DNA of 57,524 nucleotides from Nitrosospira sp. Nl5 (GTDB lineage Bacteria; Pseudomonadota; Gammaproteobacteria; Burkholderiales; Nitrosomonadaceae), in assembly GCF_900102495.1 (NCBI RefSeq), contig NZ_FMVQ01000016.1:1-57524 (forward strand), given 5' to 3'. The notes below the pieces were generated by a model. That model ran no database searches and was not told the DNA's origin. It saw only the letters and a program-made list of their open reading frames with translations. Position numbers and translations under genes: made by a program. This document shows positions 1 through 57,524 of this stretch, one piece after another; position 1 is the first letter of the stretch; each line of letters starts with the position of its first letter.

Positions 1-1
1 C

Positions 2-73
2 AAGTGGGACAACGATCTCATGGAGCAACTCAAAAAGCCCAATGAGCATTCAACCCCGGCAATGGATCACTAA
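2..73 (+). CDS. C-terminal end of an unidentified protein (partial)
   Basis: Only the last 23 codons are in the window, ending at a TAA. The visible tail is hydrophilic, has several lysines, and ends PAMDH. A strong intrinsic terminator follows 26 bases after the stop, which supports this as the real end of a transcription unit. Too little sequence is present to name the product. Confidence 0.5.
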   Translation, partial: KWDNDLMEQLKKPNEHSTPAMDH

Positions 74-99
74 CAACAATCCAGCAGGATCTACCTCCG

Positions 100-134
100 C
101 GCGGCTTCAACATCACGTTGAAGTCGCGTTTTTC
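100..134 (+). terminator. Rho-independent terminator
   Basis: A 12-bp stem (100-111 with 117-128, one G-U pair) with a 5-base loop is followed by TTTTTCT on the plus strand. It terminates the gene that ends at 73 and separates it from convergent rnpB. Confidence 0.85.
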
Positions 135-171
135 TGTGCAGAGACTTTAGGGGGGAATGCGAAAATAAAAA

Positions 172-469
172 GAAGCTAGCCGATAAGCCGGGTTCTGTCG
201 TGGACAGTCATTCCTCTAGGCGCACGGTTACCCGCGCGCTCAAGCAACCTACCCGCAGGCTCAGCGAGCAGCATTATCGCCTGCCTATTTGGTCTTGCTC
301 CGGATGGAGGTTACCGCGTTTCACCGTAACTTAATACGCTCGTCTCTGTGGCCCTATTCCTCGCCTCACGGCGGCCGGCCATTAACCGGCATCCTGCTCT
401 GTGGAGCCCGGACTTTCCTCTCCCTGCTTCCATTACTGGAAGGCAAGCAGCGACTGTCTAGCCAGCTTC
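172..469 (-). ncRNA. rnpB: RNase P RNA (M1 RNA)
   Basis: This is the catalytic RNA of ribonuclease P, which removes 5' leaders from pre-tRNAs. Read on the minus strand it contains the conserved GAGGAAAGTCCGGGCTCC block near the 5' end, the AGGGTGC-like core, the AAGACCAAAT segment and the 3' block ACAGAACCCGGCTTA. The two ends, GAAGCTGGC and GCTAGCTTC, pair to form helix P1, which sets the boundaries. About 298 nt is short for a bacterial type A RNA but contains the universal core. A T-rich run (CTTTTTATTTT) directly after the 3' end probably serves in termination. Confidence 0.95.
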
Positions 470-650
470 AATAGAGATGGTATCACCAAATCGGGCGAAA
501 AATGCAATTTTGGGTGCTGTATTCTTACTCCTTCTTCCAGAAGGACAGGCTGCTGGCAAATTTCCTGCTTTTTGCGAAACATGAAACAAGAAGATCCTCG
601 ATTAGAAATATTCAAGTTATGATTTGGGATTCGTAAAATCGGTGGATTGT

Positions 651-1124
651 ATGAAACGTCGCATATTGCTTATCCTAACGTTGGCTGTCATCCTTTCCGG
701 ATGTGCCGTCCTTGGATTGCGCGAGCCGCTTCGCGTCGCAGTGGCTGGAATCGAACCATTGGAAGGGAAAGGCATGGAGGCACGCTTCGCGGTGCATCTT
801 AGAATTCAGAACCACGATGACAAACCGATCAATTACGATGGCATTGCCCTTGATCTGGATTTACGCGGAACAGGCTTCGCAAGTGGAGTAAGCAATCAGG
901 GGGGCACTATTCCGCGATTTGGAGAAACGATAATCACGGTACCGGTAACAGTTCCCGCGACGGCAATCCTTCGTCATGCCTTTGGACTAGCCACCGGCGA
1001 TCGTACCAAGGCCGATTACCGGTTGCGCGGCAAACTTGGTGGTCAGGGATTGGCTATCGGGCGGCAATTCGATTCGCAAGGAGAAATTACGTTGCCAACC
1101 ATACCGCCGGAGAAGATGGACTGA
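651..1124 (+). CDS. LEA type 2 (WHy domain) lipoprotein
   Basis: A 157-residue predicted lipoprotein. The signal peptide MKRRILLILTLAVILSGC ends in a lipobox with Cys18 as the lipidated residue. The rest resembles the LEA14/WHy fold, an all-beta domain with a conserved N-R/Q-x-D/N-like segment (here IQNHDDKPINYDGI) seen in bacterial desiccation- and stress-related lipoproteins. The start at 651 was chosen because it gives a clean lipoprotein signal; an upstream in-frame TTG at 624 would add nine unhelpful residues. The gene stands alone between rnpB and pyrE. Its role is not known beyond the family. Confidence 0.75.
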   Translation: MKRRILLILTLAVILSGCAVLGLREPLRVAVAGIEPLEGKGMEARFAVHLRIQNHDDKPINYDGIALDLDLRGTGFASGVSNQGGTIPRFGETIITVPVTVPATAILRHAFGLATGDRTKADYRLRGKLGGQGLAIGRQFDSQGEITLPTIPPEKMD

Positions 1125-1222
1125 TTTCGATCGTTTTCGCTTGAACGGTATGGCCGGATATCGGATCAGCGGCCTTGCCATGGTACGAATCAACTATGAT
1201 TCCTTCTTATGGTTTCCCTGAA

Positions 1223-1864
1223 TCATGCAACACCATATTGTGCACGGTAGCTTTCTATCGCGTGAAGATCGCGTCTTAGATTCTTCCTATCGCGCAGGTA
1301 ACTTGTAATGTCGTCCAGGTTGATAATACTGGCGACCTGAATTCCATACGCATGATGAACCTCCTGGGTAGCGGAACGCTCTCCATTACCTCTCTCCATG
1401 CGGTCAAGGGCGATGACGACTCCACAAGGTACAGCGTCCCAGGCGCGAATATGATTGACAGATTCGCGCACCGAAACACCGGCGGAAATGACATCGTCCA
1501 CGATCAGCACGCGTCCGGCAAGCGGCGCACCAACCAGATTCCCGCCTTCGCCATGATCTTTTACTTCTTTACGGTTGAAACAGAAAGGATAATTATATCC
1601 GCTCTCGGCCAGAGCAATGGCGATAGTGCTAACCAGTGGAATACCTTTGTAGGCTGGACCAAATAGCATGTCAAACGGAAGCTCGGCGGCGAGAATGGCT
1701 TTGGCGTAAAATTGCCCCAGCTTTCGGAGAGAGGCGCCGTCATTGAACAAGCCCGCATTGAAAAAATACGGCGACATTCGCCCCGCTTTGGTTTTAAATT
1801 CGCCGAAGCATAGTACATTACAGCTGATTGCAAACTTAATGAACTCTTGCCGGAAATCGGGCAT
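1223..1864 (-). CDS. pyrE: Orotate phosphoribosyltransferase
   Basis: Converts orotate and PRPP to orotidine 5'-monophosphate in pyrimidine synthesis. The 213-residue length is normal for the bacterial family. Visible signatures are FKTKAGRMSPYFFNAG (residues 23-38), the flexible catalytic loop around NRKEVKDHGEGG (96-107) and the PRPP-binding motif VLIVDDVISAG (118-128). The gene is divergent from xthA, and only 26 bases separate the two starts, so the promoters must overlap. No pyr partner gene is adjacent. Confidence 0.96.
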   Translation of the reverse strand: MPDFRQEFIKFAISCNVLCFGEFKTKAGRMSPYFFNAGLFNDGASLRKLGQFYAKAILAAELPFDMLFGPAYKGIPLVSTIAIALAESGYNYPFCFNRKEVKDHGEGGNLVGAPLAGRVLIVDDVISAGVSVRESVNHIRAWDAVPCGVVIALDRMERGNGERSATQEVHHAYGIQVASIINLDDITSYLRDRKNLRRDLHAIESYRAQYGVA

Positions 1865-1890
1865 CGTTATGACAAACCGGAAAAATAAAC

Positions 1891-2682
1891 GTGAGAATTA
1901 TAACGCTTAACCTGAATGGCGTACGCTCTGCCGCCAGCAAGGGTTTTTTCCGGTGGCTCCCAACTCAGCAGGCGGACGTCGTATGCGTGCAAGAACTGAA
2001 AGCGCAAGCAATCGACATTACGGGAGAAATGGCGTCACCTGATGGCTACAACGGTTATTTCCATTGCGCTGAAAAGAAGGGATACAGCGGGGTAGGTATT
2101 TACAGCCGGCACAAGCCTGACAATATTACTGAAGGTTTGGGTATTGCGGAAATCGATGCGGAAGGACGCTTTCTACGCGCGGACTTTGGCTTACTGACCG
2201 TGATATCGATCTATTTTCCTTCCGGTTCCAGCGGGGAACACCGGCAAGCTGCAAAATTCTTCTTCCTGGAGCGATTCTTTCCCATGCTCGAAAAACTCGC
2301 GAGCTGCGGCAGGGAGATCATATTGTGCGGTGACTGGAATATTGCTCATAAGGAGATTGACCTGAAGAACTGGCGCTCCAACCAGAAAAATTCGGGGTTT
2401 CTGCCGGAAGAGCGCACCTGGCTTACTGGAGTTTTCGACCAGCTTGAATTTGTCGATGTCTTCCGGCGAATCAGCCAGGAGCCTGAGCAATACACATGGT
2501 GGTCCAATCGAGGGCAAGCCTGGGCCAAGAACGTGGGCTGGCGCATTGACTATCAGATTGCTACACCGAAGATTGCTGACAAAGCGACGGCGGTTTCAAT
2601 TTATAAGGCGGAACGTTTCTCTGATCATTCGCCACTGACTATCGACTATGATTTCAGCATATGCCCTGAATATGGTGATTGA
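1891..2682 (+). CDS. xthA: Exodeoxyribonuclease III
   Basis: A 263-residue AP endonuclease/3'-5' exonuclease of the exonuclease III family, used in base-excision repair. Family motifs are present in order: LNLNGVRSA at the N-terminus, the catalytic Glu in VCVQELK, GVGIYS, the GDWNIAH metal-binding block, and the C-terminal WRIDYQIATP and ERFSDHSPL (catalytic Asp-His). Translation probably starts at GTG 1891, directly in front of RIITLNLNG as in the family. The stop overlaps the region of a possible TTG start of the next gene, so the two may be co-transcribed. Confidence 0.95.
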   Translation: MRIITLNLNGVRSAASKGFFRWLPTQQADVVCVQELKAQAIDITGEMASPDGYNGYFHCAEKKGYSGVGIYSRHKPDNITEGLGIAEIDAEGRFLRADFGLLTVISIYFPSGSSGEHRQAAKFFFLERFFPMLEKLASCGREIILCGDWNIAHKEIDLKNWRSNQKNSGFLPEERTWLTGVFDQLEFVDVFRRISQEPEQYTWWSNRGQAWAKNVGWRIDYQIATPKIADKATAVSIYKAERFSDHSPLTIDYDFSICPEYGD

Positions 2683-2732
2683 CCGCTCACCTTGCGGCGT
2701 TATCCTCCAGCCTAAATGCCGGATCTAGAATA

Positions 2733-4151
2733 ATGCCCGCTGCCCTGTCCGGCTGGCTGCATGCTTTTCGCGTTTACACCCATCCACGCGTGCTGGGAAT
2801 GCTCTCCCTGGGCTTCTCCGCGGGGCTGCCACTGTTATTGATATTGGGTACCCTCTCATTCTGGTTGCGGGAAGCAGGTATCGACCGTTCCACTATCGGC
2901 CACTTAAGCTGGATCGGGTTAGCTTATGGCTTTAAGTGGATGTGGTCTCCGCTGGTGGATCGCTTATCGTTGCCGTTATTAACCCGATTACTGGGCCGCC
3001 GGCGCGCGTGGTTGTTGCTGTCCCAAATCGTTATAGCCATCGCTCTAACCGGTATGGCCACCACCGATCCGATCGAGAACCTGTCATATATGGTTTTTTT
3101 TGCTCTCGCCGTCGCTTTCGCTTCCGCCACCCAGGATATAGCGCTGGATGCCTATCGAATTGAAGCCGTAGCGCCGAGGCTTCAAGGGGCCATGGCGGCG
3201 ACCTACCAGGGAGGGTATCGTGTAGCGATGATTCTTGCTTCGGCTGGCGTACTGTGGATAGCTGCGGCTGTAGACCCTTCGGAGGCTACTTATGACTATG
3301 CGCCCTGGCGTACCGCTTACCTGGCAATGGCCGCCTGCATGGCGGTAGGTATTATTACCACCCTTATCATTCGCGAGCCGGACGTTCCTGTCACCCGCCT
3401 TATCTCGGAAAATGAAGACTATGCCCGGAAAGCCATTGCCCATTGGAATTTGAACGCGCGCATCACGCAAATGCTGGCTTGGCTATATGGAGCGCTAGTA
3501 GCGCCTTTTCGGGATTTTATTGTGCGCCATGGACGGCAGGCCTTGTTGATTCTGGCATTAATCGCTACGTATCGCATCTCGGATGTTGTAATGGGAGTGA
3601 TGAGCAACCCTTTTTATGTGGACATGGGCTACACCAAGGACGAGGTGGCAACTGTGTCTAAGGTTTACGGGGTCATCATGACGATTGCAGGGGCGGCCAT
3701 AGGCGGAGTACTCACGGCAAAAATCGGCATCATGCGTACGCTGTTTCTGGGAGCGGTATTGTCGGCCGCAACGAATCTGCTGTTTGTCTGGCTGACCGGG
3801 CGCGGACACGACGTGACCGGGTTAATATTCACCATCTCTGCCGACAATCTATCAGCCGGTATCGCTTCTTCCGCTTTTATAGCTTATCTTTCCAGTTTGA
3901 CAAATTCCGCCTACTCAGCCACACAGTATGCATTGTTCAGTTCGGTAATGCTGTTATTGCCGAAATTCATCGCCGGCTTCAGCGGTAATTTCGTTGACTC
4001 TTATGGCTACGCTAGTTTTTTTACCGGTACCGCATTACTTGGTTTACCGGTATTAGTGCTGGTATGGCTGGCCGGCCAAGCGAAATTTGAGACCGGGAAT
4101 TCTACACCGGATAGCAATTCCCCCCGGACCTCAAGTGATGCTGATAAATGA
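2733..4151 (+). CDS. ampG: AmpG-family muropeptide transporter (MFS)
   Basis: A 472-residue major facilitator protein with about 12-14 hydrophobic helices. The N-terminal run LGFSAGLPLLLILGTLSFWL and KWMWSPLVDRL are typical of AmpG, which imports anhydro-muropeptides from the periplasm for peptidoglycan recycling. ATG 2733 was chosen; an in-frame TTG at 2679 overlapping the xthA stop would add 18 residues and is possible. It ends one base before the convergent metW stop. Substrate specificity is inferred from the family only. Confidence 0.85.
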   Translation: MPAALSGWLHAFRVYTHPRVLGMLSLGFSAGLPLLLILGTLSFWLREAGIDRSTIGHLSWIGLAYGFKWMWSPLVDRLSLPLLTRLLGRRRAWLLLSQIVIAIALTGMATTDPIENLSYMVFFALAVAFASATQDIALDAYRIEAVAPRLQGAMAATYQGGYRVAMILASAGVLWIAAAVDPSEATYDYAPWRTAYLAMAACMAVGIITTLIIREPDVPVTRLISENEDYARKAIAHWNLNARITQMLAWLYGALVAPFRDFIVRHGRQALLILALIATYRISDVVMGVMSNPFYVDMGYTKDEVATVSKVYGVIMTIAGAAIGGVLTAKIGIMRTLFLGAVLSAATNLLFVWLTGRGHDVTGLIFTISADNLSAGIASSAFIAYLSSLTNSAYSATQYALFSSVMLLLPKFIAGFSGNFVDSYGYASFFTGTALLGLPVLVLVWLAGQAKFETGNSTPDSNSPRTSSDADK

Positions 4152-4763
4152 TCATTTCTGCTGTTCAAACCGATAAAAAGCCAACATTCCCATCAAGTTA
4201 GGAAAGAATTTGACCTGATGGTTCCCATTCATCACCCTGCGTTCGAGAATGCGTGCGCCGTGCTGGCGGCAAAATTCTTCAAAATCACCAAGCGTACAGT
4301 TATGAATATTCGGCGTATCAAACCACTGATAGGGCAGGGTCTCCGAAACAGGCATGTGGCCGGAGACAACCTGTAAACGATTTTTCCAGTAACCAAAATT
4401 GGGAAACGAGACGATGCCCTCTTTGCTTACCCGCAGCATTTCCTTGACGATGTTCTCGGTATTTTTCACTGCCTGCAATGTTTGCGAGAGAACAACATAA
4501 TCGAATGATCCCGATTCGAAATTTAGCAGTCCCGATTCCAGATCGCTTTGAATCACGTTTACCCCATTATTGAAACATGCCAGAACATTGGCGTCATCAA
4601 TTTCCACGCCATAACCACGGACATTACGTGCATCCCGCAAGAAACGCAGCAGGGAGCCGTCTCCGCAACCGAGATCGAGTACTTTCGCACCGGGCTTTAC
4701 CCATGCCGCAATCGCGGCGAAATCAGGCCGGGAACCGGAGGATGGCATTGTAGACGTGCTCAT
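4152..4763 (-). CDS. metW: Methionine biosynthesis protein MetW
   Basis: A 203-residue SAM-dependent methyltransferase-fold protein; the motif VLDLGCGDGSLL marks the SAM site. In betaproteobacteria MetW accompanies MetX and is needed for methionine synthesis. The start at 4763 (MSTSTMPSSG) gives the usual family length and has AGGA just upstream; an in-frame extension to 4817 is unlikely. Here metW is separated from metX by a HugZ-like gene, whereas the pair is normally adjacent. The C-terminal block FPNLMGMLAFYRFEQ is typical. Confidence 0.9.
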   Translation of the reverse strand: MSTSTMPSSGSRPDFAAIAAWVKPGAKVLDLGCGDGSLLRFLRDARNVRGYGVEIDDANVLACFNNGVNVIQSDLESGLLNFESGSFDYVVLSQTLQAVKNTENIVKEMLRVSKEGIVSFPNFGYWKNRLQVVSGHMPVSETLPYQWFDTPNIHNCTLGDFEEFCRQHGARILERRVMNGNHQVKFFPNLMGMLAFYRFEQQK

Positions 4764-5043
4764 TGTTCCTAAATTCCGGAGGTGGACGAACTGGAGTGTG
4801 CGTTTTTTGGGGCGCAAAGCCAGTGCAGTCCGTTCTGCCGCAAACTGGCGGAAAAGGTGAAGGTCAGGTGGCGCAAGAAACTTTTTCGGGTCATGGTACC
4901 GAGTTGAAAAATGAGTTGAGAAGGATATTAGCCCGCGGATTCAGGATTATTGCTAGTATATCCTGAGGATATGTTTACGCGCCAAACCGCCAAAGGAGAA
5001 TCGGCGTCATAAGCGTCTAACCGTGGTGATATAAACTCTCACC

Positions 5044-5739
5044 TTATCCCGCTTCCTGGGCCATTTTCACGAGCGCACGTCGAGCCTGTTGCGCATCAAG
5101 TACCATTTCCTCAAAATGAAAACGCAAATGTTGGCCGTCCGCGCGCACATCGAAACCGTCGCAGTCGATGCCCAGCATTTCCACATCCAGCGCCTCGCAT
5201 TGGTGGAAGTGCTGACAATAGCGGCGCATCGTATCGCAATGGTCAGAGTTCATATGTGCAATGACAGCGGCCTCCTGCTCAATCAACGGATAGCATGGCA
5301 CCAAATAGCTGTTTGCCGCGACCCAGTGAATCTTACCGAAGCCGCCGATATAACGCAGTGTCTGCGGCATGATGCGATAGAAAGAGAAATCGCGCATGGT
5401 TAAATAGCATGCTGCTTCCGGAAAATGACGTAGATAACGTGCACCAAGACGGGGCTTATCCATCACCTGCCTCGCCTCCCCGACCATGCTGACACGCCCT
5501 TGCGACTGGATATCCACGTTGTTCTGGTCGTACGCGATGAGGCTGACGCGGCAATCATACTTGATGTTCCTGGTGTGTTCCGCCAACGTGCTGATAAGGA
5601 TGAGCAGGCTACCATCGTGGTCCACGAGATAAGGCGCAATCGAGCCGAACGGATGACCATTGAATTTTCTCGATAAGGTGCTTAAGACACCATAACGATG
5701 ACTACGTAATAGTTGGCGGGAAGCGCGCGCGTTGCTCAT
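5044..5739 (-). CDS. HugZ-like pyridoxamine-phosphate-oxidase-fold protein
   Basis: A 231-residue protein with an N-terminal split-barrel flavin/heme-binding domain (RQLLRSHRYGVLSTLS, HPFGSIAPY) and a C-terminal DUF2470-type domain (AHMNSDHCDTMRRYC). This arrangement matches HugZ/HutZ heme-utilisation proteins and related pyridoxamine 5'-phosphate oxidase family members. The start at 5739 was preferred to 5826 because the extra N-terminus is low-complexity and absent from the family. It lies between metX and metW on the same strand. Heme degradation is a family-level guess; no heme uptake gene is nearby. Confidence 0.8.
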   Translation of the reverse strand: MSNARASRQLLRSHRYGVLSTLSRKFNGHPFGSIAPYLVDHDGSLLILISTLAEHTRNIKYDCRVSLIAYDQNNVDIQSQGRVSMVGEARQVMDKPRLGARYLRHFPEAACYLTMRDFSFYRIMPQTLRYIGGFGKIHWVAANSYLVPCYPLIEQEAAVIAHMNSDHCDTMRRYCQHFHQCEALDVEMLGIDCDGFDVRADGQHLRFHFEEMVLDAQQARRALVKMAQEAG

Positions 5740-5879
5740 AAGATGGCAATAAGGCCGCCTTTGAAATGTAATCTGAATCTGCGGTTGGGGCGGGTTGGAG
5801 GGCGCGATTTCTGCTGTATGGGGCAAGCTGCAGCAACGCGAATGTGAAGCTTTCTGGGACTCACAGCCAGTAATTGTAC

Positions 5880-7007
5880 CTATACGACAATATTATCCAT
5901 ATACGCTCGCACCAAGTCATGATAATGATGGTCTCCCATCAAGAAGGAGTCATGGCCATGGCTGGAACTGATTTCCGCATAGCTGACATTCATTTCATTA
6001 TCCAGCAATGCTTTAACAATGGCGCGTGAGCGCTCCGGCGAAAAACGCCAATCGGTGGTGAACGACAGCACCAGGAAATTTGCTCTGGCGGCACGGAAAG
6101 CGGCGCTCAAGTCGTTATTGTGCTTGTGGGCGGGGTCAAAATAATCCAAGGCCTTGGTCATTAACAAATACGTGTTGGCATCGAATTGGTCAACAAATTT
6201 ATCCCCCTGGTAACGTAAATATGATTCGATTTCGAATTCCACGTCGAAACCGAATGCCAGCGCTCCATTACGCAATTCTCGTCCGAATTTCGCTGCCATC
6301 GAGTCGTCCGACAAATAGGTGATATGCCCCAGCATCCGGGCAAGCCGTAAACCTCGTCTCGGCACTACTCCATGAGAATAATAATCTCCACCGTGGAAAT
6401 CCTGATCGGTAATAATAGCTTGGCGCGCTACGTCATTAAATGCGATATTCTGCGCTGTTAGCTTGGCGGCTGCGGCGATGACGAGCGCATTCCGCACCTT
6501 TCCCGGGAAATCGAGTGTCCATTGCAACGCTTGCATCCCACCAAGACTGCCACCCCCCACTGCGGCAAATTGTTCGATACCGAGATGATCCGCCAGCCGT
6601 ACCTGGGTTTCCACCCAGTCTTCCACTGTTACCATCGGAAAGTCCGCGCCGTAGCATTTTCCGGTCTTTGTATTGATGCTCGCGGGTCCGGTAGAACCAT
6701 GACAACCGCCAAGGTTATTCACCCCCATCACAAAAAACTTGCGTGTATCAATGGATTTGCCGGCACCAATCATATTATTCCACCATCCAGCGCTCTTGGG
6801 GCTGTCAGCATAAAAGCCCGCCAGATGATGGTTACCGGAGAGTGCATGACATATCAGCACGGCATTGGATTTGGCAGCATTGAGTTCGCCGTAGGTTTCA
6901 TATACCAACTCGTAGTTTTCGAGCACGGCGCCGCTCCTCAAATGCAGCGGTGCATCGAAGCGAACACGTTGCGGAGCCACAATATCAATCAAGCTGGAAT
7001 CTTGCAT
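5880..7007 (-). CDS. metX: Homoserine O-acyltransferase
   Basis: A 375-residue alpha/beta-hydrolase-fold enzyme that activates homoserine (with acetyl- or succinyl-CoA) in methionine synthesis. The nucleophile Ser154 lies in [10 protein letters not shown]; the other triad members are Asp319 (TTDWRF) and His352 (SSHGHDSFL). The oxyanion-side motif [12 protein letters not shown] is present. Many betaproteobacterial MetX enzymes prefer succinyl-CoA, so the donor cannot be told from the name alone. The upstream 340 bases contain no SAM riboswitch that I can recognise. Confidence 0.94.
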
Positions 7008-7349
7008 TAACGTAAAGTAATCGAAAAAAACTGCTCACGACTTAAATGACCTGCAAAAACAGGTCTTGTTGTAATGATGCTATACAAATAATTATCGAGT
7101 GTTTTCTCCACATCCTTGCGGGTCAGTCACTCGATCGCTTTGATGCTTGATGCGAGCCTTGATCGGTAATTATAGTCAAACAAGCCTCTAAAAATTCAAG
7201 TTTTATGAACACCATCTTATAGCTAACCCGCTCCTCCATGCTGTCGTAAACTTGATTACTCCCGGAAAACGCTACTTGCATACAAATTCATTCCGCATCA
7301 GCTTTTATTTTCGCTTCATCTGGAATATTTTCAGGTGCTCCCGATAAAA
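7008..7349. other. Intergenic region between ptsI and metX
   Basis: This is 342 bases without a convincing gene. It must hold the metX promoter. A small perfect hairpin (GACCTG CAAAAA CAGGTC, 7049-7066) followed by TTGTTGT is visible; it could be a weak plus-strand terminator or a leader element of metX. Nothing else stands out. Confidence 0.5.
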
Positions 7350-9077
7350 TCAGCTATTCAGCTTCGTTAATAATGCGTGAATTTTTCCTGGGTCATCGGC
7401 TTTAAGGATTTTTTGCGTGAGCGGTATGATATGTGGCAAATTACTTCTCAGCACCTCTCGTTTCACAGTCAGCAATTGTGCCGGGTGCATGGAAAACAGC
7501 CGCAATCCGAAACCTAGCAGTAGCCGGGTAAACAATGTGTCTCCCGCAATTTCGCCGCAGACCGCCACCGATATTCCGGTTCGGTTGGCGCTCCGAATGA
7601 TGTGTGCGACAAGCCGCAACACCGCGGGATGCAGTGAATCGTAAAGATGCGCCACGGAATCGTCCGCACGGTCGATGGCAAGCGTGTACTGGATGAGGTC
7701 ATTGGTACCGATAGACAAAAAATCCAGCTTGCGCATGAAAATATCGAGACATAGCGCCGCGGCAGGAATCTCTATCATGCCCCCTATTTGTAATTTCTCA
7801 TCGAATGGAATATTTTCCTGGCGCAAACTTTGCTTCGCGCTGTCAATCAAGCTCAACGTTTGAATAATTTCGGAAACACTGGAAAGCATTGGCACCAGAA
7901 TACGAATCTGACCATAGTGGGAAGCGCGCAGGATCGCGCGCAACTGGGTATTGAACATGTGCGGCTCGGCCAGACACAGGCGGATGGCACGCAATCCCAG
8001 CGCCGGGTTGGCAGCGACGCGCTTGGCGCTATCAAGATTTTTGTCGGCGCCCAGATCGAAGGTGCGTATCGTCACCGGCAGGCCCCGCATTTTCCGAGCC
8101 ACGCTACGGTAAGCTTCGAATTGTTCATCCTCGTCAGGCAAACTGCTACGATTGAGAAACAGGAATTCGCTGCGGAACAGGCCAATACCTGTTGCACCGT
8201 TCTCTTTCACCTGTTCGATGTCCTGAGGTAGCTCGATATTGGCCTGCAATTCTATCGCGGTACCATCGAGCGTCTTGGCAGCGATCGTTTTGATGCGTTT
8301 CAGTTTCTGCTTTTCCAGCTCAAACTGACTCTGGCGCAACCGGTATTCCGACAGAACCTGCTTGTCAGGATCAACAATTACTACGCCCTGATTGCCGTCC
8401 ACGATCAGAATATCATTGTCGCGGATCAGCCGGCGTGCATGATGGAGCGCCACGATGGAAGGAATGTTGAGACTGCGTGCGACGATAGCGGTGTGAGAAG
8501 TTAAACCGCCCAAGTCAGTGAGGAATGCGGTAAACCGGTGTTGCTTGTATTGAATGACATCGGCGGGACTTAAATCATGGGCTACCAGTATGCTGTCGCC
8601 GTCACGCTTTAACGAGGTTGGAATGTAGCCTGGATGGCCCAGCAAGACTTTCAATACCCGTTCCACCACCTGGATCACATCGGTCTTGCGCTCGCGCAAA
8701 TAGGGATCCTCGATCTCCTCAAACTGCGCCATCAATACATCCATCTGCTGGGTAATCGCCCATTCGGCATTACATTGGCTTTGGGCGATATATGCTTTGG
8801 CTGCAGTGGAAAGTGTGGGATCATCCAGAATCATCCGATGCAAATCGAGGAACGCTCCATATTCTGCAGCTGCCGGACCGCTGACGACAGAGGCATGCAG
8901 CGTCTCAATCTCTTCGCGGACCATTGTGAAAGCAGTGTCGAGCCTGGATATTTCATTATCGACTTGATCCTGCGGCACGATATGATGCGCTACCTCCAGC
9001 GCCGCATGGGAAGCGAGATATGCATGCCCTATCGCGATACCGCCGGAAACGCCGACGCCGTGCAATGCAAAGCTCAT
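7350..9077 (-). CDS. ptsI: PTS enzyme I (phosphoenolpyruvate-protein phosphotransferase)
   Basis: A 575-residue enzyme I that takes phosphate from PEP and passes it to HPr. The phosphorylated His195 is in GGLTSHTAIVARS, and the PEP-domain Cys is in VAVCGEIAGD. Its start overlaps the HPr stop by four bases (ATGA type), so the two are translationally coupled in the gene order gshB - EIIA - HPr - EI. No sugar permease (EIIB/C) is nearby, so a regulatory rather than transport role is likely. Confidence 0.95.
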   Translation of the reverse strand: MSFALHGVGVSGGIAIGHAYLASHAALEVAHHIVPQDQVDNEISRLDTAFTMVREEIETLHASVVSGPAAAEYGAFLDLHRMILDDPTLSTAAKAYIAQSQCNAEWAITQQMDVLMAQFEEIEDPYLRERKTDVIQVVERVLKVLLGHPGYIPTSLKRDGDSILVAHDLSPADVIQYKQHRFTAFLTDLGGLTSHTAIVARSLNIPSIVALHHARRLIRDNDILIVDGNQGVVIVDPDKQVLSEYRLRQSQFELEKQKLKRIKTIAAKTLDGTAIELQANIELPQDIEQVKENGATGIGLFRSEFLFLNRSSLPDEDEQFEAYRSVARKMRGLPVTIRTFDLGADKNLDSAKRVAANPALGLRAIRLCLAEPHMFNTQLRAILRASHYGQIRILVPMLSSVSEIIQTLSLIDSAKQSLRQENIPFDEKLQIGGMIEIPAAALCLDIFMRKLDFLSIGTNDLIQYTLAIDRADDSVAHLYDSLHPAVLRLVAHIIRSANRTGISVAVCGEIAGDTLFTRLLLGFGLRLFSMHPAQLLTVKREVLRSNLPHIIPLTQKILKADDPGKIHALLTKLNS

Positions 9078-9343
9078 TCACTTTCCCCGAAGCGATTCCC
9101 GATCAAGTTTACCAGCGCCTGCATCGCCTCGGCTTCATCGGCACCGGTTGTTTCGATACCCAGGATGACTCCCTTGCTTGCAGCCAGCATCATCACTCCC
9201 ATGATACTTTTCGCGTTGACTTTGCGATCATTTCGCGATAACCATACCTCGCTCTGAAATTGACCGGCCAACTGGGTGAGCCTTGCTGAAGCACGCGCAT
9301 GCAATCCCAATTTGTTGAGGATTTCAACCTCCTTATATTGCAT
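9074..9343 (-). CDS. ptsH: Phosphocarrier protein HPr
   Basis: An 89-residue HPr. His15 in KLGLHARAS is the phosphate carrier, and Ser46 in NAKSIMGVMM is the site that HPr kinase would modify. The start at 9343 gives the standard N-terminus; it overlaps the EIIA stop by 11 bases. Its partner is enzyme I just downstream. No hprK gene is present in the window, so regulation through Ser46 cannot be confirmed here. Confidence 0.95.
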   Translation of the reverse strand: MQYKEVEILNKLGLHARASARLTQLAGQFQSEVWLSRNDRKVNAKSIMGVMMLAASKGVILGIETTGADEAEAMQALVNLIGNRFGESE

Positions 9344-9737
9344 TATGCAACCTTGAATCAATGCGTATGACCCCTTCTCTGCCACCGGTCAATGCTTTAT
9401 CCCCTGCCACCGCGAGGGACTCGTTGCGGTAGGTAAGCGCTCGCACCAGCATCGGCAAATTGACTCCAGCGAGACATTCCACCCTGCCCGGATTGACTAA
9501 CCGGCTGGCGATATTGCACGGGGTTGCCCCACAAATGTCGCTTAATACCAGTACGCCGTTACCGCAATCGAGTTGCCCGACCAATTCCAGCGCTTTCGGC
9601 ATAACAACATCGGGATCATCGTGAATGGAGATGCTCAGTTGCATCAAATGCTGCGATTTCGTCCCCATGACATGGTTGGCGCAATGAATAAGGCTGTCGC
9701 CCAGGTTGCCGTGAGAGATAATCAAAATTCCAATCAT
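9333..9737 (-). CDS. PTS EIIA component, mannose/fructose (ManX-like) family
   Basis: A 134-residue EIIA of the mannose family. The phosphorylated His9 is in IISHGNLGDSL, and the fold signature VLSDICGATPCNIA is present. In betaproteobacteria such a stand-alone EIIA commonly sits beside ptsH-ptsI and works without a permease. It overlaps ptsH by 11 bases and lies 30 bases after gshB, so all four genes are probably one transcript. Confidence 0.92.
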   Translation of the reverse strand: MIGILIISHGNLGDSLIHCANHVMGTKSQHLMQLSISIHDDPDVVMPKALELVGQLDCGNGVLVLSDICGATPCNIASRLVNPGRVECLAGVNLPMLVRALTYRNESLAVAGDKALTGGREGVIRIDSRLHNAI

Positions 9738-9767
9738 GTAATGCTCTGCTATTCAATAAATGGTGAA

Positions 9768-10712
9768 TTAAATATGCTTTTCCAGCGCATCCACCATCAT
9801 TCCAGCTACGTTGAAACCAGTCTGATCAGTGATTTCACGCATGCAGGTTGGACTGGTAACATTGATTTCGGTTAGATAGTCCCCAATCACGTCCAGTCCA
9901 ACCAACATTAAGCCATCGTTATATAGCGCGGGTCCCAATGCTTCCGCGATTTCACGGTCGCGCGTCGTTAACGGCTGTGCTACACCGGTACCTCCCGCCG
10001 TGAGATTGCCGCGCGATTCACCTGGCATCGGAATACGAGCCAGCGTGTAAGGTACCGCCTCGCCGGCTATCAGCAGAATACGTTTATCACCTTGACTGAT
10101 TTCGGGGATGTGGCGCTGAGCCATCACCGTGCGCGTTCCGTAATGCGTGAGAGTTTCCAGGATTACGCTGATATTGTGATCCGCGCTGTGAATGCGAAAA
10201 ACGCTGGCTCCGCCCATGCCGTCGAGCGGCTTCAGCACAATGTCGCCATGCTCGCCGAGAAAATTGCGAATCAGATATTCCTGCCTCGTCACCAGAGTAG
10301 GGGCGGTAAATTGTGGAAACTTCGCTATGGCGAGCTTCTCGTTATGATCCCGGATCCCTCGTGGGCTATTCATGACACGGGCACCCTGATTTTCCGCCAA
10401 TTCCAGCAGATAAGTACTATAAACATACTCCATGTCAAAGGGAGGGTCCTTCCGCATCAGCACGGCGTCAAATTCTTGCAGCGGCGTTTCCTCAGGTTCT
10501 TCTACTCGATACCAGGAATGCTCATCTGCCTGGCCGACTAACTCCAGCGTACGGGCGAATCCGACCGTTTTGCCACCTTTCCACGCCAAATCCCCTTGTT
10601 GCATGGTAAACAGCTGATGCCCGCGAGCAGCCGCTTCATGCATCATGGCAAAGCTCGAGTCCTTATACGTTTTAATCGAATCCAGCTGGTCGAGAATGAA
10701 GGCGAGTTTCAT
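9768..10712 (-). CDS. gshB: Glutathione synthetase
   Basis: A 314-residue ATP-grasp ligase that joins gamma-glutamylcysteine and glycine. Visible signatures are the N-terminal AFILDQLDSIKTYKDSSF, the ATP-grasp loop KPLDGMGGASVFRI, and the C-terminal EINVTSPTCMREI. It heads the gshB-EIIA-HPr-EI gene set. Thirteen bases upstream lies what appears to be the remnant of gshA, the preceding enzyme of the pathway, so an intact glutamate-cysteine ligase must be elsewhere. Confidence 0.95.
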   Translation of the reverse strand: MKLAFILDQLDSIKTYKDSSFAMMHEAAARGHQLFTMQQGDLAWKGGKTVGFARTLELVGQADEHSWYRVEEPEETPLQEFDAVLMRKDPPFDMEYVYSTYLLELAENQGARVMNSPRGIRDHNEKLAIAKFPQFTAPTLVTRQEYLIRNFLGEHGDIVLKPLDGMGGASVFRIHSADHNISVILETLTHYGTRTVMAQRHIPEISQGDKRILLIAGEAVPYTLARIPMPGESRGNLTAGGTGVAQPLTTRDREIAEALGPALYNDGLMLVGLDVIGDYLTEINVTSPTCMREITDQTGFNVAGMMVDALEKHI

Positions 10713-10725
10713 TTATGATTATCGA

Positions 10726-10998
10726 TCATCCCGAATCCCGCATGTCATAATCATCCCCTACAATGCAAAGCGACAGGAATTCGGCATCGAGTTTATTGAA
10801 GCAGTCGGGAAATAAATTTTGTATCTCCATAGATGCCAGCTTGAAGCCGCTGCTGCGAAAATCGGGGTAACGGTTAAATGGCACGTATTGCCGCCATCGG
10901 CCATACAACGCTCGATGGAACAATATGGCATCAACGGCGCATCTTTCCAGATCGAGAATCGGGCCACTCGGGCCAGTCGCAAGACGAGGCACTGGCAT
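10726..10998 (-). pseudogene. gshA: Truncated glutamate-cysteine ligase (gshA) N-terminal remnant
   Basis: A 90-codon frame on the same strand as gshB, starting MPVPRLATGPSGPILDLE. It contains YPDFRSSGFKLASMEIQN and LFPDCFNKLDAEFLSLC, which match, from memory, the N-terminus of the proteobacterial GshA type whose gene usually precedes gshB (SVDLRNAGFKLAPVDTNLFP, GFNNL, PLC). The family protein runs to roughly 430 residues; here homology stops at about residue 80, followed by a few unrelated residues and a stop 13 bases before gshB. Substitutions at conserved positions suggest decay. I infer an internal deletion; a short translated peptide is possible but would lack the active site. Confidence 0.6.
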
Positions 10999-11210
10999 GG
11001 AATAAAGATAACGTTTGAGGATAACCACATTGTACATCACGTACTGCCGTAGTCCGTGAATATTGAAATCGTTTATCGGTCAGCCTAATCCGGCGGTTGG
11101 GGCAAGGTTGAGTATGCAGTTGAGGTACAGGACAAGGCGTAACAATGCCGAATGCGACCGCTCAGGCCGATAAGCTTGAAAATGTTAACCGCTGGGTTCA
11201 GGTTGAGAAA

Positions 11211-12788
11211 TTAGCGTAGTTCACCCAAGGTATATAACTCCGGATTGAAGGAGGTTTTGTATTTTTGTGGAAGCTCGTCCATTGCAGCGCTGGCTTCCTC
11301 GCGGCTGGGATAAACTCCATATGTCACCCTGAATTTGGCTTTGCCCTCGGTATCCACCGCGTGTACATAAAGGTCAGATAAATTGATTAAACTTTGAGCA
11401 CGACCCAGAAATCGTTCCATACGGTCGGGCTGGATATTTTCTGTGGCGAATAGTTGAATACTGTAATAACTATTGTCCAGCTTGACCATAACTTTTTTGG
11501 TTGCGTCAACTCGCTGCTCCAGCAAGCCATGCCCCGCCAGCTTCACCCCGCCGATATCCAGGCCGGCAGCACGCTGCGATCCGGCCGCGTCAGCTAATCC
11601 CCCCTGGGCGGAAGTGATCGTTCCTACCCCGGCCCCGGTGGATACAGGGGGAACCTCGGGTATGGCTGCCAAGGAGGCCGGGGGCGCGGGAGGCACCTTG
11701 CTTTTCGGCGGGGCTGCTGAAATTGGGGGAGGGACGCTGGGAACAGCCCTTTCGGTCACCGCGGGGTAGTTGGGGGACGAGACTGGTATTGACGTTATCA
11801 CTTCACCGGGGACCGAAGCAACGGTAGGGGTAACATGTGTTGACTCTGGGCGCAGGGCCTGCCACCCTAGAACCCCCAGGACAATGACCGCCAGCACCGC
11901 GCTTGCACCGGCTCCCCAGTGATTCAGCAAATGGGACCAGCCACGCAAATCAGGCCGGCGCTTGATCCCCGAGTCTTTAATGGCCATCTCGACGTGCTGG
12001 GCTTCTACGTTGCGCGTATGGGCACTGAACGCTGCCAGCAGAGATTTATCGGCAAGATTGTTTATCTGCTGCGCGAGCCCGCCGGAAGCCATGGTGATTA
12101 AACTTACCGCTTCAGGAGTAAAAATGTCCGGGCCGCGGTATCCCGCCGCGCGCATGCGGAATATCAAGTAATCCTTTACCGCTTTAGCGTTGAACGGTTG
12201 GGTGGCGAAGTGATGGGTGATGCGATTCCTGAATTGACGCAGTTGCGGCAAAGCCAGCGTATTTTTCAATTCAGCCTGGCCAAACAAGACAATTTGCAGA
12301 GATTTTTGGCGGGACGACTCTAACTCGTACAGCAGCCGCAACGCTTCCAAAGTCTCCGCCGGCAGGGTGTGGGCGTCATCCAGTAACAATACGATTTGCT
12401 TGCCGCTGGCGTATTGCTCGATCAGCGCATTCTGCAGTTCCGATATTGCAGCGGTGGGGGGCACTGCGGCGGTACAGTTTTCACTCAGCTTGAATTTTAA
12501 TGTGTCGGCAATGCAATGGAAAAGCTCTTCTTGCGACAAATTTGGCTTGCCAAGATAAATTGTTTTTATAGTGGCAGGCAACCGTCTCATCAACAACTGG
12601 CACAGCGTCGTTTTGCCGCTGCCGTTTTTCCCCGTGACCTTGATGATGCCCTCGATACCCTCGCCATGCGTAAGCATGTAAATGAGCGCGTCCAGCGTCA
12701 CGCCCCGGCTGGCTCCATCATAAAAACAATGCGTGACCGGAATAGGAGCAAATGGCTGTTCAGAAAGCCCAAAGTGGCTAAGATACAT
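11211..12788 (-). CDS. ExeA/MshM-like AAA ATPase with C-terminal SPOR domain
   Basis: A 525-residue protein. The N-terminus (MYLSHFGLSEQPFAPIP) and Walker A GKNGSGKT (53-60) followed by Walker B VLLLDDAHTLP (about 131-141) are those of ExeA/GspA secretion ATPases. A single membrane helix lies near residues 293-313, then a Pro/Ala-rich linker (about 325-400) and a C-terminal SPOR-type domain (about 445-520, YSIQLFATEN...). ExeA proteins bind peptidoglycan to help assemble outer-membrane secretins; the SPOR domain would do the same here. No ExeB or secretin gene is adjacent, so the partner system is unknown. Confidence 0.82.
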   Translation of the reverse strand: MYLSHFGLSEQPFAPIPVTHCFYDGASRGVTLDALIYMLTHGEGIEGIIKVTGKNGSGKTTLCQLLMRRLPATIKTIYLGKPNLSQEELFHCIADTLKFKLSENCTAAVPPTAAISELQNALIEQYASGKQIVLLLDDAHTLPAETLEALRLLYELESSRQKSLQIVLFGQAELKNTLALPQLRQFRNRITHHFATQPFNAKAVKDYLIFRMRAAGYRGPDIFTPEAVSLITMASGGLAQQINNLADKSLLAAFSAHTRNVEAQHVEMAIKDSGIKRRPDLRGWSHLLNHWGAGASAVLAVIVLGVLGWQALRPESTHVTPTVASVPGEVITSIPVSSPNYPAVTERAVPSVPPPISAAPPKSKVPPAPPASLAAIPEVPPVSTGAGVGTITSAQGGLADAAGSQRAAGLDIGGVKLAGHGLLEQRVDATKKVMVKLDNSYYSIQLFATENIQPDRMERFLGRAQSLINLSDLYVHAVDTEGKAKFRVTYGVYPSREEASAAMDELPQKYKTSFNPELYTLGELR

Positions 12789-12978
12789 TATTACCTCATG
12801 CGTTTAGAAGTGCGCCCATGCGTTTGCAAACGGCGTGTAAATAATGGAATTTATAGCGGCACGTACGGGTGGTCAGTATAATCATCTTAATCGCGGGAAA
12901 AGCGGTTTTAACATACTATTTGCCTTGTCTTGATCCCGGTTGCTGGAGTATAGTTCGAGTCTGCCATTATATTATCCA

Positions 12979-13175
12979 AGCGGAAGAGCGCGCCGGTTTC
13001 ATCGTCGCCGCCGAAGGCGCAACCCCCCGGAATCGCTCAGGCGTAGATCAGGTTGATCTGATCCTTGAGAACCGCTTGTGACAGGCAATCTGGAGAGCGC
13101 CAACATCGAGTTTGGCCACCGAAGGGGCACGCGGGACAGACATTCCGTAATCTCTCAGGTAAAAGGACAGAGGGG
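12979..13175 (+). promoter_or_regulatory. Tandem glycine riboswitch
   Basis: Two consecutive glycine aptamers precede gcvT. Aptamer 1 (about 12979-13078) has GGAAGAGCGC, GCCGAAGGCGCAA and AATCGCTCAGGC; its closing part carries an extra hairpin (GATCAG/CTGATC, 13046-13063). Aptamer 2 (about 13087-13175) has TGGAGAGCGCC, CACCGAAGGGGC and AATCTCTCAGGTAAAAGGAC, ending AGAGGGG. Known glycine riboswitches turn on glycine-cleavage genes when glycine binds. The terminator directly after aptamer 2 is the probable expression platform. Confidence 0.93.
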
Positions 13176-13205
13176 TGAAGTCATGGACGTGACTTCGCCT
13201 TTTTT
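13174..13205 (+). terminator. Riboswitch-controlled terminator before gcvT
   Basis: The stem GG(T)GAAGTCA / TGACTTC(G)CC with loop TGGACG is followed by TTTTTT. It begins within the last bases of aptamer 2, so glycine binding can compete with its formation. It lies 19 bases before the chosen gcvT start. Confidence 0.88.
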
Positions 13206-13224
13206 ATTTTTGGGACGCTCACCT

Positions 13225-14313
13225 GTGAAAACGACCTCGCTTAATCAAACTCACCGCGACATGAATGCCAAGATGGTCGATTTTGGTGGCTGGGACATGC
13301 CTTTGCATTATGGTTCCCAGCTTGACGAACATCACCAGGTACGTAGTGATGCGGGCATGTTCGACGTATCGCATATGTTGGCCGTGGATATCAAGGGGGA
13401 AGTGGCGCGTGCTTTTTTTCGGCGCCTCATCGCCAATAATGTGGACAAGCTGACCCAGCCCGGCAAAGCCCTTTATACTTGTATGCTCAACCCCCGGGGC
13501 GGGGTGATCGATGATCTCATCATTTATTTTCTGACTGAATCGCATTTCCGCATGGTCGTGAATGCGGGTACTGCTGACAAAGACATGGCGTGGATGCTGG
13601 CGCAACGCGACCAGCTCGCACCTGGGCTGGAGATCGTCCCCCGCCGTGATCTAGCCATGATCGCGGTGCAGGGGCCTAATGGTCGCGCCAAGGTTTGGCA
13701 GGTTATTGCCGGGGCTCAGGCTGCAACTGAGAACCTGAAGCTGTTCCAGGCGGTAACGTATGATAAATATTTTATTGCCCGTACCGGTTACACTGGAGAG
13801 GACGGCTTTGAAATCATGCTGCCGGCGAACGATGCCGCAGGTTTCTGGCACGCGCTTCATGCCGCAGGGGTGGCGCCTGCGGGACTCGGGGCGCGTGACA
13901 CATTACGGCTCGAGGCTGGAATGAATCTTTACGGACAGGACATGGATGAAACCACCAGTCCGTTAGAGTCCGGGTTGACCTGGACGGTTGATCTGAAAAG
14001 TGATCGCGACTTTATCGGTAAGCAGGCACTGCTGGAAATGCCTGTGAAACAGCAATTAATTGGTTTGATTTTACTCGAGCGGGGCGTCCTGCGCAGCCAT
14101 CAGAAAGTTGCTACGCGGTACGATGGCGATGAAGGCACCGGCGAAATCACCAGTGGTGGATTTTCTCCCACGCTCAATCAATCCATTGCGCTGGCACGCC
14201 TGCCACTAAGCGTATCCCCTGGAGATGAAGTGCAGGTATCGGTACGGGACAAGATGCTGCGAGCGAAAGCGGTAAAATATCCGTTCGTGCGAAATGGCAA
14301 AAGTCTGGTTTGA
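13225..14313 (+). CDS. gcvT: Glycine cleavage system T protein (aminomethyltransferase)
   Basis: A 362-residue T protein that transfers the methylene group from the H-protein aminomethyl-lipoate to tetrahydrofolate and releases ammonia. The family N-terminus [29 protein letters not shown] starts right after GTG 13225; the open frame extends upstream through the riboswitch and terminator but that part is not coding. The conserved [20 protein letters not shown] is present. First gene of gcvT-gcvH-gcvPA-tpx-gcvPB. Confidence 0.95.
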
Positions 14314-14356
14314 TTTGGACAGCGGCACAAGTGTCATTTAATTCTGGAGCAAAAAC

Positions 14357-14746
14357 ATGAGTATTCCAAATAATTTAAAATATACCAAATCGCACGAATG
14401 GGTAAGGCTTGAAGACGATGGCATCGTGACGGTCGGTATTACCCCGCATGCACAAGAGTTACTGGGAGATATGGTGTTCGTGGAAACGCCGGATATAGGG
14501 CGCAAACTCGACCAGGGAGAAGAATGCGCCGTCGTGGAATCGGTCAAGGCGGCAGCCGACGTGTACGCACCTATTTCGGGAGAGGTAACAGCAGCCAACC
14601 CCGACCTGGAAACGGCCCCGGAAAAAATTAATCAGGATGCCTATGCAGCATGGCTTTTCAAACTAAGGCCGGTAAATGTCGCCGATCTGAACAATCTGCT
14701 GGATGCAGCAGGTTACCAGAAACTACTCGAAAGCGAGGAAGATTAA
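14357..14746 (+). CDS. gcvH: Glycine cleavage system H protein
   Basis: A 129-residue lipoyl carrier. Lys64 in [12 protein letters not shown] is the lipoylated residue, and the flanking [12 protein letters not shown] is typical. It shuttles the aminomethyl group between the P and T proteins and the dihydrolipoyl dehydrogenase. It lies 43 bases after gcvT in the riboswitch-controlled operon. No gcvL/lpd is in the window. Confidence 0.97.
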
Positions 14747-14850
14747 TCAAGCCGTGAGCCGTCGAAAATGAAATACGGATAATATTCTCAGACTTTACGT
14801 TTTCACTCCCTACGTTTCATTTTTCATGACAATGACCTACGGAACAAATC

Positions 14851-16254
14851 ATGCCGTTCATTCCTCATACTGAAGAAGATATACGCGCCATGCTTGAAAG
14901 CATTGGCGCAAACACGATTGATGATCTGTTCGATGAAATCCCTGCCGCCCTGAAAACCGGCACCTTGAAAGGTGTTCCGCCCGGCTTGAACGAAATGGAA
15001 ATTTCACGCCTGATGCTGGAAAGGTCCGAGGCGGACGGTCGTTATTTCAATTTTATCGGCGCTGGTGCATACGAGCATCATATCCCGGCCGCAGTATGGC
15101 AGATTACTACGCGTGGCGAGTTCTATTCCTCGTACACGCCCTATCAGGCGGAAGCGAGCCAGGGCTCCTTGCAACTGCTCTACGAATATCAGACCATGAT
15201 GGCGTCGCTGACCGGGATGGATGTTTCCAATGCCAGCATGTACGACGGCGCGTCTGCGCTGGCTGAAGCGGCATTAATGGCCGTGCGTTCGCATAAGTCC
15301 TCCCGCCGTATCCTGATGCCGGCCACGATCCATCCTGTTTATCGCAGTGTAGTGCGGACCATTGTTAAAAACCAGGGGATTGAGGTCATCGAGCTACCCT
15401 ATTGCAGGCAGTCTGGCCAGACGCTGCCTGAGTCTCTGGATGAGTTCGGCCAGGAGGAATTTGCGGCGCTGGTCATTCCCCAGCCTAATTTCTTCGGCGT
15501 GCTTGAACAGGTCGATGCCCTTACCGATTGGGCGCATAGCAAGAACGCACTGGCAATTGGCGTCGTTAACCCCATGGCGCTGGCGATGCTCACCCCTCCC
15601 GGCGAATGGGGCGGCAAGGGAGCGGATATAGCGGTAGGGGAAGGTCAGCCATTGGGAATTCCGCTCTCAAGCGGCGGGCCTTATTTCGGTTTTATGGCCT
15701 GCAAGCAGGCGCTGGTGCGCCAAATGCCGGGACGTATTATTGGTCGCACAACCGACCAGGACGGCAAGCCTGGTTTTGTCCTCACGCTTCAAGCGCGTGA
15801 ACAACATATCCGGCGTTCCAAAGCCACCTCGAACATCTGCACTAACCAGGGGCTGATGGTCACTGCCGCCACCATTTACATGGCCCTTACTGGACCGGAC
15901 GGACTGCGACGGATCGCCGTCCAGTCGCATGCCAACATTCTGGCTCTGCTGGAAAAACTGGAGCCCCTGAAAGGAGTAAAAAGAATTTTCAGTGGACCAG
16001 TGTTTCACGAAGCGGCCGTTGCACTGCCCGCACCGGTTGACGACGTATTGCGCATGCTTAAAGGCAAGCAGATATTGGGTGGCCTGAATTTGAAGGAATA
16101 TTATCCAGAGCTTGGCAATACGGTGTTGATATGCGCAACCGAAACCAAAACAGCCGCGGACCTGGGGAATTATGCCAATCACTTAGGCCAGGCACTTGAT
16201 AATATAAGCTCCGTTAATTCTCGCGCAACCTCAGCTACATCACTCTCAACTTAA
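14851..16254 (+). CDS. gcvPA: Glycine dehydrogenase (decarboxylating) subunit 1
   Basis: The 467-residue alpha subunit of the split P protein, which decarboxylates glycine with PLP. The N-terminal [19 protein letters not shown] and [15 protein letters not shown], the [14 protein letters not shown] block, and [14 protein letters not shown] identify it. This half lacks the PLP lysine, which is in gcvPB, so the two proteins must act together. The two subunit genes are not contiguous here: tpx is inserted between them. Confidence 0.95.
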
Positions 16255-16265
16255 GGAGAATAGTC

Positions 16266-16760
16266 ATGGTTACTCTTGCAGGCAATCCCATCAAAATTGA
16301 AGGCAGCTTTCCAAAGGTAGGCGACAAGGCGCCGGCGTTCTCGCTGGTGAATAAGGACTTGAAGGATGTAACGCTGGCCGATTTTGCCGGCAAGAAGAAA
16401 GTACTGAACATCGTTCCCAGTTTGGATACCCCGGTCTGTGCCGTCTCTACTCGCAAATTCAACGAAAAAGCCAGCAACATGGACAATACCGTAGTATTGA
16501 TAATCGCCGCTGACTTACCTTTTGCAATGAGTCGCTTCTGCGACATCGAAGCGTTGGATAAGGTGGTGGTATTGTCCACCATGCGAGGATCCGGGTTCAT
16601 GAAAGATTACGGTGTTGCCATTACCGATGGCCCACTGGCCGGTATCACCGCCCGTGCCGTTGTGGTACTGGATGAAGACGACAAAGTGATCCACGCTGAA
16701 TTGGTGCCCGAAATAAAGGACGAACCCAACTACGATGCAGCTTTGGCTGTACTAAAATAG
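16266..16760 (+). CDS. tpx: Thiol peroxidase (atypical 2-Cys peroxiredoxin Tpx)
   Basis: A 164-residue peroxiredoxin that reduces hydroperoxides using thioredoxin. The peroxidatic Cys58 lies in [16 protein letters not shown] and the resolving Cys92 in [10 protein letters not shown], as in Tpx. AAGGAG sits just before the start, 11 bases after the gcvPA stop, so it is in the glycine-cleavage transcript. Its position between the two gcvP subunit genes is unusual and may couple peroxide defence to glycine cleavage, or may simply be an insertion. Confidence 0.95.
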
Positions 16761-16875
16761 CCCCCCATACTTCTTGATGCAACGGATATCGTGAAGGCAT
16801 GTGCAAGCGGGCGCTGGCAAATTTGCATTTTAAAGACCCTTAATAACACTCACCGCAAAGGCTCGGATTCCATCA

Positions 16876-18324
16876 ATGTTGATATTTGAACACTCCCGCC
16901 CCGGGCGGCGCAATTACTCTCAATCCCCGGCAACAGCCGCGGAAACGGGAAATATTCCCCAGAATCTGCTGCGAAAAAGGCCGCCGCTGCTGCCGGAAGT
17001 ATCTGAAATGGATGCGGTGCGTCATTACACAAGATTGTCGCAAAAGAATTTTTCGATAGATACCCAGTTCTATCCACTTGGCTCCTGCACGATGAAATAC
17101 AACCCGCGGGCATGCAACTCGCTGGCCATGCTGCCGCCATTTCTTGCGCGGCACCCACGGGCGCCGGAAAGCACCGGTCAGGGTTTTCTTGCATGCATGT
17201 ATGAACTGCAAGAAATATTGAAGGATGTAACCGGAATGGCGGGCGTCAGCCTCACACCAATGGCCGGCGCGCAAGGCGAGCTGATCGGCATAGCGATGAT
17301 ACGCGCCTATCATGAATCGCGCGGGGATGCCGCTCGTACCGAAATTATTGTACCCGACGCTGCTCACGGCACCAACCCCGCCACAGCGGTAATGTGCGGC
17401 TACAAAGTGGTGGAAATATCCACCGACAAGGAAGGCGATGTGGATATGGAGGCGCTGAAAGCGGCGGTTGGTCCGCAAACCGCGGGATTGATGCTGACCA
17501 ATCCTTCCACGCTTGGTGTATTTGAGAAGAACGTCGCCGAAATGAGCAGGGTTGTCCATCAGGCGGGGGGGCTGCTGTATTACGACGGCGCAAATCTGAA
17601 CGCGATACTGGGCAAGGTAAAACCGGGCGATATGGGTTTTGACGTCATTCATATCAACCTGCACAAAACTTTCTCCACTCCCCATGGCGGCGGAGGACCA
17701 GGTTCAGCCCCAGTAGGTGTCGGTAAACGTTTGTTGCCGTTCATGCCCGTACCGGTGGTGGCATTTGAAAAAGGCGCATATCGCTGGCTGGCGGAAAAGG
17801 ACATCCCCCAATCCATTGGCAGGCTTTCGGCACATATGGGCAATGCAGGCGTACTGCTGCGGGCTTATGTATATGTACGCCTGCTAGGAGAGGAAGGAAT
17901 GCATCGCGTTGCCGAGTTCGCCACGCTTAATGCCAATTATTTGATGGCGGAATTGAGCAAGGCGGGTTTTGAAATCGCCTACCCCACCCGCCGTGCCAGC
18001 CACGAGTTTATTGTCACGCTGAAAGACCTTAAGGAGAAAACGGGCGTAACCGCAATGAACGTGGCAAAGCGGTTGCTGGACAAGGGCTACCATGCCCCCA
18101 CCACCTATTTTCCGCTATTGGTGCCAGAATGCCTGCTGATCGAACCCGCGGAGACCGAATCAAAGGAAACGCTTGATGCATTTGTCGCGTCCATGAAAGA
18201 AATCCTGGAAGAAGCTCACACCCAACCGGAAATGGTAAAAGGTGCTCCTCATACCACTCCAGTGCGCAGGCTCGACGATGTAAAAGCGGCTCGGGAACTG
18301 GATCTGGTTTGGAAGCAGACTTGA
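16876..18324 (+). CDS. gcvPB: Glycine dehydrogenase (decarboxylating) subunit 2
   Basis: The 482-residue beta subunit of the split P protein. Lys264 in [16 protein letters not shown] binds PLP. The N-terminus [12 protein letters not shown] is the family standard and fixes the start. [16 protein letters not shown] and the [14 protein letters not shown] block are also typical. It forms the heteromer with GcvPA from the same operon; 115 bases separate it from tpx, enough for an internal promoter, though I see no clear one. Confidence 0.96.
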
Positions 18325-18375
18325 AAATCAATTTGATTTAACCTCATACAAAGTAGCCCCCATCCCATCAGCCAG

Positions 18376-19314
18376 ATGCACACACTCATTTGCGGTTCCA
18401 TTGCGTACGACACCATTATGGTGTTTAACGACCATTTCAAGAATCACATCCTGCCGGAAAAGATTCATATTTTGAATGTCGCTTTTCTGGTGCCGGATAT
18501 GCGCCGGGAGTTCGGTGGCTGCGCCGGCAATATCGCCTACAATCTGCAAATGATAGGCGGCAACCCGCTTATAATGGCTACAGTAGGTGACGACTACCAG
18601 CCATATGCGATTCGATTGAAGGGGCTGGACCTGATGCAAACGCATATACGGCATGTACGTGACACCTTCACTGCGCAAGCGTTCATCACCACCGATCTGG
18701 CGGATAACCAGATCACCGCTTTTCATCCTGGTGCGATGAACTTCTCGCATGAAAATCATGTGGCCGATGCGAAAGAGGTGAGCCTTGGCATTATCGCTCC
18801 GGATGGGCGCGATGGTATGGTGCAGCATGCGGACGAATTCCATGAGGCAGGGATCCCCTTCATGTTCGATCCTGGCCAAGGACTGCCTATGTTCAATGGC
18901 GAAGAGCTGCTGGATATTATCCATAAGGCCGATTACGTCGCTGTCAACGATTACGAGGGCCAGTTGCTGCAGGAGCGCACCGGACGTACGCTGGAAGCGC
19001 TGGCAAAACTTGTGAAGGGGTTGATTGTCACAAAAGGCTCACTGGGCTCGGTAATTTACGCCGACGGTCAACAGATCGAAATTCCGAGCGTTAAGGTAGA
19101 TAAGCTGATCGATCCGACCGGGTGCGGCGATGCGTATCGCGCTGGGTTGCTTTACGGGATCAGCAACGAAATGGACTGGCAGAGCACCGGTCAGCTTGGT
19201 TCGCTGATGGGGGCACTGAAAATCGCGCAGCGGGGCGGGCAGAATCACAGTGTCAGCCAGGCCGAAATTGATCAACGGTATTTTGAAGTTTTCGGCAATC
19301 GCATTCTTCTATAA
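18376..19314 (+). CDS. PfkB-family carbohydrate/nucleoside kinase
   Basis: A 312-residue ribokinase-fold kinase. The N-terminal GSIAYDTIMVF, the substrate-side GGCAGNIAYNLQMIGG, and the C-terminal anion-hole/catalytic motif DPTGCGDAYRAG are visible; the catalytic Asp is in GCGD, where Cys replaces the common Ala. Betaproteobacterial members with this GCGD form are usually annotated adenosine kinase-like. The gene follows gcvPB by 51 bases and precedes a lipoprotein by 11. The substrate cannot be assigned from sequence alone. Confidence 0.82.
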   Translation: MHTLICGSIAYDTIMVFNDHFKNHILPEKIHILNVAFLVPDMRREFGGCAGNIAYNLQMIGGNPLIMATVGDDYQPYAIRLKGLDLMQTHIRHVRDTFTAQAFITTDLADNQITAFHPGAMNFSHENHVADAKEVSLGIIAPDGRDGMVQHADEFHEAGIPFMFDPGQGLPMFNGEELLDIIHKADYVAVNDYEGQLLQERTGRTLEALAKLVKGLIVTKGSLGSVIYADGQQIEIPSVKVDKLIDPTGCGDAYRAGLLYGISNEMDWQSTGQLGSLMGALKIAQRGGQNHSVSQAEIDQRYFEVFGNRILL

Positions 19315-19325
19315 CGAGGGACGCA

Positions 19326-19787
19326 ATGAGACGGACGGGTATTTTCGCAGTGGCGTTGATATACTCATCTGTGGCCGTTTTGAGCGGCTGCGCAGCGGGG
19401 CTGTCGGGTAGCGACTACTCTCGTGGCCAGGCTCGGCAAGAACAAAGCGTGCGCACCGGCGTGGTGGAAAGTGTGCGGGAGGTGAAGCTCGAAGGTACGC
19501 GCAGTGGTATTGGGGCAGTAGCAGGAGGCGCGGCCGGCGGCATCGGTGCCAGCACTGCCGCCGATGGCACTTTAGGCGCACTTTTCGCGGTTCTCGGTGC
19601 GCTTGCCGGAGGACTTGTGGGTCAGGCAGCGGAACAGGGAGTGACGAGCAGGAAGGGACTGGAGATCACGGTCAAACTGGACAATGGCTCGATGGTAGCG
19701 ATCACTCAGGCGGCCGATGAGGAATTCAAGCCAGGTGAGCGGGTGAGAATCCTGGGAGGAGGCGGCGTTTCGCGCGTATCGCACTAG
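19326..19787 (+). CDS. Glycine-zipper outer-membrane lipoprotein (SlyB/Pcp-like)
   Basis: A 153-residue lipoprotein. The signal peptide ends AVLSGC with Cys22 as lipidation site. A glycine-zipper segment follows (about residues 60-100: GAVAGGAAGGIGAS, GALAGGLVGQ), then a short beta domain (LEITVKLDNGSMVAITQ) typical of SlyB/17-kDa antigens. Family members bind LPS or act in envelope stress. It is closely spaced to the PfkB kinase but probably functionally unrelated. Confidence 0.85.
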   Translation: MRRTGIFAVALIYSSVAVLSGCAAGLSGSDYSRGQARQEQSVRTGVVESVREVKLEGTRSGIGAVAGGAAGGIGASTAADGTLGALFAVLGALAGGLVGQAAEQGVTSRKGLEITVKLDNGSMVAITQAADEEFKPGERVRILGGGGVSRVSH

Positions 19788-19854
19788 TCAGGCTCCGGCG
19801 CAGCGGACTTGTATCGAGACCATCATTCGTCATTATTGATGCGATAATAATGGC

Positions 19855-20670
19855 ATGCAAAAGGCTAACACCAGCACCACTACCAGCCGGCCGACACAAA
19901 TTTTCCGGTCCATCCGCTTGCTGCTGCATATCATTTCGGGCTTGGTGCAATCCGCAGTATATCCACATCTCAATCAATCAGCACAAAGACGCATGGCGCA
20001 ACGCTGGTCGGCAAGCCTTCTTGCGATTTTATGCGTCAGGTTGCGCTACAGTGGGGCAGTGCCCGGTCCCGACATAGAGCGGGTAATGCTGGCGGCCAAT
20101 CATGTTTCCTGGATAGATGTATATTCTCTGATAACGGTGTGTCCCGCCCGTTTTATAGCAAAATCAGAGATTCGAAGCTGGCCATTGCTTGGCTGGTTGA
20201 GCCGGAATGCGGGAACACTATTCATCGAGCGCACTAAGCGTAGTGATACTGCCCGGATAAACGAGGACATCAGCAATGCGCTGATCATGGGAGACCGGGT
20301 TGCCGTGTTCCCGGAAGGCACGACCAGCGACGGTACCATGCTCCGGCATTTTCATGCCTCGCTATTGCAACCGGCGGTAGCGGTCAAAGCGATATTATGC
20401 CCGGTTGCGATACGTTACAGCGACGCTGCGGGAGCGATCAGCAAGTCGGCGGCATTCGTTAATATCTCGATGCTGGAATCGCTGCGGCGAATATTGCGGC
20501 AACCATGGATTGAGGTCGAATTAATTTTCGCCGAGCCTATTCATAGCAGCGGAAGAAATCGGCGCGAACTGGCACGTTACGCTGAGCAGGCTATTGCCGA
20601 CGCTTTGTCTCTTCCGCTGCCGCACAAGACACCTGGAAAACCTTTCGATCTTCCAGTCGCACAGCAGTGA
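19855..20670 (+). CDS. 1-acyl-glycerol-3-phosphate acyltransferase-like protein (PlsC family)
   Basis: A 271-residue membrane-associated acyltransferase. The catalytic HX4D motif is NHVSWID (His83 to Asp88), and the glycerophosphate-binding motif FPEGTTSDG is near residue 150. A hydrophobic N-terminal stretch (LLLHIISGLVQSAVY) anchors it. It probably acylates lysophosphatidic acid or another lyso-lipid. Its last 80 bases overlap the 3' end of convergent apaH. Confidence 0.85.
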   Translation: MQKANTSTTTSRPTQIFRSIRLLLHIISGLVQSAVYPHLNQSAQRRMAQRWSASLLAILCVRLRYSGAVPGPDIERVMLAANHVSWIDVYSLITVCPARFIAKSEIRSWPLLGWLSRNAGTLFIERTKRSDTARINEDISNALIMGDRVAVFPEGTTSDGTMLRHFHASLLQPAVAVKAILCPVAIRYSDAAGAISKSAAFVNISMLESLRRILRQPWIEVELIFAEPIHSSGRNRRELARYAEQAIADALSLPLPHKTPGKPFDLPVAQQ

Positions 20671-21418
20671 GCCTTCCTCCCCATAAACAACCTGTATCCA
20701 GTGCTATCAGGTTATCTCTAATTTGCAAACCCAATGCCGACCAGTGGCCGCAAACAACGATGGCTTCCCGGCTCCCACGGTTCGGCACCTCGAACCACGG
20801 CAGGTAGCCGGGCGGTATGTCCTGCACCAAACCCTTGTGAGCGAAATCCATCCTTCCTCCAGCGGTGCACACACGCATACGCGTCATGGCATTGATGATT
20901 ACTCGCAAGCGCGCATAACCCTCAAGGCTGTCATCCCAATGGTCGGGCTGGTTGCCGTAGATATGGGAGCAGAATTTATGGAAGTTTCCGCTACGCAGCA
21001 CCCCTTCGACCAATTGAGCAAGCAACGTGGCCTGCGCCACGCTCCAGGAAGGCAGCAAACCCGCATGTACCATGACGTAATCCCCGTCCACATACAGCAG
21101 CCGCTGATGCCGCAACCAATGTAACAATTCGCTCCTGTCAGGCGCATCGAGTATATCTTGGAGCGTGTCGTCCCGATGCAGTTTGGTACAACCTTCGGCA
21201 ACCATCAGCAGATGCAGGTCATGATTGCCTAACACCATGATTACGGCGTCATTTAGTTCCTTGACGAAACGCAATACGGCCAATGAATCCGGTCCGCGGT
21301 TGACAATATCTCCCACCAGCCACAACCTGTCGTGTGCACGGTCAAAACCGATCAAGTCAAGAAGTTGCCTGAATTCCTTATAGCAGCCTTGCAGATCACC
21401 GATTGCGAAAGTAGCCAT
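20591..21418 (-). CDS. apaH: Bis(5'-nucleosyl)-tetraphosphatase, symmetrical
   Basis: A 275-residue metallophosphatase that splits diadenosine tetraphosphate into two ADP. The metal-binding motifs GDLQGC (7-12), GDIVNRGPDS and GNHDLHLL are present, and CGHWSALG is the C-terminal histidine motif. The last 27 codons lie within plsC on the other strand; the conserved C-terminal block LDTGCLWGGRLTAVRLED lies upstream of or within this overlap, so the overlap is real rather than a read-through. Confidence 0.94.
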   Translation of the reverse strand: MATFAIGDLQGCYKEFRQLLDLIGFDRAHDRLWLVGDIVNRGPDSLAVLRFVKELNDAVIMVLGNHDLHLLMVAEGCTKLHRDDTLQDILDAPDRSELLHWLRHQRLLYVDGDYVMVHAGLLPSWSVAQATLLAQLVEGVLRSGNFHKFCSHIYGNQPDHWDDSLEGYARLRVIINAMTRMRVCTAGGRMDFAHKGLVQDIPPGYLPWFEVPNRGSREAIVVCGHWSALGLQIRDNLIALDTGCLWGGRLTAVRLEDRKVFQVSCAAAEETKRRQ

Positions 21419-21608
21419 GTTTTAGAGTAAATCAATCAAGTACTTCTCCGCAAGCAGCGAGCACTCACCGCGCTTCTTACTTCTTACAATCCTCTGGCTT
21501 TCAGCCAGCGCCTTCCCCCAAGGGACGGGGAATTAAACCCATTAGGTTAAAGCTGTATCGCGGGAGACCTCGGATTCATCAGTCACATTTAGTGACAGGG
21601 GCCCTGTC

Positions 21609-21644
21609 AAAAAATAGGGCGATATGGATTTTCCCTATCGCCCC
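21609..21644 (-). terminator. Rho-independent terminator of the cytochrome c5 gene
   Basis: On the minus strand the stem GGGCGATA / TATCGCCC (with an 11-base loop) is followed by TATTTTTT. It lies about 30 bases after the cytochrome stop codon. Confidence 0.85.
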
Positions 21645-21672
21645 GTTATCTCGTACTCCTGTCTTCAGAGAA

Positions 21673-22218
21673 TCATTTTGCCTCGCTCACCATGTAATCC
21701 ACCACCGCCTTGACGTCAGCATCGGACAGACTGGCGTTTCCGCCTTTGGGAGGCATCGCATTCTTGCCCTTGAGGGCGCTGTTGTAGAGAGTATCCATAC
21801 CAGTCTTGATGCGCGGAGCCCATGTCGATTTGTCGCCGAGCTTGGGCGCGCCTGCAGCCCCTGTTGTATGACAAGCAGCGCAGCTGGCTGTGTAGATAGT
21901 CTTGATTTTGTCTGCGCCGTCAGCTGCCGCCACGGAAGCAACCACCTCATTCGCTGCCTGGCGGGTTCCTTCCAACTTCTCGTCAGCCTGCGGGGAGCCA
22001 CTTGTCACCAGCACGCCTACCGGTTTTATACGCTTTTTCACGGCTGTATCCGAGAAAACAGGATTATTTTGATCTACCGAAACATCGGTGGTGACAAACC
22101 GTGCCAGCAGTAAAATAATCACGACTGGAAACAGAAAAGCGGCCAGAAGAACCGTGACCAGTTGTTTCGGCGTCTTGATACCGGAGGAATGCCCTTCTTC
22201 ATCTTCAGTGCCGCTCAC
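21673..22218 (-). CDS. Membrane-anchored cytochrome c5 family protein
   Basis: A 181-residue monoheme c-type cytochrome. An uncleaved anchor helix spans about residues 18-41 (LVTVLLAAFLFPVVIILLLA). The heme site is C113-A-A-C116-H117, and the axial Met155 is in NAMPPKGG, the cytochrome c5 signature. The heme domain would face the periplasm as an electron carrier, plausibly feeding a terminal oxidase. It is a single-gene unit with its own terminator. Confidence 0.9.
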   Translation of the reverse strand: MSGTEDEEGHSSGIKTPKQLVTVLLAAFLFPVVIILLLARFVTTDVSVDQNNPVFSDTAVKKRIKPVGVLVTSGSPQADEKLEGTRQAANEVVASVAAADGADKIKTIYTASCAACHTTGAAGAPKLGDKSTWAPRIKTGMDTLYNSALKGKNAMPPKGGNASLSDADVKAVVDYMVSEAK

Positions 22219-22365
22219 AATAACTCCCCAAGGAAAAAATGGTTATTGTATAGGTTCGTGCCCGTTCAAGCAAAAACACAAATCTGTTTACGTTGGACGG
22301 GGGATATAAAAGAAGCTATCCTATCGGTCCGCGCAATAAAGTAAGAAGTAAGTTTACACCTATAT

Positions 22366-22442
22366 GCGCCCATAGCTCAGCTGGATAGAGTACCGCCCTC
22401 CGAAGGCGGGGGTCACACGTTCGAATCGTGTTGGGCGCGCCA
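22366..22442 (+). tRNA. tRNA-Arg (anticodon CCG)
   Basis: A complete 77-nt tRNA including the encoded CCA. The acceptor stem GCGCCCA/TGGGCGC, D-loop GCTCAGCTGGATAGAG, anticodon stem CCGCC/GGCGG with loop CTCCGAA (anticodon CCG, reads CGG) and T-loop GTTCGAATC are all present. Its 3' part is the attachment site of the adjacent 10-kb element, and remains intact because the element supplies the same 3' sequence. Confidence 0.96.
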
Positions 22443-22443
22443 T
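22394..22443 (+). repeat. attL: 50-bp direct repeat (tRNA-Arg 3' end)
   Basis: It runs from the anticodon stem through the CCA end of tRNA-Arg plus one base and is identical over 50 bp to 32387-32436. It includes the anticodon and T arms, the usual crossover region for tyrosine integrases. Confidence 0.95.
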
Positions 22444-22486
22444 AAAATCAATAGCTTATTTAACACATCAATGCGGCAAGCTACTC

Positions 22487-22507
22487 CGTGTCAGCACAGT
22501 GTCAGCA
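22487..22507 (+). repeat. Left integrase arm-site candidate
   Basis: The 21-base sequence CGTGTCAGCACAGTGTCAGC(A) contains GTGTCAGCA twice, 11 bases apart. The same 21 bases occur in the same orientation at 32239-32259, just inside the other end of the element. Paired short repeats inside both att sites are typical arm-type binding sites for tyrosine integrases. Confidence 0.7.
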
Positions 22508-22528
22508 ATTGGCTCATTAAGTAGGCCA

Positions 22529-22550
22529 TAAAAAACCCGCCGAAGCGGGC
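22529..22550 (-). terminator. Rho-independent terminator after the GNAT gene
   Basis: On the minus strand GCCCGC TTCG GCGGGT is followed by a T run (TTTTT), 10 bases downstream of the GNAT stop codon. It closes the leftward transcription of the element before the tRNA. Confidence 0.85.
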
Positions 22551-22559
22551 TTGGGTTTG

Positions 22560-23123
22560 CTACGATATTTTATGTAGGTCTATAAACATCAGAGGGCATT
22601 TTCGACTTTTATTTTCTGGCGTATCAAGCAAAGTGAATCCGCATTTCTTGTAAAAACCGATGGAGGCATTTTTTGCATCCACGACAAGAAAACGGCAACC
22701 GACGTTTTCCATGACTAAGCCTCTGGTGAGGGAAATCGAGAAGCTAATTAACTCAGCTCCAATACCTTGCCCTTGTAAACTTTGATCTACTGCCAATCGG
22801 GCAATTTTTATGCATGGATAACCGATATATTGAAAATCGGGGACAGCGTGCTCGTTTCCCTGCTCAAGCTCAATTTGGCTGCATATGAGAGAGACGTAAC
22901 CTACAATGATGGCAGGCTTTTCTTCGTCAATTACAACCCACGTCTTAGTGATGTTCTGCTCGTGAAACTTTCGGGCCTCCCGTTTCAGGAAATTTTTCAG
23001 CGGAACATAATCTGAGTGACCAAGAGAAAGCCGGGCAACATTGTCACCCGGCTTTAATTGACGCAATACCAATGACAGGGTGTTATTTGCGCTTGATGCT
23101 GATCCTTGCAAATCCGTTTGCAT
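22560..23123 (-). CDS. GNAT-family N-acetyltransferase, candidate toxin of a two-gene module
   Basis: A 187-residue GNAT protein. The acetyl-CoA-binding segment IARLAVDQSLQGQGIGAELI (motif A, R/Q-x-x-G-x-G/A) and the C-terminal NASIGFYKKCGFTLLD are clear. The start overlaps the upstream 61-residue ORF by 41 bases, so the two are translationally coupled. Small-ORF plus GNAT pairs in this order are known as toxin-antitoxin modules (tRNA-acetylating TacT-like toxins); that function is inferred. A perfect 9-bp hairpin lies within the first coding third (23027-23055). Confidence 0.8.
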   Translation of the reverse strand: MQTDLQGSASSANNTLSLVLRQLKPGDNVARLSLGHSDYVPLKNFLKREARKFHEQNITKTWVVIDEEKPAIIVGYVSLICSQIELEQGNEHAVPDFQYIGYPCIKIARLAVDQSLQGQGIGAELISFSISLTRGLVMENVGCRFLVVDAKNASIGFYKKCGFTLLDTPENKSRKCPLMFIDLHKIS

Positions 23124-23268
23124 TGTATTCTTTAACTAACCTGGTCCCTTCTTCTAAACCTTTTCCTGCCGCTGCGCTAGGACGGCCACGCGTTACCTGA
23201 TCTCGAAACTTTTTTGCATCTTGGCCAGTTAGTCGCACTCCACCAAGAATTGATGTATGTACCGACAT
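23083..23268 (-). CDS. Small basic protein upstream of GNAT gene, candidate antitoxin
   Basis: A 61-residue protein beginning MSVHTSILGGVRLTGQDAKK, basic (RGRPSAAAGKG, ISIKRK). AGGAG lies before the ATG. It overlaps the GNAT gene by 41 bases. It does not look like the ribbon-helix-helix DUF1778 antitoxin normally seen with GNAT toxins, so if it is an antitoxin it belongs to a different family. I do not recognise a named domain. Confidence 0.65.
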   Translation of the reverse strand: MSVHTSILGGVRLTGQDAKKFRDQVTRGRPSAAAGKGLEEGTRLVKEYNANGFARISIKRK

Positions 23269-23674
23269 GATGAATCTCCTAGTTATAAATTATAAGTTAT
23301 TTTTCTTGGGCTACAGCAGATGACGGGCGAGCGAAACCATCATCAGAGATATAAACTAGGGGACGCAGATTAACTTCTAGTCCCCCAAGTATCAATAAGC
23401 TACTGTTTCTTCAGGTGTTTATTTATAAAACGGATAACGCCCGAGTTGATGGGCGTTATGAAAGGATATTGTCAAACATAAATCTAGCTTTAGCAAGCGC
23501 TAAATGAGGTCTTTGTCAAGCCCCTCTCTGTCGCGAATGAAACGGGTAGCGGATTTCTTAGGCATAAAATACCTTAATTGTTACGATTTATGAAAGGGAC
23601 CAGATAGGCGCGGTCTGGAGGCAGAGGCTGTGAACATTTTATGGGGGGTGGGTTTGCCATTCATGCTGTCGGCC
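23269..23674. other. Non-coding stretch with promoter-like and hairpin sequences inside the element
   Basis: This is 406 bases without a convincing gene. On the minus strand, just before the 61-residue ORF, an AT-rich near-palindrome (23281-23298, AGTTATAAATTATAAGTT on the plus strand) contains TATAAT and could be a -10 box with an operator. Two inverted repeats follow: GGGGAC/GTCCCC (about 23359-23385) and a 9-bp stem at 23434-23459. Confidence 0.5.
23434..23459 (-). terminator. Probable terminator after the tail genes
   Basis: A perfect 9-bp stem ATAACGCCC / GGGCGTTAT with an 8-base loop; on the minus strand the stem is followed by CCGTTTT. It lies between the DUF2163-like gene and the GNAT module. 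The T run is offset by three bases, so efficiency is uncertain. Confidence 0.5.
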
Positions 23675-24259
23675 TCAATTTATGCTTCTCTGGAATTTCT
23701 TGCTGAGCCATATCTGAGGATTTGCGATCAGGTCTGTAAGGTAATCAAATCCGGTATCAGTCGGATATCGGCTTTTCTGTTGCGCCGCGTTCAGTCTCAA
23801 TCCTGGCTGTTTCTTTAGACCGTAGGCACTCGTCTCAGCTTTCAAAGTAATACCACCTTCTTCCCCATCAACCGCTACGGCCATTGTATCCATGATCCCG
23901 CGCCAGCAAATTACCGGAGTCCCTACAGGCTGAAATGACTCGTCCAGAGGACAGAAATACATCTTTGCGTTTCTGCCCCGATATTGCTCTACGTCTCCGA
24001 CAGCCAGAGCCAGGACGGAATGCTGAGCAACGTTCAGGTTGAAGGTCAGGGACTTGGACTCAACCCCTTCCGCTTCTTCGACGGCGCTAATTGCGCCCAT
24101 ACTTCCCAGACCGATCCATTCGTACCCGCCCCAGGTAAGGGTAATATTCGCCGAGCAAATGCGCGCAGTAGAATCGCGAAAATCCAGCTCGACAAAATAA
24201 ACCGTCCTGGTTACCGGCTTCTCAAGCTCCGACTGTTGTGATGAATCAAGAGTTGTCAC
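23675..24259 (-). CDS. Phage tail protein, DUF2163-like
   Basis: A 194-residue protein that resembles the DUF2163/BR0599 group of phage tail-tip assembly proteins: an N-terminal beta domain (YFVELDFRDSTARICSAN, then WGGYEWIGLGSMGAISAVEE), and a W-R-G-x-M/I-D segment near residue 120. Start is GTG 24259, preceded by AGAGGA. In siphophages this gene is normally upstream of the J-like gene; here it is downstream, after a retropepsin-like gene. Confidence 0.65.
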   Translation of the reverse strand: MTTLDSSQQSELEKPVTRTVYFVELDFRDSTARICSANITLTWGGYEWIGLGSMGAISAVEEAEGVESKSLTFNLNVAQHSVLALAVGDVEQYRGRNAKMYFCPLDESFQPVGTPVICWRGIMDTMAVAVDGEEGGITLKAETSAYGLKKQPGLRLNAAQQKSRYPTDTGFDYLTDLIANPQIWLSKKFQRSIN

Positions 24260-24273
24260 GGTTTCAATCCTCT

Positions 24274-24717
24274 TTAGATGGGTACGCTAAAAGTAAACTC
24301 GGTATTCCCGTTCCTGTTCGTTATCGAGAAGTCGCCGGCTGAAATCACATCCATGCCGATTAATAGGTCCCACCATACATCGCCTGGATTCTTCGAGACT
24401 ACAGTCAATTCATGAATGGTAATCGCAGAGGGCAGAGAGAGGTTTATCACATAAGCCTCACTCTTCTCCAGCCCGTTTACACCTTGTGTAAATACTGACC
24501 TTATAGCCCTTATAGGTTTTAAGCCGCAGGCTTTGACGACGCGCTGAGTGATTACCGATTTGGTCGCACCGGTGTCCCAGCAAGCTTTAAATTCAATTCT
24601 TGGGCATTCAGGAGTTCCATTGGCCGGATTGAATCCTTGAGAAACATGGCAAGGCGTGGATAGGGCTGTCAATAACCCGCCTTCAGATTTAACAGTAAAG
24701 CTTCTGTCCATTAACAT
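24274..24717 (-). CDS. Retropepsin-like aspartic protease
   Basis: A 147-residue protein with the aspartic-protease signature ACWDTGATKSVITQ: D48-T49-G50-A51. The second family motif, LIGMDVISAGDF (120-131), matches the L-x-G-x-D/D-flap end strand of retropepsins. As in retroviral proteases a single half-site implies action as a homodimer. ATG overlaps the stop of the upstream tail gene, and the next tail gene follows after 14 bases, so it is co-translated with morphogenesis genes. Its target is unknown; maturation of the element's capsid or tail is a hypothesis. Confidence 0.75.
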   Translation of the reverse strand: MLMDRSFTVKSEGGLLTALSTPCHVSQGFNPANGTPECPRIEFKACWDTGATKSVITQRVVKACGLKPIRAIRSVFTQGVNGLEKSEAYVINLSLPSAITIHELTVVSKNPGDVWWDLLIGMDVISAGDFSITNRNGNTEFTFSVPI

Positions 24718-25772
24718 AGTCCTTCTATGGGCTCATCGCAGACATTGGCCGCCGTGATGATATGAGGGAGTGGAATATCAGACGGATCGACATTGCACAT
24801 GGGTGAGGTCAAATAGTCGTAAATCGCCAGCGCCGGGTTCTGACTCCAGGCCGTCAGGCCGGTCCGGGGATCGTAGAGTTTTTTGCCTTTCATCAGCACG
24901 CTGATATCCGGTAAGCCGCCCTGAAACTCGGCCTGTCTCAAATCGAGCCGTATCACCGTATATGTGAAGCCGCGCAGCACAGAGGTTGCTGACCACTTGG
25001 CGGGACACTCGGTAAGCAATGAAGCATCGGCTGGATCGTCTGACGTGCCTAGGTGCTTCTTTACCCTGACTTGCGATGTGTTTTTCTGGTACTGGTATGT
25101 GACCCGGTAATCGATAACCTGCACGCCAACTATCGCCGGGTTTGCCGGGGGCCGTACGGAAACCGTACCGGTCACGGTAATCGTATTTCCTGACCGCGTG
25201 TAGGCTGCCTCTCTTTGTTCTGTCCAGGAGACGCTAGGCCTATTCAGATCAGTGAAACGTGCCTGCGCGATGACCTTGACCGCGCTGCTCGGCGCATGCG
25301 CGAGCGTGAACGGTGATGTGGCGAAGGTCTCGGTTATATTCTCGGTGCTTGTTGAAACGAAATAGTCGCCGCTCGTGACAAAGCCGTCAGAATCGAGCGG
25401 GCCGAGCGGCTTGTTATTGATATAAACCTCTTCAATCGATTCAGACTCATGCGCGGCATGGACGCAGACGAGATGCTTGTATTCTTCGTTCAGCCCGCTT
25501 ATCAGAATGGCGACTACATCAGAGCCGACCTTGCTCCTGCCATAGACGTATCGGTGCGGTGCATCGGTAGCGACTCGCGTTATCGTCCGGTCTTGCAGGC
25601 TATTTAGAAAATCCTCACGGGCCCTCGCAGCTGCACGCTTCGCTTTCTTTGCCGCCTTCTTTTGCTGGACAGCGCCGAATACTGTAGTGCCGATAGTTAA
25701 GGCGATAGAGGCGACAGTGACCGCTATTTCAAACGCCGTCATACCCGCTATCGCTAAAATTACTGGTGGCAT
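24711..25772 (-). CDS. Phage tail-tip (J-like/host specificity) protein, truncated
   Basis: A 353-residue protein. The N-terminus has a hydrophobic stretch (about 3-35) followed by a lysine/alanine-rich segment, then a beta-rich region with RYVYGRSKVGSDVVAIL and PLGPLDSDGFV. Near the end it has AWSQNPALAIYDYLTS and ANVCDEPIEGLC, which in lambda J-like proteins lie only a third of the way along a product of about 1,000 residues. The frame stops there, losing the receptor-binding remainder. It overlaps the retropepsin gene by 7 bases. Whether the truncation is decay or a functional minimal form is unclear. Confidence 0.7.
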   Translation of the reverse strand: MPPVILAIAGMTAFEIAVTVASIALTIGTTVFGAVQQKKAAKKAKRAAARAREDFLNSLQDRTITRVATDAPHRYVYGRSKVGSDVVAILISGLNEEYKHLVCVHAAHESESIEEVYINNKPLGPLDSDGFVTSGDYFVSTSTENITETFATSPFTLAHAPSSAVKVIAQARFTDLNRPSVSWTEQREAAYTRSGNTITVTGTVSVRPPANPAIVGVQVIDYRVTYQYQKNTSQVRVKKHLGTSDDPADASLLTECPAKWSATSVLRGFTYTVIRLDLRQAEFQGGLPDISVLMKGKKLYDPRTGLTAWSQNPALAIYDYLTSPMCNVDPSDIPLPHIITAANVCDEPIEGLC

Positions 25773-26043
25773 TTATAAGACCTCTTTCAATGGCGCGTTA
25801 AAGGTATATGTGTAGTTCATTCGGTTGCCGGGGTAGTTCAAGCGCCATTTGAATTCTTTTGAAATATGGGAAATTTTGTCTGCGTGAGATGGGGCGCGGT
25901 GTCCATGGGGAAACCCCCCAGCCTTTTGAGCCGGGGGTCTCTTTGCCCGCCGCGCAGACAAGGAAGACCGCCGCAGGCATTCGGTGTTATCGCACGAACC
26001 GACTAACCGGGCGAGTTTAAGGCCTCGCCTGCCCAGCCTGCGT
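25773..26043. other. Gap between capsid and tail genes, probable deletion junction
   Basis: 271 bases with only a low-complexity, basic 94-codon frame (SSLSARRAKRPPAQKAGG) that I do not accept as a gene. In tailed phages this interval holds head-completion, tail-tube, tape-measure and other genes. The GAGG ribosome site of the J-like gene lies at its left end. Confidence 0.45.
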
Positions 26044-27327
26044 TTAGGGTTTGACACCAGTCACCACAGAGAGCGCTGCCGGATAAGTCGCCGCGGCATC
26101 TACTCGTGTATGGCACATGAAACCTATTTCTCCTGTCCCGGCGAAGTTCTCTTTCAGAAGCTGAATCGAAACGCCTTCACGCATGAAGTAGATAAACTTC
26201 GAGAAGTCCCCGATATAAATTTCCGTGCAATCGCTGGATGATCCGACTGTCAGATTGTTGGGTATCTGGCTGGTTGCGATGAACTTGGTATTGTCGAGAA
26301 TGGCAGGCGCGCGGCGTGGCTGGTTCGTGGTATCGAGTAGCCCTGCCAGTACTGTCATTGAGCGCGGGCTCATAATCGCACCTGTCGGCATTGGTGCATC
26401 AGCAGCGAGCAGCGCATTCGTGGCGCTTATGAAATTAGCGTATGCCGTGGTAGCCAATGAAGCGCCGTTGGCGCCGTTCGTTACTGCCTGGATACCGGTT
26501 GTGTTGAGCATGCCGCGAATCTCGGGATCTGTTCCTGTGCCACGCAAGCCTGCCCGGTCCAGTTCTTTGGCGAAAGACTGGGCAATGGCGTTAAATAGTG
26601 CTTGATCGAGGTTGCTGGAGTCCGCCAGCAGTTCACGGCTGATCTTGAAGTAGAAACTCAGCGATTGAGGGGTAATATCCACACCTCGGAAAACGGGGTC
26701 GCTGGCTGCAACGGTACCAGCTTCCAGTCGCCAGGCAGCTGTAGGGATGGTGCTGATTGCCGCGATGCGGTAATTTTTTGCGCCCTGCTCAAGCCGGGCT
26801 ATACCCGCGCCAGCTTGTAACAACGAGCTGTTAGGAACCATTGCTTCAAGCATCTGAAGCTGCAGGTAATGGGGAAGAGTAAAGCCGCCGGCGGTGTCTG
26901 TACAAACGAGCAAGCTATTGCGTACCGGTTCGGTGAGCTTCATGCCGGCCACGCCGCGCATGAATTCGCCTATGCTCGCTTTGGGCTGATGTTCGCTAAA
27001 TCCATCTGGTACAGGAAAGGCGTCTTTGAGTTGGTCGCGGAAGCTGCCATTGCTTGCGTAGGCCACCGGTATCTTTTTGCCGCTATCGGCATTGCGCCAC
27101 TCTGTACCCGCCGCCCGAACGCCGCCCCCTAATTTGGCTTCCATGTCGTCGTTGAGCTTATCCTGTGCCGCGTTTATCTGCCGGTCGAGTGAATCAATAT
27201 TCGCCATATTCACATCAAACTCTTTTTGAACGGCATCAAAAGCTTTGCCTGGATTCTGGTCTATCAGATCACGGTTTGCACGGGCCAGCGCGTACCTGCT
27301 TTCGCGCAACTGTTTAATGTTCGACAT
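26044..27327 (-). CDS. HK97-family major capsid protein
   Basis: A 427-residue capsid protein. The first 70 or so residues are helical/charged (RESRYALARANRDLIDQNPG, DSLDRQINAAQDKLND), like the scaffold delta domain of HK97 gp5. Then come FTLPHYLQLQMLEAM, a P-domain segment FYFKISRELLADSSN, GTGTDPEIRGMLN and the A-domain GDFSKFIYFMREGVSIQ, all typical of the HK97 fold. No prohead protease or portal gene adjoins it. Translation starts at ATG 27327 behind a strong hairpin with U8, and the Shine-Dalgarno AAGGA is inside that hairpin. Confidence 0.92.
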   Translation of the reverse strand: MSNIKQLRESRYALARANRDLIDQNPGKAFDAVQKEFDVNMANIDSLDRQINAAQDKLNDDMEAKLGGGVRAAGTEWRNADSGKKIPVAYASNGSFRDQLKDAFPVPDGFSEHQPKASIGEFMRGVAGMKLTEPVRNSLLVCTDTAGGFTLPHYLQLQMLEAMVPNSSLLQAGAGIARLEQGAKNYRIAAISTIPTAAWRLEAGTVAASDPVFRGVDITPQSLSFYFKISRELLADSSNLDQALFNAIAQSFAKELDRAGLRGTGTDPEIRGMLNTTGIQAVTNGANGASLATTAYANFISATNALLAADAPMPTGAIMSPRSMTVLAGLLDTTNQPRRAPAILDNTKFIATSQIPNNLTVGSSSDCTEIYIGDFSKFIYFMREGVSIQLLKENFAGTGEIGFMCHTRVDAAATYPAALSVVTGVKP

Positions 27328-27373
27328 AAAAAAAATCCTTACGAGTTAGAAAGTTATATTTTCTCGTAAGGAT
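27328..27373 (-). terminator. Hairpin-U8 attenuator directly before the capsid gene
   Basis: A perfect 11-bp stem on the minus strand (ATCCTTACGAG / CTCGTAAGGAT) with a 17-base A/T-rich loop is followed by eight T and then the capsid ATG. It has the form of an intrinsic terminator, and its right arm contains AAGGA, the probable ribosome binding site. Capsid expression would therefore need either antitermination or opening of the stem. Confidence 0.75.
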
Positions 27374-27401
27374 AGGGCGCACTGCAATTATGCAAAATGG
27401 T

Positions 27402-27632
27402 TCAATTTGTATCAGAATGCGCGCCTCCGCTCCTTTCACGTGCTTCTAGCTCCTTCCTGGCTATCCATATGCGAATCTCTCGCGCCTGCACCATTCTTAT
27501 ACCCGGCGCCAACTCTATAAATCGTGGGAACGTCGGGTCTCTTTTCATGATTCGCCCCAAGGTGTGCCGGCTGAATCCGAGCATATCGGCCACGCCTTTT
27601 TTTCTGAGGAGTTTGTCGTCAGATATAGTCAT
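27402..27632 (-). CDS. AlpA-family/excisionase-like HTH regulator
   Basis: A 76-residue DNA-binding protein: LLRKKGVADMLGFSRHTLGR is a winged-helix (MerR-like) HTH and FIELAPGIRMVQAREIRIWI the wing and following helix, as in AlpA/prophage CP4-57 regulators. AlpA-type proteins activate integrase/excisionase genes or act as excisionases. It overlaps the upstream gene by one base and is the last gene before the capsid attenuator. Confidence 0.82.
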   Translation of the reverse strand: MTISDDKLLRKKGVADMLGFSRHTLGRIMKRDPTFPRFIELAPGIRMVQAREIRIWIARKELEARERSGGAHSDTN

Positions 27633-27949
27633 CAGTGAATATTCCTTCTGGGCGCCTTTGCGGTCAGCGTCGCCTTTGAAGAACCTAACCGGGCGGTGTG
27701 TGCCTTTAACATAGCGGTAAATGCAGCATGTCCCAGCGCTTCAAAAGACTTGTCGGCAGCCATGACGGAAAGGGCGGCCGTTACCTGCTCCATAGGCTGC
27801 TCGGCATCGAGTAAAAAGTTTTGCAGTAGCGTGTCAATGGCAGATTTATTTGTCATTTTTTTCCTTAGTTTGTGGCTGCGGCTTATCAGAGCAAAGGTGA
27901 GCTTACGGTTGCCGACTGCCCTTGCTATGCTTTTAAGAGTAGGCTTCAT
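27632..27949 (-). CDS. Hypothetical protein
   Basis: 105 residues if started at ATG 27949 (ATGA overlap with the upstream gene); a second ATG at 27856 has a better ribosome site (AAGGA, 5-base spacing) and would give a 74-residue product beginning MTNKSAIDTLLQNFLLDAEQ. The C-terminal part is alpha-helical and basic. No recognised domain. Located in a chain of overlapping genes of the element. Confidence 0.55.
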   Translation of the reverse strand: MKPTLKSIARAVGNRKLTFALISRSHKLRKKMTNKSAIDTLLQNFLLDAEQPMEQVTAALSVMAADKSFEALGHAAFTAMLKAHTARLGSSKATLTAKAPRRNIH

Positions 27950-28383
27950 GCTACTTTCCTCTGCTCGTCAGGAAGCCCAAGGCTGCGTTCTTTTGCCGTG
28001 GTTGAGGGGTTGGCTTCACCGACTATCTTTAATTCGCTCTCTGTGCTGTATTGCTCAATTACTTGCAATAGCGCGAGTCCGTCATAGTTGACCTTTGGTA
28101 TTTGCATATCGAACGTGCCTTTACCTCTAATCCCAATGGTCACCAGGACAGGATCGGTGCTAGCGTCATTGCAAAGAATGGCGTACTTTTTTTCTGGCTC
28201 ATGTTTGAGCATTGCCAGTACGCGCTGATCTCGCAATTCAAAGAGAATGGCCGGTTTATTTTCCCTGATTGTTTCTAACCAGTTATCTATTACAGCCTGG
28301 TCTCCAATGATGTCGATGTTGCCTTCAGGGGAAACGGATAAGGTCAGTCCGTCAGCAGTGAGTCGCTCAAGGATTGCACTCAT
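27946..28383 (-). CDS. Protein with TubC-like N-terminal docking domain
   Basis: 145 residues. The N-terminus (ILERLTADGLTLSVSPEGNI, then IRENKPAILFELRDQ, to about residue 50) has the pattern of TubC_N docking domains: short helix, GLxLxVxxxG turn, and a final helix with K-x-x-I. Such domains normally mediate protein-protein contacts in megasynthases but are also found in mobile-element proteins. The rest is unknown. It starts with ATGA overlap after the replication-type gene. Confidence 0.6.
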   Translation of the reverse strand: MSAILERLTADGLTLSVSPEGNIDIIGDQAVIDNWLETIRENKPAILFELRDQRVLAMLKHEPEKKYAILCNDASTDPVLVTIGIRGKGTFDMQIPKVNYDGLALLQVIEQYSTESELKIVGEANPSTTAKERSLGLPDEQRKVA

Positions 28384-28922
28384 ACTGTTACCTTTACTTT
28401 GTTGAGTTCTGCTTCGTATTCAGCTATCCAAGGATCGGGATCAACTTCTTTTACTAAAGACGTATTTGATTGAAGAGTATTGGATCGAAGAGTATTTAAA
28501 GAGCCTATTGGGGTAGGTAATGGGCTGCCTATTGGGGTAGGTAATGGGGTAGCTATATCATCAGAAGTCTTACTCCATCTGCGTTTCGCGCCTTTCTTGC
28601 CTCCATCAGAAAGCTTTGATCTCCGTTTTGTTTGTTTTGCCCAATATTCCTCTAACTGAGGGGAAATAAGCTCACCTTTGACCTCTCTAAAGAAGGAAAG
28701 CACTCTGTCGGTGAGGCCGGCTTCAACTTGCTCAACGGGATACCCCAGGTACTTTGCAAGCGATTCAGGGTCAGCTGGGACAGATCCATTGGACCAGCAC
28801 TCCAATAGAATGGATATCCACACGAACCGCTCGAGAGGCGACATTAGGCGGTAACGCTTATCGGACAAGATATTGCTGGCATACAGAGGAAACCAGGGCA
28901 AGTCATCACGGTATTGGCTCAT
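28380..28922 (-). CDS. Phage replication-type protein, DUF1376/YdaU-like
   Basis: 180 residues. The N-terminus DLPWFPLYASNILSDKRYRL followed by ERFVWISILLECWSNGSVPAD is typical of DUF1376 (YdaU) proteins at replication-initiation positions of phages. A basic segment (KTKRRSKLSDGGKKGAKRR) and a repeated PLPTPIGS unit (two copies, encoded by a 24-base tandem DNA repeat near 28503-28553) form a linker. Start and stop overlap the neighbours by four bases each. Confidence 0.75.
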   Translation of the reverse strand: MSQYRDDLPWFPLYASNILSDKRYRLMSPLERFVWISILLECWSNGSVPADPESLAKYLGYPVEQVEAGLTDRVLSFFREVKGELISPQLEEYWAKQTKRRSKLSDGGKKGAKRRWSKTSDDIATPLPTPIGSPLPTPIGSLNTLRSNTLQSNTSLVKEVDPDPWIAEYEAELNKVKVTV

Positions 28923-29230
28923 GGCTTACCTCCCATCAAGTTCTCGTACCGGTCCCTCCAGTATCGGGCAAGCCTTTTTGCTTCTCTTGCCTCGTTCTGC
29001 ATCCCCCGGTGCCGCTCTTCCAGTACAGTTACCAGAGCGGCTAGCTTATTCTTCTCTTTAACTGCAGAAGCCAGCAGATCCTCCGATTCCAAAATCTTGG
29101 TCATGGAGTTGCTGTCTTTGATCGCTCCATCGAGTTGGCTGACAATTTCGCCGAACTCTTCTTTGCTATAGAGCGCCATGCCTGTGGGAATATCGAGTTT
29201 TGCGTCGCCGCTCAAATTATTCTGGTTCAT
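28919..29230 (-). CDS. Hypothetical coiled-coil protein
   Basis: 103 residues. The middle and end (about 35-95: TKILESEDLLASAVKEKNKL, VLEERHRGMQNEAREAKRLA) are strongly helical with heptad-like spacing. No named family. ATGA overlaps at both ends place it in the replication/regulation operon of the element. Confidence 0.6.
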   Translation of the reverse strand: MNQNNLSGDAKLDIPTGMALYSKEEFGEIVSQLDGAIKDSNSMTKILESEDLLASAVKEKNKLAALVTVLEERHRGMQNEAREAKRLARYWRDRYENLMGGKP

Positions 29231-29736
29231 TGATTGCCTCTCCTTTCTTCAGGGAAAGCCGATATAAATGACTCCGTGGTTTGACCGGGCTTGACGAGCG
29301 TTATCTTTTTCCTCAAAGAGCGTTTCCGCTCCTCGACAAACATGTGATGCACATCTTCAACAATCCGGTCAACTTTATCCCGGGCTTCATCGTCACCATC
29401 CATGCCGCGCCATTGCGTCCTATAGCAGTCAGCCTTAGGACTTGGAAAAATTCTAAATTCCTCAATAATTCTTTTATCTTGCTTGCGCTCTTCATGCCAT
29501 CTTCTTAACTGGAATCGCCCACCCTTGATCTTTCTGATTTGAAAATCAAGCTCAGGTTTGAATCCTCCGGCAGGCCAGCCATAAGTAAGCCGTTTGGGTG
29601 CTACAGGAAAATCGTGATCGAGCGCTAGTCCAAGGGAAATTATTTGATCCTTGGTTCCTGTGTAATCTGTATATCTGGGATGATCTGCGGAAATAACGAG
29701 GAATGCTGGCGCGGTCGCGCGTTTAGACTTGCTCAT
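29227..29736 (-). CDS. Hypothetical phage-element protein
   Basis: 169 residues starting MSKSKRATAPAFLVISADHP behind AGGAGA. An upstream in-frame extension to 30021 crosses inverted repeats and a terminator and is rejected. Charged C-terminal half with RRWHEERKQDKR and a Trp/Arg-rich YRTQWRGMDGDDE segment. First gene of the chain of six overlapping genes. I do not recognise a domain. Confidence 0.6.
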   Translation of the reverse strand: MSKSKRATAPAFLVISADHPRYTDYTGTKDQIISLGLALDHDFPVAPKRLTYGWPAGGFKPELDFQIRKIKGGRFQLRRWHEERKQDKRIIEEFRIFPSPKADCYRTQWRGMDGDDEARDKVDRIVEDVHHMFVEERKRSLRKKITLVKPGQTTESFISAFPEERRGNQ

Positions 29737-29805
29737 GGTATTTCTCCTAGCAAAGCGGTTTATGTTTTCCGCTCTCCCCCTGTCAAAGGGGCGGGCGGAC
29801 ACGTG

Positions 29806-29946
29806 CGGGTTGACAGACCGGGCTAGGACCGGCAGGGATCTCTCCCTCCCACACGAGCCACCCAAAAAGGGCATTTCATGTATGACGGACGTAAAAAAAC
29901 CGCTCAGAGGCGGTTGTCCGCCTAGCTTCCGGGCTGTCAAACCCGG
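29806..29946. promoter_or_regulatory. Long inverted repeat with internal terminator, candidate regulatory RNA region
   Basis: The left arm (29806-29827, CGGGTTGACAGACCGGGCTAGG) and right arm (29921-29946) are imperfect reverse complements that can pair over about 22 bp, with an intrinsic terminator in between and a palindrome CACTGATATTCAGTG just right of it. Phage P4 and relatives control replication genes with a structured immunity RNA made from such a region. That role is inferred from layout only. Confidence 0.5.
29893..29915 (-). terminator. Rho-independent terminator in the element regulatory region
   Basis: On the minus strand AACCGC CTCTGA GCGGTT is followed by TTTTT. It lies about 108 bases after the HTH gene stop and 157 before the next gene, so it separates int/HTH transcription from the replication block. 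Confidence 0.75.
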
Positions 29947-30022
29947 CCACTGATATTCAGTGACGAGGAAAGCATAATCCCCAGCTGATGAAGATGTCAA
30001 GAAATGATTTTCTCTGACCATC

Positions 30023-30238
30023 CTACGCCTCTACTGCCGACGTCATTGGCTCGGACAGCCTAGATTGAGCCCAGGCGTTTAAATCGGAAGGGGTATAGAC
30101 GGCACGATGTCCGAATCTGCGATAGGCGGGGCCGCCTCCGACGCTGGCGTATTTTTGAAGGGTAGTGCGGGAAGTCCTGAGACCAAGATTTACAAGGTAA
30201 GCTGCAGCCTCGGCGCGGTCTAAATATCTTTCTTGCAT
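30023..30238 (-). CDS. HTH-domain protein (excisionase/AlpA-like)
   Basis: 71 residues. YLDRAEAAAYLVNLGLRTSRTTLQKYA is an HTH_17-type helix-turn-helix and GPAYRRFGHRAVYTPSDLNA the wing. Such small proteins act as excisionases or transcription regulators in integrative elements. Preceded by an inverted repeat that may be its operator, and followed by the possible regulatory RNA region. Confidence 0.75.
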   Translation of the reverse strand: MQERYLDRAEAAAYLVNLGLRTSRTTLQKYASVGGGPAYRRFGHRAVYTPSDLNAWAQSRLSEPMTSAVEA

Positions 30239-30285
30239 TTACTGGTAACTCCTATCATTGATCGGAGTCGCCAGCTTACATAGAG

Positions 30286-30313
30286 AAATATTTCCTATCT
30301 AGAAGGAATATTT
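30286..30313. promoter_or_regulatory. Imperfect palindrome, candidate operator upstream of the HTH gene
   Basis: AAATATTTCCTATCTAGAAG followed by GAATATTT forms an imperfect inverted repeat (AATATTTCCT vs AGGAATATT). It lies about 50 bases before the HTH gene start, in the only gap between that gene and the preceding one. Confidence 0.4.
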
Positions 30314-30328
30314 ACCCGGTTTTACGGG

Positions 30329-30937
30329 TTATTTTTTCCCTTTGAGCGTTTTCAGATACTCTTCAATAGCGCTACGGGAAAGATGTCGATCGCAGCTTGC
30401 AAATATCAATTCAAGGCAGGACGTGGCCGGAGTCACCGCTGAGCCTTCCCACTGATTTATGGTTATGGGCAGACCGTATGATTCAAAACACCGCACAAGT
30501 GAGTTGGCCGCGTACCAATTCGCAGTTGCTCGTTTTCTCCCTGGCTTACCCGGCTCTTTATCAAGCGCTCCCTCTATCTCATCGATAAGGTAACCCAACA
30601 TTATTTTTAAATTTTCCATCACAGGTGGGGAATCTCGTCTATAGCTGAGTCCCCATAATACCGCGTCAACACTTTGCGGAATCTTTTCGAGTTTTTCCGC
30701 TAACGTAGTTGCGTCTTGCTTCAGATCGGTCAGAGTAGCGCTGAGCTCGCCCGCGCTCAGCTCGTCGGCCTCGCTTCTACAAAGACAACCATAGACCGTA
30801 GCAATATTGCCAATATCATTCACAAAAGAGGTGTCATCCTTTATGGATCGCAGCATTGCGACTTCCGATTTATCGAACTGAATATCTTTCACCAACTCGC
30901 CAGTTTGCGGTTCATAACGGGGTTTAGCGGTTGCCAT
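30329..30937 (-). CDS. Hypothetical protein next to integrase
   Basis: 202 residues, three bases after the integrase stop, so almost certainly co-transcribed with int. The sequence is mostly helical, with VNDIGNIATVYGCLCR, a 30-residue segment LTDLKQDATTLAEKLEKIPQ and a C-terminal SRSAIEEYLKTLKGKK. No family recognised. Confidence 0.6.
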   Translation of the reverse strand: MATAKPRYEPQTGELVKDIQFDKSEVAMLRSIKDDTSFVNDIGNIATVYGCLCRSEADELSAGELSATLTDLKQDATTLAEKLEKIPQSVDAVLWGLSYRRDSPPVMENLKIMLGYLIDEIEGALDKEPGKPGRKRATANWYAANSLVRCFESYGLPITINQWEGSAVTPATSCLELIFASCDRHLSRSAIEEYLKTLKGKK

Positions 30938-30940
30938 TAT

Positions 30941-32236
30941 TTAACCCTCCTTCTTATTGCGTTTAAGGCCAGTAACCTCGGCGAGTGAGTTTTGACCGGC
31001 AGCCCCAGCAAGCCCTGCGGTAACGACCGACGCCGCACGCTCCGCGAGGCCGCTTCGCGCATCCTGGGCCCAATGAACATATTTCTGTGCGGTCGATAGC
31101 TGGCTATGCCCCAGCGCCGTCATAATCTCAGCAGCTTCGGCTCCCTGCATTGCCATATGCGAGGCTAAACTGTGTCGTAGTCCGTGTAAACCAATTCCTT
31201 TCGGCAAGCTGGCCTCGTCTCTAACCTTTTGCCAAACTTTTGAAAGCGCCACTGCTCCAGAGCCCTTAGAAGGCATAAAAACGTAATCGGTAGGGCTGCC
31301 CCCCGGCTGTTGCGAAATAATCGCTTGAGCGGCCGCTGGCAAGCCTATTATTCGCGGCTTCCCGGTCTTTCGGCCTGTCTTGTGCCGTATTGGGGGCAAC
31401 GTGATAATACCTTTCTGCAAATCGACATTTGAATGCAATAAATTCGCTATCTCCCCCCGCCGGGCGCCTGTAAGGGCAATCACACGAATAGCATCAGCGT
31501 GTACAGAGCGAATACGCTTCTCGTTCACCATTCTTTCGAGCGTGCGGAACATACTGGCGTAGTCATCCGCATTCCGCATGATAGTGTCGCGTTTGCCATC
31601 ACTGCCGACTGAAATATCCCTGGCAGGATTAACGGTGGCCAGGCCCTCATCGATCGACCATTTCATAATTGCGCGAAAAAGACGGACAGACATACGCGCA
31701 GCGCCCTCACCACCCCTCACAATGGATCTGCCCCTGCTGCCTGTCTTTATGTCGCGCGCGGTCTTCCCGTCTCGAATGTCAGCAAATGCACGGCGCACAT
31801 CCTCTGCCGTTAATAGCTTTACTGACTTGCTTCCGAGCGTGGGTTTAAGGTGACTGTTTATCCTGCCGCGGTCGACTGCCCGGGTCGAATCTGCTTTCTC
31901 CGAAAACTTCGATGATTCTAGATACAGGTCTAGCAGATGAGCAACGCGGATAGCTTGCCGGTTGGATTGTTTGACGGCTAACGGATCAGCGCCATGCACC
32001 ACATCATGCTGCAATTCACGTGCTTTTTTTCTTGCCTGATCTGCAGTGAGTTTATGGCTTTGCCCTATAGTAACTCTGCGCGATCGATTCTCTTGTGTCC
32101 GGTAGTTGTAGACAAAAGACTTTGTGCCCGAGGGCAAAACAAGGAGACCAAAACCTTTAACTTCGGTATCCCAGATTGTGCGACGTTTCGGCCCGGGTGT
32201 AGCGGCACTGACACTCTTCTTAGTAATTTTCTGCAT
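30941..32236 (-). CDS. int: Tyrosine-type integrase (DUF4102 N-terminal domain)
   Basis: A 431-residue site-specific recombinase. The N-terminal domain (WDTEVKGFGLLVLPSGTKSF) is of the P4-integrase DUF4102 type. The catalytic residues are visible: Arg259 in ALTGARRGEI, Lys in RHKTGRKTG, His351/Arg354 in HGLRHSLASH, His377 in ALGHSQ and the nucleophile Tyr386 in QKYVHW. It is at the right end of the element, 150 bases from attR, with arm-type repeats just before its start codon. It would integrate at tRNA-Arg(CCG). Confidence 0.95.
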   Translation of the reverse strand: MQKITKKSVSAATPGPKRRTIWDTEVKGFGLLVLPSGTKSFVYNYRTQENRSRRVTIGQSHKLTADQARKKARELQHDVVHGADPLAVKQSNRQAIRVAHLLDLYLESSKFSEKADSTRAVDRGRINSHLKPTLGSKSVKLLTAEDVRRAFADIRDGKTARDIKTGSRGRSIVRGGEGAARMSVRLFRAIMKWSIDEGLATVNPARDISVGSDGKRDTIMRNADDYASMFRTLERMVNEKRIRSVHADAIRVIALTGARRGEIANLLHSNVDLQKGIITLPPIRHKTGRKTGKPRIIGLPAAAQAIISQQPGGSPTDYVFMPSKGSGAVALSKVWQKVRDEASLPKGIGLHGLRHSLASHMAMQGAEAAEIMTALGHSQLSTAQKYVHWAQDARSGLAERAASVVTAGLAGAAGQNSLAEVTGLKRNKKEG

Positions 32237-32238
32237 AG

Positions 32239-32259
32239 CGTGTCAGCACAGTGTCAGCA
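32239..32259 (+). repeat. Right integrase arm-site candidate, next to int start codon
   Basis: Identical to 22487-22507. It lies 3 bases upstream of the integrase ATG (minus strand, 32236), so integrase binding here could also repress its own expression. Confidence 0.7.
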
Positions 32260-32386
32260 GGAGATAGTAAAACAATGTTAACCCTCGTATGCTTTTGTCA
32301 ACTAGCAGTAAGGATATTCTATAATAGAATCAAAGGGAAGGTAAGGAGTAGTATTTTTCGGTAAAGAGGGGTAAATAGCTGGGGTT

Positions 32387-32436
32387 CGCCCTCCGAAGGC
32401 GGGGGTCACACGTTCGAATCGTGTTGGGCGCGCCAT
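32387..32436 (+). repeat. attR: 50-bp direct repeat (tRNA fragment)
   Basis: An exact copy of 22394-22443. It lacks the 5' half of a tRNA, so it is not a functional tRNA gene. It marks the right end of the element, about 150 bases beyond the integrase start codon. Confidence 0.95.
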
Positions 32437-32932
32437 TCTTGTCTCACCCATTGAAAAATCTGCTGAGGCCTTGAAAGGCAAGGCCAGAACGGGGTTTGAA
32501 AGCCTTCGCTGCGAGATGTCCGCGCTCCACTCAAACGCAATAACCGCAGACTGGTAATCCCATTTTTCCGGGAAGGTAGAGAGCAATATGGGAGGCAACG
32601 GTAAGGGAGTGCACTCCCGGCGCTATCTCATCCGCTCAAATGACGCCGGACGATAGGCTCAGTTTTCTCAGAGCAAGTTTGGGCCAGGCGCGAGTTCTTG
32701 CGCGCCTTATTAGCCTCTGCACGCATTCTGCAAAAAGGCATGGGCAGGAAATTTTCAGGGGCGGAGTTCGGAGCAGTATAAAAGCACTCATGACCCCTTG
32801 GTGCTTTTCGTAGCGATGAATATGCCCGCTGCGTTCGTCCTTGAGCACTGCTCTAGCAAGATACGCAGCGGCACGGCGAAGTGGCCTTCCGACCGCTTGA
32901 CCTGCCGCTATCCTGTCGACCTGGGCCCTGCC
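32437..32932. other. Non-coding flank right of attR
   Basis: 496 bases with no gene I can support. A hairpin AAAAGCAC / GTGCTTTT (32780-32808) could be a bidirectional terminator. The short frames here have no family resemblance. Confidence 0.5.
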
Positions 32933-33157
32933 TCAGGTTACGCGGATGTAGGAATAGTACGGCTTGACGTACCAGTTCACGAACCGCCCCTTGGACGGTG
33001 CATCCAGAAGATCATCAAACACAGCGCTCGGCACGTTCCTGTAGTCGTAGGTGTCCCCGTCGACGTAGCGCAGCCGCAAGGTTCCACTGCGCGCGTCGTA
33101 GCCCCCGGCCACAACGCTGCTCGAATTGAACGAGATCATTTGTATCCGGCGCGTCAT
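32933..33157 (-). CDS. KTSC domain protein
   Basis: 74 residues. MISFNSSSVVAGGYDARSGT, RYVDGDTYDYRNVPSAVFDD and LLDAPSKGRFVNWYVKPYY match the KTSC domain, a small domain of unknown function often attached to lysyl-tRNA synthetase-like or RNA-related proteins, or free-standing as here. Start could be 33157 or 33139 (MISFNSS); the second is a better family match. It lies outside the mobile element. Confidence 0.8.
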   Translation of the reverse strand: MTRRIQMISFNSSSVVAGGYDARSGTLRLRYVDGDTYDYRNVPSAVFDDLLDAPSKGRFVNWYVKPYYSYIRVT

Positions 33158-33248
33158 ACCAAATACTTGAGGACCATCACAGCCCCTTCCCCCATCAGCT
33201 CACATGGGCGCCGGAACCAAGGAACCGTGCCGGTCGTCAAAAAACCGA

Positions 33249-35147
33249 TCAGATCTGGACGCGTGCCCCCAACTCGAGGACGCGATTAGCAGGTAGCTTA
33301 AAGTATTCAGCGGCGCTACTGGCATTGCGAGCCATGGTTGCAAAAAGCCGCTCCCGCCACGATGCCATTCCGGCACCGGGACTCGGCACGACGATGTCGC
33401 GGCTAAGAAAAAAAGAAGTCTTGAGTGGCTCAAACACGAGTCCGTAGGGTTCGCACATTTCAATCGCATACGGCAGGTTGGGCTGGTCTTTGAATCCGTA
33501 TCGGACAGTAATCTGGTAGCAGTTATCGACCAATTGCTTTACTTCTACGCGCTGGTTCGCCGGAACGCGCGGAGTTTCCATATAAACCACTGTGAGGATC
33601 ACCACGCGCTCATGCAAGACCTGGTTATGGGCGAGATTATGCAGTAACGCATGCGGGACTCCATTCGGATCCGCAGTCAGAAAGATTGATGTCCCGGCCA
33701 CCCGCGTCGGCGGATTGGCAATCAGCGACTCGAGAAAGGGCTGAAGCGGTATGGCGGCCGAGCGCAGATGGTCGAATAAAATCTGGCGCCCGCGATGCCA
33801 GGTAACCATTATGGTAAAGATCACCATCCCGATCGCGAGCGGAAACCAGCCGCCCTGGACGAGTTTCAGAGTCGTGGCGGCGAAGAATATCGTATCAATC
33901 GTGAGAAAAACCCCAGTCGCAAACAGGCACAAAACCCAGGAATAATTCCAGGCATAGCGCAGGACGAAAAATGTGAGGAGTGTTTCAATCACCATCGTGG
34001 CGGTAACGGCAAATCCATACGCCGAGGCGAGGCTGGACGATGAGCCGAACCCCAACACCGCCAAGACGACGGCTACGAGCAGTGTCCAATTAACAAAGGG
34101 GATATATATCTGGCCGATCTTTCGCTCGGAAGTGTACTTGATCTGCATGCGTGGTAAAAACCCCAGCTGGATAGCCTGTTTGGTTACCGAAAACACACCG
34201 GAGATAACAGCTTGCGATGCGATCACCGTAGCGACTGTTGCCAGTCCTACAGCCGGGTAAAGCGCCCAGGCGGGAAACAACAGATAGAAAGGATTGGAAA
34301 TTGCCAGCGGGTTGGAGAGCAGCAGTGCCCCCTGCCCGAGATAATTCAACGTAAGCGCCGGCAATACACATCCGTACCATGCCAAACGAATAGGTTTCGA
34401 GCCAAAGTGCCCCATATCCGCATAGAGCGCTTCTCCCCCCGTCACCGCGAGCACCACAGCGCCAAAGGCAACGAACGCCAGCCACCCATTGTTCAGGCAG
34501 AAAGCAGCGGCGTGCAGCGGATTAAGTGCCGACAATATTTGCGGTGCGGCACCGATATTGACAAGTCCGGCAATCCCAAGCGTACTGAACCATATCAGGG
34601 TGATTGGCCCGAACATGGCGCCAATTCCCCCTGTTCCCCGCTGCTGGAGCACAAAAAGCGCAATCAGCACAGTCAATGTAACGGGCAGCACGTATGGTTT
34701 AAGCAGCGGGGTTGCCACCTCCAGCCCTTCCACCGCACTCAACACGGAGATGGCCGGAGTAATCACTCCGTCTCCGTAGAACAGCGCGGCACCAAAGCCG
34801 CCGACAAGAAACAGGGTATTGTGCAGCTTGGGATTGCTTGCGACAGAGGAGCTGGCGAGCGACAGCAACGCCATAATACCGCCCTCCCCCTTGTTGTCCG
34901 CGCGCAGGATCAACGTTATGTACTTGAGCGACACGACGATCATGAGCGCCCAGAAAATGAGCGAGATAATGCCGATTATGTTGCTGTCGTTGACGGTTAG
35001 CCCGTACATTGGATCAAAAACCGTCTTCATGACGTATAAAGGACTGGTGCCAATGTCGCCGTAGACCACTCCTAGTGCGGCCAGGCTTAAGACGCCCAGA
35101 GACTGTTGGCCAACAGTCCTTTTCGGTTCAGCGTTTTGACTGGTCAT
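33249..35147 (-). CDS. kup: Low-affinity potassium transporter Kup
   Basis: A 632-residue K+/H+ symporter. The family N-terminus LAALGVVYGDIGTSPLYVMK, DNKGEGGIMALLSLA, about 12 membrane helices (to about residue 450), and the long cytosolic C-terminus are all present. It imports potassium with low affinity. It is a single-gene unit. Confidence 0.96.
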   Translation of the reverse strand: MTSQNAEPKRTVGQQSLGVLSLAALGVVYGDIGTSPLYVMKTVFDPMYGLTVNDSNIIGIISLIFWALMIVVSLKYITLILRADNKGEGGIMALLSLASSSVASNPKLHNTLFLVGGFGAALFYGDGVITPAISVLSAVEGLEVATPLLKPYVLPVTLTVLIALFVLQQRGTGGIGAMFGPITLIWFSTLGIAGLVNIGAAPQILSALNPLHAAAFCLNNGWLAFVAFGAVVLAVTGGEALYADMGHFGSKPIRLAWYGCVLPALTLNYLGQGALLLSNPLAISNPFYLLFPAWALYPAVGLATVATVIASQAVISGVFSVTKQAIQLGFLPRMQIKYTSERKIGQIYIPFVNWTLLVAVVLAVLGFGSSSSLASAYGFAVTATMVIETLLTFFVLRYAWNYSWVLCLFATGVFLTIDTIFFAATTLKLVQGGWFPLAIGMVIFTIMVTWHRGRQILFDHLRSAAIPLQPFLESLIANPPTRVAGTSIFLTADPNGVPHALLHNLAHNQVLHERVVILTVVYMETPRVPANQRVEVKQLVDNCYQITVRYGFKDQPNLPYAIEMCEPYGLVFEPLKTSFFLSRDIVVPSPGAGMASWRERLFATMARNASSAAEYFKLPANRVLELGARVQI

Positions 35148-35652
35148 AATTGACGCATCGGAGCAATACGGAGTCTGTTTTTACGCAGTGACAACGGCGA
35201 GGCGGTGGTAAGCGAGAAGTTCATATGCCAATAAAAAACCGCTACTATCCGAAATGCTTTCTTGCTTTAAAACAGATGTGGCAAGCATTATAAATTTGGA
35301 ATCCTCTTAAAGAGCTGATTACAGTGGCCTGCCGGCGTTCTTGGAAAGCGCTAAAGCACATCCGTCCCCATGGCGTTTAAGGATTGTACACGACCTGCAT
35401 CCTGACGACGCAAACGGCTCGCCCTGAACCATGTGTCAGAAAAATCGGCTGCATCCGAAAAGCGGCATAATTTTGCCTTTCGGCACCACTCACGGTCAGA
35501 AAATTTCCTTTCAAAGTTTCCTTTCGGTAAACATTTCGCTCTGTGTGAGTTACCGTACCGATCAGAAACATTCCCTTCCCTATTCTGTAATTTGCTGCGA
35601 TGCCGGGAACCAGCTGGCATCAGTTATCAAAATTCATTGTGAGGAGGTAAAC
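35148..35652. other. Intergenic region between kup and the PRC-barrel gene
   Basis: 505 bases without a supported gene; the in-frame extension upstream of the PRC gene to 35431 does not look coding. It holds both divergent promoters. A GCATTATAAAT stretch (about 35286-35296) is a possible -10 region. Short repeats of TTTCCTTTC (around 35504-35526) are visible but of unknown meaning. Confidence 0.5.
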
Positions 35653-36162
35653 ATGAGCTACGAAGATCGCGATACCTATGGTATGTACAAAAACTACGAC
35701 GAAAAGGGGCCGGGGCCTCGCTTGATGGGTGCGGATACGCTCATCGGAGACGATGTTTACAACCATAAGGAAGAAGATCTGGGCGATATCAAGGAAATCA
35801 TGCTCGATATAAACAATGGCAAAATCGCTTATGCGGTATTGTCTTTCGGGGGATTTCTCGGCATGGCCAACAAGCTGTTCGCCGTGCCATGGAGCGCACT
35901 GACGCTGGATACCGTGAACAAGCGCTTCCTGCTCAAGGTGGACAAGGAACGTCTCGAATCCGCACCGGGCTTCGATAAAGATAATTGGCCGGATATGGCA
36001 GATCCGACCTGGCAAAATACCATCCATTCCTACTACGGGACAACACCCTCCACAGGCCCTACGGATACACCTGACATACCCTATGACGACACACCCTACA
36101 CAAAACCCTATACGGATAAACAATCCCAAAAGAAGAATTTGGATTCCGGACGAATAAGTTGA
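35653..36162 (+). CDS. PRC-barrel domain protein
   Basis: 169 residues. The PRC-barrel is at about 24-95 (GADTLIGDDVYNHKEEDLGD, IKEIMLDINNGKIAYAVLSF, KLFAVPWSALT). The tail is rich in Thr/Pro/Asp (YYGTTPSTGPTDTPDIPYDD). A perfect GAGGAGG ribosome site precedes the ATG, implying high expression. PRC-barrel stress proteins of this type occur widely in proteobacteria; function unknown. Confidence 0.85.
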   Translation: MSYEDRDTYGMYKNYDEKGPGPRLMGADTLIGDDVYNHKEEDLGDIKEIMLDINNGKIAYAVLSFGGFLGMANKLFAVPWSALTLDTVNKRFLLKVDKERLESAPGFDKDNWPDMADPTWQNTIHSYYGTTPSTGPTDTPDIPYDDTPYTKPYTDKQSQKKNLDSGRIS

Positions 36163-36189
36163 GTAAATGACGTGGCTCCACCTGTCTTT

Positions 36190-36213
36190 GCCGTTTACTT
36201 TTGGGTAAACGGC
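36190..36213 (+). terminator. Probable terminator after the PRC-barrel gene
   Basis: A 9-bp stem GCCGTTTAC / GTAAACGGC with a 6-base loop lies 28 bases after the stop. The following ATTGCTGTTT is only moderately T-rich. Confidence 0.55.
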
Positions 36214-36443
36214 ATTGCTGTTTATCCCGGCGCCTGCCATTGATGAGCAGTGTCATTCACGACGGCAGGGGGCCAGCGTAAAGCTGCAGGTAAGATTTCA
36301 GTACCGCGATCCTGAAGCTCCCGGGATTTTTACACTTGGAGATTGATAAAGAGACAGCGGAGTTACTGACTGCCCCCCCTACTTGATCCATCGATGCGCG
36401 GCATCGTATCCATCGTCCATCGCGATTTAAATTGGAAAATCGC

Positions 36444-38966
36444 ATGTCTCCAGAAAAACCACTCGTTCTCATTACCGGCTCGGAAGGCCGGATTGGCAGA
36501 GGGATTGCCGCAGCATTGGGCGACGGCTACACGATTGTCGGTTTCGAGCAGAAGTGTGACGAGAGCCATCATTGCATTACCGTTGACATCTCATCCGATG
36601 ACGCGATGGCCAGCGCATGTGAGCAATTGCGGCGCCGTTACGGGCAACGGATTGCGTCCGTCATCCATCTGGCCGCCTTTTACGATTTCTCCGATGAGCC
36701 GAATTCCTTGTACGATGAAGTCAATGTTCAGGGAACACAACGCCTGCTGAAGGCACTTGCATCGTTCGAGGTCGAGCAGTTCATCTACGCAAGCACCATG
36801 CTGGTGCATGCGCCTACCGAGCCGGGTCTGCCAATCAACGAGGAGCAACCGCTGGAGCCGAAATGGCCCTACCCGCGTTCCAAGGCGGCGGCCGAAAACG
36901 AGGTTCGCGCCCATCATGGAAGCATACCGATCGTGATATTGCGCCTCGCCGGAGTCTATACGGATTGGGGGGAAGTGCCATCGCTGACTACTCAGATTCA
37001 GCGCATTTATGAGCGGCAACTGCAGAGCCACGTATTTCCCGGCAACGTATCGCATGGGCAGTCATTCGTACATCTGGATGACGTGGCACGTGCATTTCGC
37101 CAGGCGGTCGAGCGGCGTGCCCACCTGCCTGATGAAATTACCCTGCTGATTGGCGATCCGGTTACGGAAAGCTATGAAGGACTACAGAACTTGATGGGGC
37201 AATTGATCCATGGGGAAGCCTGGAGCACGTATCAGGTTCCAAAAACAGTTGCGGTTGCCGGGTCCTGGTTGCAGAACAAAATGGAAGACGTTGTTCCGGA
37301 TGCCATTGATCGCGGCGTCGAACCTTTCGTCAAGCCATTCATGGTGGCCCTGTCGGATGATCATTTCGAACTGGATATTTCCCGCGCCAGGAAATTGTTG
37401 AACTGGCGACCCAGGCATACGTTGCGTGAAACGCTGCCGCAAATTATCGGCCATCTAAAACACAGCCCAGGTGCATGGTACAAGCGCAACAAAATTCCTC
37501 TGCCACTCTGGTTGGAAGATATTGAAGATAGCCCGTTCCCAAGTCCGACGCTGATCGACGACAATCGTAAACAGGAACACACTGAGCACTTGCAAACGCT
37601 GTGGTGCCATTTTGCCAATGTCGCACTAGGGACATGGCTGATATCAAGCCCGTTCATTTTCGGTCTTGCGGAATCCTGGATGTTAGCCGAGGAACTTGTT
37701 TCCCCCACAGGGCGCGGGCTAGCGTTGTCGTCTACGTGGATGACCGCAAGCGATGTCATCACGGGCTTGCTGATCGTGATTTTCGGGTTGCTATCTCTGT
37801 CGCGCGACTACGGCTGGGCACGCTGGATCACGGCGTTTTTGGGGACGTGGCTGTTGTTCGCACCGCTTGTTTTCTGGACCTCGAGCGCGGCAGCGTATGC
37901 CAATGACACTCTGGTTGGGGCGCTCGTCATTCTTTTTGCGGTAGGCGTACCGTCAGCGCCCGGCGTTAGCCCGATTGCCCGCATGTCGGGACCGGATGCC
38001 CCCCCAGGCTGGAGCGGCAACCCCTCCACACTGATTCAGCGCATGGCGGTTGTGGCGCTTGCGTTTGTGGGTCTGTTTCTTTCCCGTTATATGGCCGCAT
38101 TTCAGTTGGGCCATATTGACAGTGCGTGGGATCCGTTCTTTGGTGACGGTACCATGCGGATCGTAACTTCCGACGTGTCCGAGGCATGGCCAGTCGCCGA
38201 TGCCGGCTTGGGCGCTACGGTCTATGTACTGGAAATTGTCAGCGGCATCATTGGCGGCAGTCGGCGCTGGCGCACAATGCCGTGGATTGTGTTGTTCTTC
38301 GGAATATTGATTGTGCCGCTGGGAGTGGTCAGTATTTTTTTCATCATTATCCAACCCATTGTCATCGGCACCTGGTGCACGCCGTGCCTGGTCGCCTCGT
38401 TAGCCATGCTGTTGCAGATCCCCTATTCGCTTGATGAGATCCTGGCGACACTACAGTTCATGAAAGACCGGCGACAAAAAGGAAAATCGTTATGGCATGT
38501 ATTGTGGCACGGAGATACCATGGAAAGCGGCAGCACCGATGAGTCATCCGGCTTTGATGCGCCGCCTATGACCGTGCTACGGGAGATAATGCAAAGTGGC
38601 GTTATCTTTATGTGGACGATGTGGGTCAGCGTTGCCATTGGCATTGCGCTGATGCTTACGCGCGTAATTTTCGATACCGGCGGTTCTGCTGCGGACAGCG
38701 ATCATGTGATCGGAGCGCTGGTGGTGACATTCTCAATCATGGCGATGAGCGAAGTTGCTCAGCCCTTACGCTTTGTCAACATTTTATTCGGCGCATGGTT
38801 GATCGCGGCGCCGTGGCTGTTGACCGGATATTCCGGCATGGCTGGCGCGGCAATTGTTGTTGCCGGAGTGTTATTGATTCTGCTTGCATTGCCGCTCGGC
38901 CCGATCCACAACCATTACGGCGCGTGGGATCGATGGATGTCGATCAGCGTGGTGAAGAAACACTGA
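36444..38966 (+). CDS. SDR epimerase - SPW repeat - VKOR-like fusion protein
   Basis: 840 residues in four parts. Residues 1-330: extended SDR (NAD-dependent epimerase/dehydratase) with ITGSEGRIGRG (Rossmann loop) and Tyr143/Lys147 of YPRSK. About 385-505: an SPW-type membrane repeat pair (SSPFIFG, FAPLVFWTS). About 530-675: a VKOR-like unit (FFGDGTMRIVTSDVSEAWPV, ADAGLGATVYVLE) with Cys645-x-x-Cys648 in GTWCTPCL; the other VKOR loop cysteines are absent. About 725-840: a second SPW module (AAPWLLTGYS). ATG 36444 chosen over TTG 36432. The substrate is unknown. Confidence 0.8.
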   Translation: MSPEKPLVLITGSEGRIGRGIAAALGDGYTIVGFEQKCDESHHCITVDISSDDAMASACEQLRRRYGQRIASVIHLAAFYDFSDEPNSLYDEVNVQGTQRLLKALASFEVEQFIYASTMLVHAPTEPGLPINEEQPLEPKWPYPRSKAAAENEVRAHHGSIPIVILRLAGVYTDWGEVPSLTTQIQRIYERQLQSHVFPGNVSHGQSFVHLDDVARAFRQAVERRAHLPDEITLLIGDPVTESYEGLQNLMGQLIHGEAWSTYQVPKTVAVAGSWLQNKMEDVVPDAIDRGVEPFVKPFMVALSDDHFELDISRARKLLNWRPRHTLRETLPQIIGHLKHSPGAWYKRNKIPLPLWLEDIEDSPFPSPTLIDDNRKQEHTEHLQTLWCHFANVALGTWLISSPFIFGLAESWMLAEELVSPTGRGLALSSTWMTASDVITGLLIVIFGLLSLSRDYGWARWITAFLGTWLLFAPLVFWTSSAAAYANDTLVGALVILFAVGVPSAPGVSPIARMSGPDAPPGWSGNPSTLIQRMAVVALAFVGLFLSRYMAAFQLGHIDSAWDPFFGDGTMRIVTSDVSEAWPVADAGLGATVYVLEIVSGIIGGSRRWRTMPWIVLFFGILIVPLGVVSIFFIIIQPIVIGTWCTPCLVASLAMLLQIPYSLDEILATLQFMKDRRQKGKSLWHVLWHGDTMESGSTDESSGFDAPPMTVLREIMQSGVIFMWTMWVSVAIGIALMLTRVIFDTGGSAADSDHVIGALVVTFSIMAMSEVAQPLRFVNILFGAWLIAAPWLLTGYSGMAGAAIVVAGVLLILLALPLGPIHNHYGAWDRWMSISVVKKH

Positions 38967-39066
38967 ATGAATTGCATGCCGGACGACAGGCGCCGCTCTG
39001 GAACGTACAAGTACTGATAACACCTATACTTGCTGATCTGCGGATGAATCCTGTTTTTACGCGGGG

Positions 39067-39525
39067 TCAGGATTCCAGCATATCCGGAGAAATGCTGGTG
39101 CGTAAAACCATTTCCACAACGCCTCCCTTCGTTTTGTGACTGAACCACCATACCGCCCCTTTCCGGACATTCCATTCCATTGGATCACCGGACATAAGCA
39201 AAGCAGCGACTTCCCCCAATGTAGGCTGGTGGCCTACAACCACGACCGCACCTTTCGCGTCTGGCCACCCGGCGGCTGTGAGAATCGCTTTCGCGGAGAC
39301 ACCGGGTCCGATTTCCCTGACAGTCTCAAAATCCTCGTCAAGAGCTGCCGCGGTCTGTTGGGTCCGCTTGGTGGGACTGACAATAATGCGCGTGTGTTTT
39401 GGTAATCGTGGCTTTAGCCATTCAGCCATGATCTGCGCTTGTTTTAATCCCTTGCTGGTGAGCTTGCGGGCGCTATCAGGTACCCCGTCCTCAGCTTCGG
39501 CGTGACGCCACAGAATGAGATCCAT
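39067..39525 (-). CDS. sixA: Phosphohistidine phosphatase SixA
   Basis: A 152-residue histidine phosphatase-superfamily enzyme. The catalytic RHAEAED (residues 7-13, His8 as nucleophile), VSPTKRTQQTAAAL and VGHQPTLGEVAALL motifs are those of SixA, which dephosphorylates HPt domains and, in E. coli, the nitrogen-PTS protein NPr. A PTS exists elsewhere in this window, so an HPr-type substrate is conceivable. Confidence 0.92.
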   Translation of the reverse strand: MDLILWRHAEAEDGVPDSARKLTSKGLKQAQIMAEWLKPRLPKHTRIIVSPTKRTQQTAAALDEDFETVREIGPGVSAKAILTAAGWPDAKGAVVVVGHQPTLGEVAALLMSGDPMEWNVRKGAVWWFSHKTKGGVVEMVLRTSISPDMLES

Positions 39526-39752
39526 TTTCCCCTCACTGAAAAATCATTGACTATTTTAACCTGTGCAGATTAAACATAATCCGCTTGGGTGCGAAGGCTG
39601 GAACGCGCTTGCGGTTACACATTGATCTTCGCTAGGCTGGAAGTGTTCTACGAACAGACGGACTTAAAGACGGACTGAAAGAGGGTATTTTTAATACAGC
39701 TACCAACAATTGTATCAACAGCTCCGTGTAGCGGGCGGAAATGAATACGCGG

Positions 39753-39780
39753 AAATGGCGGGCTTATTCGCCCGCCATTT
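39753..39780. terminator. Strong bidirectional-type terminator hairpin
   Basis: A perfect 11-bp stem AAATGGCGGGC / GCCCGCCATTT with a 6-base loop, just after the small redoxin stop (minus strand). The A/T ends of the stem supply short T runs in both directions. Confidence 0.7.
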
Positions 39781-39787
39781 TCCGCAA

Positions 39788-40027
39788 TTAGGACTTCAAC
39801 GCTGAAATCGGAGCGCCAAAGTTGATGTGGAAAGGTGCTCCGTTAATCACGATTGCCGGTACCGACTTGACACCAGCCGCTTCTGCGGCCGCAATTTGAT
39901 CCGCGTTCTCGCCGAGATGGACGAGTTTCACATCGTAGCGGTCGGGATCAAGCGCATCAGCAATCTGATGCTCGGCTTCGACACATACAGGACAGCCAGC
40001 GTGATAAAAGGTAGCAGGTGTTTTCAT
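39788..40027 (-). CDS. Small glutaredoxin/thioredoxin-like protein
   Basis: 79 residues. The redox motif Cys12-Pro-Val-Cys15 is in FYHAGCPVCVEAEH, and the cis-proline region is GVKSVPAIVINGAPF. GGAG lies nine bases before ATG 40027; the in-frame TTG at 40042 is rejected. A small thiol-disulfide oxidoreductase; partner unknown. Confidence 0.85.
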   Translation of the reverse strand: MKTPATFYHAGCPVCVEAEHQIADALDPDRYDVKLVHLGENADQIAAAEAAGVKSVPAIVINGAPFHINFGAPISALKS

Positions 40028-40239
40028 AGTCAATATCTCCAAAGATTTAGATGTCAGTGGGGGCTACCCACGTTCGCAAGAACCAGTCAAGCTGTGACCA
40101 TGCGACAAGATGATTATAACCGAAGAGCTGAAGGGTATCAAAGATAGGGGGCGATGGCCTTCCAGTTTACTCAATTTCCGCAAACTACTTTCTTCGGCGA
40201 TTTTGCCCGGATATCTCATCTCAAGAAGGAGTGATATGT

Positions 40240-41091
40240 TCAGGATCCGGTTCCCTCCTTTAGCGCCAATGCCCGTGCATAAAGCATATTTTTGCTTTCA
40301 CCGGTTATTTCCGTGGCAAGCCTGACAGCCTGTTTCAGTGGCAGGTCCCGTAGTAGCAGCGTCAGCGTATGTTGCGCCTTGTCGCTGATTCCACCCTCAG
40401 CCGCGGGCTCCGCACCGGACAGCAGGAGTACGAATTCGCCCTTTTGCCGGTTAACGTCAGCTTGGAGCCAGGCGATCGCATCGCCCAGGGAGCAGCTGTG
40501 AATGGTCTCGAATAATTTTGTCAGTTCTCTGGCAATGGTGAGTTGGCGGTGAATACCAAGCACCTCCGCCAGAATCGCCACGCATTCGAGGATGCGGTGG
40601 GGCGCCTCGTAAAATACCAGCGTGTAAGGCTGCGATTTCAGTTGTTCCAGTTCTCGTCTGCGCGGCCCGGCACTGGGCGGTAGAAAACCGTAAAACAGAT
40701 AGTGTGGGGCAGCGATCCCGGAAGCCGATAAAGCGCACACTGCGGCGTTGGCGCCGGGAATCGGCACGACCTTGTATCCCTGTTCCCGCGCCAGGGCTAC
40801 CAGAATGCTTCCCGGATCGGAATTCCCGGGTGTGCCGGCGTCAGTGACAAGGGCAACTGATTTCCCGCAGGCGAGCAAATTTACGGCTTGTTTTGCCGTC
40901 GCCCGTTCATTGTGCTGATGCAAAGACATCATCTTCTTGATCAAGCCGTGGTGCGCCAGCAGATGCGAGGTGGTACGCGTGTCCTCGGCGGCAATCACGT
41001 CCACGGCTGCAAGTACGTCCAATGCTCGCAGACTAATGTCACGCAGGTTTCCTATCGGCGTGGCAACGATGTATAACGTACCCGGTATCAT
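40240..41091 (-). CDS. rsmI: 16S rRNA (cytidine1402-2'-O)-methyltransferase
   Basis: 283 residues from ATG 41091 (upstream ATG/TTG at 41160-41175 would add up to 28 residues). TLYIVATPIGNLRDISLRAL, AAEDTRTTSHLL, the SAM-site TDAGTPGNSDPG, and LVFYEAPHRILE identify RsmI, which methylates the ribose of C1402 in 16S rRNA. The usual (L/A)ISDPG or LINDPG is GNSDPG here, a substitution worth noting. It is divergent from yraN. Confidence 0.92.
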   Translation of the reverse strand: MIPGTLYIVATPIGNLRDISLRALDVLAAVDVIAAEDTRTTSHLLAHHGLIKKMMSLHQHNERATAKQAVNLLACGKSVALVTDAGTPGNSDPGSILVALAREQGYKVVPIPGANAAVCALSASGIAAPHYLFYGFLPPSAGPRRRELEQLKSQPYTLVFYEAPHRILECVAILAEVLGIHRQLTIARELTKLFETIHSCSLGDAIAWLQADVNRQKGEFVLLLSGAEPAAEGGISDKAQHTLTLLLRDLPLKQAVRLATEITGESKNMLYARALALKEGTGS

Positions 41092-41216
41092 ATTTTGCTG
41101 TACCTTCAGATCGGTGGTTTGATGGCTAATAATAAGCCTTATGAGTGGATTGGGTTGCATTGTAGAATACATCAATGCGGTGACTATACCTGTTGGAATA
41201 GCCAGGGCGATCGACC

Positions 41217-41555
41217 ATGAAAGGTAGCGAGGCCGAAAGGTATGCGGAGCAATTTCTTCTACGCCGGAACCTTGTTCTGCTGCATAGAAACTACCGCTGT
41301 CGCTTTGGAGAGATTGATCTCATCATGGGTGATGGAGCGACGCTGGTATTCGTGGAGGTCCGGTTGCGCGCAAGTCCAATTTATGGCGGCGCCGCGGCAA
41401 GCATCACGTTATCCAAGCAAAGGAAACTAGTGCTTACTGCACGGCATTACCTCGCTTCATTGAAAGCCGAGCCGCCTTGCCGCTTCGATGCGGTGCTATT
41501 ATCCGCCTGCGATGACCGGAAAATTGAATGGCTCAAGGATGTTTTCGGCGAATAA
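41217..41555 (+). CDS. yraN: YraN family protein (UPF0102)
   Basis: 112 residues. Signature AERYAEQFLLRRNLVLLHRN and FGEIDLIMGDGATLVFVEVR (a PD-(D/E)XK nuclease-like core with GEIDLI and EVR) define the family. In E. coli it lies beside rsmI and dolP, and the same neighbours are found here, except that lpoA and diaA are absent. Its biochemical role is not settled. Confidence 0.92.
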   Translation: MKGSEAERYAEQFLLRRNLVLLHRNYRCRFGEIDLIMGDGATLVFVEVRLRASPIYGGAAASITLSKQRKLVLTARHYLASLKAEPPCRFDAVLLSACDDRKIEWLKDVFGE

Positions 41556-41809
41556 CAGCCGTGGATCTTGAGTTTGCGCCGGAGCTGGCGACCTCGGATG
41601 ACTGACGGATGTGGTCACCCGCGACTCTCGGTAAATCGGCATCGCTTCGCTGGTCGCTATCGTCGGTTTTTATCATATCCATTGCGAACCGCGATAAAAT
41701 GGCGCGACAGTTATATTCGTGACTATGCTTCCTGGATATTCCGGGCCTTGAGAAATGTATCCGTGGTAGTGAGATAATGCGGTTAACCAACTATTATTAG
41801 AGGGAATTG

Positions 41810-42397
41810 ATGAAAAACTTGAATCGGAAGGGGCTGCTGCTGCTTGTGTTGCTGGTTCCACTTCTTCCGGGCTGCGCACTGCTCATCGCAACTGGGGTTG
41901 CGTCTGGCGTCGGCACCGGTGTGGCAGTATCGCAGGATCGGCGCACAGGTGGTACTTTCGTAGAGGATGAAGGCATTGAGCTAAAAAGTGCTCGGCGCAT
42001 CAGCGAAAAATTCGGCGGCAATGTTCACGTCAACGTCACGAGCTATAACCGTAACGTATTGCTTACTGGGGAAGCCCCGACCGAGAGCGTAAAAAAGGAA
42101 ATTGGCAACCTTGTTAAGGGTGTTGAAAATGTGCGCAATGTTACCAATGAAATTGCGGTAGCCGGAATCAGCTCGTTTATGTCTCGCAGCAATGACGCGT
42201 TGATTACATCTAAAGTGAAGGGCCGTTTTATGGATGCCGGTAAATTTCAGGTCAATCATGTAAAAGTCGTGACAGAGAACAGCATGGTCTATCTACTGGG
42301 ATTGGTAAAACGTGCGGAAGTCGAAAGCGCGGTAGAAATTGCCAGTTCCACCAGCGGCGTACAGAAGGTGGTGAAAGTATTCGAGTACCTGGATTAG
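41810..42397 (+). CDS. dolP: Two-BON-domain outer-membrane lipoprotein (DolP/YraP-like)
   Basis: 195 residues. The lipoprotein signal ends LLPGC (Cys22). BON domain 1 is at about 60-120 (GNVHVNVTSYNRNVLLTGEA) and BON 2 at about 130-193 (FQVNHVKVVTENSMVYLLGL). DolP proteins bind phospholipid and protect outer-membrane integrity. Start at 41810 follows AGAGGG. It is 254 bases after yraN; the usual diaA gene between them is missing. Confidence 0.88.
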   Translation: MKNLNRKGLLLLVLLVPLLPGCALLIATGVASGVGTGVAVSQDRRTGGTFVEDEGIELKSARRISEKFGGNVHVNVTSYNRNVLLTGEAPTESVKKEIGNLVKGVENVRNVTNEIAVAGISSFMSRSNDALITSKVKGRFMDAGKFQVNHVKVVTENSMVYLLGLVKRAEVESAVEIASSTSGVQKVVKVFEYLD

Positions 42398-42624
42398 CAG
42401 GGCCCGGTGGCATCTACATCTCCACGCCTTTGACTGCCACAAACGGTGGGGATTAAAGACCGCTTGCGTCCTTTTGTCCACGTTTACGCGTATCTATTTT
42501 CTAAAGCGGCCTCAACGGTGATGGAACGGCCAGTAGGCATTTCGTGCAGGTGAGCCGGAAATTTTAACGGCATCTCACCATTCACCGGGATATCAGGAAT
42601 TCCTGTCAGGTTTGACATTCTCCT

Positions 42625-43992
42625 ATGCTCCCCATCAGCTTTATCACCCAACTTGGGAACCTTCTTCCCCCTGAGCGGCTTCTCACCGATCCGGTGGATT
42701 GCTATGCTTATGCTTATGACAATAGCCGCAAAATTTTTCCACCCGGCGCGGTCGCATTTCCCATTACATCCGCGGAAGTGCAAGGAATTGTGGCGCTTTG
42801 CAATGGCTATGAAATTCCGCTCACGCCGCGTGGGCGCGGCACCGGTACATCGGGGGGAAGCCTTCCCGAACAAGGTGGCGTGGCGTTATCCCTGGAGCGC
42901 ATGCTGCGTATTATCTCGGTTGATCCCGCTAATCGCGTGATTGTAGCCGAGCCGGGTGTCCTCAATCAATCGGTGCAGGATGCAGCGAAACCCCATGGTT
43001 TTTTTTGGCCGCCGGACCCCTCCAGCGCAGCCTACTCGAGTATAGGCGGAAATCTGGCTACCTCCGCCGGCGGTCCTCATGCAGTAAAATACGGGACAAC
43101 GCGTGATCATGTGCTGGGGTTGAAAGCAGTCACTGGGGGAGGTGAGTTGATCAAGACTGGCTGCTATACCACGAAAGGGGTGGTGGGCTACGATCTCACG
43201 CGGCTTTTAATCGGCTCAGAGGGGACTTTGGCCGTTATCACCGAGGCAACGCTCAAGCTTACTTCCCTTCCTCAAACGCGCGCCGGCCTCATCGCATATT
43301 ACCGCGATGCCAGAAGTTGTGCGTCGGCAATCGTTCAGATTATGGCCCTTCCTCAAGGTCCCAGCGCACTCGAGTTTCTGGATGCCGGTTCACTCGATTT
43401 GATACGTCGCCGCTCTCCCGACATGCTGCCGCCCAATGCCCTGGCAATGCTGATGATCGAGGTGGATGGAGCGTTCAGCTATATTGCGGAATCACGGGCG
43501 GTAATTCTTGCTGCCTGCCGTAATACCGGCCTCATCCATGCGGAAGAGGCTGCGGATGCCAGCGCCTTATGGCGCGCTCGCAAGACGTTATCTCCATTAT
43601 TGCGTGATATCGCGCCCAAGAAAATTAACGAGGATGTCGTTGTGCCGGTTTCCGCATTACCTGAATTTCTGGATGGATTGGCGCAACTGAGCAATAAATA
43701 CCGGATTGCCAATATTAATTTCGGTCACGCCGGGAATGGTAATATTCATGTTAATCTTCTAGTGAATCCGGATATCGCGGATGAAATGGATCGGGCGGAG
43801 AGGTGCCTGAACGAGATATTCGATCTGGTAATCGGGCTTAACGGGACCCTGTCAGGCGAGCACGGCGTTGGCAGCGAGAAACGCGCTTATATCGGCAAGG
43901 AGATTGATGCGCCGACGCTGGCGTTGATGAAGGAAATAAAGCGGGTATTTGATCCCCGCAATATTCTTAATCCGGGAAAATTATTCCCATGA
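42625..43992 (+). CDS. glcD: FAD-linked oxidase, glycolate oxidase subunit GlcD-like
   Basis: 455 residues. FAD-binding type 4 motif PRGRGTGTSGGSLPEQGGV (about 69-87), FWPPDPSSAAYSSIGGNLAT and GSEGTLAVITEATLKL, and C-terminal oxidase domain with NINFGHAGNGNIHVNLL and GEHGVGSEKRAYI. Such enzymes oxidise glycolate or D-2-hydroxyacids. In an autotroph, glycolate from RuBisCO oxygenation is a plausible substrate. glcE and glcF are not adjacent. Confidence 0.88.
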   Translation: MLPISFITQLGNLLPPERLLTDPVDCYAYAYDNSRKIFPPGAVAFPITSAEVQGIVALCNGYEIPLTPRGRGTGTSGGSLPEQGGVALSLERMLRIISVDPANRVIVAEPGVLNQSVQDAAKPHGFFWPPDPSSAAYSSIGGNLATSAGGPHAVKYGTTRDHVLGLKAVTGGGELIKTGCYTTKGVVGYDLTRLLIGSEGTLAVITEATLKLTSLPQTRAGLIAYYRDARSCASAIVQIMALPQGPSALEFLDAGSLDLIRRRSPDMLPPNALAMLMIEVDGAFSYIAESRAVILAACRNTGLIHAEEAADASALWRARKTLSPLLRDIAPKKINEDVVVPVSALPEFLDGLAQLSNKYRIANINFGHAGNGNIHVNLLVNPDIADEMDRAERCLNEIFDLVIGLNGTLSGEHGVGSEKRAYIGKEIDAPTLALMKEIKRVFDPRNILNPGKLFP

Positions 43993-44082
43993 TGCCATTA
44001 AAAGTAAAAACACGGAACGGACGTAGTCTCTTGAAGCAAAGGCGCCGTACTTCCGGCTTCGATTTATTCGGCGATAGGTTTA

Positions 44083-44682
44083 CTACCCTGATGTTCTCAG
44101 TAATTCCGCGATATCTTGCGCAAAAACATCGCTGCCGGCGCCATTACTTACGTATAACCTTATTCTTCCCGTTGTATCAAAGATGTAGGTGCCAGTGGAA
44201 TGATCCACGGTATGGTGGTCCGGCGACTGCCCCGTCTGTTTCTGATAAATAACTTTGAACTCGTTGGCCATGTCCTTCGTCGCCTGCGCGTCACCGGATA
44301 GACCCAGGAATGCTGGATTGAATGCGGATAGATATTGCTTGAGCTGCGCAGGGCTATCGCGTTCCGGATCTACCGTAACGAATAATACCTGCACACGTGC
44401 GGCATCCTTGCCCAGCTTTTGCATCGCTGCGGCAAGTTCCCCCATGGTGGCGGGGCACATATCGGGACAATGGGTATAGCCGAAAAATAATACTAGCGCT
44501 TTGCCCCTGAAGTCTCCCAAGGACCGAATTTCGCCCGCATGATCGGTAAGCTTGAAATCTCTGCCGAAATCCGCGCCGGTGATATCCGTTGAAAGGAATG
44601 TTGGTTTTACAGTATTACCACAACCCGCCAGACAGAATACCACCGACCATACTACAATCGCATAGAAACGATGATGCCTCAT
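44083..44682 (-). CDS. sco: SCO1/SenC copper-binding lipoprotein
   Basis: 199 residues. The signal ends CLAGC (lipobox). The copper-binding CxxxC is in YTHCPDMCPATM and the ligand His in SPDHHTVDHST. SCO proteins deliver copper to the CuA site of cytochrome oxidase, in agreement with the adjacent ctaB and cox genes. Seven bases separate it from ctaB. Confidence 0.93.
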   Translation of the reverse strand: MRHHRFYAIVVWSVVFCLAGCGNTVKPTFLSTDITGADFGRDFKLTDHAGEIRSLGDFRGKALVLFFGYTHCPDMCPATMGELAAAMQKLGKDAARVQVLFVTVDPERDSPAQLKQYLSAFNPAFLGLSGDAQATKDMANEFKVIYQKQTGQSPDHHTVDHSTGTYIFDTTGRIRLYVSNGAGSDVFAQDIAELLRTSG

Positions 44683-44689
44683 GAATCCG

Positions 44690-45586
44690 TCAGAAGCGGA
44701 TGTAATGATCTACTAATAGCACCGTAAACAAGGCGGCCAAATAAAAGATTGAATAGCGAAATGCTTTTCGCGCAAGCTGATCACTATAATCAAGATAGAT
44801 TTTTACCGCATAATACAAGAACACAGCGTCCAATATCACCGCGCCGATAAGGTAGATAAGTCCGCTCATCTGGGTTGCATAAGGCATCAATGTCACGGCG
44901 ATGAGTATCAGCGTGTACAGCAGCACATGCAGACGGGTAAATTTGTCGCCATGGGTTACGGGCAACATTGGCATTCCCACTTTCGCGTATTCCAGCTTGC
45001 GGTAGAGCGCCAATGCCCAGAAATGCGGAGGAGTCCACGCGAAGATGATCAGAAACAGCAGCAGTGCGTCGGAAGTCACCTCGCCCGTTACCGCCGCCCA
45101 CCCCAGCACAGGTGGCATTGCGCCGGAAGCTCCGCCAATGACGATATTCTGCGGCGTCATGGGCTTCAATATGATGGTATAAATGATTGCGTATCCCACG
45201 AATGTACCCAGCGTAAGCCACATGGTCAGCGGATTCACCAGCTGATGAAGAATCAATAAACCCGATCCGCCGATCAATGCCAGGAAAAACAAGGTTTCGG
45301 GCGAAGTCACTTTGCCCCGTGGCAAAGGCCTGCCACGTGTGCGCGCCATAATCGCGTCGAACTTTTGTTCCACCAAACAGTTTACCGCCGCGGCCGCGCC
45401 TGCTACAAGCGCAATTCCCAAGGTGCCGAATATCAGTGCGTTTAATGGCACGGCACCAGGGACCGCGAGAAACATGCCGATAAATGCGGTGAAAACGATG
45501 AGTGATACTACCCTCGGTTTCGTTAACCGGTAAAATTCCTGCATGCGCGAAGCAGTTTGCTGCCAAGCCAAATTCGTAGCCATCAT
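44690..45586 (-). CDS. ctaB: Protoheme IX farnesyltransferase (heme O synthase)
   Basis: 298 residues from the third in-frame ATG (AGGAG six bases upstream); the first ATG at 45592 is also possible. Nine membrane helices; the polyprenyl-diphosphate site is [20 protein letters not shown]. It makes heme O from protoheme and farnesyl-PP. Heme A synthase (ctaA), which acts next and is usually beside it in cox clusters, is absent here. Confidence 0.95.
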
Positions 45587-45713
45587 TTTCATCTCCTAAT
45601 ACATCACAGGTGAAATGCCTGCTCATAACCGATTGAGGAACCAGGGCAGATTGCCTTGAGGTTTTCTTCGTGAATTACCCGACCCTTCCTGATTGTGACC
45701 GTTTAAGTTGCTC

Positions 45714-46331
45714 TCAATGCTTCATATCGGCCGAACCCATGGCATGTTCCATCTGAGAGACCTGAAGCAATCGTTTAAGGTCTTTTGCCATTTTCGTGGG
45801 ATCCGGATCTTTAGGAAAACGCATCATCAGATTTCCCATCGGGTCGATAAGATAAATATGGTCGCGTTGCGATTCCTTTCCAGGGATCGATGCGAGTATT
45901 TCGCTATCTTTTGCACTAATAAACCAGCTGTCCTTGAAGTCATCCAGGATTTTCGGGGCGGGCGTCTCGCCATCGTCAATCAGCCACACCCGTTCTATCC
46001 GGTTCATTTCCTTATTTTGAACCAAACGTACTTGACGCATGTAATAGAGTTTTTTACGACATTGCTCATCGCATTTTCCCGAGTCCACCGTTAGCAGCAC
46101 CCATTTACCCCGTAGCTGGCGCATGCGAAAAATAGTGTTATCGAGCTGATTCAATCCAGTGCCCGACACAGGCTTAACTTCCAGCAATTCGCCATAATTG
46201 ATGCTGCCAGGTCTTACCTCCCAAAAATAAAGCAGGTAAGAAGCAATAAATGGCGCGCACATCACCACCAGCAATAAGATCAGCGTACGCCTATTCGTTC
46301 TAGCTGCTTTCGGAACGCTCTCGTTTGACAC
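45714..46331 (-). CDS. Membrane-anchored thioredoxin-like protein of the cox cluster
   Basis: 205 residues. One N-terminal membrane helix (RTLILLLVVMCAPFIASYLL) and a periplasmic domain with DSGKCDEQCRKKLYYMR, a CxxxC like that of SCO proteins. This gene family recurs in betaproteobacterial cox clusters between SURF1 and the heme genes; a copper or thiol role in oxidase assembly is inferred. It overlaps the SURF1 stop by 32 bases. Confidence 0.8.
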   Translation of the reverse strand: MSNESVPKAARTNRRTLILLLVVMCAPFIASYLLYFWEVRPGSINYGELLEVKPVSGTGLNQLDNTIFRMRQLRGKWVLLTVDSGKCDEQCRKKLYYMRQVRLVQNKEMNRIERVWLIDDGETPAPKILDDFKDSWFISAKDSEILASIPGKESQRDHIYLIDPMGNLMMRFPKDPDPTKMAKDLKRLLQVSQMEHAMGSADMKH

Positions 46332-47022
46332 TTAACACCAAATAAATAATGAATACGGCCAACGCCATTGCGAACCATTGAAACGCGTAACCAAGATTCT
46401 TGGCGGAACCTGAATCCGGCCGCACCCACTGACGCACCAAACCGTCCTTCACATCGTCCTGCTGCAGTATCATCACCGGCTGCAGCGTCAGGCCCGTGGC
46501 GCCTCGATAGCGCTCCAGATCGAGGTTTCCCCATACCTGGCCTGACACCATCTCCTTTGAAAGTTCCAGCGTTTTCTGTACCGCTGAGGTTGCAACTCCC
46601 GAGACAACTATCTGCCCGTCTGGCGTTGATATCTGGGGCAACTTGCTACGGTCACGGTCAGCGGCTGCCCAACCCCTATTCACCAGAACATGCATTGAAC
46701 TTTCACCGATTCTCAGCGGGGTGATGATGTGATAGCCGGCAACGCCATGGTGTATCTTGTTATCCAGATAAATTGTATGCATCGGTAAATACGCGCCCTT
46801 TGCCTCAACCCGGCGATATCGAAAATCCTCGAGTTTAACCGGAGTCGTGGGTAACGCTACGGCCGGTTGACGCGAGAGCATATCCAGTTGCTCCTGCCTT
46901 GATTCCTTTTCCTGGGCTCGGGAAAGTTGCCAGTTGCCAAGGTTCAGCATGATTATTATGACAACCGCCGCAGCCACCGTTGACCATAATCGTGGCGTGA
47001 ACCGCCAGCCTGAAATAGTCAT
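46300..47022 (-). CDS. SURF1 family cytochrome oxidase assembly protein
   Basis: 240 residues. Two membrane helices flank a periplasmic domain: the N-terminal one (STVAAAVVIIIMLNLGNWQL) carries the family LGxWQ, and the C-terminal one ends YAFQWFAMALAVFIIYLVL. HVLVNRGWAAADRD is the conserved NRGW segment. SURF1 helps insert heme A into subunit I. It is preceded by a divergent twin-helix gene. Confidence 0.92.
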   Translation of the reverse strand: MTISGWRFTPRLWSTVAAAVVIIIMLNLGNWQLSRAQEKESRQEQLDMLSRQPAVALPTTPVKLEDFRYRRVEAKGAYLPMHTIYLDNKIHHGVAGYHIITPLRIGESSMHVLVNRGWAAADRDRSKLPQISTPDGQIVVSGVATSAVQKTLELSKEMVSGQVWGNLDLERYRGATGLTLQPVMILQQDDVKDGLVRQWVRPDSGSAKNLGYAFQWFAMALAVFIIYLVLSVKRERSESS

Positions 47023-47083
47023 TGGATAGTGTGCGGAACTCGGCTAAACTTATTCCCGGACCCAACAATTACTGGAATTTACC

Positions 47084-47272
47084 TTGAAAATCGTCGTCGT
47101 ACTATTTCTGTTCTTCATACTCGCCAGCCTGGCATCCGCCTTGTATTACATGATTAAAGACAAGGGGCAAGGCACGCGCGCAGTCAGGTCCCTGACTCTT
47201 CGCATTAGTTTGTCGATGCTCCTCTTCGCCCTACTAATGCTGGGAACGTATCTGGGGTTTATTCAGATCTAG
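47084..47272 (+). CDS. DUF2909-type twin transmembrane protein
   Basis: 62 residues, start TTG 47084. Two membrane helices (VVLFLFFILASLASALYYMI and LSMLLFALLMLGTYLGFI) joined by a basic loop (KDKGQGTRAVRSLTLR). These are found in betaproteobacterial cox clusters between coxC and SURF1. It is the only plus-strand gene of the cluster. Function unknown. Confidence 0.8.
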   Translation: MKIVVVLFLFFILASLASALYYMIKDKGQGTRAVRSLTLRISLSMLLFALLMLGTYLGFIQI

Positions 47273-47294
47273 CGCGCCATCCTCGCTTTGATAT

Positions 47295-48152
47295 TTATAT
47301 CAGCCAGTAAACGAAAATAAACAGTCCCAGCCAGACCACGTCCACAAAGTGCCAGTACCAGGCGACGCCCTCGAAGCCAAAATGATTCTCGGGCGTGAAA
47401 TGACCAGCCATTACGCGACACCATATAACAAACAGCATGATGGAACCCAACGTCACATGGAAGCCGTGAAACCCGGTTAGCATGTAGAACGTCGCGCCAT
47501 AGGCACCGGTGGTCATCTTGAGGTTGAGGTCGGAATAGGCATGGCCATATTCATAGGCCTGCAGGCCAACAAAGAGAAATCCCAGAAAAAAGGTCAGAAA
47601 CAACCCCAGCTTGAGTTGCCCGCGCTTGTTCAGCTTGAGCGCCCAATGTGCCCAGGTAACTGTTACGCCCGATGTCAGCAGTATCAGGGTATTGATGGCT
47701 GGAAGGCCCCACGGCCCCATCGGCATGAATTTCTCGGTGATCCACGGACCCGCTGTAGGCCAACCTCCCGTGAAATCAGGCCACAGGATCTTATGCTCCA
47801 GGTCGGCAAGCTCAGGAACCGTATGGACCCGCATATAGTACAACGCCCCAAAGAAGGCCGCGAAAAACATCACTTCGGAAAAAATGAACCAGCTCATTCC
47901 CCAGCGGAAAGATTTATCCACCTGCGCGCTGAACTTGCCACTCTCGCTTTCCCGCGCTACCGCGCCAAACCAGCCGAAAAGCATGTATACAAGTATGGCA
48001 AAGCCGATTGCCAGCAGACCATAGCCGAGCGGAAGCCTGTTGACTGAGAACGCTGCACCAAAACCCATGAAAAACAGCGCTATTGCCCCGACCATAGGCC
48101 AGGTAGATGGCGCTGGAACGTAATAATGACCGTGACCTGCTTCTTGGCTCAT
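47295..48152 (-). CDS. coxC: Cytochrome c oxidase subunit III
   Basis: 285 residues from ATG 48152 (GGGAG upstream); an in-frame extension to 48197 is not needed. Seven membrane helices and motifs GHYYVPAPSTWPMVG, FFGALYYMRVH, GFHGFHVTLGSIML and YWHFVDVVWLGLF. Part of the aa3-type oxidase with CoxA and CoxB. Confidence 0.95.
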   Translation of the reverse strand: MSQEAGHGHYYVPAPSTWPMVGAIALFFMGFGAAFSVNRLPLGYGLLAIGFAILVYMLFGWFGAVARESESGKFSAQVDKSFRWGMSWFIFSEVMFFAAFFGALYYMRVHTVPELADLEHKILWPDFTGGWPTAGPWITEKFMPMGPWGLPAINTLILLTSGVTVTWAHWALKLNKRGQLKLGLFLTFFLGFLFVGLQAYEYGHAYSDLNLKMTTGAYGATFYMLTGFHGFHVTLGSIMLFVIWCRVMAGHFTPENHFGFEGVAWYWHFVDVVWLGLFIFVYWLI

Positions 48153-48183
48153 GTTCAATCTCCCGCGTATAATTAATTGATTT

Positions 48184-48396
48184 CTAACTTGTTGCAAATT
48201 TAACCAGCAATATCACACCCGCCACGAACAGCGCCGCACCAACGATGCCTGCGATGATCACTTGCCCCATTGTCAACGTTGCCGCATCATAATCGTGATC
48301 GGTATGTTTTCGCACACCAAAAAACGCCCATGACACCGCCTTCATTGCTTGCATGAATGTCCCCTTGGCCGGTTTATCGCTGTCGCCGACTTTCAA
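48184..48396 (-). CDS. DUF2970 membrane protein of the cox cluster
   Basis: 70 residues with FMQAMKAVSWAFFGVRKHTD and one membrane helix (MGQVIIAGIVGAALFVAGVI). DUF2970 genes lie between ctaG and coxC in betaproteobacteria. Its start overlaps the ctaG stop (ATGA). Role unknown. Confidence 0.88.
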   Translation of the reverse strand: MKVGDSDKPAKGTFMQAMKAVSWAFFGVRKHTDHDYDAATLTMGQVIIAGIVGAALFVAGVILLVKFATS

Positions 48397-48950
48397 CTCT
48401 TATTCACCCGTTCACCCGTATCCGCGGCACTATCGCTTCCGAGTTCAAAGAACGTATAGGAAATGGTCACGGTATCGAAATCAGCCGGCAGGCCGGGTTC
48501 AATCATAAATTGTACCGGCATCTGCCTGACCTCATTCGGTTTTAATACTTGCTTGCTGAAACAAAAACACTCCAGCTTCTTCAAATGCTTGGCAAGCAAC
48601 TGTGGGCTGTAGCTAGGTATCGCCTGGCCGTTGATCTCCCGATTCGAGTCATTCCGGATTTCATACATTACCTCTACCAGTTCGCCAGGATGCGCGCGCA
48701 CACTGGATTGCAGGGGCTTGAACTGCCACGGCAGACCGCGCGTATTGGCGTCCAACTGGATCGTTACCCAACGGCTGGTATCTACCTGCGTATTTTCTGT
48801 TAGCGTATCTGCCTGTAGCAGATTATTAATGCCTGTAACCTCGCAGATCTTCTCATAAAATGGTACCAGCGCAAAACCGAAGCCAAACATAACTACCGTA
48901 AAAATCAGCAGTTTTTTCATTATTACCGAATTGGCTTGGAGTGCGCTCAT
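48393..48950 (-). CDS. ctaG: Cytochrome c oxidase assembly protein CtaG/Cox11
   Basis: 185 residues. A single membrane helix (LLIFTVVMFGFGFALVPFYE) and a periplasmic beta domain with the copper-binding ECFCFSKQVL (CxC). Cox11 delivers copper to CuB of subunit I. Its ATG overlaps the stop of the 35-residue upstream gene (TAATG). Confidence 0.95.
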   Translation of the reverse strand: MSALQANSVIMKKLLIFTVVMFGFGFALVPFYEKICEVTGINNLLQADTLTENTQVDTSRWVTIQLDANTRGLPWQFKPLQSSVRAHPGELVEVMYEIRNDSNREINGQAIPSYSPQLLAKHLKKLECFCFSKQVLKPNEVRQMPVQFMIEPGLPADFDTVTISYTFFELGSDSAADTGERVNKS

Positions 48951-49057
48951 TACCAGTTTCTTATAATAACTGAAAGGAAAAGTACTACTACGACTGCCAG
49001 CAGAATCAGCGCTGTTCTGATTGCTCCACGCTTTCGTTCCGCATCATCTGCTGACAT
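48950..49057 (-). CDS. Cytochrome oxidase small assembly protein (35 residues)
   Basis: A 35-residue product, MSADDAERKRGAIRTALILL followed by a hydrophobic stretch to VIIRNW. One membrane helix with a charged N-terminus. It lies between coxA (17 bases) and ctaG (TAATG overlap). Short proteins of this type occur at this position in many betaproteobacterial cox operons and are annotated small assembly protein. Confidence 0.82.
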   Translation of the reverse strand: MSADDAERKRGAIRTALILLAVVVVLFLSVIIRNW

Positions 49058-49074
49058 ATTCGTATCCCGTTGTT

Positions 49075-50655
49075 CTACCTGACCACCGGGGGTGTCTCGA
49101 AGCTATGGTAGGGCGCCGGTGACGGCAAGGTCCATTCTAGCGTTTTCGCACCTTCCCAGGGCTTGGCCGGTGCTTTCTCGCCGCCACGGATGCACTTTAG
49201 CACCACGTAGAGGAATAGCAGCTGGCTGAAACCGAAGCCGAAGGCGCCGATACTGGAAATCATATTGAAGTCGGCGAACTGCAGCGCATAGTCGGGAACA
49301 CGACGCGGCATGCCCGCCAACCCCAGGAAGTGCTGGACAAAGAAGGCGAGATTGAAAAAGAACATCGACAGCCAGAAGTGCGTTTTGCCCAATGTTTCAT
49401 CATACATATGCCCGGTCCATTTCGGCAGCCAGTAGTAAACGCCGCCAAATATGGAAAACAACGCTCCCGACACCAGCACATAGTGGAAGTGCGCAATCAC
49501 ATAGTAGGTGTCCTGCACCTGGATATCTATCGGCACGATCGCACAAATGACGCCGCTGAAACCGCCAATGGTAAAGAGAAAAATGAAGCCGATGGCGAAC
49601 AGCATGGGTGTTTCGAAAGTCATGGAACCCCGCCACATGGTAGCGGTCCAGTTGAAGACCTTCACTCCGGTCGGTATCGCGATCAGCATCGTTGCATACA
49701 TGAAGAACAACTGGCCGGTGACAGGCATGCCCGCACTGAACATGTGGTGCGCCCAGACGATGCAGGAAAGGATAGCAATGGACGCCGTGGCGTAAACCAT
49801 CGATGAATACCCAAATAACGGCTTGCGCGCAAACGTCGGAATGATTTCTGAGACGATGCCGAATGCCGGCAGAATCATGATGTAGACTTCCGGATGCCCG
49901 AAGAACCAGAAAATATGCTGGAACATCACGGGGTCGCCGCCACCCGCCGCGTTAAAGAAGTTGGTGCCGAAGTTGCGGTCGGTCAGCAGCATGGTGATGG
50001 CTCCAGCCAGTACCGGCATCGCCATGACCAGCAAGTAGGCGGTGATCAGCCAGGTCCAGACGAACAACGGCATTTTCATCAGCGTCATGCCCGGCGCCCG
50101 CATGTTGAGAATGGTGGTGATAATGTTGATCGACCCCATAATGGAAGCAGCACCCATGATGTGGAGAGCAAAAATAGCCATATCCATGCCCATCCCCATT
50201 TGCACCGACAGAGGCGGATAAATCGTCCAGCCGCCTGCAGCGGCACCGCCCGGAACAAAGAACGAAGCGATCAGCAACAGCGCCGCCGGAATCAGCAGCC
50301 AGAAACTCCAGTTGTTCATGCGGGCGAAAGCCATGTCCGGCGCGCCGATCATCATCGGTATCTGCCAGTTGGCAAAACCGACAAAGGCCGGCATGATCGC
50401 GCCGAACACCATCACCAGGCCGTGCATGGTGGTGAGCTGGTTGAAGAACTCGGGATTGACGATCTGTATACCCGGCATAAACAACTCGGCCCGGATAGTC
50501 AGCGCCATCACGCCCCCTGTCAGGAACATCACGAAGCTGAACCACAGATACATCGAGCCGATATCTTTGTGGTTAGTGGTGGTTAGCCACCGCATCATGC
50601 CAGTGGGGTGGTGGTCGTGCGCGTGTGCAATGTCGTGATCGTGTACTGCTGCCAT
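49075..50655 (-). CDS. coxA: Cytochrome c oxidase subunit I
   Basis: 526 residues with 12 membrane helices. Catalytic motifs: WFFGHPEVYIMILPAFG (CuB His and the cross-linked Tyr, and the E of an A1-type oxidase), WAHHMFSAGMP (CuB His pair), and YVIAHFHYVLVSGALFS (heme ligands). It holds heme a, heme a3 and CuB. AAGGAG precedes the ATG. Second gene of the coxB-coxA operon. Confidence 0.97.
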   Translation of the reverse strand: MAAVHDHDIAHAHDHHPTGMMRWLTTTNHKDIGSMYLWFSFVMFLTGGVMALTIRAELFMPGIQIVNPEFFNQLTTMHGLVMVFGAIMPAFVGFANWQIPMMIGAPDMAFARMNNWSFWLLIPAALLLIASFFVPGGAAAGGWTIYPPLSVQMGMGMDMAIFALHIMGAASIMGSINIITTILNMRAPGMTLMKMPLFVWTWLITAYLLVMAMPVLAGAITMLLTDRNFGTNFFNAAGGGDPVMFQHIFWFFGHPEVYIMILPAFGIVSEIIPTFARKPLFGYSSMVYATASIAILSCIVWAHHMFSAGMPVTGQLFFMYATMLIAIPTGVKVFNWTATMWRGSMTFETPMLFAIGFIFLFTIGGFSGVICAIVPIDIQVQDTYYVIAHFHYVLVSGALFSIFGGVYYWLPKWTGHMYDETLGKTHFWLSMFFFNLAFFVQHFLGLAGMPRRVPDYALQFADFNMISSIGAFGFGFSQLLFLYVVLKCIRGGEKAPAKPWEGAKTLEWTLPSPAPYHSFETPPVVR

Positions 50656-50671
50656 GGTTTTCTCCTTGATG

Positions 50672-51805
50672 CTATTTTCTGAGTTCGATGATTTCGGATG
50701 GCTGAACTACGTCGCCCGTCGTATTGCCCCAGGCATTGCGCTCGTAGGTGACCACCGCCGCGATTTGCACATCCGACAGGTGCTTGAAAGCCGCCATGGC
50801 TGTGCCGGTCTTGCCGTTCATTACGATGTTGATATGGTCTGCCTTGGGACCGGTGGCAACCTTTGATCCGTCCAGTGCAGCAAAGGTCCCTGGTATGCCC
50901 TTGCCATTGGCTTGATGGCAGGCAACACAGTTAGCCGCATAGACATTCTCGCCTTCGGCCTTCAGTTCGTCCATGGTATACACTTTGTTGACGTCAACAG
51001 CCGCCACAGCGGATTTCTTGGTTTGTTCAGCTACCCACTGGGTATACTTCTCCGGTTCCACCGCTTCCACGACTATCGGCATGTAGCCGTGCTCCTTGCC
51101 GCATAGTTCGGCACATTGGCCGCGATAGATGCCGGGCTTCTCAGCCGTGAACCACGTATCGCGTATGAATCCGGGGATGGCATCTTGCTTGACGCCAAAG
51201 GCGGGCACCCACCAGGCGTGGATCACGTCGTTGGAAGTCAGAAGAATACGGATTTTCTTGTTGATCGGCACCACTACCGGGTTATCCACTTCCAGCAAAT
51301 AATTCTCGCCCTTGGGCTCCCTGTTCTCCAACTGCGCCCTGGGGGTAGACAGGCTGCTCAGGAAGCTGATTCCCTCGCCCTCGCCCGTCAGGTAGTCATA
51401 CCCCCATTTCCACTGGTAGCCGGTGGTCTTGATGGTGATGTCCGGGCTCGAGGTGTCCTTCATGGCGATGACGGTCTTGGTGGCAGGGTAGGCCATGCCG
51501 ATAAGTATGAAGAACGGGATGGTGGTCCAGATGATCTCGACCGTAGTGCTATGATGGAAATTCGCAGCTTTGTAACCCTTATCCTTGCGGTGCTTGAGCA
51601 CCGAGTAAAACATGGTGCCGAATACGCCGATAAAGATTACCAGGCAAACCCATAAGACCATCGTATGCTGATCATACGTCTGCCTGGCAATGATTGTCTG
51701 CGGCTCCTGCAAATTTAACTGGTAAGGATCCGCCGCCATGCTCAGTCCGGAATACAAGGCGAGCGTAAGAACTCCTACCAGGGCTGCTGTTGCTTTACTA
51801 CTCAT
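50672..51805 (-). CDS. coxB: Cytochrome c oxidase subunit II with fused cytochrome c domain
   Basis: 377 residues from ATG 51805. Signal peptide (LVGVLTLALYSGLSMAADP), two membrane helices, then the CuA domain: His196 (DVIHAWW), Cys231/Cys235 (QCAELCG), His239 and Met242. A C-terminal c-type heme site, Cys303-V-A-Cys306-His307, makes it a caa3-like subunit II. Electrons enter through the heme and CuA. First gene of the cox operon. Confidence 0.95.
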   Translation of the reverse strand: MSSKATAALVGVLTLALYSGLSMAADPYQLNLQEPQTIIARQTYDQHTMVLWVCLVIFIGVFGTMFYSVLKHRKDKGYKAANFHHSTTVEIIWTTIPFFILIGMAYPATKTVIAMKDTSSPDITIKTTGYQWKWGYDYLTGEGEGISFLSSLSTPRAQLENREPKGENYLLEVDNPVVVPINKKIRILLTSNDVIHAWWVPAFGVKQDAIPGFIRDTWFTAEKPGIYRGQCAELCGKEHGYMPIVVEAVEPEKYTQWVAEQTKKSAVAAVDVNKVYTMDELKAEGENVYAANCVACHQANGKGIPGTFAALDGSKVATGPKADHINIVMNGKTGTAMAAFKHLSDVQIAAVVTYERNAWGNTTGDVVQPSEIIELRK

Positions 51806-52944
51806 ATTTTCCCCCACTTGATGACTGATTACAGTACGACCCAATAATTATAAAACCCGATATTGGCCCCGGCTTCCATGGACTGTTTTCTCTTTCCAGA
51901 ACATTTTTGCTTAGATCGGTCCTGCCGGATATCCCGCTACCAACACTTTTCGCCACAAGATTTGTCCTGCGTAAATAACCATGTTGCTAATGTCGGTAAT
52001 TGTGTTATTCTATGACCTCATAGTAATTCCAAACACTAAGAATAAAGGGCTTGTCTATAAGTTCAAAGTTTCAACTAAAAAATTTAGAGCTCAGTTTTTT
52101 ATCAACGGCCGAACTATGAGATTTTCTTGCGTAATATCGAATGCGATTGAAGACAATAACAGCGTAATGCACGCGAAAATATCATCGTAATTTCCAGTTA
52201 CACGATATGCTTTTCGCTTATTTTATTAAGCATAATAGTATCGCCCTGTTAAATTATTTGATTTTCCTTATTCAAATAATTTACTTTTTTTCAGAAGCTT
52301 ATCGCTCTTGTGTTGTCCAGCAAACCGAGTTGGATTCTTTCAGTACTCCCATCAGTTTCTTTTTATCGCCCCGCTGCTTACTCCATTAGCCGGGAATAAA
52401 ATAGAACAAAATTCTACCACACCAAAATTGGGCGTACAAGAAAGAAACACGATCTTGTTAACCCAAATTAATAATGCCCCTATTCTAAAAAACGGTATTT
52501 TTCCCTCTTCGGAATGTGGTGATTTTACCCTATTTGAATTATGGTAATGCCCGTTAAAAATGTGTAATTTTTCCTCTCGCGAGACAGCCGGTTCCCCCTC
52601 CTGCCTTCCCAGATTACAATCCAAGGCAACGGCACTGTTGCAGAACTCAGAATATATCCAGCCATGATTATTCTATTGTCAAATCCCTACTGCCAATCTG
52701 GTTAATAAAAGCCGGGATATCTAAATAGCATAGCCCGGCCGACGAGCGTGAACCGCGCGCATACCCGGTACTTTTGCTGCTTACCCATGAAAGAATCATC
52801 CTTGACGATATAACCGGCTTCTGCCTATTATTACCGCGATAAGACGCATGCAACCTGCAATCTGCAATTTTGCCGGATTATTTAACGGGCAATCCCACGT
52901 ATTCATTTCACGAAGATTTCTGCAATCATATTAGGGGGATAGAA
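51806..52944. other. AT-rich 1.1-kb gap upstream of coxB
   Basis: No gene I can support. The part from about 51980 to 52560 is visibly richer in A/T than the rest of the window, with long runs such as AAAAAATTTAGA and TTTACTTTTTTTCAG. Short frames here are hydrophobic and family-less. The coxB promoter must lie near 51810-51900. Confidence 0.5.
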
Positions 52945-53517
52945 ATGGCGGCAGCCAACAATACCATTACTGCAAGCAAAGCCCCGGAGCTACAGACATC
53001 GTCGTGGCTCAACACCCCGCAGCCGCTTACACTTGCCGCCTTGCGCGGCAAAGTGGTTGTGCTCCATACTTTTCAAATTTTCTGTCCGGGGTGCGTACAG
53101 GTCGGTATTCCGCAAGCCCAGAGAATATATCAGGAATTTGACTCGAAGCGGGTAGCGGTGATTGGCTTGCATACCGTCTTTGAGCATCATTCCGTAATGG
53201 GTCGGGACGCGCTTGAAGTGTTCGTTCATGAGTATCGGCTGAATTTCCCGATCGGCATCGATAAATATGAAGGGCCGCCCCAAGGCGTGCCGCTCACCAT
53301 GCACGCATATCAAATGCAAGGAACGCCGACCCTCATTCTGATCGACAAAACAGGGCACATTCGCTTGCATAGATTCGGCCATGTAAGTGACCTGACAGTT
53401 GGATTCTCGATTGGCGCATTGCTGGCGGAGGAAATCGATGAATCCGCACAAGTGCCGACGTCAACCCGGGAAAATGACGGAAGTGCTGCCTGTAATTCGG
53501 ACGGATGCAGCGTCTAA
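52945..53517 (+). CDS. Redoxin/TlpA-like thioredoxin-fold protein with Cys-rich tail
   Basis: 190 residues. The TlpA/AhpC-like fold has Cys47-Pro-Gly-Cys50 in TFQIFCPGCVQVG and a later QGTPTLILIDKTGHIRLHRF. The C-terminus ends ACNSDGCSV with a second pair, Cys183 and Cys188. A start at 52945 behind AGGGGG is preferred to 52870. It may be a thiol-disulfide or metal-handling protein; no secretion signal is seen. Confidence 0.75.
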   Translation: MAAANNTITASKAPELQTSSWLNTPQPLTLAALRGKVVVLHTFQIFCPGCVQVGIPQAQRIYQEFDSKRVAVIGLHTVFEHHSVMGRDALEVFVHEYRLNFPIGIDKYEGPPQGVPLTMHAYQMQGTPTLILIDKTGHIRLHRFGHVSDLTVGFSIGALLAEEIDESAQVPTSTRENDGSAACNSDGCSV

Positions 53518-53734
53518 TCGAAACGGTGCGCTAGCAGCTTCGGTTTTGTGGGGCTGAGCGCCTTGATCGTCAGTTCCCGAGCCGTCTGGCGAACATAATC
53601 CCCGTGCAGGGTGCTACGTATCTTCGAGTACGGGAAAGTCCGCGGTTGCGTCATGAAGGGCTACTCCATATTTTTCTACACGCTAAAATCTCCTTTCATG
53701 ATGAAATAGCCGATGCCATTTGCTTTTCCGCTCT

Positions 53735-55093
<1,359 letters not shown>

Positions 55094-56407
55094 CTATGAC
55101 TTGTCCTTCGCCTGTTTGTCCAGTTCGCGCAAGTGCGCCAGCCTTGTGGAAATTTTCCCTTCCAGCCCGCGCACCGTCGGTTCATAAAATTTAACCTCCG
55201 GCATGCCTTCCGGAAAATAATTTTTTCCCGCGGCGTAGGCTTCGGGATCGTCATGGGCATAGCGATAGTCACGTCCGAAGCCGAGATCCTTCATGAGTTT
55301 GGTGGGCGCGTTACGCAAATGCTCAGGTACGCGATGTGATTTGCCGGTTCCAATAAAAGACCGGGTCTTATTATATGCAGTGTAGGCGGCGTTGCTCTTG
55401 GGCGCGGAGGCGAGATACAGTGTTGCCTGCGCCAATGCCAACTCACCCTCGGGGCTACCCAGGCGTTCGTACGTCTCGGACGCATCCAGCGCTACTCGCA
55501 GCGCACGCGGATCGGCCAGACCAATGTCTTCCACCGCCGCCCGGATCAGCCGCCGGCCGATGTAAAGCGGATCGGCGCCACCGTCCAGCATGCGGCACAT
55601 CCAGTAAAGCGCGGCGTCAGGGCTGGAACCGCGTAGTGATTTATGCAGTGCCGAAATCTGATCGTAAAATTCGTCTCCCCCTTTGTCGAACCGGCGGATG
55701 CCACGAAAAAGCGCGTTACGCACATAATCCACGCCGATATCGGAAACACCCTCTATTGCCGCCGCGGTTTTTATTTGCTCAAGAAAATTGAGTAGACGCC
55801 GGGCGTCGCCGTCCGCGTATCCAACCAATAAATATTTGGCATCGTCGGTAAAACTCAGGCCCCGCAATGCCAGATTATTGGCTCGCTCAAACAGAATAAC
55901 GAGCTCATCCTCGGACAAGGCGGTGAGCACATAGACCTGTGCCCGCGACAATAGGGCGCCGTTGACTTCAAATGAAGGATTTTCGGTGGTGGCCCCAATG
56001 AACGTCACCAATCCCTGTTCGACATATGGCAGAAACGCATCCTGCTGCGACTTATTGAAGCGGTGCACCTCATCCACGAATAGAATTGTGTGGCGGCCCG
56101 ATTGCTGCAACACCATCTGGGCCCGCTCTATCGCTTCACGGATATCCTTGACCCCCGACAATACCGCCGATAGCGCGATAAATTCAGCATCAAATGCTCG
56201 CGCCATTAGCCGTGCCAATGTCGTTTTGCCGGTACCGGGAGGTCCCCAGAGTATCATTGAGTGGGGCTTGCCGGATTCGAACGCAAGGCGCAATGGTCTG
56301 CCTGCCCCGAGCAAATGCGACTGACCAACAACATCCTTCAGTTCTTGAGGACGCAACTGTTCGGCCAGCGGTGCCGCTGGCTCCCGCTTTTCGAACAAAT
56401 CAATCAC
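55094..56407 (-). CDS. rarA: Replication-associated recombination protein A
   Basis: 437 residues. Walker A GPPGTGKTTLARL, Walker B ILFVDEVHRFNKSQQD and the sensor GATTENPSFEVN are visible, with the MgsA-type C-terminus (YFPEGMPEVKFYEP). RarA/MgsA acts at stalled replication forks. It overlaps lolA by eight bases. Confidence 0.95.
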   Translation of the reverse strand: MIDLFEKREPAAPLAEQLRPQELKDVVGQSHLLGAGRPLRLAFESGKPHSMILWGPPGTGKTTLARLMARAFDAEFIALSAVLSGVKDIREAIERAQMVLQQSGRHTILFVDEVHRFNKSQQDAFLPYVEQGLVTFIGATTENPSFEVNGALLSRAQVYVLTALSEDELVILFERANNLALRGLSFTDDAKYLLVGYADGDARRLLNFLEQIKTAAAIEGVSDIGVDYVRNALFRGIRRFDKGGDEFYDQISALHKSLRGSSPDAALYWMCRMLDGGADPLYIGRRLIRAAVEDIGLADPRALRVALDASETYERLGSPEGELALAQATLYLASAPKSNAAYTAYNKTRSFIGTGKSHRVPEHLRNAPTKLMKDLGFGRDYRYAHDDPEAYAAGKNYFPEGMPEVKFYEPTVRGLEGKISTRLAHLRELDKQAKDKS

Positions 56408-57023
56408 TGATCACGTCCGCGCCTTCGGGAGGACTGAACTTGAACAACTCCGGCGAGAGCTTGGGGTTTTGCTCCACGCGGGAGAAAGTAAGCACGGTCG
56501 TTTGACCAAAATTATCATGCAGCTCCATCGCTTTCAGTATACCCTCGGGGGTAAATCCCAGGCGTACCCATTCAAATGTTCCCTCTTTGGCTTTGGGTTT
56601 TGCTTCGAGCCACTCCGTATCTCCCTTCAAGCTGATTTCACTCAGATCAAAATTGGTTTCGATATCGCTGCTTCCCGCAAGCAACGCCGCTGGACTACTA
56701 CCGATAGCAAGATCGAGCTTGCGTACCGTCACCTGGTCAAGATCGCGGTCGTAGAACCATATCCTGCTGCCATCGCCGACAATCAACTGCTCGTATGGTT
56801 TTTCATAAACCCACCGAAATTTGCCCGGACGCTCGAACTGCATGGTACCGCCCCCTTTTTGTACCACGCGCCCATTCTTGTCCAGGACGGTCTGGGCAAA
56901 TGCCCCGCGAAACGTGCGGGTATCCTGGACGAAAGCCTTGAGGTTGCTTATCGCACCAGCTTCCACAATAGAGCTTATTAAACAGAGTAGTAGGAAAAGA
57001 TAGGGGTGTTTTAAAAAATTCAT
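56400..57023 (-). CDS. lolA: Outer-membrane lipoprotein carrier protein LolA
   Basis: 207 residues. A signal peptide (MNFLKHPYLFLLLCLISSIV) and the LolA fold motif FAQTVLDKNGRVVQKGGGTM and WFYDRDLDQVTVRKLD. It chaperones lipoproteins across the periplasm. First gene of lolA-rarA-serS, divergent from amoC. Confidence 0.93.
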   Translation of the reverse strand: MNFLKHPYLFLLLCLISSIVEAGAISNLKAFVQDTRTFRGAFAQTVLDKNGRVVQKGGGTMQFERPGKFRWVYEKPYEQLIVGDGSRIWFYDRDLDQVTVRKLDLAIGSSPAALLAGSSDIETNFDLSEISLKGDTEWLEAKPKAKEGTFEWVRLGFTPEGILKAMELHDNFGQTTVLTFSRVEQNPKLSPELFKFSPPEGADVISD

Positions 57024-57431
57024 GATGTTTTTGCGCGCATTGAGCGCACTACCAGGGGAACAGTCTCAATTGCTGTAAATCGAGATAGGCTATATGATTA
57101 ATGGAACAACATCCGACTTGTCAATTTTAATAGCCGTAAGGACATGAGCAGGCGATAGCGCTGCAATTTTACCGGCTTCCAGGCTTACATTGGAGCTAAA
57201 CGCGGCGTTTTTTTGCTTATTCGCAAAAGGCGTTCGCGGGCAGGGCATTATCAGCGAGCGTGAGTGTCTAATAGTTGTAGTATCGCTGCTTTCTCAGCAT
57301 CGACGCCGGAAAATATCCACCGAAATTTTTCGGGAACTATACAAAAACACAAGAGTCTAAATTTCGCTGGCGGAATTATTATGCCGCCGTAAAGGATGTT
57401 GTTTTCAATAATTGGCTTAGGAGGTACTCAA
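57024..57431. promoter_or_regulatory. Divergent promoter region of lolA and amoC
   Basis: 408 bases. The last part is the amoC leader: a small hairpin GGCGG / CCGCC (57369-57388) and TAGGAGG seven bases before the amoC ATG. The amo operon is highly expressed in ammonia oxidisers, so a strong sigma70 promoter is expected here; I cannot assign its boxes with confidence. Confidence 0.6.
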
Positions 57432-57524
57432 ATGGCAACAACACTAGGAACGTCGAGCAGCCACGCCGGCACGGGTGGACGCGATTACGACATGTCGTTG
57501 TGGTACGACTCGAAGTGGTACAAA
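57432..57524 (+). CDS. amoC: Ammonia monooxygenase subunit C, N-terminal part (partial)
   Basis: The first 31 codons are present: [16 protein letters not shown] and [15 protein letters not shown], the conserved N-terminus of betaproteobacterial AmoC. AmoC is a membrane subunit of the copper monooxygenase that oxidises ammonia to hydroxylamine. amoA and amoB are expected beyond the window. Strong ribosome site GGAGG. Confidence 0.93.

Follow-up and report, generated by a model that had tools for sequence, protein, structure and literature searches.

The window analysed here, 57,524 nucleotides from the ammonia-oxidising soil bacterium Nitrosospira sp. Nl5, carries an insertion in tRNA-Arg at 22394-32436, which measures 10,043 bp between the outer ends of its att repeats (Table 1). 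An earlier note on this DNA had described exact att repeats and an intact integrase, and both are indeed present, the integrase with two Pfam matches. Just inside both ends lies a 20-bp unit that contains GTGTCAGCA twice, a putative integrase arm site; two matches of this kind occurred in 0 of 100 shuffles. The insertion at tRNA-Arg is real, because the order cytochrome c, tRNA-Arg, kup is preserved in all six relatives compared (from 22 genomes with a kup match), and the distance from the tRNA to kup is short in two of them (87 and 105 bp) and long in the other four (2.3-7.6 kb).

Table 1. Features of the island and its ends, in window coordinates
Feature	Position	Strand	Evidence or remark
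attL	22394..22443	+	exact 50-bp direct repeat; overlaps 3' end of tRNA-Arg(CCG) 22366-22442
Paired repeat GTGTCAGCA-CA-GTGTCAGCA, left end	22488..22507	+	putative integrase arm site
GNAT acetyltransferase, accessory	22560..23123	-	PF13508 1.3e-10
61-aa protein before GNAT	23083..23268	-	no family in Pfam/PHROGs
terS start remnant	23500..23565	-	21 codons, then stop
Putative cos-like packaging site	23578..23643	-	core 23578-23613; non-coding
TailB tail protein	23675..24259	-	phrog_2048 1.1e-38
Retropepsin-like aspartic protease	24274..24717	-	PF13975 1.7e-8; start overlaps J-N end
J-N, 353-residue N-terminal hub part of tail tip protein J	24711..25772	-	tail-fibre PHROGs 6.8e-31, 3.7e-18
HK97-type major capsid protein, helical N-terminal delta-like region	26044..27327	-	PF05065 1.5e-38; PHROG major head 5.5e-41
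AlpA-type regulator, directly before capsid gene	27402..27632	-	PF05930 22.2 bits (cut-off 21)
orf105, conserved upstream of AlpA	27632..27949	-	homologues in G114, G098, L152
orf145, small ORF conserved among related satellites	27946..28383	-	homologues in G098, L125, L129, L152
DUF1376-like / primosomal-type protein, presumed replication gene	28380..28922	-	phrog_9327 primosomal 3.7e-9
orf103	28919..29230	-	no identified family
orf264	29227..30021	-	5' part overlaps C4 RNA
C4 antisense (immunity-type) RNA (RF01695)	29787..29869	-	50.4 bits (gathering 45)
a1/b1 target of C4 antisense RNA (RF03163)	29926..29977	-	49.3 bits (gathering 46.7)
HTH_17 / excisionase-type regulator	30023..30238	-	PF12728 2e-6; phrog_66 1.2e-5
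orf202	30329..30937	-	no family below E 0.05 (Pfam, PHROGs)
Tyrosine integrase, transcribed inward	30941..32236	-	PF00589 1.9e-20; PF13356 6.4e-17
Paired repeat GTGTCAGCA-CA-GTGTCAGCA, right end	32240..32259	+	putative integrase arm site
attR	32387..32436	+	exact 50-bp direct repeat

Profile searches bear out the HK97-type capsid gene and the two tail-tip-type genes reported earlier, here called J-N and TailB. They also agree with the absence of terminase, portal, prohead protease, tape measure and lysis genes: at E <= 1, neither Pfam nor PHROGs gave such a family for the 15 element ORFs scanned or for the ORF in the gap between the capsid and J genes. The continuous chain of overlapping genes described before holds only in part, since there are non-coding gaps, the larger being 30239-30328, 25773-26043 and 23269-23674.

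The AlpA-type regulator has 76% identity to the copy in genome G114, and a C4 antisense RNA is present too in the satellite of Nv4 (L030 6511-6593). Because the window C4 RNA overlaps the 5' part of orf264, the orf264 protein probably starts further in. The DUF1376-like protein scores only 15.9 bits against PF07120, under the cut-off of 30.1, and has homologues in L125, L129 and L152. RepA-type AAA genes are carried by the relatives G114, G098, L126 and L128. The 61-aa protein and the GNAT acetyltransferase recur as a pair in L125 (835-1544), and the former is possibly the toxin-antitoxin partner of the latter.

The capsid protein has a recognisable fold and few close relatives. Its AlphaFold model (mean pLDDT 72.5) matches the HK97 prohead in Foldseek at 2e-14, with predicted helices at residues 2-24 and 30-65 preceding the HK97 fold; by analogy, this region may play a delta-like role. 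Close relatives were found in 2 of 399 genomes in the order scan (E <= 1e-30), and in 3 of 369 genomes of the class and 3 of 398 of the phylum (E <= 1e-40), counts that include the genome studied here. Among 50,697 phage records there was no close source of the window capsid: all 162 matches fell under 60% identity, at 23-27% among the matches listed. The Rubrivivax copy gave 201 matches, the highest 32% among those listed, and a search of plasmids gave 80, at 23-28% among those listed. As a query of viral contigs, the single window sequence matched none, and capsid alignments found 14 and 42 loci.

Relatives of the capsid gene lie in small tRNA-linked or att-bounded elements of a Rubrivivax MAG, IMG/VR contigs, G870 and G1064. 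The order orf105, AlpA, capsid returns in G114 and G098, where other integrases accompany it; within the stretches compared, these two had no exact att repeat of at least 13 bp. In the satellite part of 15 capsid-relative loci, 14 of 119 ORFs match Phage_capsid and none matches a large terminase or portal family (Pfam, E <= 1e-6). Some copies are altered: capsid and J are both frameshifted in G098, the capsid relatives of G110 and G215 are broken, and in L048 and L049 the capsid relative is fused to a protease domain.

The J-N and protease genes recur as a pair. The earlier note had proposed looking for the same gene set in other Nitrosospira genomes; the pair turns up in six genomes of the genus, in seven satellites altogether, and in five IMG/VR contigs, and four different head-gene sets precede it. 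J-N is about 344-358 residues long and has an identical end point, directly before the protease gene, in 11/11 satellite copies. Its truncation, once taken as a sign of decay, is instead the form of a conserved satellite gene. J-N has 77% identity to J of a prophage in the same genome, designated C24, and its model has Foldseek matches to the T5 and lambda tail tips. TailB is full length (194 residues against 197 in the prophage copy, which also matches phrog_2048; 74% identity). Searches of PDB sequences with J-N and TailB gave no useful match, and a 210-aa ORF of G104 (L125 11228-11860) had no PHROG match. The order J, protease, TailB is common to the window, G104 and G105, and is the reverse of the prophage order TailB, J. 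The protease motif D[TS]G[AS] is retained in 13/13 copies. Nei-Gojobori dN/dS values are 0.05-0.14 for J-N, 0.16-0.18 for the protease and 0.07 for TailB against G104, figures that are rough because dS is 0.9-3.9; on these sequence comparisons, J-N and the protease look constrained.

Two further ideas on these genes were set aside. A single origin of J-N is not supported by its tree, on which the satellite copies fail to group as a clade of their own, separate from phage J, and 6 changes occur (4-6 in bootstraps). A role of the aspartic protease as stand-in for the missing prohead protease is not favoured, because it adjoins a normal head protease in L127, L091, L092, L094 and L095 and is present in G104, where tblastn found no capsid gene.

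The island also has a short non-coding site in common with the C24 prophage (C24:331166-375138). This prophage is 43,973 bp long, bounded by a 49-bp att in tRNA-Asn and apparently complete, with integrase, HNH, TerS, TerL, portal, head protease, TMP, TailB, J and endolysin recognised by PHROGs and the capsid by Pfam. The island site is 79% identical over 67 bp to the gap between the HNH and terS genes of the prophage. The local score of 61 was reached in 0/500 shuffles (maximum 31), and 139 control pieces gave a maximum of 36. The genome has exactly two copies of the motif, one in the island and one in the prophage. A pattern built from aligned sites, the window copy included, found 16 sites in 10/23 genomes of the genus, and the reversed-pattern control found sites in 0/23. 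Phage copies stand between HNH and terS; some satellite copies lie away from terS, and two sites, that of G110 C6 and the second of G105 C1, have no identified neighbours. No site within 2 mismatches was found in G114 and G098, the two nearest capsid relatives, in satellite L127, or in contigs L092 and L095. We read the site as a putative cos, though it could instead be a late promoter or pac, and prophages of the C24 family as the candidate helpers.

What, then, is this island? Alongside the observed tRNA-Arg integration, gene content, conservation with constraint and prophage-shared site, we think it probable that the island is a PICI-like satellite of siphophages of the C24 prophage type. 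Upon helper induction, the AlpA-type genes and the C4 RNA would switch the satellite on, and the integrase would excise it; replication would follow, through a gene that is uncertain. The HNH-TerS-TerL machinery of the helper would cut the cos-like site. The satellite capsid protein would co-assemble with that of the helper, favouring small heads. The satellite would borrow helper tails, at whose tip J-N, the aspartic protease and TailB would act, either replacing the tip or interfering with it.

The earlier note had offered two readings, a satellite that makes its own capsid and a prophage cut down by deletions. Conserved short forms exist and no full-length phage with the window capsid was found in the collections searched, which supports the satellite reading but not plain decay. 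The disfavoured view that a C24-type prophage shrank, leaving capsid, J and tail genes behind, now seems very improbable. It would account for the missing fibre part of J, for the damaged capsid and J genes of relatives, and for terS, of which only a 21-codon remnant is left, so that some loss has happened in the element. Against it stand the identical J end and low dN/dS, the gene order shared with G104 and G105, and the recurrence of AlpA, orf105 and orf145 in other satellites, with no match in the searched part of the C24 prophage. Moreover, the window and C24 capsids cannot be aligned above control (24.1% pairwise identity; shuffled control mean 24.1%).

It is unlikely that the island assembles an entire small head out of its own capsid protein, stealing nothing but tails. 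Capsid, protease and portal genes do occur together in other satellites from the genus and in related viral contigs (L127, L091, L092, L094, L095, L155), most of these head sets adjoin the same J-N and protease genes (no J-N was found in L155), and the protease fusions of L048 and L049 point the same way. Head protease, portal, connector and terminase are all missing from the window element, however, and Ccm, the studied precedent, could not form shells alone according to the available part of PMC8569155. Since its own protease, portal and connector are absent and SaPIbov5 Ccm offers a precedent in the same excerpt, the single capsid protein is more likely to modify the helper capsid, as Ccm does, than to form a shell unaided; the own-shell half of the first reading is thus less likely than co-assembly. 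We give equally little weight to an immobile island that keeps the capsid, J-N and protease as anti-phage defence, poisoning virion assembly through head or tail interference. J is targeted by Tai proteins of prophages and PICIs (in the portion available of PMC11364771), Ccm blocks its own helper (likewise PMC5052747), and J-N is missing the C-terminal part of J, but the intact att, integrase and packaging-type site argue for mobility. Because defence and mobility are compatible, this role would partly add to a mobile satellite rather than compete with it.

More tentatively, and with clear doubt, this satellite lineage of ammonia-oxidising bacteria may reshape both ends of the helper virion, with a lone capsid homologue or another head set at one end and a fixed pair of cut-down J hub and retroviral-type aspartic protease at the tip. 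If so, recombination would keep the hub part of J matched to local phages, and the protease would have as its target J, whether of the helper or of the satellite, or some other protein of the tip; such cleavage would favour satellite-type tips or spoil those of the helper. Elsewhere, relatives have a tape-measure gene instead, so that, on this reading, satellites would select the genes behind virion size and specificity.

A single capsid gene has been described in satellites before; the novelty lies in the pairing of hub and protease, in the group of hosts and in the carriers of a tape measure. In the open-licence literature searched, no title concerned phage satellites of ammonia-oxidizing bacteria, none among the matches listed for Nitrosospira prophages concerned satellites, and nothing was found on an aspartyl protease in phage-inducible chromosomal islands. 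The match for a retropepsin with a prophage tail concerned plant viruses only, and the excerpts on phage satellites with a central tail fiber do not describe the J-N and protease pair. An odd 10-kb island becomes a testable satellite-helper pair within one ammonia oxidiser genome, and its candidate packaging site is defined. The island belongs to a satellite family in which a tail-hub fragment and an aspartic protease are the conserved late genes and head genes are swapped before them. Tail-tip remodelling would join the known ways in which satellites exploit phages.

How does the island compare with known satellites? P4-like satellites carry an alpha primase and the Sid/Psu capsid genes. The island resembles them in its tRNA site, AlpA/Vis-type regulator and C4/CI-type RNA; unlike them, it encodes a capsid homologue, and its 15 ORFs matched neither Sid nor Psu nor the alpha primase of P4 (Pfam, PHROGs). 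The remaining comparisons draw on excerpts of the cited papers. Like capsid-forming PICIs (PMC10690885, PMC13230959), the island has phage-type structural genes, and their capsid, protease and portal genes bring L127, L155, L091, L092, L094 and L095 close to that group. The window element differs in having the capsid gene only, without its own portal, protease, connectors, TerS or TerL, and a tblastn search using C24 TerL detected no large terminase among the satellites under comparison. As in helper-embedded PICIs (PMC10111431), the related lone-capsid satellite L035 sits inside a prophage large terminase gene, and L055 probably does likewise, whereas the window element lies in a tRNA gene. 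SaPIbov5, which is packaged from a cos-type site, likewise has a single capsid homologue, Ccm, of HK97 fold and with a delta-like region (PMC8569155, PMC5052747). The window protein has this fold and predicted N-terminal helices whose delta role is by analogy; SaPIbov5 belongs to another bacterial phylum. A protein of the Ccm type enters helper capsids as pentamers, giving small heads, and the window protein would do so by analogy.

Another close resemblance is to Gram-negative PICIs such as EcCICFT073 and PmCI172, which are also about 10 kb long with an inward integrase, AlpA and, in several reported cases, a C4-type RNA (PMC6092414, PMC10111431). One major capsid gene is present in 21/29 reference elements, and captured late genes are sometimes in reversed order (PMC10111431); the island, too, has a single major capsid gene in its late zone and some late genes reversed. 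Set against their helper-type packaging, its putative cos is common to the HNH-terS gap of the prophage. The late zone differs in holding the hub fragment, aspartic protease and TailB, and the host group and helper differ as well. No primase family is recognisable among the 15 element ORFs (Pfam, PHROGs), and the primosomal-type DUF1376-like gene stands in its place. Therefore, with an inward integrase and att, alpA, a size within 10-20 kb with few late phage genes, and a C4/CI-type RNA, we call the island PICI-like only and do not file it among the Gram-negative PICIs.

All 15 ORFs of the island that we counted as genes run leftward, with the integrase at the right end facing inward, and a C4 antisense RNA and its target lie within the 5' portion of orf264. 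None of these ORFs matches a terminase, portal, head protease, tape measure or lysis family at E <= 1. The flanking order cytochrome c - tRNA-Arg - kup is kept in six of six relatives. The empty site has a tRNA-to-kup spacing of 87 bp in genome G115 and 105 bp in G114, and 2.3-7.6 kb of other DNA occupies the interval in four of the six relatives (loci L167, L168, L169 and L172). The tRNA-Arg(CCG)-kup interval is an insertion hot spot. The ~0.8 kb between attR and kup contains a KTSC-domain ORF, also matching PHROGs, that is possibly a trace of an older insertion. At the other end, the GNAT acetyltransferase and a small overlapping ORF upstream recur together in a second genome of this genus and may be a toxin-antitoxin module.

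Coordinates and placement of the features discussed (L, loci; G, genomes; C, contigs)
Feature	Location	Description
attL	window 22394-22443	exact 50-bp repeat; spans 3' end of tRNA-Arg(CCG)
attR	window 32387-32436	exact 50-bp repeat
Transcription order, first half	island	integrase - orf202 - HTH_17 regulator - orf264 - orf103 - DUF1376-like primosomal-type gene - orf145
Transcription order, second half	island	orf105 - AlpA - capsid - J-N - retropepsin-like protease - TailB - non-coding gap - 61-aa protein - GNAT acetyltransferase
GNAT and small ORF	window 22560-23268; L125 835-1544	
attR-kup stretch	window 32437-33249	KTSC-domain ORF at 32933-33157
Packaging-type site	window 23578-23643	
Gap compared	window 23269-23674	
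C24 prophage	C24:331166-375138	43,973 bp; 49-bp att repeats in tRNA-Asn; same genome as island
Site before terS	L125, L128, L129, L152, L156	
Site before K	L091, L094	
Site at late-gene end	window, L126, L130	
Site elsewhere	second site of L129; L154; L155	
Head set 1	G104	no head genes found
Head set 2	G105, G095, G099 C14	second capsid type
Head set 3	G099 C11; IMG/VR L091, L092, L094, L095	third capsid, protease, portal
Head set 4	window, G098	window capsid
Protease-capsid frame	L048 2149-3933; L049 6070-7989	
Tape measure gene behind capsid gene	L053 5759-9487; L089 10995-13154; L054 11157-13595; L152 7412-9406	
TerL parts	L035 3959-4249; 13994-15409	N-terminal by PHROG; C-terminal by eye
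Broken capsid gene	G215:C1:2406669-2407331 (L047)	

The earlier note took the truncated J gene as a sign of decay, a view that the comparison does not bear out. J-N, the 353-residue hub part of tail tip protein J, ends in CDE-x-x-x-GLC at an identical place in all 11 aligned satellite copies (one with an extra P), and this end is not in the three full-length J proteins compared. In most copies the protease gene begins within these end codons and might be what conserves them; however, G104 and G105 lack the overlap and their end is unchanged. Nei-Gojobori dN/dS is low: J-N has 0.05-0.14 (four pairs, one against a phage J), the protease 0.16-0.18, TailB 0.07 (window-G104) and the DUF1376-like gene 0.25, ratios that are rough because dS is 0.9-3.9. 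Saturation of dS affects the capsid (window-G114), TailB (window-C24) and orf145, for which pN is 0.18-0.29. All 13 protease copies retain D[TS]G[AS]. As modelled by AlphaFold, J-N (mean pLDDT 69.9, residues 1-73 poor) is ordered through residue 347 and in Foldseek resembles the tail-tip proteins of T5 and lambda (8e-7 and 5e-6, low TM-scores), so the cut lies after a folded unit.

J-N relatives occur in 9 of the 125 genomes of the family, as does the protease, every match of which falls inside the genus. Satellite-form frames span 344-363 aa in four cases, 438 in G099 C14 and 299 in the frameshifted G098; long J frames of 1029-1107 aa are found in G000 C24, G098 C16 and the distant G057. Gene maps of L125-L129 reveal tRNA-linked satellites in which J-N and the protease are placed after one of four head sets (gene names checked for G105, G099 C11 and G104). 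Gene K, a small gene before J that is NlpC-like by eye and matches phrog_2134 (function unknown), is present in G104, G105, G099 C11, L091, L092, L094 and L095. In an 18-row tree the J-N copies intermingle with phage J, which we read as recombination with local phages. A single origin of J-N is unsupported by this tree.

The same genome carries a candidate helper, the apparently complete C24 prophage. PHROGs identify in it an integrase, HNH, small and large terminase, portal, head protease, tape measure, TailB, J (1086 aa) and endolysin, and Pfam its capsid. Island and prophage have in common J, TailB and one non-coding stretch, the packaging-type site, which matches the sequence directly upstream of the prophage terS at 79% over 67 bp. 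A test on two gaps alone, the island's and the prophage HNH-terS gap, scored 61, against maxima of 31 in 500 dinucleotide shuffles, 36 for 139 other window pieces and 27 for 62 other prophage pieces. Nine aligned sites have 22 invariant columns, and the core pattern derived from the aligned sites (<= 2 mismatches allowed) has 16 occurrences, spread over 10 of the 23 genomes searched in the genus; the reversed pattern, as a control, occurs in none of the 23. The island's own genome has two copies, one in the prophage and one in the island. Four viral contigs contain the exact pattern: two satellite contigs and the phage-like L148 and L151, where the site lies between HNH and terS.

What might this site do? 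We infer that it is a cos region, although it could instead be a late promoter or a pac site. Its place varies among elements (Table), and satellite sites are oriented like the surrounding genes; neighbours of the G110 site and the second G105 site were not identified. No site within two mismatches was found in G114, G098, L127, L092 or L095, which counts against the cos and helper reading. In the window the site is followed by a 21-codon terS remnant, and packaging would therefore depend on TerS from the helper. L155, a capsid-protease-portal satellite (G107:C87), has an int-alpA RNA and two packaging-type sites separated by ~3.3 kb; L129 likewise has two sites. An Rfam scan of 15 other loci found C4 in one satellite (L030), int-alpA RNA in five (L125, L128, L150, L155 and L090) and a weak sRNA-Xcc1 match in L129.

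The closest capsid relatives among the 125 family genomes are in G114 (74%), G098 (two frames, at 63% and 82%) and G110 (a fragment). Integrases of G114 and G098 differ from the island's and their replication genes are RepA-type, yet orf105 - AlpA - capsid is kept (AlpA only partial in G098); G098 additionally keeps orf145, J-N and the protease. Beyond the family, capsid relatives sit in small elements from IMG/VR (L033-L036, L048-L056) and from G870 (L089) and G1064 (L090), and a Rubrivivax MAG (L031) has an integrase, primase-helicase and capsid at tRNA-Ser. A 33-bp repeat lies on both sides of L053 and a 46-bp repeat bounds L056 in tRNA-Lys, while tRNA-Ser ends are repeated over 14 bp (L031) and 15 bp (L089). 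For 15 capsid-relative loci, trimmed to their satellite portion (L048, L054 and L057 excluded), a Pfam tally covered 119 same-strand ORFs of 90 aa or more. It gave 21 families at E <= 1e-6; capsid matches numbered 14 and integrase matches 12, with none to large terminase or portal families. At 1e-3 there were 37 families, 25 of them listed.

Late-gene extras differ between these loci. Small terminase genes are present in L089, L049 and L051, and one in L035 possibly belongs to the prophage there; those of L049 and L051 are Nu1-like and upstream of protease/capsid. PHROGs place a head-protease domain fused N-terminally to the capsid in one frame in L048 and L049. By eye, L050 has the same fusion and L051 two adjacent ORFs; all four are contigs of 4-10 kb. 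Four loci have tape measure genes; in L152 the gene is beside a capsid fragment, a packaging-type site and terS (tblastn). In L057, a distant capsid relative, protease and portal adjoin by eye, an ordinary-phage arrangement. In G215, a genome of the same order consisting of a single contig, a broken lone capsid gene with infA-like and transposase-like genes nearby by eye is perhaps a relic of such a satellite.

The analysis establishes the insertion, the genes it holds, their conservation and constraint, and the site in common with the prophage; beyond that, we propose that the island would be induced together with its helper, excised, and then replicated and packaged by the helper's enzymes. 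The lone capsid protein might redirect the head as does its best precedent, Ccm of SaPIbov5, a capsid homologue described in the available parts of PMC8569155 and PMC5052747 as entering the helper shell in the form of pentamers, losing its delta domain and making no shells alone. In the window capsid model an HK97 fold (Foldseek 2e-14 to HK97 prohead) comes after two long helices predicted at the N-terminus, which would fit a delta domain. However, GN-PICI capsid genes are reported dispensable for transfer (PMC10111431, citing PMC6092414, in the text available), which argues against a vital role. We give Ccm-like head redirection about an even chance. J-N would serve either as a replacement tip or in interference; J is a plausible target because Tai proteins act on it (excerpts of PMC11364771). 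That J-N and the protease have a role at the tail tip seems somewhat more likely than not.

Lone capsid genes in satellites were already known: the accessible part of PMC10111431 counts them in 21 of 29 reference GN-PICIs, which lessens the novelty of the earlier note's main point, a capsid gene with no visible packaging genes. The island is not a capsid-forming PICI. Nor do we file it as a GN-PICI, because primase, one of three genes essential to GN-PICIs in the available text of PMC10111431 and PMC6092414, was searched for and not found in its ORFs. A related lone-capsid satellite, L035, splits a prophage large terminase gene, an insertion resembling the helper-embedded PICIs described in part of PMC10111431; L055 resembles this arrangement, with the C-terminal TerL part alone seen. 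The island is like GN-PICIs, as the same two sources partly describe them, in its layout, its AlpA gene, the inward-facing integrase, a C4-type RNA and late genes that were captured, and we infer that it is a PICI-like satellite whose mode of action would be similar to theirs.
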